IMG/VR virus record: IMGVR_UViG_3300010885_020608
Location: 1 to 30,419 of that record
Source: a virus
Length of the DNA: 30,419 nt
Strand: one strand, 5' to 3'
Shown: piece after piece, positions 1 through 30,419 of the stretch
Layout of the letters: each line of letters starts with the position of its first letter
How positions within the stretch are numbered: position 1 is the stretch's first letter
Position numbers and translations under genes: made by a program
Notes under the pieces: generated by a model
Database searches by the model: none
The model's input: only the letters and a program-made list of their open reading frames with translations
Told to the model about the DNA's origin: nothing

Positions 1-3000
1 AAACCAAGCACTCGCAGTTTGACATCAAGTTTTCCTGGAACACGAACTAATGTCAGTACACCAAATGGTACATTTATCAAGTACTTAGAATGGGACAAGA
101 TAGAACACACTTTACAGTATGGTTCTTACATTGCTAATAAACAAGAATTGTTTACATTTTTCAGTGGACTGCAAGCATACCAAACATCACGTGGACTGAT
201 ATTGGATCAAGTCAATAGTCGCGGATCAATTAACGATTGGCAACAGGCTGGACTAGATGCGTTGCAATGGATTGCAGAGCATTGGGGCACAAATCATTAT
301 TGTATTGTTGGTGTTGCAACAAACAATGGATTAAAATTCAAGCATGATCGGGGAATACTTGACAGGTTGGATGCTGACCTTGGCCGTTCCGGCAAGATAA
401 TTTTTGCAAACGGACGTTCTGCCCTGGCAAGCGATTTGTTAATAACAAGAGATTACGAAGCAAATACAGATATGATTGTTCCATTGGGTAATCAACAAAT
501 TGTATTTGTTGATTTTGCAACTAGAGATTATGATCATATTGTTTATATCAATCGTAAAACAAAATTTGGAGATTTAATTGCTGATTTCCAACTTGGAAAT
601 AGACTAGATGTATTGACATTGGCAGGTAGAAGAACCAGTGGATGGACAGGTAGGCCAACAGCACGTGGTGTTGTAATTCAACCAACTGGTTTATTGCCAG
701 GGTTTGATGCACTAATGTCGGACATATTAGACAGTCATAAGCCTGAACAAAATGCATTTGATTCTCTTAAAACTGATATTGCAAAATCTGATGTAGTGCC
801 TGACAGATACACAATTGTTGACGAACTGATTCAAGCAAAAGACACACAGCACCTTTACAAACAAGGTTTGCAAACTGCTATGGGAACAAATTTAGCGTTT
901 GATGCATTGTTCCGTAATCGTAGCATTGACATACCAGGAAAAACACAAGACATTACAATTAACGAAGAATGGTTAATTACAACAGGTGAATTTGGCAATT
1001 TATATACACAAAAAATTTGGGAAATTGAATTACGTAAAGAAGATTTCACAACAAATCGACAGGTAATACGTTTTAGTAAAAATGGTTACAGCACATTAAT
1101 TGCAGACAGCTTGAACGACAACATCATTGACCTGCGTGAAAGAGACGGTCGTTGGGTAACACAGCCAGCAACTCCTTATGGATTTGCAATTATAGATAGG
1201 GCAACACAAACATCATACAACACCACAAAAGACTGGTTGCCCAACGCTGGCGTTGCTGAATTATTTGATGTAGATATCAAGATGCGAGATTTAACCAATC
1301 TCACCATCGGCGATATTATCAAAATAGATCAGTCTATTAAGCCAACAAATGCGACCATCAACAGCAGTGATATTACGTTAACTACCAATCAAATCTTTAC
1401 AACAAATGGATTTAGCATATACCAAGACTATCTGCCAGGTGATTTGACCTGGCAGTTGGGAACACTATATAGAGCCACAGCAAAGATAACAGGCTCGTCA
1501 ACCAGTGTATTTGATTCAACTCAATGGGAAGCAGTTTCTATTGATAGTAAATTGCTTCCAAGTGTATGGGTCAGCGATTATGGTTACAACATCAATACAC
1601 ATTATCTTGGCTCATGGACACAAAACACACATTATGTTGTTGGTGATTTGATTGAGCATGATGGACATTACAATGTTTGTATTGCCAACCATACATCTGG
1701 TAGCTCGTTTGTCAACAATACACTTGAAAAAATATTTGTTAATAGTTCTGGAACAGGTTACCAAATTGGCGACTTAGTTAAAACAACAATAAACAATACT
1801 CAGCGTGTCATTGGCAATGTGGCCACAGTACTCAATGGTAAAATTACTGAAATTTCAGTGAATGATACAGTTGGTCAGTACAATCCTGCAACCACTATCA
1901 TTACAGTAGTGGGCGGCAATGGAAAAGCTGAACTATCTCCTCATTTTACAAGTGAAGTAATAACACATCCTCTAATAGGTCAAATTGATTCTATTAGCCT
2001 TCCAGTTGGATCAACTGGAATTGGAAATAATTATTTTGCAGATAGTGTACAAATTATTGTAAACAGTCCAACTGGAACTGGCGCAACAGTTACGCCAGTG
2101 TTAAGCGACAATATAAGACAGCCATTGTATAAACAAGGTGTGATTTCCACGTTTACCATTGACAATGGTGGCAGTGGGTACAAAGTAAACACAATAGTTA
2201 CATTGGTAAATCCAATTGTTGGTGCAGACAATGCTAGATTTAATGTAACTGAAATCAATACCAATACTGCAACAGCAAATTCATCTACAGTTACACTTGG
2301 CACAATCGCAAATCCAACTATTTTAAATGGTGGCAGTGGATATGAGATTGCTCCTACAGTCACAATACAAGGTAATGGAACTGGTGCCCATGCAACTGCA
2401 ATTTTAACAAGTGGTAGTGTGACAGGAATAACCATTGATAGCAGTGGAACTGGTTACACAGGAACTGTAACATTTACCATTGCGGCACCAACAACTGGAA
2501 GTATAAAAACAGTTCAATTGGCACCCAATGTGTCAGGAGTTGGATATGGTGGACAATCTTATGCGGTATGGTCACTGCAAAATCCAACAATATACGCAAC
2601 AACATCCACGTCTGGATCAGGAGCTACTGCAAAAGTCACAGCAGTAACCGCAATTGATTTGAATACAACAGTTATTAGAAATGGCGTTATCACAGGCTTT
2701 CAGATCTCAACTCCAGGAAAGAACTATGATCCTTCAACAACAACATTGTCAATCAATAGATTATATCCAAGAGCAACTGCAAACGTAACAAATGGTGTTA
2801 TAACAAGTGTAGATGTTTCTGCCGAAGGACAAGGTAGTATTACATACGCAAGCGATATTAAAGTTAGTTTTCAGAGCAGAACAGGAACTGGTGCTACAGC
2901 AACAGCAAACATTGTGAACGGAAAGTTGCAAAGTATTACCGTGACAAGTGGTGGTCAAAATTATCTACCAGGATTTACAACAGTAGTGATTACAGATCCT

Positions 3001-6000
3001 GAATGGGTTGATGCTACATCAACTGGACTGACATATAATATGAAAGCTGCCACAACAGTGACTGAAACTGTCAATGGAATCATTGACAAAATATTTGTGG
3101 TAGATGGCGGATCAAATTATACCACATCATCTCAAATTATAATTTCAGATTCTGCCAGAAGTTCTTTATTGGCACCTGCTACAGCAACAGTTAATGCAGT
3201 GGCCAACGGTGCAATAGGTAGTATAAATGTTACAGATACCACTACAAATTTTATAGAAGTTCCAACAGTAAACATAACAAGTACCAGTGGCTCCGGCGCA
3301 GTATTAATTCCACAAATATTTTCATATTGGAGATTAAAAACAACTGGCTACAGTTGGAACATATTGCAATCATTTGGGCCAATGTACATTGAAGAAATTT
3401 GTCCAAATGCAATCAATCCAGGACTCAGTGAAAGCAAAGTGACCTTCACTGGTCCGCATGGCATGCACGAAGGTGACTACATTGTCATTAGCGGTGCCAA
3501 TGATGGAAACTACAGTCGAGTTCATAGAATTAAAGCTGTGGTTGACGACTACAATCTTTTAATTCCTATTAGAAGCACAAGCGATAACATAATTTATAAT
3601 ACGGTAGCATTTAAAATGTTGCCAACAAAATTTGATACATTGCAAGAGTATCAGGCCAGCCTGAACACATACAATTGGGCTCCAGGCATGAAAGCCTACA
3701 TTGACAATGATGGAGAGGCTTCAACTAATTTTAACTATAATTGTACAGTATATGAAATTGGTGCAGGTCAATCTGGCGAAACAATTTTATCAACACAATT
3801 GGATCCGTATCTAATAGATACCAATGCAATTTATAAAGCTCAATTGCTAGACGAAACAAGTGAAAATATTTTAACAACGCTGGAAGTATTTGATCCTTTT
3901 AAAGGAAACTCTATCAATGAAATGACTCAGTATATCAATTATCAGCAGTCAATTGATCCTGCAATTTACAATGTAAACGAGCTTGGAATTTTAAATCAAT
4001 TTGATTTACAGTCCTGGAATAGTCGCCAGACTGGGCAATTATGGTGGGATACAAGCTGTGTTCGTTATGTTGAATATGAGCAAGGAACATTAAATTATAG
4101 GATTGACAATTGGGGCAAACAATTTGCTGACAGCGAAGTAGTGGTATATCAATGGGTCAGCTCTACCACTGAACCAGATTTGAATGTGCCAGGAATATAT
4201 CTTGATGACAGCAGTGGTGTAGGTCAAGTCAGGTATACTGTCATTGATGAGCTACAAACAAATGGCAGCACAATAACAACTTATTATTATTGGCAACGTG
4301 GACTTACCACAGTACCTGATGCTTCTAATAGACCATATTCTGCGGCTGTCATTGAAGAAATTTTAAATGACCCAGATGCAAATGGCATTAGTTGGATCAG
4401 TCCAGTTCAGGTCATTTATAACAGTTATACAAATAATGCATCTTTGGATACTCCTGTTTCTGCAAGTATATTAATTTCAAATATCAATGAATATTTTGTC
4501 AGCAGAGATCGTTTGATTCTTCGAATTGAACAAAATAAAAATCCAGAACAAAAACATACAACTGGAACATTGCTCACTGAAGGATTGAACGGCAGTTTGA
4601 TACCTGAGTATCCATACCAACGTTTGCGTGACAGTTTAGTTGGTGCAGATAATTTTAGAACCTTAGCAACAATTAAGAAATATGTACCTGGAAATTCATA
4701 TGCATATGGCGACATAATTACATTCGTTGATTTGAACACAATTGATTTTACATACACAGCGTCATACAGTGGATCAGATGTTCCAGTATTGCCCACAATA
4801 ACAGCTGAACGAAATGCCGTTAAATTTGCCTGGAACGAAGCTGAATGGAGAGCATCTGCTAGATCAAATTTACCATTTGGTATTTTTAAAGTTGCGTTAA
4901 ACATTGGATCAGCACCTGCAACGTCTTTTGTAAATGGATTACCAAATAATCCAATCACTACATTATTAATGAAAAGATTGGCATTGACACCAACTGCCAT
5001 TGTTAAAGATGTACTAGAGGATAACAATTACTATGCTGTACTGTCTAAGCCAAGACATGTGCCAGATATTACACTACATCCGCTGAGAAGATATGGAAAT
5101 AATTATAGTCCTAAACCACAAAGTTGGTTCAAAGACATTACCGCGGCCAGAAGAACTTTTGTTGACGCAGTAAATGATTATTTGTTAAAAGTTAATGTAA
5201 CTGGGAAAACAAATTGGAACGCTAATTTAATTACATGGAAACCTTTATTGGGCGATGGATCAGTTGATGTTACAAAATACTGGTACTATACTGACTATTC
5301 AGTGAATGGATATGCACCAGGCAACGAAGCTGTAAAAGTAAAATCACTGAGTGAATTATCCAGCTACAACAACCCAACAAGATTTGCTCTATTAGATAGC
5401 ACCGGTTTAATTGATGCAGTATACGATGTTGTTGATTTAACAACAAATGAATTTGCATTAATTTACAAACGCAATGGAACTATACAATTAAATCAAATTT
5501 GGCAATCAATTCCCTGGGATGATGCTGGATGGGATGTTGGAGCATGGGACTTGGGTTACTTTGATATTGTAATGACAGCATTGCGAGAAGACATCTTTGT
5601 TGGAACTGACATAGGTTACTTTAATCTTGTATTCTTTGCAATGCTAAAAGAAAGTCTTGTGCAAAATCCCACAGCTGATTGGGCGTTTAAAACAACTTAT
5701 CTATCATTGGACTCAACATCAAGTAATAGCTTGAAAGAAGTTGCATTGTTTTATGACAAAAAAGACACGTTAATTAAACAATACATCAACGAAGTAAAAC
5801 CTTATCACAGTCAGATTGTGGATAGGGGAACTGTTGACAATTCACTGGAACAATTGACAGTTGGCATTGACGAATCAATGACAATTACAGTGATAGGTGG
5901 AAATTATTTGTCAGTTGAAACGCCAGAAGCATTCAGAATTGATAGACAACATAATGGTACCACAGTTACTGATGTCCTAAAGAAACGAATTGTAACTGAA

Positions 6001-6066
6001 ACTGGATTACCTTTGTTATTAAGCAATGATGCTCCAGTAACACAAACTGTTACAGAAGAAGGATAA
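1..6066 (+). CDS. giant virion tail/adhesin protein, 5' end missing
   Basis: The frame is open from base 1 with no stop, so the gene begins left of the window; the TTG at 19 is only the first internal start-like codon. At least 2021 residues remain. Codons 1-570 form a globular part found in very large virion proteins of marine T4-like phages. Codons about 577-1108 are a run of degenerate beta repeats built on a Gly-Gly-Ser-Gly-Tyr or Ser-Gly-Thr-Gly-Tyr turn followed by a Gly-Thr-Gly-Ala turn. Further on come several mixed domains, then a Trp-Asp repeat (nt 5515-5565) and a C-terminal segment containing EVKPYHSQI, a motif I associate with phage baseplate or tail proteins. There is no signal peptide or membrane segment in view. 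It sits first in a run of virion genes. A role as a tail, baseplate-attached or host-contact protein is inferred from the architecture; the exact position in the particle is unknown. Confidence 0.75.
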   Translation, partial: KPSTRSLTSSFPGTRTNVSTPNGTFIKYLEWDKIEHTLQYGSYIANKQELFTFFSGLQAYQTSRGLILDQVNSRGSINDWQQAGLDALQWIAEHWGTNHYCIVGVATNNGLKFKHDRGILDRLDADLGRSGKIIFANGRSALASDLLITRDYEANTDMIVPLGNQQIVFVDFATRDYDHIVYINRKTKFGDLIADFQLGNRLDVLTLAGRRTSGWTGRPTARGVVIQPTGLLPGFDALMSDILDSHKPEQNAFDSLKTDIAKSDVVPDRYTIVDELIQAKDTQHLYKQGLQTAMGTNLAFDALFRNRSIDIPGKTQDITINEEWLITTGEFGNLYTQKIWEIELRKEDFTTNRQVIRFSKNGYSTLIADSLNDNIIDLRERDGRWVTQPATPYGFAIIDRATQTSYNTTKDWLPNAGVAELFDVDIKMRDLTNLTIGDIIKIDQSIKPTNATINSSDITLTTNQIFTTNGFSIYQDYLPGDLTWQLGTLYRATAKITGSSTSVFDSTQWEAVSIDSKLLPSVWVSDYGYNINTHYLGSWTQNTHYVVGDLIEHDGHYNVCIANHTSGSSFVNNTLEKIFVNSSGTGYQIGDLVKTTINNTQRVIGNVATVLNGKITEISVNDTVGQYNPATTIITVVGGNGKAELSPHFTSEVITHPLIGQIDSISLPVGSTGIGNNYFADSVQIIVNSPTGTGATVTPVLSDNIRQPLYKQGVISTFTIDNGGSGYKVNTIVTLVNPIVGADNARFNVTEINTNTATANSSTVTLGTIANPTILNGGSGYEIAPTVTIQGNGTGAHATAILTSGSVTGITIDSSGTGYTGTVTFTIAAPTTGSIKTVQLAPNVSGVGYGGQSYAVWSLQNPTIYATTSTSGSGATAKVTAVTAIDLNTTVIRNGVITGFQISTPGKNYDPSTTTLSINRLYPRATANVTNGVITSVDVSAEGQGSITYASDIKVSFQSRTGTGATATANIVNGKLQSITVTSGGQNYLPGFTTVVITDPEWVDATSTGLTYNMKAATTVTETVNGIIDKIFVVDGGSNYTTSSQIIISDSARSSLLAPATATVNAVANGAIGSINVTDTTTNFIEVPTVNITSTSGSGAVLIPQIFSYWRLKTTGYSWNILQSFGPMYIEEICPNAINPGLSESKVTFTGPHGMHEGDYIVISGANDGNYSRVHRIKAVVDDYNLLIPIRSTSDNIIYNTVAFKMLPTKFDTLQEYQASLNTYNWAPGMKAYIDNDGEASTNFNYNCTVYEIGAGQSGETILSTQLDPYLIDTNAIYKAQLLDETSENILTTLEVFDPFKGNSINEMTQYINYQQSIDPAIYNVNELGILNQFDLQSWNSRQTGQLWWDTSCVRYVEYEQGTLNYRIDNWGKQFADSEVVVYQWVSSTTEPDLNVPGIYLDDSSGVGQVRYTVIDELQTNGSTITTYYYWQRGLTTVPDASNRPYSAAVIEEILNDPDANGISWISPVQVIYNSYTNNASLDTPVSASILISNINEYFVSRDRLILRIEQNKNPEQKHTTGTLLTEGLNGSLIPEYPYQRLRDSLVGADNFRTLATIKKYVPGNSYAYGDIITFVDLNTIDFTYTASYSGSDVPVLPTITAERNAVKFAWNEAEWRASARSNLPFGIFKVALNIGSAPATSFVNGLPNNPITTLLMKRLALTPTAIVKDVLEDNNYYAVLSKPRHVPDITLHPLRRYGNNYSPKPQSWFKDITAARRTFVDAVNDYLLKVNVTGKTNWNANLITWKPLLGDGSVDVTKYWYYTDYSVNGYAPGNEAVKVKSLSELSSYNNPTRFALLDSTGLIDAVYDVVDLTTNEFALIYKRNGTIQLNQIWQSIPWDDAGWDVGAWDLGYFDIVMTALREDIFVGTDIGYFNLVFFAMLKESLVQNPTADWAFKTTYLSLDSTSSNSLKEVALFYDKKDTLIKQYINEVKPYHSQIVDRGTVDNSLEQLTVGIDESMTITVIGGNYLSVETPEAFRIDRQHNGTTVTDVLKKRIVTETGLPLLLSNDAPVTQTVTEEG
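1730..3324 (+). repeat. degenerate protein-level beta repeats (GGSGY / GTGA units)
   Basis: Within the giant virion gene, units of roughly 40-70 codons recur. Each has an Asn-Gly-x-Ile strand, a GGSGY-like turn (variants SSGTGY, GGSGY twice, GGQNY, GGSNY) and a GTGA or SGSGA turn. The DNA of the units has diverged, so this is an old protein repeat rather than a recent tandem duplication. Such repeats are typical of trimeric or beta-solenoid-like phage tail and adhesin shafts. Confidence 0.75.
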
Positions 6067-6086
6067 AGCGGGTTATTAAAAAAACG

Positions 6087-6093
6087 CTAAATA
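6087..6093 (+). promoter_or_regulatory. late-promoter-like CTAAATA motif
   Basis: CTAAATA lies in the 33-base gap before the 6100 start codon. It resembles the TATAAATA late promoter core of T4-like phages. It ends only six bases before the ATG, which would leave almost no leader, so it is weaker than the motifs at 6734 and 8760. Confidence 0.3.
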
Positions 6094-6099
6094 TTGATT

Positions 6100-6723
6100 A
6101 TGAACACACAAGAGTTAAAAATTGGCATTGAAACATTTATTACAATAACAGACGTAACATCCGGAAAGCTATTACATCAAGGTTCAAATGCCATACATCA
6201 AGAAAACATGAGCATTGCCTTGTCAAATGCATTGGCAAGGAATGAAGGTTATTTCATAAGTGAAATGTGGTTTGGCTGCGGCGCAGTCATCATTGCCACA
6301 GATGGATCAATGACTTATAGAAATCCAAACATTGTTGGCAGTACTGCAGATTTGCATGTGCCTACATATTATAGGATTGTAGATGATTCAAATGTTTCAA
6401 GAACAGAAGGATCAACAGATGGCGTCACAATTGTACATGATTCGGGTACAAACTACTCAGATACTGTAATTACAGTCACATTGGCAAATAATGAACCACA
6501 AAAAGACAGCAGTTACAACATCATCGGTGCAACAAGTGCTAGTCTAGATGCAACAACAATCTATGATGGTGAATTTGAATTTAACGAAATTGGATTAAAA
6601 ACCAGGGGTTTAAGTGGTGATAAATCAGGTAGCCTGCTTACACATTTTATATTCCATCCTGTACAAAAAAATGCAGATCAAACAATCCAGATTGTATACA
6701 CCCTCAGAGTTAGGGCTGGTTAA
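6100..6723 (+). CDS. small virion structural protein
   Basis: 207 residues starting at the ATG at 6100; an in-frame TTG at 6094 precedes it but has no ribosome-binding site. The protein is predicted all-beta, with no Cys-rich, membrane or coiled-coil parts. Its N-terminus reads as a strand-rich domain (ITDVTSGKLLHQGSNAIH) with a glycine- and cysteine-containing loop around residue 65. The C-terminus has Leu-Thr-His-Phe-Ile-Phe and ends in a strand pattern typical of phage tail accessory proteins. It is flanked on both sides by virion proteins in the same direction, with gaps of about 33 and 53 bases. Function as a tail or baseplate accessory protein is inferred from this context; I do not recognise a named family. 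Confidence 0.6.
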   Translation: MNTQELKIGIETFITITDVTSGKLLHQGSNAIHQENMSIALSNALARNEGYFISEMWFGCGAVIIATDGSMTYRNPNIVGSTADLHVPTYYRIVDDSNVSRTEGSTDGVTIVHDSGTNYSDTVITVTLANNEPQKDSSYNIIGATSASLDATTIYDGEFEFNEIGLKTRGLSGDKSGSLLTHFIFHPVQKNADQTIQIVYTLRVRAG

Positions 6724-6733
6724 AAGGTTAAAA

Positions 6734-6740
6734 CTAAATA
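6734..6740 (+). promoter_or_regulatory. late-promoter-like CTAAATA, followed by TATAAT
   Basis: CTAAATA is followed directly by TATAAT (6742-6747), about 30-40 bases ahead of the 6777 start codon. This gap between genes also carries a good ribosome-binding site (AAGGATAAG, 6762-6770). No clear -35 box is seen 16-18 bases upstream, which favours a T4-like late promoter over a host sigma-70 one. Confidence 0.45.
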
Positions 6741-6776
6741 CTATAATGGCAATTTAGCCAAAAAGGATAAGAATAA

Positions 6777-7769
6777 ATGGCATATACATTAACATATAGT
6801 GATGGTTCACCGTTAGTCCAGTTACTGGATGGTGAAATTGACACTACATCAACTGACCTAGTACTACTAGGCAAAAATTATCTAGGTTATGGCGACATTA
6901 TTGCTAACAATTTTGTACGTTTAATTGAAAACTTTGCTGGAAAAAAAGAAACAGAATTAAATGCGTTGCCAGGCCAGTTATGGTTTGATACCAACACATC
7001 AACTATTCAAACATTGTCGGATCCAAGCGGAACATTAAAAGTCAACAGGGGAACAGTCAATAGTCCAGACTGGTGGAGCATTCCTTCATTTACAACTGGA
7101 ACCGGAATGTTTGAAGCAAACATCAAAGATGCAAGTGGAAACTATCATAAATGTGTTAAAATTCAAATATCAGGTGTACTTGTAGCAATTATCAGCGGGG
7201 ACGCAGATTTTACACCTCACCTTGATGAAGGCCTACGTGCGTTTTGTGGTGCAAATACACAAACTGGTGCAGATGCTAATTTAGGCACTGGAGATTATAA
7301 TACCACTGGAACCATTGGTCGTGGCTTAAACATGAATGCCAGCAGTGATTTTAAAATTCGCGGTGTTGCAGTTGAAGCTGAATTTGCTGACGTTGCTGAA
7401 ATTTATGTTAGTGATGCAACATATGAACCAGGAACGCTTGTAAGTTTAGGTGGCTCTGCTGAAGTGACACAAACAACAAGTATGGCAGATACCAATGTTT
7501 TTGGTATAGTGTCAACTCGCCCTGCTTACCTAATGAATACCAAAGCCAAAGGTAGAAAAAATGCACTACCTATTGCAGTAGCTGGTCGTATTCCAGTCAA
7601 AGTCAAAGGCGAAGTAAATCGCGGTGACAGATTAATTGCCAGTGATGTACCAGGTGTAGCGCAAGCCGCGGGTATAGATTCACCAGCATGGAGTATTGTT
7701 GGACGTAGTTTAGGCCAGTTCAGTGGTGCAGGCATCGGCAAAGTTGAAGCCACAGTTGGTGCAAGATAA
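6777..7769 (+). CDS. tail-fibre-like virion protein
   Basis: 330 residues. The start is supported by AAGGATAAG seven bases upstream. The N-terminal 85 residues follow a pattern known from tail-fibre-like proteins of marine T4-like phages: an LLDGEIDTT-type segment, a LLGKNYLGYG segment, a LIENFAGK segment and GQLWFDT. The C-terminal part from about residue 200 holds a beta domain with ADVAEIY, FGIVSTRPAYLMN, GRIPVKVKG and a Gly-Asp-Arg turn, also seen at the C-termini of cyanophage structural proteins. It overlaps the next gene by one base (TAATG), so the two are probably translated together. Expected to be in the particle, probably in or near the fibres; the receptor, if any, is unknown. Confidence 0.75.
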   Translation: MAYTLTYSDGSPLVQLLDGEIDTTSTDLVLLGKNYLGYGDIIANNFVRLIENFAGKKETELNALPGQLWFDTNTSTIQTLSDPSGTLKVNRGTVNSPDWWSIPSFTTGTGMFEANIKDASGNYHKCVKIQISGVLVAIISGDADFTPHLDEGLRAFCGANTQTGADANLGTGDYNTTGTIGRGLNMNASSDFKIRGVAVEAEFADVAEIYVSDATYEPGTLVSLGGSAEVTQTTSMADTNVFGIVSTRPAYLMNTKAKGRKNALPIAVAGRIPVKVKGEVNRGDRLIASDVPGVAQAAGIDSPAWSIVGRSLGQFSGAGIGKVEATVGAR

Positions 7770-8728
7770 TGTCAGTTAATTCTGGCGATAAAATTACCGC
7801 CGATTACTACAATTCATTGGCAGCTTTGGTCAATGAATTGTATGGTGATACCCATGGTGGTCAAGGTCCTAGTGCTAATCCTGTAATAGAGAACGGACTT
7901 CGCTGGGGCTGGGGCGGCCAAAATGCAAATACTGTAGTACCTGGTAATATAGTAACTGCTGTACATACAAATGAATTGGTCAAACGAATCAATTTAAGCA
8001 CATTGCGTACAAATAGCACAAGCCAGGAATTGGTAATTGTCAATACTGGTGCAACAATCACTGCTGAATTTTTTAATACTGCAACAAGTTTATTGCAGAC
8101 TGCAAGAAATGTTAGAAATCATGTCAAGCCTGATTATACAAGTTATTCTACATTGGGCACATATACACATACTCCAAATTGGACAACAAATCTTGAAAAT
8201 TCAATCACATTGAACTTTGGTGGATATGAAAATGCTAGACATTTCTTCAATGCTGGTGGAGATATTCGTTTATCATACAGTATTACAGGTGGAGACAATG
8301 GTCCAGGATATCGTGCGTGGCTCGGACTGTTTCAACGAATAGGCACACTAAAATTTAATGTACAGGACTGCGTCAGTATCAATGACCAAGGAATTACTGA
8401 AAACAAAGGTTTTAGTAGTCTACTAACATCTGAACAGCAATTATACACAAGTCCAGGTGGCGGTGGCCAAAGTTATGGATCCTATGGTGGCTACCAGGGC
8501 GGCGGAGATGCATATGGTTCAAGTAGATTAAAATTGTATGGCACTATAGTCAATAACAATTTAAAAATTAGAACTCTATTAGATCACTCAACTGCTGGAC
8601 ATAATGTAAGAGGACCAATTACAATGACTGTTACAATGACATATCCAACTCCTGTAACTGAAAACGGGTTGACTTTGACAATACCAAGTCCAGATATTAT
8701 ATTATCCGGAGCCTGGCGCGAATTTTAA
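7769..8728 (+). CDS. glycine-rich virion protein
   Basis: 319 residues, starting in a TAATG overlap with the tail-fibre-like gene. The N-terminal half begins with DKITADYYNSLAALVNELYG and includes a Trp-Gly-Trp-Gly-Gly segment near residue 47. A second ITAEFF unit near residue 91 looks like a degenerate copy of the first (ITADYY), hinting at an internal duplication. A segment RHFFNAGGDIRLSY at about residues 153-166 matches virion proteins of marine T4-like phages. Residues about 228-250 are a Gly/Ser/Tyr-rich linker with GGG, SYGSYGGY and GGG runs, before a final beta domain. Probably a tail or fibre component acting with the previous gene product. Confidence 0.65.
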   Translation: MSVNSGDKITADYYNSLAALVNELYGDTHGGQGPSANPVIENGLRWGWGGQNANTVVPGNIVTAVHTNELVKRINLSTLRTNSTSQELVIVNTGATITAEFFNTATSLLQTARNVRNHVKPDYTSYSTLGTYTHTPNWTTNLENSITLNFGGYENARHFFNAGGDIRLSYSITGGDNGPGYRAWLGLFQRIGTLKFNVQDCVSINDQGITENKGFSSLLTSEQQLYTSPGGGGQSYGSYGGYQGGGDAYGSSRLKLYGTIVNNNLKIRTLLDHSTAGHNVRGPITMTVTMTYPTPVTENGLTLTIPSPDIILSGAWREF

Positions 8729-8751
8729 AATAATTGGCAAATCATCCTAAA

Positions 8752-8774
8752 ATACAGCAATAAATACGCTGTAT
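8752..8774 (+). promoter_or_regulatory. perfect 7-bp hairpin enclosing a TAAATA late-type motif
   Basis: ATACAGC (8752-8758) and GCTGTAT (8768-8774) form a perfect stem around the nine-base loop AATAAATAC. The loop contains ATAAATA (8760-8766), a T4-like late promoter core, and the ATG at 8787 follows with a strong AGAAGG ribosome-binding site. No T-run follows, so it is not a standard intrinsic terminator. It may be a late promoter, an RNA stem protecting the 3' end of the upstream message, or both. Confidence 0.45.
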
Positions 8775-8786
8775 AAGAAGGTGAAA

Positions 8787-9131
8787 ATGGACAATACATT
8801 AAATGATGCCTTGGCATTTGCCAACTATAGATTAACTTTACAAATTCAAAGACAAAACATTGAAGCCCGTACAGCCGCGGCTCTTTTGCTATCATACCAA
8901 AACTCAATATTTCAAGTTAGTCAAGAACTAATTGCATTTGTTGGTATAAAAACCATACGTGGCGAAAAGTTATTGGTTGACGACAAAAGTGGAAATGTTG
9001 TCACAATTGTAGATTCAAATGATTTTTTGAACAAGATTATAGAAGCATATGATTCTGCAATCCAACTTAAACAAGACGAACAGCAACGTCTTAAAACAGC
9101 AAGAACAACAACTCAGTTAGTAGGACTATAA
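8787..9131 (+). CDS. small conserved phage protein, function unknown
   Basis: 114 residues from the ATG at 8787, which sits six bases after AGAAGG; a GTG at 8781 is in frame but lies inside that ribosome-binding site, so I chose the ATG. The sequence is mainly helical: an N-terminal helix rich in Gln and Arg (LTLQIQRQNIEARTAAALLL), a central strand region with FVGIKT and LLVDD, and a C-terminal charged helix with LKQDEQQRLKTAR. I recall similar small proteins next to structural genes in marine T4-like phages, but without a function. It closes the virion run and is followed, after a single base, by the first glycosyltransferase. Confidence 0.6.
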   Translation: MDNTLNDALAFANYRLTLQIQRQNIEARTAAALLLSYQNSIFQVSQELIAFVGIKTIRGEKLLVDDKSGNVVTIVDSNDFLNKIIEAYDSAIQLKQDEQQRLKTARTTTQLVGL

Positions 9132-9132
9132 C

Positions 9133-10008
9133 GTGTCTAAAGGCTTTATGATGTTTGCTTATAACAATGAGCAACTGGACTATACGCAGTTGGCGCTTGT
9201 TGCTGCCTACGCTGTAAAAAAGCACATGCCTGAATATCCAGTGGTGCTTGTTACAAATCAGCAGAGTCTTGAGCATTGCAAAGAAGTACACGGAGAAGAA
9301 CTGATGGCAGCCGCTTGGGACGACATTATTTTAACAGATCCTGTGTATGAAAAGAATATGCGTATGCATCAGGACGGGGCATACTACAGTTTCAATGCTC
9401 AATTTACAAACACAAACAAACATGACATTTATAATCTAAGTCCGTTTGATGAAACAATTTTAATAGACACTGATTATCTATGTGGTAATGCAAATCTTTC
9501 AATGTTGTTTGGTGGACAGCATGACGTGGCCATGTACAGAGATGCTCGTAATCTACGATGCGAAGAACCTTTTATAACAGAACGCTGGTTGCACTATGCA
9601 GGTATTCGTATGTGGTGGTCGACTGTGGTATATTGGCGTCGAAGTGAAGAAGCCAAACACTTTTTCAACATGTGGGCAGAAGTAAAAAAGAATTGGGAGT
9701 ACTATCGTTTTTTATACAAGTTTCCTGGTACACTATATCGCACAGATTATTCTGCCAGTATTGCGGCTCACATGTGTGATGGCTGGCAAGATGGTGGCTT
9801 TATTGGACAGATTCCCAACTTTATGCGTTATCAGGATCAGCGTGATAACATAATTGAAGTCAAAGGATCAAATCATTGGGTAATGTTAAGCAACTTGCCA
9901 GAAGAATGGAAAAACATAGCAGTTGAGATCAAAGGCGAAGATGTACACTTGATGAATAAGAAAAGTATACTTAGACATTATGAAACCATAATGGGCATGT
10001 TGGCATGA
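9133..10008 (+). CDS. glycosyltransferase, GT-A fold, GT8-like
   Basis: 291 residues with a GTG start; AGGA lies eight bases upstream and the previous stop ends one base earlier. The N-terminus (GFMMFAYNNEQLDY then a VVLVTN strand) is a Rossmann-like nucleotide-sugar binding half. The metal-binding DxD motif is Asp-Thr-Asp at residues 112-114, preceded by the hydrophobic strand ETILI, as in GT-A enzymes of the GT8 kind. A second half contains RMWWSTVVYWRR and a Trp- and Tyr-rich acceptor region. No membrane segment is visible, so it should act in the cytoplasm on a nucleotide-sugar donor. It overlaps the next gene by four bases (ATGA). The acceptor is unknown; virion glycosylation or cell-surface glycan change are both possible. 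Confidence 0.65.
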   Translation: MSKGFMMFAYNNEQLDYTQLALVAAYAVKKHMPEYPVVLVTNQQSLEHCKEVHGEELMAAAWDDIILTDPVYEKNMRMHQDGAYYSFNAQFTNTNKHDIYNLSPFDETILIDTDYLCGNANLSMLFGGQHDVAMYRDARNLRCEEPFITERWLHYAGIRMWWSTVVYWRRSEEAKHFFNMWAEVKKNWEYYRFLYKFPGTLYRTDYSASIAAHMCDGWQDGGFIGQIPNFMRYQDQRDNIIEVKGSNHWVMLSNLPEEWKNIAVEIKGEDVHLMNKKSILRHYETIMGMLA

Positions 10009-10706
10009 CAGTATACATTGTAGTAGCACCAGGTAAAGAAGCACTAGCGTCAATAACAAGCTATGACATTGGTTTGATAAATCCAGCATTGAAATGTGAA
10101 CTTGTTGCTGTCGCAGGCAATGCACAATCACAATTAGATACCATTGCCGCATTAAACTTAGCTCCCGGTGATATTATTTGCATGGCCGGACTATGTATTA
10201 GACATACTCCATTGCATATTGCAAATTTGGCTCTGGAGCGCAAAGAAAACTACATGCCCGGCTGTGGAGTAGACCATAGAGGCGTTGATATACCAGCAGG
10301 AAAGATTCAGCATCGACAGGCTATCGAAAAGAATCAACTTGATGTGTGGCCTTATCTAATGATAATTGGCAATCCTGAATCAGCATTGTTGAGTTTTAAA
10401 CTTGTCAAAGAAATGGATCCAGTCTTGTATTGGCATTCATATACTCCAGAAGATCCTACTTTATTACACTTGTTAGGCATCGCATCAAACACTGGTCAAT
10501 GGGAAACTCCAAACTGGTTTAAAGTTGTTGATATGAGTATTAGAGATCTAGAGCTTGAACCAATAATGTACTCAAGCAATGCGTGGCACGATTGGATTGC
10601 TTTTTATCCAGCCAACAGCAATTTCAAATTGGAAAATCACGGGCAGATTTATCCAGTGTGGCTAGCAGAGAGTGAGAAACCTCTGGAGTATTGGCAACGT
10701 GGATGA
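10005..10706 (+). CDS. unknown protein in glycosyltransferase block
   Basis: 233 residues starting in an ATGA overlap with the glycosyltransferase. The N-terminus (TVYIVVAPGKEALASITSYD) is a beta-alpha start resembling glycosyltransferase-type folds, and residues 45-60 hold a LNLAPGDIICMAG segment. There is no clear DxD motif, and two short stretches with Cys and His (CIRHTPLHI, GCGVDHRGVD) do not match a metal site I know. The C-terminal third is rich in Trp and Tyr. No signal peptide or membrane segment. It may be a divergent glycosyltransferase or a partner of one; that is an inference from position only. Confidence 0.45.
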   Translation: MTVYIVVAPGKEALASITSYDIGLINPALKCELVAVAGNAQSQLDTIAALNLAPGDIICMAGLCIRHTPLHIANLALERKENYMPGCGVDHRGVDIPAGKIQHRQAIEKNQLDVWPYLMIIGNPESALLSFKLVKEMDPVLYWHSYTPEDPTLLHLLGIASNTGQWETPNWFKVVDMSIRDLELEPIMYSSNAWHDWIAFYPANSNFKLENHGQIYPVWLAESEKPLEYWQRG

Positions 10707-11685
10707 GATACAATTTATACTACGAGACAGAAAAGCGCCTCGCAACGATTTTTGGACAATAGGATACGATCCGTCAAACGGTCAGATTCTGAGTATTGAA
10801 CCAGGTGAATTTAAATCTGCTGGTACACTGGTAATTGATTACGCCAGGGTACGAGATATCCTTGAAGGCAAACAAAATCAAAATGACTTTATAGTTGATT
10901 ATAATGAAAATCTAGGAGCCATTGATTTACTCGATTTAAGAAAGCCAAACGAATACAAGAAAAAACACGTATGGCAGGCTTGGCTCAGTGCCGGTGAACA
11001 TCAAGGAAGTATATTAAGTCCAATCAAGATAACGTTATTCAATGACTCGGGAATTCTCCGAGTAGAGGCCAGTAGACAGTGGACCACTAGAATAAAAGAA
11101 AATATTGACCACGGCAACATTACAGATGACTTTTTTCTTTTCATAACAGATTACGAAGATCCTCATTTGTTATTTGATAAAGTACAAGTATCCATTGACG
11201 ATATTATCAATAGGGGATTTTGGGAAAAACGATTGTGGGCATTTATGAATCATGCACAGGTGCAATCAATCTTATATGGAAATCAGCGTATACGAATCAA
11301 CATGAGTCCGATAGCAGATTCGTTGTTCTTTACCAGGGCAAGATCACATTTTCCTTACAGTGGAGTCAGTGACGAACAAACAACACTGAGCCACAATGGC
11401 GCTGGCAAGCATATTTCTGTTTACATCAAAGATGGAAGATTATGGGCACAGAGCCACTATGAAAAAGGATCTCCAATTGATGGTCTAATAGGAGATTTGA
11501 AAATTGCATTGTTAAAAGCAGATGATCCTGCTTACTTTGAGGCATGGTCGGCCATGCCAGCCCTGATGCTTAGACAAGAAATTCCATTTGAAATTTATTC
11601 CGATTGGCCGCACAGCACCCCTCCGCAACTGTTATATAAAGCTAATAACATTGATATCGGAGTAATTAATGAAAACCCCAATTAA
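10699..11685 (+). CDS. unknown protein, GTG start
   Basis: 328 residues. I chose the GTG at 10699, which overlaps the upstream stop by eight bases (GTGGATGA); an upstream in-frame ATG at 10672 would make a longer overlap inside the previous gene. The sequence mixes an N-terminal region (DEIQFILRDRKAPRND) with an all-beta middle and a C-terminal part containing HISVYIKDGRLWAQSHY. I see no known catalytic motif, signal peptide or membrane segment. The high Asp and aromatic content and beta strands fit either a binding protein or a sugar-active enzyme. It ends 17 bases inside the next gene, so it belongs to the same operon as the flanking glycosyltransferase-like genes. Confidence 0.45.
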   Translation: MDEIQFILRDRKAPRNDFWTIGYDPSNGQILSIEPGEFKSAGTLVIDYARVRDILEGKQNQNDFIVDYNENLGAIDLLDLRKPNEYKKKHVWQAWLSAGEHQGSILSPIKITLFNDSGILRVEASRQWTTRIKENIDHGNITDDFFLFITDYEDPHLLFDKVQVSIDDIINRGFWEKRLWAFMNHAQVQSILYGNQRIRINMSPIADSLFFTRARSHFPYSGVSDEQTTLSHNGAGKHISVYIKDGRLWAQSHYEKGSPIDGLIGDLKIALLKADDPAYFEAWSAMPALMLRQEIPFEIYSDWPHSTPPQLLYKANNIDIGVINENPN

Positions 11686-12640
11686 CGAGTTTGACATTGT
11701 GTTTATCAGTTATGATGAACCCAATGCAGATGAGAACTATGCTGACTTACTAGAAAAGTGTCCCTGGGCCAAACGCAGTCATGGAGTCTATGGCAGTGAT
11801 GCTTGCCATAAGGCCGCGGCAGCATTGGCAGAAACAGAACGATTCATTACTGTGGATGCAGACAACAAAGTACGCCCTGAATTCTTTGAATTAGAATTGG
11901 ATTTAACACAGTTTGATCGTAGTGATGTATTGTCATGGTCTGGTAAAAATGTTATCAATGGTTTGGTTTACGGCAATGGTGGCGTCAAACTTTGGCCCAA
12001 AAAAGTTGTAGAACAAATGCGTACACATGAAGCAGTTGATTCGGGCGCAGGCGCAGTGGACTTTTGTTGGGATATTCATTATCATCAACTTAACAATATC
12101 TATAGCGATGTATACAATAACTCCACTCCCTATCAGGCATACAGAGCAGGATTCCGTGAAGGTGTTAAATTGGCATTGCATGGCGGACAGCCAATGGACT
12201 GGCGACAAATCGCTGACAAGAACAATTCTAAAAATCACAGTAGACTACTGGTATGGATGAGTGTTGGTGCAGATACATTAAATGGACTTTGGGCCATGTA
12301 CGGCACACGTTTAGGTTGTTACATGACAAATATTAAACGTGATTGGGATTATACTCTTGTGCGAGATTTTGAATGGCACAATCAATTTTGGGCCACCACA
12401 GTTATACCACAATTTGCAGGTAATGAAGTGACATGTCCAATACTAAAATATTCTTACAGCAAAACAAAGCTGTTTGAAGAAACATGTCGTTTAGGAAAAA
12501 TCCTACAACAAGATTTGCGTTTAGACATTGCCGAACTTGATGAAGCAGGCAGCCGGTTCTTTAAGGCCAGTTATTTTAATCCTATCAGACTTGGTCCAAC
12601 AGTTAAAGAAATAAACACTGAACAATTTATTATAGAATAA
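11669..12640 (+). CDS. GT-A-like glycosyltransferase, paralog A
   Basis: 323 residues; GGAG lies about eight bases before the ATG. First of three tandem paralogs. The N-terminal strand DIVFISYDEPNADEN opens a nucleotide-sugar binding fold. Asp-Ala-Asp at residues 63-65, in the strand RFITVDADN, is the likely metal-binding DxD. A conserved block follows: NGLVYGNGGVKLWPKK (about residues 97-112), DFCWD (131-135), and YQAYRAGFREGVKL (about 154-167), all shared with paralog C at 13501. No membrane segment. Acts presumably in the cytoplasm on a sugar donor; donor and acceptor are not predictable from this sequence. Proteins of this pattern occur in marine phages without an assigned role. Confidence 0.55.
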   Translation: MKTPINEFDIVFISYDEPNADENYADLLEKCPWAKRSHGVYGSDACHKAAAALAETERFITVDADNKVRPEFFELELDLTQFDRSDVLSWSGKNVINGLVYGNGGVKLWPKKVVEQMRTHEAVDSGAGAVDFCWDIHYHQLNNIYSDVYNNSTPYQAYRAGFREGVKLALHGGQPMDWRQIADKNNSKNHSRLLVWMSVGADTLNGLWAMYGTRLGCYMTNIKRDWDYTLVRDFEWHNQFWATTVIPQFAGNEVTCPILKYSYSKTKLFEETCRLGKILQQDLRLDIAELDEAGSRFFKASYFNPIRLGPTVKEINTEQFIIE

Positions 12641-12641
12641 T

Positions 12642-13514
12642 ATGTTAGATGTATTTTTTATTACCATGGGCGAAGAAGGAAGCGAGTCAAATTGGACACG
12701 TTTACTTAAATTTGCTACAGCGGCTCAGCGTGTTGAAAATGTGAAAGGCATATACGAAGTACACAAACGCTGTGCCGAACTTAGCAACACTGAAAACTTT
12801 TGGGTAGTTGATTCAGACGCTTGGATACTAGATGACTTTGACTTTGATTTTGTGCCAAGTCAAGATGTAAAGAGATATAATGTTCCAGAAAATGAATGTG
12901 TATTGGTCTGGCCTAGTCGTAATCCAGTGAATGATTTGGTTTATGGCTACGGTGGAATTAAACTATTTCCAAAAAAACCATTCTTAGAAAAACGCAAATG
13001 GGAAGTTGACCTGTCAACCACAATTGGTAGAGCATCTTTTAGTATGACACAAGTTAGTTGCATAACAAAGTTTAATACAACACCACAGTCGGCATGGATA
13101 GGTGCATTTAGAGAATGTACCAAATTGGCATCTCTGTCGTTGATTAAGTCAAGAGTAAGTCGAGCAAAACTATATCAGCAAATTGACTTGGAGAACTTAG
13201 CAAATTATGTGGCCACACAGTCATGGGAAGATGATAAAAAATCAAATTATAGAAAAGCTCAAAGTAGAATCATAATAGAAAGATACCTGGAAGAATCAAA
13301 CATAATAACATACTGGAACGACATTGTTGAGTGCGGTGAGCGTAGATTTACCTGGTGTACTGTTGGAAATGACAGACCAAATGGAGAATATGCAATTGAT
13401 GGTGCCCGTTTAGGCACACAGTTTGGGTTGATGTACGGAAACGACAACGAACAATTAACAAAGATCAACAATTGGGATTGGCTAATGGAGGAATTTAACA
13501 ATGTCTATGTTTAA
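12642..13514 (+). CDS. GT-A-like protein, divergent paralog B
   Basis: 290 residues, starting one base after the upstream stop. It shares the paralog layout: N-terminal strand DVFFITMGEEGSESNW, Asp-Ser-Asp at 57-59 in a FWVVDSDA strand, NDLVYGYGGIKLFPKK (about 97-112) and a shortened AWIGAFRECTKL block. It lacks the DFCWD motif of paralogs A and C; that region reads SFSMTQVSCITKFN instead. It may therefore use a different acceptor, or be catalytically weak while keeping the metal-binding DxD. It is shorter than its neighbours and its 3' end overlaps paralog C by 14 bases. The paralogy is read from the sequence; the loss-of-motif consequence is inference. Confidence 0.5.
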   Translation: MLDVFFITMGEEGSESNWTRLLKFATAAQRVENVKGIYEVHKRCAELSNTENFWVVDSDAWILDDFDFDFVPSQDVKRYNVPENECVLVWPSRNPVNDLVYGYGGIKLFPKKPFLEKRKWEVDLSTTIGRASFSMTQVSCITKFNTTPQSAWIGAFRECTKLASLSLIKSRVSRAKLYQQIDLENLANYVATQSWEDDKKSNYRKAQSRIIIERYLEESNIITYWNDIVECGERRFTWCTVGNDRPNGEYAIDGARLGTQFGLMYGNDNEQLTKINNWDWLMEEFNNVYV

Positions 13515-14457
13515 CAAAAAATTTAAATCAGTTCCAATGTTTGAAATACCCGTGGTATTCCTAAGCTTTGACGAACCCAATGCAGATTCAAACTGGGAAC
13601 GATTAAAAAAATCAGTACCGCATAATAATATTGCAAGAGTGCATGGCGTAGTCGGGTTTGATACGGCTCATAAAACCGCAGCCGCACAATTTTCTGATTC
13701 GCAATATATCATAACAGTTGATGCAGACAATATAGTTGATTCTGCATTCTTTAATAAACTTACACCACCAGGCATGGATGGGTATGTTAGTTTTACCTGG
13801 GGAGGCCGCCAATATACCAATGGTCTCATGTACGGCAATGGTGGTTTAAAGATGTGGAGCACAGAACATCTTGCCAATATGAAAAGCCATGAACTTGCAG
13901 ATGCTGAACGAGATGCTGTAGATTTTTGTTGGGACTTCACAAGATACAAAGAAATGCCAGGTTGTTTTTCTACAGTATACACCAATGCTAGTGCTTATCA
14001 AGCATTCCGAGTAGGTTTCCGAGAAGGTGTTAAACTCAGTATGGAACAGGGAGTAGTTGTACCTTTTGACAAATGGTCAACTAAAATACATGCCGCAAAC
14101 TTTCAACGTTTGATAACATGGATGACAGTGGGTGCAGATGTTGAAAATGGTATATGGAGTGTGTACGGTGCAAGACTAGCAGTAAAGTTATTACAGTATA
14201 CTGATTTTGATTTTGTAAACATACGAGATTATGCTTGGTTTAAAGATTTCTTTGCAGAACAGTCTGCAGTTGATCCTGTCAAAGCAAGCAAGAGCATTGG
14301 TAAACAACTTAGCAATGGACTAGGATGGATACTGCCAGATTTAGATGCAGATCAAAGTTTATTTGTTAAAATGACACAATTGCATCCAGAAAAACCTCTT
14401 ACGTATGAAGATGTTAAGTGGCGTACCAATCTAGGCATGTATGGATGGTTTAAATGA
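13501..14457 (+). CDS. GT-A-like glycosyltransferase, paralog C
   Basis: 318 residues; the start is supported by GGAGG nine bases upstream, inside the end of paralog B. It is clearly related to paralog A: VVFLSFDEPNADSNW, Asp-Ala-Asp at residues 74-76 (IITVDADN), NGLMYGNGGLKMW (about 107-119), DFCWD at 141-145 and YQAFRVGFREGVKL. A second conserved Trp-Met-x-Val-Gly-Ala-Asp segment occurs in the C-terminal half of both A and C. No membrane segment or signal peptide. Probably transfers a sugar from a nucleotide donor; the tandem arrangement suggests the three enzymes add successive residues or act on related acceptors. Overlaps the next gene by four bases (ATGA). Confidence 0.55.
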   Translation: MSMFNKKFKSVPMFEIPVVFLSFDEPNADSNWERLKKSVPHNNIARVHGVVGFDTAHKTAAAQFSDSQYIITVDADNIVDSAFFNKLTPPGMDGYVSFTWGGRQYTNGLMYGNGGLKMWSTEHLANMKSHELADAERDAVDFCWDFTRYKEMPGCFSTVYTNASAYQAFRVGFREGVKLSMEQGVVVPFDKWSTKIHAANFQRLITWMTVGADVENGIWSVYGARLAVKLLQYTDFDFVNIRDYAWFKDFFAEQSAVDPVKASKSIGKQLSNGLGWILPDLDADQSLFVKMTQLHPEKPLTYEDVKWRTNLGMYGWFK

Positions 14458-15671
14458 GCGAAGTGTACCAGTTAAATGACTACAGGAGATTGGAGTTATC
14501 TTTAATCTACTACACTGATGAAATGTTTGGTTTTAATAAATGCCTACACCATTATCAACAATGGTTAACATCCAGTGCAAGTCAGCAAGAACTTGAAAAT
14601 CTTATAATCGAAGTAGGCAAAGAACATTTTGTTGATTTGTATCCGCTGTTAGATGCAATCAAAAACAACAATAACGATACCATATGGGTAATGTTAGAAA
14701 AGCTGGTTGAAATTGGCCCTTATGTACCAGCTGAATGGAACTCCAATCAGATCAAATTATCACCGGGTGATCCTGAAATTTTATCGTTGTTTAGAAATCA
14801 ATTAACGTACGAAGAAAAACTTCCAGTGTTATGGAAGTTAAGCAAGTGGGTGTCAGACAATAAAGAAATAAACAAAAATCTAGTTGATCCATTGAGTGTA
14901 TTGGCATATGCAATGGAAAAGATCAATGAAAGTCGAGTAAATTTTTATAAAGTGTTTGATTTGTTGGAAATATTTTTTGGTAATGAAACATTGCTGTCGT
15001 GTGTTATACGCGAAGACATAAGAGAGTTTATACGAGCAATTGGTAGATACAATGTAAGCAAATGGCACGAACTTGAAGTGTTGGCAGAAGGAATCTTAAC
15101 AAATCAAAATTTGAATTGGATCGATGCACTCAGCAGAAACCAAGTCAAAAGCAAACTTTGGCTACTGGAAAAACTACAAGAATATAGGTTAGAAACTAAA
15201 CAATCTGCAAATCTATTGTCAAACTCTCAGGCCACTGTGGTTGTTGGTGGATGGGTAGGTATGTTGCCGTATCTTGCAACAAGTAAAAATTTAAGATTGG
15301 GTAAAATTATCAATGTTGATATAGATGAGTCGTTGCATAATGCATCAGTTATTTTAAATCAGGACATTATAGCCAAATATCAGCATCTGACAGAAGATAT
15401 AAAAAAGTTTGATTTTAAACAATTTAAAAACTTATTGGTAATAGACACCATTGTTGAACATTTTGTCAATCATGGAGAATGGGTATCAACACTACCCAAG
15501 GGCACTACTGTTATATTACAAGGCAACAACATGTTTGATGTTCCAGACCATGTCAATTGTCATCATACATTAGAAGAATTTGTCAGCTCTTGTGGGCTTG
15601 CCAATATACTTTGGGCCGGAGAATTGATATTATATAAGTGTACACGCTTTATGGCAATAGGCACAGTATGA
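14454..15671 (+). CDS. two-part protein with C-terminal SAM methyltransferase-like domain
   Basis: 405 residues. Residues 1-245 are helical and acidic with no family I recognise. Residues 258-400 fit a class I methyltransferase core: a glycine-rich first loop VVGGWVG (263-269), a second strand ending in an acidic residue (INVDIDE, Asp289), then LLVIDTIVEHF and a TVILQGNN strand near 352-359. In the family, the glycine loop and the acidic residue bind S-adenosylmethionine. The position between glycosyltransferase-like genes and a 2OG oxygenase suggests it methylates a sugar, lipid or protein made by this block; the substrate is not known. It overlaps both neighbours by four bases (ATGA at each end). 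Confidence 0.55.
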   Translation: MSEVYQLNDYRRLELSLIYYTDEMFGFNKCLHHYQQWLTSSASQQELENLIIEVGKEHFVDLYPLLDAIKNNNNDTIWVMLEKLVEIGPYVPAEWNSNQIKLSPGDPEILSLFRNQLTYEEKLPVLWKLSKWVSDNKEINKNLVDPLSVLAYAMEKINESRVNFYKVFDLLEIFFGNETLLSCVIREDIREFIRAIGRYNVSKWHELEVLAEGILTNQNLNWIDALSRNQVKSKLWLLEKLQEYRLETKQSANLLSNSQATVVVGGWVGMLPYLATSKNLRLGKIINVDIDESLHNASVILNQDIIAKYQHLTEDIKKFDFKQFKNLLVIDTIVEHFVNHGEWVSTLPKGTTVILQGNNMFDVPDHVNCHHTLEEFVSSCGLANILWAGELILYKCTRFMAIGTV

Positions 15672-16186
15672 AACAACGAGTAGGTAAAATTTCATCCAAC
15701 ATAGATATTGCTCGATTAAAACTAGAAACTAAATCTCTCATTGAACGCAATAATTGGGACATATGGAAACTGCAACAAGTATCATTGCAAACCAACGGTG
15801 ATGATGATTGGAATGCCAGCATAGGTTCGCGACCAGATCAATTGGAACAACAATGGAACATCATACATCCGCAATTGGCTGGTACCTGGTGGGAAGATTT
15901 TTTTAAAAGTTTGCCAATGCCTGTGTATCGCAGTAGATTAATGATAATGCATCCTAGAACTTGCTATAGTATACACTCGGATTTAAATCCTAGATTACAT
16001 ATTGCAATCACTACAACCAAGCAGGCCCGTTTCATTTTTACTGACCCGCCTCAAATAATTCATTTACCTGACAATGGTACGTTATGGTGGGTTGATACCC
16101 GCGAAGAACATACTGCAATAAATGGAAGTATGGGCCATCGCATACATTTGGTCATGTGCTTGGCTAACAACGACACTGATCATTAG
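15668..16186 (+). CDS. 2OG-Fe(II) oxygenase, aspartyl/asparaginyl hydroxylase-like
   Basis: 172 residues from the ATG in the ATGA overlap at 15668; a longer form from 15638 would extend deep into the upstream gene and is less likely. The double-stranded beta-helix oxygenase core shows the iron-binding facial triad: His103-x-Asp105 in CYSIHSDLNPR and a distal His148 (EEHTAING), with Arg158 in HRIHLVM as the probable 2-oxoglutarate anchor. The Arg-x-His after the HxD (R109, H111) and the His-Thr-Ala-x-Asn spacing match aspartyl/asparaginyl beta-hydroxylases. It should hydroxylate an amino-acid side chain, free or in a protein, using oxygen and 2-oxoglutarate. The substrate is unknown. Followed by a 12-base gap. 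Confidence 0.65.
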   Translation: MKQRVGKISSNIDIARLKLETKSLIERNNWDIWKLQQVSLQTNGDDDWNASIGSRPDQLEQQWNIIHPQLAGTWWEDFFKSLPMPVYRSRLMIMHPRTCYSIHSDLNPRLHIAITTTKQARFIFTDPPQIIHLPDNGTLWWVDTREEHTAINGSMGHRIHLVMCLANNDTDH

Positions 16187-16198
16187 ATACATACATGC

Positions 16199-16858
16199 AT
16201 GAGTCTCGAAGTCAAAATAACAAGTGCAGATGATTTTGGGAAGTACAGAAATGCTTATCTTGTATTTTTAAAGAAAATTGCACAAACAAAAAGCCCAGCA
16301 TTTGCCAATATGGGAACAAACCCTCCTGCTGGTTTTTTGTATCTGGTAGATAACTTGAAAAGATGGACCACTAATAGTGGTCAAATCGCCCTGTTATTTG
16401 ACACCCAAGAAGATTCCATGGTAGGAATTTGTGCAGTTGAAAACTGCTACATATCCAATGAATTGTCCTCTGGTGGCAATAGATGCTGGTTATTACCAAA
16501 GTATAGACAAAACAATGAAATGTCAAAATATCTACTCCGGGCTGATATGGATTGGTCAGTGAAAAGCAATAAGGCTGGAATGTTGTTGACTTTCAATGAT
16601 TACAATGTTTGGATCTACAACACTATTGTCAAACTTTCAACCAATTCGGGTTCTACATTGGGAACTGTATGGAGCGACTGGTGGGATGATTGCATTGCAC
16701 TACCTAGAAAAATTAGATTACATAATACTCCACAATGGGCAGTGATCAAACCTGTTGACAAGAGCAGATGTATAGAATTATCATCAGAATTAGATAAAAA
16801 ATATGGAGTAAGAAATACTCCTTTTATACGCAAAGAAAAAGATGTCGTCAATAATTAA
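16199..16858 (+). CDS. GNAT-like acyltransferase
   Basis: 219 residues. The start lacks a clear ribosome-binding site, so translation may depend on re-initiation from the gene ending 12 bases before. The middle follows the N-acetyltransferase order: a strand IALLFDT, then a turn and strand VGICAVENCYI (about 75-85), a strand with WLLPKYRQNNEMSKYLL (acyl-CoA loop and helix, about 97-113) and MLLTFNDYN. The acyl-CoA-binding loop Arg/Gln-x-x-Gly/Asn-x-Gly is degenerate here (YRQNNEMS). Residues 130 onward are Trp-rich (WSDWWDD). It overlaps the next gene by 17 bases. Likely transfers an acyl group to an amine; alternatives are a non-catalytic GNAT fold. The acceptor is unknown. Confidence 0.45.
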   Translation: MSLEVKITSADDFGKYRNAYLVFLKKIAQTKSPAFANMGTNPPAGFLYLVDNLKRWTTNSGQIALLFDTQEDSMVGICAVENCYISNELSSGGNRCWLLPKYRQNNEMSKYLLRADMDWSVKSNKAGMLLTFNDYNVWIYNTIVKLSTNSGSTLGTVWSDWWDDCIALPRKIRLHNTPQWAVIKPVDKSRCIELSSELDKKYGVRNTPFIRKEKDVVNN

Positions 16859-17795
16859 CACAGAAAACAATCATCTTATATATTATTACAATGATGATGT
16901 TAATCAGCGTTGGCGTTATGACAAGCATGATACTACTCACATGCGAGTAGGTGGATGTACAAGACGACCATTTAGTTTCCGTGCTGAAATCATACGTAAT
17001 GCTCGAGCAATAATGACAAACTATCCAGATCTGACAATTTTTATGAGTGGCGGGCTGGACAGTGAAATTGCGTTAAGGGCTTTCTTAGAAGCTGGGCTGA
17101 AACCTAAATTAACAACCATACGTTTTCCTGATGGCGGCAACGAACATGACATTGGTCCAATGTTAAATCTTGTTAAACATTTTGGTATGACTTGTGATGT
17201 AATAGATTTTGATATAAATGAATTTGTAGAATCTAGCGAGTGCTACGAAGTGGCCAAAAGATACCAATCATACAGCTTATACCAGCAGGTACTACTTAGA
17301 GTTGCCGAAGATTTTAATGCTCCAATGATCACCATTGATGAAATTGAACTTGAAAAAATACCAAGTATAAATTGGGACACTGGCAAAACATCAATGGGCT
17401 GGATTTTTTTAAAGAAAGAAGATCAAGACGGAGTATGGAGAAGATTCAATGACATTACAGGGATACCAGCCTTGAACAATTTCTATTCATATACACCTGA
17501 ATCAATGTTGGCATTCTTAGATTTGTCAACAGTTGATGACTTGATTAACGATCGTATTCCAGGCAAATTAGGTTGGACCAGCAGTAAACTAAAAATATAT
17601 GGCCACACTGGATTTACATTTGCACCTCGAGTTAAATTTACAGGTGTAGAAAATTACATGCATCTATGGAATCAAGTACAATACAATATTGCAGAACACT
17701 TGGGTGAGATGTTGCCAAGAGGCTATGGAATACCAGCACTAGAACTAAGAGATAATTTAAGAGCCGGAAAGGAATCAACATGTCATATAATTTAA
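16842..17795 (+). CDS. stand-alone PP-loop ATPase, asparagine-synthetase-type
   Basis: 317 residues. SGGLDS at residues 69-74, in the strand TIFMSGGLDS, is the ATP-pyrophosphatase (PP-loop) signature of asparagine synthetase B and related amide-forming enzymes; it adenylates a carboxylate. The glutamine-hydrolysing N-terminal domain of asparagine synthetase (Cys2) is absent: the first 60 residues are a different region with YYYNDDVNQRWRY. A basic-aromatic C-terminus ends in CHII. Without its own ammonia source it would need free ammonia or an amine, or act as an adenylate-forming or thiolation enzyme. It is bracketed by two GNAT-like genes that overlap it by 17 and 16 bases, so the three are probably co-translated. 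The product is unknown. Confidence 0.65.
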   Translation: MSSIINTENNHLIYYYNDDVNQRWRYDKHDTTHMRVGGCTRRPFSFRAEIIRNARAIMTNYPDLTIFMSGGLDSEIALRAFLEAGLKPKLTTIRFPDGGNEHDIGPMLNLVKHFGMTCDVIDFDINEFVESSECYEVAKRYQSYSLYQQVLLRVAEDFNAPMITIDEIELEKIPSINWDTGKTSMGWIFLKKEDQDGVWRRFNDITGIPALNNFYSYTPESMLAFLDLSTVDDLINDRIPGKLGWTSSKLKIYGHTGFTFAPRVKFTGVENYMHLWNQVQYNIAEHLGEMLPRGYGIPALELRDNLRAGKESTCHII

Positions 17796-18418
17796 AAATA
17801 TTAGAAGAAGACGACCTTGAATTGATGGTGCAAACCTCTTTGGAAATTTATGCCAAAGCTGAGCCTGACAAATATCCCGACTTCAAAATTACTCAAGATC
17901 CTGAAAGAGAAGATCGTTTCCGTAAGTTTTACAAGTTATTTGTAATGCCATCTAGATTTAACAATCACAATGTTAGAAGAGCATTTGGACTGTACAATAG
18001 CAATGATGAATGCGTTGCACTAGTTGGAGTACGACGTTGGGGACACATTCCAAGTTGGTCTGTCAGCTGGTTGCTCAGTGCCAACAAGGGTGTTAAATTT
18101 ATTCCGTTATTTAGAATCATCATGGCTGAATTGTGCAAATTTCACGAAGAAGCCAATATGAATGAATTTTTTGTTACATACCCAACAGACAGGGAATCAG
18201 CATACAGTAGAATCATGTTGCCGTTTCGCGAAAAATATTTTACATTTGTTGAATGTACTGTGTCTAAAGGTGAGCGTCATGCGTACGGATTTATCCATGA
18301 ATTAATGGGCGGAGTACTACATCCGCATGATATGACGTTAAGAAGATATATATTGCGTAGAGACAATACTGAGCCAGAATCGGCAGGCGGTCAAGCAATT
18401 AGGAAGAAAAAAGAATAA
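17780..18418 (+). CDS. GNAT-like acyltransferase, second
   Basis: 212 residues; AAGGA lies seven bases upstream of the ATG, inside the previous gene. It has the GNAT order with an N-terminal ILEEDDLELMVQTSLEIY helix, a strand near FGLYNSNDECVALVGVRR (about 69-86), a SWLLSANKGVKFIPLFRII stretch (acyl-CoA loop and helix, about 97-115) and FFVTYPTDRESAYSRIM. The C-terminus is basic (RRYILRRDNTEP, ending in RKKKE), which could hold it on a nucleic acid or on a membrane surface. It is only distantly like the first GNAT-like gene at 16199. Overlaps the desaturase start by one base (TAATG). Substrate unknown; the neighbouring desaturase makes an acyl substrate conceivable. Confidence 0.45.
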   Translation: MSYNLKILEEDDLELMVQTSLEIYAKAEPDKYPDFKITQDPEREDRFRKFYKLFVMPSRFNNHNVRRAFGLYNSNDECVALVGVRRWGHIPSWSVSWLLSANKGVKFIPLFRIIMAELCKFHEEANMNEFFVTYPTDRESAYSRIMLPFREKYFTFVECTVSKGERHAYGFIHELMGGVLHPHDMTLRRYILRRDNTEPESAGGQAIRKKKE

Positions 18419-19320
18419 TGTCAAATATTAAAGAGTGGTTAATCACTCAAGCTGATTTATACAAAAAAACAAAACAAGTTCCATACATATTGGCAATTTG
18501 GTTTCCTTATCATATTATGGCCGCGGTGGCCATTGCGTATGCAATTGCAACTGGATGGAGTTGGTGGTTGCCATTGACTGCTGTATGCGGATGGGTGCTA
18601 CTGGATGGAGTCGGTAACAATTTGACATTACATCGATTCTTGAGTCATCGTAGTTGGCAACCTAGAAAGTGGATGGAACCATTTTTATTATGGGCCGCTG
18701 TCATGGTTGGCGAAGGTAGTCCGTTATGGTGGGCGGCATTGCATCGTGGGCATCATCATAAAGTAAGTGACATCACCGGTAAAGATATTCATACGCCTGT
18801 TGGCAATGGCTGGTTGCACAGTTACATGGGCTGGCAATTTGGTATTACACAAAATAGCGTGAGTTTTAGATATGCAGTTGATTTATTACGCGATAAACGT
18901 GTGGTATTTTGTCATGAACATTACAATAAAATTATCTATGCAACATTACTGTCAAGTTGTTTGTTGTTTGGATTACAGTTTACAGTATGGTTTTTTGTTA
19001 TTGGTAGTTTGATGAGTCTCCATGCAGACGGGTTAGTAAACACATTTGGTCATGTACCAGCGGCCGGCTACAGAAATTTTGATATCAAAGATTGCAGTAC
19101 AAATGTATGGTGGATTGGTTATTTTCATTGGGGAAGTGGCTGGCACAATAACCACCACCAACGAGCAAGCAGTTTTGATTTTGGAACAAGTGTCAGTGGT
19201 AGACCACATGAGTTTGATCCTTGCATGATCTTAATGATACCTTTTGCATCCTTTGCGGAAATTAAAAGATTGTGGAGTTTGCGTAAAGATGCTATAATGA
19301 ATAAAAAGGAATTAAAATGA
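18418..19320 (+). CDS. acyl-lipid/acyl-CoA delta-9-type fatty acid desaturase
   Basis: 300 residues, close to the usual size for bacterial desaturases. All three histidine boxes are present: HRFLSH (72-77), HRGHH (109-113) and HNNHH (243-247), which bind the di-iron centre. A NTFGH segment (208-212) and IHTPVGNGWLHSYMGW after the second box match the delta-9 stearoyl-CoA desaturase family. Hydrophobic stretches at about 23-66, 84-100 and 175-202 fit four membrane passes. It introduces a double bond into fatty acyl chains using oxygen and an electron donor supplied by the host. It starts in a TAATG overlap with the GNAT-like gene and ends in an ATGA overlap with ThyX, so it is in a true operon. 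No missing key residue is seen. Confidence 0.85.
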   Translation: MSNIKEWLITQADLYKKTKQVPYILAIWFPYHIMAAVAIAYAIATGWSWWLPLTAVCGWVLLDGVGNNLTLHRFLSHRSWQPRKWMEPFLLWAAVMVGEGSPLWWAALHRGHHHKVSDITGKDIHTPVGNGWLHSYMGWQFGITQNSVSFRYAVDLLRDKRVVFCHEHYNKIIYATLLSSCLLFGLQFTVWFFVIGSLMSLHADGLVNTFGHVPAAGYRNFDIKDCSTNVWWIGYFHWGSGWHNNHHQRASSFDFGTSVSGRPHEFDPCMILMIPFASFAEIKRLWSLRKDAIMNKKELK

Positions 19321-20012
19321 ATGTCAAACTCTTATCTTACAGTCAACCCACATCTGAATTCGCATCTATGGGCATTGACAACGTGCAAGAACTCATTGCA
19401 TACTGTGCCCGTGTCAGCAATCCCTCCAATCAACTCAATACAGACACCAGTGAAAAGCTCATACGATATCTTATTAAGCACCAACATTGGAGCCCGCTCG
19501 AAATGGTGTCCGCCTGCATCGAGATTACTACTACAAGAGATATTGCAAGACAAATCCTTAGACACAGAAGTTTCAGCTTTCAAGAATTCAGCCAGCGTTA
19601 CGCTGATCCAACAAAGGATCTCAGCTTTGTACTTAGAGATGCTCGCAAACAAGATACCAAAAATAGACAAAACAGTATAGAGTTAGATATTCAAAACAAT
19701 GACGCAGATCGTTTTCTTGCTTATCAATGGGAGCGTATGCAACAGCTGGTAATTGATCAAGCACTTGTTTCTTACCAGTGGGCAATTGAAAAGGGCATTG
19801 CAAAAGAACAAGCTCGAGCTGTATTGCCAGAAGGCCTAACTGAAAGCAGATTGTACATGAACGGAACATTACGTAGCTGGATACACTTTATTGAATTGCG
19901 TAGTGCCAATGGTACGCAATTGGAACACCAAGAAGTTGCATTGGCCTGTGCAGAAGTTATTGCAAAAATATTTCCAATGACTAGTGATTTAGTTAATAAT
20001 CAAAATGATTGA
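19317..20012 (+). CDS. thyX: flavin-dependent thymidylate synthase ThyX
   Basis: 231 residues; AAGGA precedes the ATG and the start overlaps the desaturase stop (ATGA). The ThyX signature RHRx7S is complete: RHRSFSFQEFS at residues 82-92, followed by QRYADP. The upstream HQHWSPLEM (55-63) matches the family's substrate-binding segment, and a C-terminal WIHFIELRSANGTQLEHQE region (about 188-206) supplies further dUMP- and FAD-contacting residues. It makes dTMP from dUMP with FAD, NADPH and methylenetetrahydrofolate, in the cytoplasm. It is common in phages and supplies thymidine for genome replication. It is the best understood enzyme of this block. The next gene overlaps it by eight bases. 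Confidence 0.92.
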   Translation: MNVKLLSYSQPTSEFASMGIDNVQELIAYCARVSNPSNQLNTDTSEKLIRYLIKHQHWSPLEMVSACIEITTTRDIARQILRHRSFSFQEFSQRYADPTKDLSFVLRDARKQDTKNRQNSIELDIQNNDADRFLAYQWERMQQLVIDQALVSYQWAIEKGIAKEQARAVLPEGLTESRLYMNGTLRSWIHFIELRSANGTQLEHQEVALACAEVIAKIFPMTSDLVNNQND

Positions 20013-20274
20013 AAGTATAAAAAAGTTTTTCAATTGGGGTTTATGGCCATGGAATTGGTGTGTTGGTTACGACCCAATAAGTGAAGGACGCATGGCACAC
20101 GAATATACCGATAGTGTTGCAAGAGACGAAATAACACGTAGGTATAATGAGTACTATCATAATCCAGCAACGCCATTGGTTAACCCAGAAAGGTTTGATC
20201 CATTGAATCCGCCAAAAGGTTGGGCATGGGACCCATATTATCATATATGGTTGATGAGAAAGGAAAAGAAATGA
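20005..20274 (+). CDS. small Trp-rich protein of unknown function
   Basis: 89 residues, starting eight bases before the thyX stop. Residues 8-18 are strikingly aromatic (FFNWGLWPWNW), followed by Cys-Val-Gly-Tyr-Asp; the middle has an Arg/Glu/Tyr helix (ARDEITRRYNEYYHN) and the tail reads PPKGWAWDPYYHIWLMRKEKK. Pro-Leu-Asn-Pro-Pro and Trp-Ala-Trp-Asp recall WW-ligand or membrane-interface segments, but no family is recognised. The C-terminus overlaps the MFS transporter start (ATGA), so it may be an accessory or interface partner of that transporter, which is inference from position. Confidence 0.5.
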   Translation: MIESIKKFFNWGLWPWNWCVGYDPISEGRMAHEYTDSVARDEITRRYNEYYHNPATPLVNPERFDPLNPPKGWAWDPYYHIWLMRKEKK

Positions 20275-21869
20275 CACGCAGAATGGAGTTTAAAATAATG
20301 ATGAATTTTTCAAAATCTTGGTTTTTCTGGGGAGGGTGTCTGGCTACAATATTAGGGGTAGCATTACACTTACCAATGTTCCTAATGGCCGATGGGTGCG
20401 GTTATATGCTGGCCGGAATGCCTATGAGCGGCGATCTGTATATCGGAATGGCGGCTATTGTTCTTGGTTTTATATCTTGTGCATACGGACTAATACCCGA
20501 TAACAATCAATCATATTCTAATACGACTATTCGTGTCGGCACCTTAGATGATGCACCAATAACTCGGGCACATATTGGTTTATTAATTGTGATGTCGTTG
20601 GCTATTATTATTGATGTAATGAAGCCAACTTCGTTATCGTTTATTATGCCATACATGGCCACGGAGTATGGACTTAAATCCCCACTTAATCCAGGAGGAA
20701 CTATCCCTGTATCATATTTGGCATTGTCGGGTATTACTGGCACAGTATTAGGATCTTTCTTATGGGGTTGGTTAGCTGATAAAATAGGTCGACGTGGATC
20801 TATTATACTTGCTGGAATTGGATTTATAGGAACGTCTATTTGTGGCACCATGCCAGATTTTTGGTGGAATGTTATAATGTGTTTCTTAATGGGAGTAGCA
20901 GTAGGTGGACTATTTCCTATCTGTTACGCACTACTATCAGAAGTTATCCCGGCAAGACACCGCAGTTGGATCATGGCTTTGATTGGTGCAAACATAGTCC
21001 TTGGTTATATTGTAACCAGTTGGGCCACTGCCGCTTTGGTACCTATTTACAGTTGGCGAATACTTTGGTTAATAGGATTTCCAACTGGTATTTTGTTTGT
21101 TATGTTACAGCGTTGGATTCCAGAAAGCCCAAGGTTCTTGGCCGCACAAGGTAGAACAGATGAAGCAGAACAGGTAATGGCCAAATATGGTGCTGTTATT
21201 ATTAAAGATACCGCACCAGATGGTAAAGTTAAAGATACTAGTCGTTGGATAGATTTGTTTAAACCTGGACTAACTGGTATATCTTTAAGTATTACTTTGT
21301 TAGGCTTGGCCGCAGGGTTTGTATTATTTGGATTTAATCTGTGGATACCCACTAACCTACGCAAGTTAGGATTTACCGAGGCTGATACTATTCTGCGTAA
21401 TGCGGCAATATTTGGATTGCCCATGTCGTTTATAGTAACAGGACTATACGGGTTCTGGAGTAGTAAGAAAACCATAATCTTACTAGCATTGGTTACAGCG
21501 TTGTCTTTATTAGGATTTGCTCTTGCCGGTAACTCCATTATTGAACATAGATGGTTATTGTATGTCTTATTAGTAACGCCAATTACCGGCATTAGTGCGT
21601 TAAGTTCTGTTTTGGGTGTGTATAGTTCTGAAATATATCCTACTAACATTAGATCTCGAGGTGCTGGATTGTCAGCTGGCATTGGAAAGTTTGGTGGCAT
21701 ACTTATAATTGCCATGACTACTTTTGCTATAGTGGCTCCAACCATCTTGACAATATCATTATTTGGTGCCATAACATTGACTATAGCAGTTTTATTAGTA
21801 GCCAAATACGGAACAGAAACACGCAATTGTTCATTGGAAGCAATAGATAATACAAACAAGGCAATATAA
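20271..21869 (+). CDS. major facilitator superfamily transporter
   Basis: 532 residues from the ATG in the ATGA overlap at 20271; a longer in-frame form from 20220 lies inside the previous gene and is unlikely. The family signature is clear: GWLADKIGRR at residues 166-175 (loop 2-3 motif A) and PESPRFL from residue 284 (end of the sixth core helix). Hydrophobic segments are frequent throughout. Two extra hydrophobic stretches, roughly residues 17-35 and 45-65, precede the twelve core helices, so about fourteen passes are expected. The PESPR motif and motif A resemble sugar, aromatic-acid and niacin-type porters; the substrate cannot be called. It should sit in the host inner membrane and exchange a small molecule using a proton gradient. 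A complete MFS transporter is unusual cargo for a phage. Confidence 0.85.
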   Translation: MTRRMEFKIMMNFSKSWFFWGGCLATILGVALHLPMFLMADGCGYMLAGMPMSGDLYIGMAAIVLGFISCAYGLIPDNNQSYSNTTIRVGTLDDAPITRAHIGLLIVMSLAIIIDVMKPTSLSFIMPYMATEYGLKSPLNPGGTIPVSYLALSGITGTVLGSFLWGWLADKIGRRGSIILAGIGFIGTSICGTMPDFWWNVIMCFLMGVAVGGLFPICYALLSEVIPARHRSWIMALIGANIVLGYIVTSWATAALVPIYSWRILWLIGFPTGILFVMLQRWIPESPRFLAAQGRTDEAEQVMAKYGAVIIKDTAPDGKVKDTSRWIDLFKPGLTGISLSITLLGLAAGFVLFGFNLWIPTNLRKLGFTEADTILRNAAIFGLPMSFIVTGLYGFWSSKKTIILLALVTALSLLGFALAGNSIIEHRWLLYVLLVTPITGISALSSVLGVYSSEIYPTNIRSRGAGLSAGIGKFGGILIIAMTTFAIVAPTILTISLFGAITLTIAVLLVAKYGTETRNCSLEAIDNTNKAI

Positions 21870-21870
21870 A

Positions 21871-21900
21871 ATGAAAATACTAGCACAGCACTGGATCTAA
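21871..21900 (+). other. nine-codon mini-ORF between transporter and oxygenase
   Basis: ATG to TAA, encoding MKILAQHWI, fills the 31-base gap exactly: it starts one base after the transporter stop, and its stop is directly followed by the ATG of the oxygenase (TAAATG). It has no Shine-Dalgarno of its own beyond the upstream AT-rich end. It could couple translation of the two genes or be chance; no conservation data are available here. Confidence 0.25.
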
Positions 21901-22695
21901 ATGATTAAAACAATTGCCAACCAACCTTACATTAACTTTGATCAATATGTAGATATTGACAAATTGAATTCACTTAAACTTGAAGTCTGCAAAGCGTTTT
22001 CGCAATCGTGGGCAACTGGTCAAGTGTTGCCAAGTGTGGCTGGCATTGGTCCAAATTGGCCAGATGGTAGTGGCAAATTACCATCTCCAGTTGGTAGAGA
22101 ATTAGTTGATGCCTTGCATTATACCAAACGTAATCCAGACGCACTTGGACATGAAGAAGTCATTGAGTTAACTAAAAATATTAATTCTTATGCTTATATG
22201 TTTTTAAAACTGATAGGAGATAATCTAGGAATTGGTTATAATTTATATCTTCGTGCTCCTACTACCAGTGATTACAATGATAAACATTTAGAAAACAAAA
22301 CCACATATACAAAACCAGCAGAATATTTTAGAGGGCTTATTAGTTGGGTACATCAACAACAAATATTCAATCAAATTGGTCGCATAGTTGTATTCTTTAA
22401 CGACCAAGACCAGTATTGTCTGATGCACAGAGATCGTAGTGCATTAAACCCAGTAGAAAAACCAGATCAGTTTGTATGGATTAATTTTTTCGTAGACCGC
22501 AAACAATTTTATTTGTTTGATGGAGAAACTGGAGAAGAGCATCCAGTAGAAGGACAAGTATCATGGTTTGATACAGAAAACTGGCATGCCAGTAAGCCAA
22601 GCCCGTTTGCGGCATTCAGTATTCGATTTGATGGAGTATTCAGTGATGTCTGGCTCAAAAAAACCAAACTCACTGATTATCGTCTAGCTCCATAG
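21901..22695 (+). CDS. 2OG-Fe(II) oxygenase-like protein
   Basis: 264 residues. The oxygenase core is in the C-terminal half: His176-x-Asp178 (MHRDRS) and a distal His229 (NWHASKP) as iron ligands, with Arg242 (FSIRFDG) as the probable 2-oxoglutarate anchor. The residues between carry the strands FVWINFFV and QFYLFDG typical of the double-stranded beta-helix. The N-terminal 150 residues, including LPSPVGRELVDALHY, are not assigned. The substrate is unknown. It is the last gene of the plus-strand block, and its 3' end overlaps the convergent PP-loop gene by 26 bases, so no terminator lies between them. Confidence 0.6.
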   Translation: MIKTIANQPYINFDQYVDIDKLNSLKLEVCKAFSQSWATGQVLPSVAGIGPNWPDGSGKLPSPVGRELVDALHYTKRNPDALGHEEVIELTKNINSYAYMFLKLIGDNLGIGYNLYLRAPTTSDYNDKHLENKTTYTKPAEYFRGLISWVHQQQIFNQIGRIVVFFNDQDQYCLMHRDRSALNPVEKPDQFVWINFFVDRKQFYLFDGETGEEHPVEGQVSWFDTENWHASKPSPFAAFSIRFDGVFSDVWLKKTKLTDYRLAP

Positions 22696-23743
22696 TGGCT
22701 TTTAAACCATTATCATCTTGCCATAAGAATCCCCAGGCATTGTTATAACGAGTAATGCTTGGTAGACTAGGCCATTTAGTTTTATAGATCTTATACTTTT
22801 CATTTGTCCATATATCGTTAATTAGATTCTTAGCAGGCAATTTATAGGTATTCCATTTACCACCAACTTTGGTTTCTTTGGTATACAATGCCCATTGTTG
22901 ATATTGCTCGCTATCAAAAAAGTTAACAACATTAGATGCAATGTATTCGGCTTGCCATGCCATTGGAGCATGCATACTCATGCGATACTTGACTGCTTGC
23001 CATTTCATTGTAAAATTTAACCACCATAAAAAATCGTGATTGGTATCTATATCTACAGGACATGCGTTGACAAGATCATATAACAATTGCTCGCGTTCAT
23101 CTCTATAGGCTTCGCGTTTATTAAGTAGCCAAATTAAACTGGTAGTTTCCCATGGCTTGTGTATTGCATCAAAATCTAAAGTAGAATCCATATAACTTTT
23201 TAAAGTTAAACTGCCAAACAAGTTATCAGCACATTCACCTGTTATACAAAGATAATTGGGATTTGTAATTATGTCATAGTAGTCATTGCTTGGCAATAAC
23301 CTGGCGCCAAAGTAAGGCAACACAATCTCATTGAAAAAATCTGGATTTTCAATTTGACTATCTTCGTTTACTGCAAGCCATATGCTATCTTTTAATGTAT
23401 TCCATTTTGGATGACTTATTAGTAAAGAAATAATTAAAGTTGAATCAATGCCACCTGAATGAAATACAACAATACGTTCTTTATTGCCTGTTGAAAACTT
23501 ATCGATGCATTCATCAATCCTCGCATAACTTGCCGCACTAAAACTTGGTACAATGCTTGGTTTGCTTGGAATAGGACTATTGTTATAAACTTCAATGCCT
23601 GATACGTCAATGGTACCAGTTCTATCACTGAGACTGATCCAAGGGTTGAACATTTTTAAAAATTCTCTAGTCACTGGATCTACAGTTTTAAATGCTTCAC
23701 TGCGATAGAGTCGGTGTGGAATATAGTATAATAGTTTTTTCAT
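22670..23743 (-). CDS. second stand-alone PP-loop asparagine-synthetase-like enzyme
   Basis: 357 residues, starting in a TAATG overlap with the upstream gene on the minus strand. SGGIDS at residues 96-101 is the ATP-pyrophosphatase loop, and GECADNLFGS at 169-178 matches the GEGGDELFGG segment of asparagine synthetase B, with Glu170 and Asp173 kept in phase. Residues 1-80 are not the glutaminase domain (no Cys2), so, as in the 16842 gene, ammonia or another amine must come from elsewhere. The C-terminal half is Trp-rich and helical. The enzyme probably adenylates a carboxylate to form an amide or related bond; the substrate is not predictable. It is not a close copy of the plus-strand enzyme and has a longer N-terminus. 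Confidence 0.7.
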   Translation of the reverse strand: MKKLLYYIPHRLYRSEAFKTVDPVTREFLKMFNPWISLSDRTGTIDVSGIEVYNNSPIPSKPSIVPSFSAASYARIDECIDKFSTGNKERIVVFHSGGIDSTLIISLLISHPKWNTLKDSIWLAVNEDSQIENPDFFNEIVLPYFGARLLPSNDYYDIITNPNYLCITGECADNLFGSLTLKSYMDSTLDFDAIHKPWETTSLIWLLNKREAYRDEREQLLYDLVNACPVDIDTNHDFLWWLNFTMKWQAVKYRMSMHAPMAWQAEYIASNVVNFFDSEQYQQWALYTKETKVGGKWNTYKLPAKNLINDIWTNEKYKIYKTKWPSLPSITRYNNAWGFLWQDDNGLKATMELDDNQ

Positions 23744-24372
23744 TACATTAACATTGATAAGAAAGAGTCTTCGTCCATTGCAGAACGAAGTGCAACAAAA
23801 TCTTCTTTGGACTTTGCTTTACGAATAGCAGTTTGATGACGAATACGCAAACGTTCCAATTTACGAATCAATGACTGCCTGTTTTCATATTTGTTTATAA
23901 TGATACCAACAGCCGCTTCTCTGTCTATGCCAGTTTCATCTGCATAATCGTGTATCGTACCAACATCCAAATTGTGAAACACATCTGAGTTTTCCCACAT
24001 CAAGGCGGCCTGATATTTCATTTCATATGCTTCAAGTTGCCATTCAACTACAGGACTAAATCTTCTGTAGCCGTGTGTAAGTCTTTGATAAAGCTCATGC
24101 ATGAAGCCAACACGAGCCTGTAGTATTTGGCTTAGTGTTTGTGTGCCTTCATCTTTTTGACACTTGACACAATTGGTATTTCTAGGACCATCAAACTCAA
24201 GACGGTAATTTAGTTTACCTTGTTTGATATCGTTGGCATATTCTTCGTCAATGCCGTATACTCTGCATATTGCTCTAAATTCCAAGGCACAGGCACTTTC
24301 TAGAACTGCTAAACTATCAGCCCACGCTAGTACTTCGTTTTCGGCTGTGCATGCCAATGCTAACCATTGCAT
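23743..24372 (-). CDS. phage protein of unknown function, helical
   Basis: 209 residues; GGAG lies ahead of the ATG with normal spacing (GGAGATTATCTTATG). The protein is mainly helical with a single Cys-x-x-Cys (NCVKCQ, about residues 87-92) that might bind zinc or form a disulphide. A C-terminal basic helix (LIRKLERLRIRHQTAIRKAKSKED) runs from about residue 166 to 189, then a short SFLSMLM end. No signal peptide, membrane helix or catalytic motif is recognised. It is followed by the PP-loop gene in a one-base overlap, so they are probably co-expressed. The 53-base gap upstream holds a perfect 12-base palindrome. Confidence 0.5.
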   Translation of the reverse strand: MQWLALACTAENEVLAWADSLAVLESACALEFRAICRVYGIDEEYANDIKQGKLNYRLEFDGPRNTNCVKCQKDEGTQTLSQILQARVGFMHELYQRLTHGYRRFSPVVEWQLEAYEMKYQAALMWENSDVFHNLDVGTIHDYADETGIDREAAVGIIINKYENRQSLIRKLERLRIRHQTAIRKAKSKEDFVALRSAMDEDSFLSMLM

Positions 24373-24391
24373 AAGATAATCTCCGTTGTAT

Positions 24392-24403
24392 AGATAATTA
24401 TCT
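24392..24403 (-). promoter_or_regulatory. 12-bp perfect palindrome upstream of minus-strand gene
   Basis: AGATAATTATCT, centred about 25 bases before the start codon of the gene at 24372, is its own reverse complement. It might be an operator or a hairpin end. No good sigma-70 boxes could be placed around it, and an AT-rich palindrome this short can arise by chance. Confidence 0.25.
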
Positions 24404-24425
24404 TTGAGTTAAGGTGCAGTATTGC

Positions 24426-24974
24426 CTAATTGACAACAAGGTCAGGTTCAAATCTAATGCTCAATACTAGTCTATGATTAGGTGAATGGTTTACGACATT
24501 ATGTGGAACATCAACCCTAACAAACTTTGGCACATTGATTATGGTTGAATCAATGATGGTTGGTGCTTCGTTCCAGGTTAATTTTAGATATTGTAACTTT
24601 TCGTCTGTCTTTTCTTCAGTTAATGTGTAATTGCCACTATACCAATGCATAATGCCTAAATCAGAGTGCTCAAGCGGAATATTCAATGCATAGTTACTTG
24701 CATTGTCTCTTGCTAAATTATAACCATCTACATGTATGCGTATACTTGCTTCGGGCTTTACTCCAAAAATAATAACAGACTTTGGAATGCATTTTGGTTG
24801 TCCAAGTTTGTCTTTAAGTTGTTCGTATAGGAAGCTTTTTAATGCAAGATCTTTATCAAGACTTAATACTTTACTCATAATATGAGCTTCTTTTTTATTT
24901 ACATATGAGCTCATAATATGTGAACGGATTATCTCCTCACTGGCTCCTAAATCTACTGGTTGGTGTAATATCAT
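24426..24974 (-). CDS. third 2OG-Fe(II) oxygenase-like protein
   Basis: 182 residues from the ATG at 24974, which overlaps the upstream stop (ATGA) and has AAGG seven bases before it. In-frame ATGs at 24914 and 24878 are alternatives; an AGAAG precedes the latter. The beta-helix core shows His81-x-Asp83 (IRIHVDG), a strand YALNIPL, and VPHNVVNHSPNHRLVLSIRF, giving His158 as the distal iron ligand and Arg168 as the likely 2-oxoglutarate contact. The layout resembles aspartyl/asparaginyl hydroxylases and the gene at 15668, so the window holds three members. Substrate unknown. An 11-base repeat duplicates the HIMS stretch near its N-terminus. Confidence 0.55.
   Translation of the reverse strand: MILHQPVDLGASEEIIRSHIMSSYVNKKEAHIMSKVLSLDKDLALKSFLYEQLKDKLGQPKCIPKSVIIFGVKPEASIRIHVDGYNLARDNASNYALNIPLEHSDLGIMHWYSGNYTLTEEKTDEKLQYLKLTWNEAPTIIDSTIINVPKFVRVDVPHNVVNHSPNHRLVLSIRFEPDLVVN
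24874..24920 (-). repeat. 11-bp direct repeat at the oxygenase N-terminus
   Basis: CATATTATGAG (minus strand) occurs at 24874-24884 and 24910-24920, in phase and 36 bases apart, so HIMS is encoded twice. Each copy is embedded in an imperfect palindrome with CTCATA and TATGAG half-sites. It places two candidate start codons in identical surroundings. Confidence 0.5.
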
Positions 24975-25423
24975 ATTGTAACCTTATGTGTTTTGTATGT
25001 GCGGAATACTATATCCCAAATTGGAACAAACAATCCAAAGTTTTTATCGCTTTGTTTATGATGCACCAAATGCCATTGACCGCTGGTCAGTAAAGGATAA
25101 ATGTTAAAATTAGGATTGTGTTCTATTACTTCTTGTATAAAAGCGGCCCATACATAATAAAATACGGACAACCACCAATGGCCTGTAATCCAAGAAAAAA
25201 TCAAAGTAGGAACTACTTCAGTGATCCAAAGATCCATGGTACTGATCCAAGTATCATTGAACAAAAACAAATTGTTCCAGTGCCATTTTGTTTTGCCATG
25301 AATGTTTATGAATCTGTGATGATCCAGATGTGCATCTCGAGCAAAAGACGACACTCCGTGAATTATTCTATGTATCCAGTATAGGTAAAGAGTCCACAAT
25401 AAGAAAGCAAAAATGTATATCAT
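24971..25423 (-). CDS. fatty acid hydroxylase / sterol desaturase superfamily protein
   Basis: 150 residues, short for the family, but with all three histidine clusters: HRIIH (18-22), HLDHH (32-36) and HLVHH (118-122), plus the EHN segment (101-103). These bind a di-iron centre that hydroxylates or desaturates lipids, sterols or carotenoids. Hydrophobic stretches at about 2-16 and 65-98 fit membrane insertion. The short length and HX3H-then-HX2HH spacing are close to CrtZ-type carotenoid hydroxylases as well as small fatty-acid hydroxylases; the sequence does not separate them. It starts 22 bases downstream of the upstream gene with a CTAAATA motif just ahead, and overlaps the 2OG oxygenase by four bases (ATGA). 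Together with the desaturase at 18418, it suggests lipid remodelling. Confidence 0.8.
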   Translation of the reverse strand: MIYIFAFLLWTLYLYWIHRIIHGVSSFARDAHLDHHRFINIHGKTKWHWNNLFLFNDTWISTMDLWITEVVPTLIFSWITGHWWLSVFYYVWAAFIQEVIEHNPNFNIYPLLTSGQWHLVHHKQSDKNFGLFVPIWDIVFRTYKTHKVTI

Positions 25424-25442
25424 AACTTGCTTATTTACTTTC

Positions 25443-25449
25443 TATTTAG
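25443..25449 (-). promoter_or_regulatory. late-promoter-like CTAAATA on the minus strand
   Basis: CTAAATA, read on the minus strand, lies 19 bases ahead of the ATG at 25423 and covers the stop codon of the gene upstream. A second TAAATA core follows a few bases later. It matches the motifs in front of the virion genes and may start late transcription of the hydroxylase, oxygenase and PP-loop genes. Confidence 0.35.
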
Positions 25450-26210
25450 ATAATGAGTGGAGTTGCTTTATAAGTTTTTGCAGTACCTGTATTGTCAGTC
25501 CATTCGTAAAATTTTCGACTTGCTGATATAGGATTACTTGTATGCACCAATGTGGTCATTGGCCAAATATCAAACCAATGTCTTTCTGTACCTTCTTTTT
25601 GCTGAATGTATCTTATGTTAGAAGGATTGTATTTGGTACCAAATGCTACAGAATTTCTTATATACGTTTGAGCCGGCCCGTTTGATAATTTTAAGTTGTC
25701 TAAATTTTCAAATGTAGTTTCTACTAAGTCGATCCATTCGCTGGTAAAATCTGTGATTATTTCCAGTTTTTTATTTTCTAAAAATCGCCAGGCCGCAACA
25801 ACAACATGACGTCCGAGATAACTCAAAGTTTCAACCAATACATCATTGGTTTCAGTGGGCGATCTTAGATAGTGATTGAGTCTCAACGCTGAATCCCCAC
25901 CATTACGCAGAACTATTTGATTTTCTGCAATTGATTCAAGTAATACTTGTCCAGCATAATCAAATGCAAATCCGCTTACAAACTTAACATCAAAGTTCCA
26001 GTCAATTGATTTTAAGTCTGCAACTTCTACATTATTTTTATCAAATACTTTGGAAACATTATCCAAATTGATAGGCACACTGACATTTGACTTTGCTGTA
26101 TTGACAATTGTAAATGTTGCGTATGCCCCTTTGTTTGTTTTCAGCCCTTCTTTTGCCAATCGTAATGCATACAAAGATGGATTGATTAACAAAATATTTG
26201 AATTTTCCAT
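25446..26210 (-). CDS. unknown protein, probably all-beta
   Basis: 254 residues, starting two bases after the 100-residue gene's stop region (TAATATG). The first half is predicted strand-rich (YATFTIVNTAKSNVSVPINL), the middle carries an LRLNHYLRSPTETND segment and a helix with HVVVAAWRFLENKK, and the end reads KTYKATPLII. No signal peptide, membrane helix or catalytic motif is recognised. The beta-rich start and the neighbouring small phage proteins would fit a virion or accessory protein. Function not assigned. Confidence 0.5.
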   Translation of the reverse strand: MENSNILLINPSLYALRLAKEGLKTNKGAYATFTIVNTAKSNVSVPINLDNVSKVFDKNNVEVADLKSIDWNFDVKFVSGFAFDYAGQVLLESIAENQIVLRNGGDSALRLNHYLRSPTETNDVLVETLSYLGRHVVVAAWRFLENKKLEIITDFTSEWIDLVETTFENLDNLKLSNGPAQTYIRNSVAFGTKYNPSNIRYIQQKEGTERHWFDIWPMTTLVHTSNPISASRKFYEWTDNTGTAKTYKATPLII

Positions 26211-26211
26211 A

Positions 26212-26514
26212 TTACTCGTGATTAAAATGTGTTGCTAACAATGCACCAACAAATCTTGTAACTCTGGATTTAATTAATTCTGAATTCATCATTACTTCAA
26301 AATCAACAATTCGATCCAAGTATTGTTCAAGTTGTTTTATTCCTAAAACTTCTTTGCTTGTTTTAATATCACTGAGTTCATCCCTTTTAAAAATAATCTC
26401 AGTTCCATCATCTAAGTATACTTTAATCCAATCAATATATTCAACAGGAACTTCTTCTACATGTATTTCTCTTAACATATTTTCAAAGCTCCTATCTTTT
26501 TTACGAATACTCAT
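26212..26514 (-). CDS. small phage protein, function unknown
   Basis: 100 residues; GGAG sits eight bases before the ATG (GGAGTAGATAATG). It begins with a basic segment (IRKKDRSF), has a central strand pair (YIDWIKVYLDD, TEIIFKRDEL) and a long C-terminal helix (LEQYLDRIVDFEVMMNSELI). The short length and charge pattern suggest a small DNA-metabolism or assembly accessory protein, but no family is recognised. It lies in the tight run of small phage proteins between the 209-residue and 254-residue genes. Confidence 0.5.
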   Translation of the reverse strand: MSIRKKDRSFENMLREIHVEEVPVEYIDWIKVYLDDGTEIIFKRDELSDIKTSKEVLGIKQLEQYLDRIVDFEVMMNSELIKSRVTRFVGALLATHFNHE

Positions 26515-26551
26515 TATCTACTCCAAAAAGATTTAATACGATCGAGTATTC

Positions 26552-27181
26552 TTACGCTATTGCTTTGGCCTTTGCCGGCCGGCCCCTTCCTTTTTTTACT
26601 TCTCCGCCCTGGGTTAGAACGGATAGACTTCCTTTTGGGTCAAGTTTTGCCGCCTCCTCACGAAGATGTTGTGCCTCAGCTTCAAAAGTATTTGCTTGTG
26701 CACGATACTTTGCAGCCAATGCCTCATCATCAATTACTCCAGGTGGGTTACTTGGAGTTGCACCATTGGCAATATCACCTGATCTTGTTGCTCCATGATT
26801 GATACCATGTTTAGCATTGCTAGCACGTTCAATCTGAGACAACTCACGATTCAAGTCAACTAAATTTATTTCAACACCTGGTTTAGGTACTATCATAATA
26901 CTCTTGGCCGGCACTTTAATCATCCAACCTTTCTGATGAATAGTATTAAGCATATTAGTACCATCGTGGAATACTTGTCTAAACAAAAACTCACTTGGAT
27001 CTGAACTGTCTTGTGCGTGGCTACTTTCAATTGCCTTCATTAAATCATCATGATATAATTGTGGCAACGATTCAGTAGGAATGACTAACGCCGAAGTTTG
27101 ATCATTTGGTACTTCTCTGAATACTACAACAACTTTTTTACCGTTGTTGTTGACACCAACGTGTTTGATAAATTTTGCCAT
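26552..27181 (-). CDS. phage protein with basic AT-hook-like tail
   Basis: 209 residues with a strong AAGGAG seven bases before the ATG. The N-terminus has a strand pair with KKVVVVFREVPND and an LPQLYHDDLMKAIES helix, a pattern I recall from uncharacterised proteins of marine T4-like phages. A central VPAKSIMIVPKPGVE strand is followed by a coiled, Ala- and Glu-rich helix (about 155-180) and a C-terminal KKGRGRPAKAKA, which resembles an AT-hook (GRP core). That tail could bind the minor groove of AT-rich DNA. Function is otherwise unknown. Preceded by the 92-residue gene, 17 bases upstream on the same strand. Confidence 0.5.
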   Translation of the reverse strand: MAKFIKHVGVNNNGKKVVVVFREVPNDQTSALVIPTESLPQLYHDDLMKAIESSHAQDSSDPSEFLFRQVFHDGTNMLNTIHQKGWMIKVPAKSIMIVPKPGVEINLVDLNRELSQIERASNAKHGINHGATRSGDIANGATPSNPPGVIDDEALAAKYRAQANTFEAEAQHLREEAAKLDPKGSLSVLTQGGEVKKGRGRPAKAKAIA

Positions 27182-27198
27182 TAGGCAACTCCTTGTAA

Positions 27199-27477
27199 TT
27201 ATTCAGCTGTGCTGTCTTCGGTAACTTCTGCGGCTTCTGCGGCTTCTGCGGCTTCTGCTGGTGCAGGTGCTGGTTGATTAGCGGCTAAAAATGCGGCCAA
27301 CTTGTTGTATGTTGCGCCAATAACTTCCATTTCGCCAGCGCGATAACCACCACGTTGAGCACCTAACTCAATTGCTCCAGCTACTACTCGTAAATCTTGC
27401 AATGTTAAATTAACTGGTGCAGGCGCCTGAGCTTCTGTTGCTTCTGCTACTTCTGGTGTGCTTGTATCTTGTTCCAT
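27199..27477 (-). CDS. small conserved phage protein with Ala/Glu/Pro-rich ends
   Basis: 92 residues with GGAG ahead of the ATG. A core at about residues 22-66 (LTLQDLRVVAGAIELGAQRGGYRAGEMEVIGATYNKL) is a two-helix unit that I recall from small uncharacterised proteins of cyanophages and other marine T4-like phages. Both ends are low-complexity: an acidic N-terminus and a C-terminal run of Ala-Glu-Ala repeats, whose DNA is a tandem GCNGAA/GCNGCN run (27228-27262). Function unknown. Confidence 0.5.
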   Translation of the reverse strand: MEQDTSTPEVAEATEAQAPAPVNLTLQDLRVVAGAIELGAQRGGYRAGEMEVIGATYNKLAAFLAANQPAPAPAEAAEAAEAAEVTEDSTAE

Positions 27478-27541
27478 TTAAAATCTCCTAGGTTAGAACG
27501 GAATATGTCCATGAATACTTATATGCAGAATCGTCCTGATG

Positions 27542-28282
27542 TTAGACCAAAAGAGTTTTGATATGTCTTAAGTTTTTATAGTCTAATATTGCATCAGACA
27601 TTGAATTTATACTTTCAATGAGCAAATTACGTTTATCTAGATCAGTCCATATTTTAGTTAATGGATGTGTCTCTACTTTGACAAAAAATAAACTTACCCC
27701 ATTGCCAAGTGGAGCAGTTGTTTGAGTTTCAGTTCTAAAATACAAGTCGGAAATAGTTGTTGGCATTTTGTTATCATGTTTTTCCGGTAACTGGCTTAAT
27801 TCTCCACTATTTGAAATAGTCCAAACATGTCGTATAAAAGGACCTTGATCAACATCGGCCATCAGTTCACTTATGCGTTGACTCATTTTAACCAACCGTT
27901 CACCATCGGCTACTGCTGAGTGTATAGCTGATAATGACATGCCTACTCTTTCGCTTGGCAACCAACTGCTAGGAAAACAGAAACAGATAGAAGACAATAT
28001 GCCATTATGCATGATTGCAATATCTTCTTCTAACTGCAATGCTAACTCTACTATGTTATCTGTTTCTGTTAAATTACAGTAATTAGATGCTGAACGCACT
28101 AGGTTGTTATCTAACGATTTGTAGAGTTTGTCATTGAACAAATCAAGTTCTGATCTTTTTGCTACAAGGTAACTTGGATTTGGATTAGTATTAAAAACTG
28201 GCCCATAGTTCTTTTCAAAACTAGGGCCAGTTGTGTAAGGTACCTTAACAGGAAAATTAATGTCTGCGTCCTGGGGGTACAT
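27542..28282 (-). CDS. DUF3445 / heme-dependent oxidative N-demethylase alpha-like protein
   Basis: 246 residues from the ATG at 28282, which lies 26 bases inside the VWA gene; a longer in-frame start at 28387 would overlap it by 131 bases and is unlikely. The pattern matches the DUF3445 (HODM alpha-subunit-like) family in order: FPSSW (103-107), then AIH at 119-121, RHVW (151-154) followed by an acidic loop, and FRTETQ (182-187) before a hydrophobic GVSLFFVKVET strand. In the family, members bind heme b in a PAS-like fold and oxidatively demethylate dimethylamine or similar amines together with reductase subunits, which are not present here. The end of the phage protein is short. The assignment rests on motif order from memory; the substrate and even heme binding are inference. 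Confidence 0.6.
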   Translation of the reverse strand: MYPQDADINFPVKVPYTTGPSFEKNYGPVFNTNPNPSYLVAKRSELDLFNDKLYKSLDNNLVRSASNYCNLTETDNIVELALQLEEDIAIMHNGILSSICFCFPSSWLPSERVGMSLSAIHSAVADGERLVKMSQRISELMADVDQGPFIRHVWTISNSGELSQLPEKHDNKMPTTISDLYFRTETQTTAPLGNGVSLFFVKVETHPLTKIWTDLDKRNLLIESINSMSDAILDYKNLRHIKTLLV

Positions 28283-29453
28283 AATTTGCAGTAATGCCAA
28301 ATGGTGCAGTAATATCTCGGCTGCCGTGCACAACAAACAATGTATCGCAGTAATCAGGATCACCCCAACTACCATAAGGATAACCATCTGTAAACATTAC
28401 CAGTTGATGAGGTTGGATATCGTTCTTGGTCATCCAATGCCATACACAATCAAAATCAGTACCACCGCCACCTTGCACATTGTATTCATTCATGTCGCGA
28501 CCATCATCTGATGTGAATATTTCCTCATTATAGGTATTTGTATCAAATGTGATAATGCGTACTTTGTAAGAAGTAAACTGATCTAATGCACCTTGTACCA
28601 TGCCCAAAAAGTCTGAGATCATTTCATTGCCGACTGAACCAGACGCATCTAATGCAACAACAATATCAAGTTCTTCTCCGGGTAATTGTCCAGGCATGAC
28701 TGCACCAGTGTGCCAGGCTTTGCGATTGGGTCGCATCCATGTGTAGTCGCTTTTAACACTACCACTGAATTGAATACGTAATAGGTCGCGCAAATCCATA
28801 ACAGGTGCAGTGATATCTTGTACAAGACGTTTGATATCACCTGGTGTATTGCCAGCGCCAGCATTTTTAGCAGATTGAATTACAGCTTCTTTCCACTCAT
28901 CACGTAAAGCTTTCTTTTCTTCTTCACTTAATTTTTTAAACTTTGGCTTGCCTTTGCCGTCTTTGCCTTCATCGCCATCTCCATCACCTTCACCATCCAT
29001 ATCAAGATGTTCGTCAAATGTCATTTGAATCTTGACAGCATTTTCCATCAAGTCGTCATACACTTCATCGGCTGTCATGCCCTCATACTTACGATCTGCC
29101 AAGATTGGTACTGTGGTAATTTGAGTACCAACGCCTTCTCTGATAAGCATATTGTTGATGATATAATCACCAGCCATGTTCCACACTTGTGGTTCTTTAT
29201 CGCCACGACGTGTCATGTGCTCAAATATAATGTGTCCAAGTTCATGGGCAAAACCAAAAATCATCTCGCCATCACTTAATTTACTAACAAACTCTGGGTT
29301 ATAGTAAAACTTGCGACCATCTGTTGCAATTGTTTTGCACCATTCTACTTCTTCTAATTTGAGGCGGGCGGCCAATGGACCCCAAAATGGATATTTTAAA
29401 AGCATACTAACACGGCTTTTAATCAGTTTATCTTTTGCTGGCATTTTAGACAT
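28257..29453 (-). CDS. VWA protein with N-terminal metallopeptidase-like domain (DUF2201 type)
   Basis: 398 residues; GGAG precedes the ATG and a consensus promoter lies just upstream. The N-terminal domain carries HELGH (70-74), a zinc-metallopeptidase motif, followed by an AGDYIIN segment (94-100), as in DUF2201. Residues 150-180 are an acidic Asp/Gly/Lys linker. The C-terminal von Willebrand A domain has the metal-ion-dependent adhesion site: DASGS (269-273), GGTDF (330-334) and FTDG (354-357). Such proteins pair with MoxR-type ATPases, here encoded two genes upstream (29808). In bacteria, related MoxR-VWA pairs such as NorQ-NorD and CbbQ-CbbO activate or load metal into target enzymes. 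Whether this one cleaves anything or activates the adjacent DUF3445 protein is unknown. Confidence 0.85.
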   Translation of the reverse strand: MSKMPAKDKLIKSRVSMLLKYPFWGPLAARLKLEEVEWCKTIATDGRKFYYNPEFVSKLSDGEMIFGFAHELGHIIFEHMTRRGDKEPQVWNMAGDYIINNMLIREGVGTQITTVPILADRKYEGMTADEVYDDLMENAVKIQMTFDEHLDMDGEGDGDGDEGKDGKGKPKFKKLSEEEKKALRDEWKEAVIQSAKNAGAGNTPGDIKRLVQDITAPVMDLRDLLRIQFSGSVKSDYTWMRPNRKAWHTGAVMPGQLPGEELDIVVALDASGSVGNEMISDFLGMVQGALDQFTSYKVRIITFDTNTYNEEIFTSDDGRDMNEYNVQGGGGTDFDCVWHWMTKNDIQPHQLVMFTDGYPYGSWGDPDYCDTLFVVHGSRDITAPFGITANYVPPGRRH

Positions 29454-29485
29454 TTGGTGGCTCCAATTTGTTTCTGTATGTATCT

Positions 29486-29514
29486 ATTATACTGCTAAAT
29501 CAGTCGGTTGTCAA
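29486..29514 (-). promoter_or_regulatory. perfect consensus sigma-70 promoter
   Basis: On the minus strand TTGACA (29514-29509) and TATAAT (29491-29486) are both exact, separated by exactly 17 bases. Transcription should start near 29479, giving a leader of about 25 bases with GGAG ahead of the VWA gene ATG at 29453. The -35 box lies inside the end of the small upstream ORF. This fits an early or constitutive promoter used by unmodified host RNA polymerase. Confidence 0.8.
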
Positions 29515-29833
29515 TTGTTTTGTCTTTTGGTCCTGATAAATCCCACAACATGGCAACTTCTGGATCTCTAAACCAAACTAATTTCTTTGGTATAAAGTCC
29601 CAATCTAACCTTTTTAATTTTTGCAATCTGGCCCATGCGGTAACTTCATTGATTGTAGCTCCAACTGGATATGAACGGACGGACCAGCTCTTCCTTTGTT
29701 CACGGAGCCACTCGCTAACATCAGATGGTGTTGGTGGCTGGTCCGTCCAAACTGTTCGGGCTTCTGAGCCGTACATTATTTCTAGTACAGCCCAGTCCCT
29801 TGGCCTATTACTCGTCTGTGAGTAAGTTGGCAT
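29495..29833 (-). CDS. small protein between MoxR-like ATPase and VWA genes
   Basis: Up to 112 residues. The ATG at 29833 overlaps the end of the ATPase gene by 26 bases but has no clear ribosome-binding site; an ATG at 29776 (93 residues) is the alternative. Trp content is high (AVLEIMYGSEARTVW, VSEWLREQRKSW, NEVTAWARLQKLKRLDWDF). No recognisable domain, signal peptide or membrane helix. It may be a small accessory subunit of the MoxR-VWA pair, inferred only from position. Confidence 0.5.
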   Translation of the reverse strand: MPTYSQTSNRPRDWAVLEIMYGSEARTVWTDQPPTPSDVSEWLREQRKSWSVRSYPVGATINEVTAWARLQKLKRLDWDFIPKKLVWFRDPEVAMLWDLSGPKDKTIDNRLI

Positions 29834-30419
29834 AACGTTTGAAGAACTCTGGGAAGTTGCTCATTTTCTTACGATCAAAAACTACTTTATAGTTCTTGAG
29901 TACAGTATGAGCTCCCATGATAACCATTTCAGGTTCAAAATTGGTCATCATAAAACCAAGCCAGTTATCAGCACTCTTGTTAAAATCGTCTAACTTACCT
30001 GCTCGTTTACCTTCTTCGTAACGTGTACGAAGTTCGTAGCACAGGCTTACAACCATAGCATAAGCGGCAGATACTTCTTTGGATTTAAAAGTGGTAACTT
30101 TGCCTGATAGTACATCTTCAGGAGCAGGCAAGTCTGCGGCATGTTTACGATGGGCCATAAACTTGATGGCCATTCCTTCACCTACTAAACCAGCCACCAT
30201 GTCGGTATTGGCAGAGTCTGGCATGTCATCATCCAACATGTCACTTACAAAACTCCAAGTACGGGGTGTTGGAAATGCTCTATCATGTTGCGTAGGTTCA
30301 AAGTTATACAAATCACCTTTGAATTGTTTCAAGAAACCTACCACATGAGGATGGATTTCATTTGTAATGGCCCATTGTTCCCAGTCTTCAAAATCCACAC
30401 GGATTTCCAAGTGCATGAA
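29808..30419 (-). CDS. MoxR-type AAA+ ATPase, C-terminal part only
   Basis: 204 codons are visible, ending at 29808; the reading frame is still open at the window edge (a Phe codon precedes the Met codon at 30416), so that Met is probably internal and the start and the ATP-binding Walker motifs lie outside. The visible part matches the alpha-helical lid of MoxR-like ATPases: DFEDWEQWAITNEIHPHVVGFL, a DRAFPTPRTWSFVSDML segment with the sensor-2-type arginine region, and a final helical extension. In related proteins the complete enzyme remodels or activates a partner, usually a VWA-domain protein, which here is two genes downstream. The gene runs toward the VWA gene in the same direction. The assignment rests on the lid alone. 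Confidence 0.75.
   Translation of the reverse strand, partial: FMHLEIRVDFEDWEQWAITNEIHPHVVGFLKQFKGDLYNFEPTQHDRAFPTPRTWSFVSDMLDDDMPDSANTDMVAGLVGEGMAIKFMAHRKHAADLPAPEDVLSGKVTTFKSKEVSAAYAMVVSLCYELRTRYEEGKRAGKLDDFNKSADNWLGFMMTNFEPEMVIMGAHTVLKNYKVVFDRKKMSNFPEFFKRYANLLTDE

Follow-up and report, generated by a model that had tools for sequence, protein, structure and literature searches.

Heme-dependent demethylases and their phage relative

The alpha subunit of the heme-dependent oxidative demethylases (HODM) is a heme protein with a PAS fold, and its structure has been solved with dimethylamine (5lth). In bacteria, genes of the corresponding family, PF11927, share operons with genes for DmmA, for an FAD/2Fe-2S oxidoreductase and for a GcvT-type aminomethyltransferase. 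DmmABC turns dimethylamine into methylamine, and in the dmmDABC operon the PF11927 subunit is DmmC, DmmD being the GcvT-type protein (PMC5520151). The second group of enzymes that matters here is the pyruvoyl-dependent SpeD proteins. SpeDs of 117-122 aa from freshwater phages act as ornithine decarboxylases (PMC9992855), and a set of Q, T, F and Y residues is diagnostic of the SpeDC ornithine decarboxylases (ODCs), true AdoMet decarboxylases (AdoMetDCs) being marked by a proline (PMC10407285).

The DNA analysed here, called the window, is a stretch of 30,419 nucleotides. Its viral nature is shown by its being an IMG/VR virus entry and by a match of positions 1-6066 to the virion structural protein phrog_10938 (E=7.5e-114). 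The gene of interest and its neighbours are as follows.

27542..28282, minus strand: HODM alpha (PF11927)-like protein of 246 aa (Pfam, AF2, Foldseek and alignment with bacterial HODM alpha subunits)
28257..29453, minus strand: DUF2201 metallopeptidase-like/VWA protein (PF13203, E=1.6e-40; PF09967, E=1e-17; phrog_1314, E=3e-104)
29808..30419, minus strand: partial ATPase, MoxR-like by its position beside the VWA gene, truncated at its 5' end by the window boundary (phrog_1297, E=8e-40)
27199..27477, minus strand: small acidic Ala/Glu-rich ORF downstream of the HODM gene (weak match to phrog_13935, E=0.007)

The HODM-like ORF runs on the minus strand from an ATG at 28282 to a TAA at 27542, and its first 26 nt are shared with the end of the VWA gene upstream. 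The longest ORF with the same stop starts at 28387 and encodes 281 aa; homology begins only within the 246-aa version. The gene is kept in about 60 viral loci in IMG/VR searches, and dN/dS values of about 0.09-0.33 (for the pairs where they could be computed) indicate purifying selection on the family. A chance ORF is therefore excluded, and the gene is real.

PF11927 (HODM_asu-like) was the sole Pfam match of the protein (E=2.8e-24), with 86.4 bits where the cut-off is 25. In the PDB copy searched, the solved HODM alpha structures all belong to one sequence. On its own, the window protein found that sequence only at E=1.3 (5lte); a profile of nine phage relatives reached the same entry at E=0.006 and a profile of 30 family sequences at E=3.2e-6. 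A phmmer match to the chromodomain protein 2fw2 (E=0.53) and profile matches to an NS5 polymerase (E=1.4) were dismissed as chance. An AF2 model built from the 30-sequence family alignment had a mean pLDDT of 92.6 and a pTM of 0.88. Its best Foldseek match in the PDB was HODM alpha 5lth (E=2.8e-10, query-normalised TM 0.77, rmsd 4.0), followed by 5lte (E=3.8e-10). These two were the only significant matches, the next being a PAS domain, 6qpj, at E=0.007.

Nine residues (D87, H121, R151, W154, E185, Q187, F199, Y235 and K236) are the same in all 39 sequences aligned, phage and bacterial, those of DmmC type included. Their equivalents in a bacterial HODM alpha (L198) are, in the same order, D156, H194, R224, W227, E266, Q268, F281, Y317 and K318. 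The original prediction had drawn on the order of four motifs, which lie at residues 103-107 (FPSSW), 119-121 (AIH), 151-154 (RHVW) and 182-187 (FRTETQ) as it had read them, and the family and the PAS-like fold that it expected are borne out by the Pfam match and the structural comparison, and supported further by the residues shared in the alignment. Its label 'DmmD-like', on the other hand, was misplaced, the name for the PF11927 subunit being DmmC. That the protein belongs to the HODM alpha family in both sequence and fold we regard as practically certain. H121, matching H194 of the bacterial protein, is the only invariant histidine in the 39 aligned sequences and the most likely candidate for a heme ligand. 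To judge from the conserved pocket residues, the phage protein very probably binds heme.

The likeness to HODM alpha (5lte, 5lth and 5lti; DmmC of DmmABC) thus extends to the Pfam family, the fold and the invariant H, R, W, E, Q, Y and K. There are also clear differences. At 246 as against about 340 aa, the phage protein is without the N-terminal part seen in the bacterial subunits, and its identity to HODM alpha in the structural alignment is only 15-16%. The phage branch has low identity to the DmmC-type proteins and is set apart from them by long branches in the tree. Moreover, neither DmmA nor an FMN/2Fe-2S reductase accompanies the phage protein as in DmmABC; in many phages it is a SpeD-type decarboxylase gene that is coupled to it. 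Searches for DmmA (PF22290), Fer2 (PF00111) and NAD_binding_1 (PF00175) found none of these domains in the window, just as had been claimed for the reductase partners, and none in 23-28 related viral contigs, several of which were 200-316 kb long.

Linkage to a SpeD-type decarboxylase

The neighbouring ORFs of 52 HODM-like copies (50 viral and cellular copies from the searches plus repeats, and the window) were clustered. A single recurrent neighbour emerged, an ORF of about 118 aa that in 27 of the 52 loci immediately precedes the HODM-like gene on its strand. It encodes a SpeD-type pyruvoyl decarboxylase (AdoMet_dc, PF02675; Pfam E values from 1e-17 to 1e-21). Clustered at 90% identity, the 52 HODM-like proteins fall into 30 groups, 16 of which include an adjacent speD, leaving about half of the groups without one. 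The two ORFs overlap by 8-11 nt in every one of the 27 pairs, and because of this overlap they are probably translated together. The genes outside the pair vary among loci.

All 27 partner sequences kept the equivalents of S63, H68 and C83 of the Thermotoga maritima enzyme, which serve pyruvoyl formation. They also carried Q, T, F and Y in the order diagnostic of SpeDC and lacked the (gamma-)Pro of AdoMetDC, the positions having been matched from the text of PMC10407285. Judged by these residues, the partner is likely to be an ornithine decarboxylase. In size (117-122 aa), in residues for self-processing and apparently also in ODC-type residues it agrees with the phage pyruvoyl-dependent SpeDC enzymes already described (PMC9992855, PMC10407285). 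What differs is the linked HODM-like gene, which goes unmentioned there: the terms DUF3445 and demethylase are absent from PMC9992855, and DUF3445 is absent from PMC10407285. Our literature search found DUF3445 in no phage paper. The kind of enzyme is known; the gene pair is new.

The window itself departs from this pattern, since the partner does not lie beside its HODM-like gene and none of the window ORFs scanned matched PF02675. The other HODM contigs without an adjacent speD had none elsewhere in the contig either. The enzyme therefore cannot depend strictly on a SpeD of the phage's own.

The link was also approached from the side of SpeD. Among the 80 best viral SpeD loci, a HODM-like gene was found no more than 1.5 kb downstream in 35 and was missing there in 45. 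The association is common, not obligatory. A second arrangement, in which HODM and speD genes stand tail to tail with ends overlapping by 16-19 nt, occurred in three SpeD groups (L067; L068-L071; L101). In L068 (4341-6126) the HODM gene of the second subfamily that converges on speD has a gene for a UvdE UV-endonuclease behind it.

The SpeD proteins are 80% identical between arrangements and 78% within the first, whereas the HODM proteins are 34% identical between them and 57% within the first. Because SpeD is equally similar across the arrangements and HODM far less so, the pair is probably not one inherited block; the association appears, from these identities, to have formed twice, with two HODM subfamilies. 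The presence of the same SpeD family beside two HODM subfamilies in turn favours a functional link, which we consider probable for the relatives of the window protein.

These neighbourhoods bear on the suggestion, made in the original prediction, that the virus could change methylated-amine metabolism. The protein might be a genuine N-demethylase of dimethylamine or a relative, an auxiliary metabolic gene that frees nitrogen or C1 units with the help of host DmmA/DmmB or other reductases. Its family and the residues shared with DmmC would suit such a role. However, none of the 52 neighbourhoods held a link to a methylated-amine gene, and the recurrent partner is SpeD, which points to polyamines. 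Bacterial DmmC has DmmA, reductase and GcvT genes beside it, yet neither DmmA nor a reductase was found in the phage contigs searched, and the low identity and long branches described above separate the phage proteins from the DmmC type. Nothing that we found supports the methylated-amine role, and we hold it to be improbable.

The strict overlap of 8-11 nt could be read in another way, for it would fit a stoichiometric complex. The HODM-like protein might be a PAS protein that binds heme or another ligand but has lost its catalysis, and that regulates the SpeD-type decarboxylase in response to O2, NO, redox state or a polyamine; or it might be a structural subunit of that enzyme. PAS folds are mostly sensors, and no reductase partners were found in the contigs searched. 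With the heme PAS sensors FixL, DosP and Aer2 the phage protein indeed has a PAS-like fold in common, and probably the use of heme. Its sequence and its best structural match, however, place it in the enzyme branch and not with the sensor PAS domains. The R, W, E, Q, Y and K of the enzymatic HODM alpha are all kept, and a pure sensor would not need them; many groups, moreover, have no adjacent speD to regulate. We regard a sensor or subunit as rather unlikely.

Neighbours and relatives of the window gene

In the window the HODM gene is preceded by the VWA gene and the partial ATPase gene. It might be thought that it belongs with this pair, the pair acting as a chaperone that loads its cofactor. 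The 26-nt overlap with the VWA ORF would agree with this, and so would a divergent viral HODM-like protein (L197, 33-4504; 25% identical to that of the window), which lies downstream of a MoxR-type AAA lid (PF17868) and a VWA-like ORF. Yet six other HODM contigs carry their DUF2201 VWA gene far away from the HODM gene, and the pair consists of broad phage families (phrog_1314 and phrog_1297). The adjacency in the window is probably incidental and a chaperone role for the pair very improbable. The label of phrog_1314, 'HNH endonuclease', looks wrong for the product of 28257-29453, which is a DUF2201 metallopeptidase-like/VWA protein.

In the tree the window protein groups with two viral sequences that do have speD (L015 and L016) and with two sequences from Acidobacteriota metagenome-assembled genomes (MAGs); the fork is drawn open, with support of 85/85. 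In the window lineage, either the adjacency to speD has been lost or speD lies outside the fragment. The two MAG sequences (L013 and L014), about 51-52% identical to the window protein, stand between genes for an M28 peptidase and an SDR protein, and look like the outcome of transfer between phage and host. They were the only close cellular relatives, and PF11927 occurred in just one of 297 Acidobacteriota genomes. With cellular copies so rare, the search for a cellular donor yielded no clear host. A tblastn search of isolated phage genomes (INPHARED) and plasmids with the window protein gave no match, the viral structure library BFVD gave nothing at E<=0.001, and PHROGs has no family for the HODM-like protein.

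Several other genes of the window deserve mention. On the plus strand, 9133-18418 contains about a dozen successive ORFs. Most have no Pfam match, and to the eye they resemble glycosyltransferases, GNAT-like and ATP-pyrophosphatase-like proteins. The series includes an Asp/Asn hydroxylase (PF05118, 15638-16186) and is possibly a cluster for glycan or surface modification. It is followed on the same strand by a fatty acid desaturase gene (PF00487) that overlaps a ThyX gene (PF02511) within 18418-20012, and by a phage MFS transporter gene at 20220-21869 (PF07690, E=1e-33; phrog_2034, of unknown function). Desaturase homologues were found near the HODM-like gene in about nine related phage loci. 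At 24971-25423 on the minus strand lies a member of the fatty acid hydroxylase superfamily (PF04116, E=2e-13), another iron oxygenase near the HODM-like gene.

Putrescine-type bases occur in the DNA of some phages, and the substrate might accordingly be an amine that is part of a nucleotide or bound to a macromolecule, for instance such a base or a surface glycan that carries polyamine; the amine would then come from SpeD. ThyX, the Asp/Asn hydroxylase-like protein and the glycosyltransferase-like ORFs of the window would be in keeping with this. However, none of the window's genes was recognised as coding for a DNA-hypermodification enzyme, and the neighbours of the HODM genes vary between phages. 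We regard modification of this kind as quite improbable.

Proposed function and its meaning

The best reading of these data, to which we would give an even chance, is that the protein is a heme-PAS oxygenase whose amine substrates belong to the polyamine pool. It would represent a stand-alone, phage-specific branch of the HODM alpha/DmmC family with a single PAS-like catalytic domain, in which heme b would be bound through H121 and the conserved pocket residues R, W, E and Q put to use. Amines would be oxidised with O2 or peroxide. Because the phage brings no reductase, we propose that electrons come from host carriers, unless peroxide takes their place. The polyamine pool is the likeliest class of substrate because SpeD recurs as the partner; the reaction may be oxidation or oxidative N-dealkylation, of putrescine or of secondary amines such as spermidine or homospermidine, and would not serve growth on dimethylamine. 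The phage of the window presumably uses the same pathway, despite there being no adjacent speD in the 30-kb fragment.

More tentatively, the pair may be seen as a two-gene phage module, with translational coupling between a pyruvoyl-dependent ODC and a heme-PAS oxygenase for which the polyamine made by the ODC is the substrate. This would be a heme-dependent modification of polyamines for which no counterpart has been described, and the module would have come together at least twice, from two subfamilies of HODM; we put it forward as a possibility somewhat short of probable.

The known role of the HODM alpha family is the breakdown of dimethylamine. If the proposal is right, a phage branch without reductases that is tied to an ODC would mean that amines other than dimethylamine also serve this family as substrates, and phages would do more to polyamines than make them. 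The linkage in many related viruses to a gene that probably serves putrescine synthesis suggests a hitherto undescribed way in which phages change polyamine chemistry in the cells they infect.
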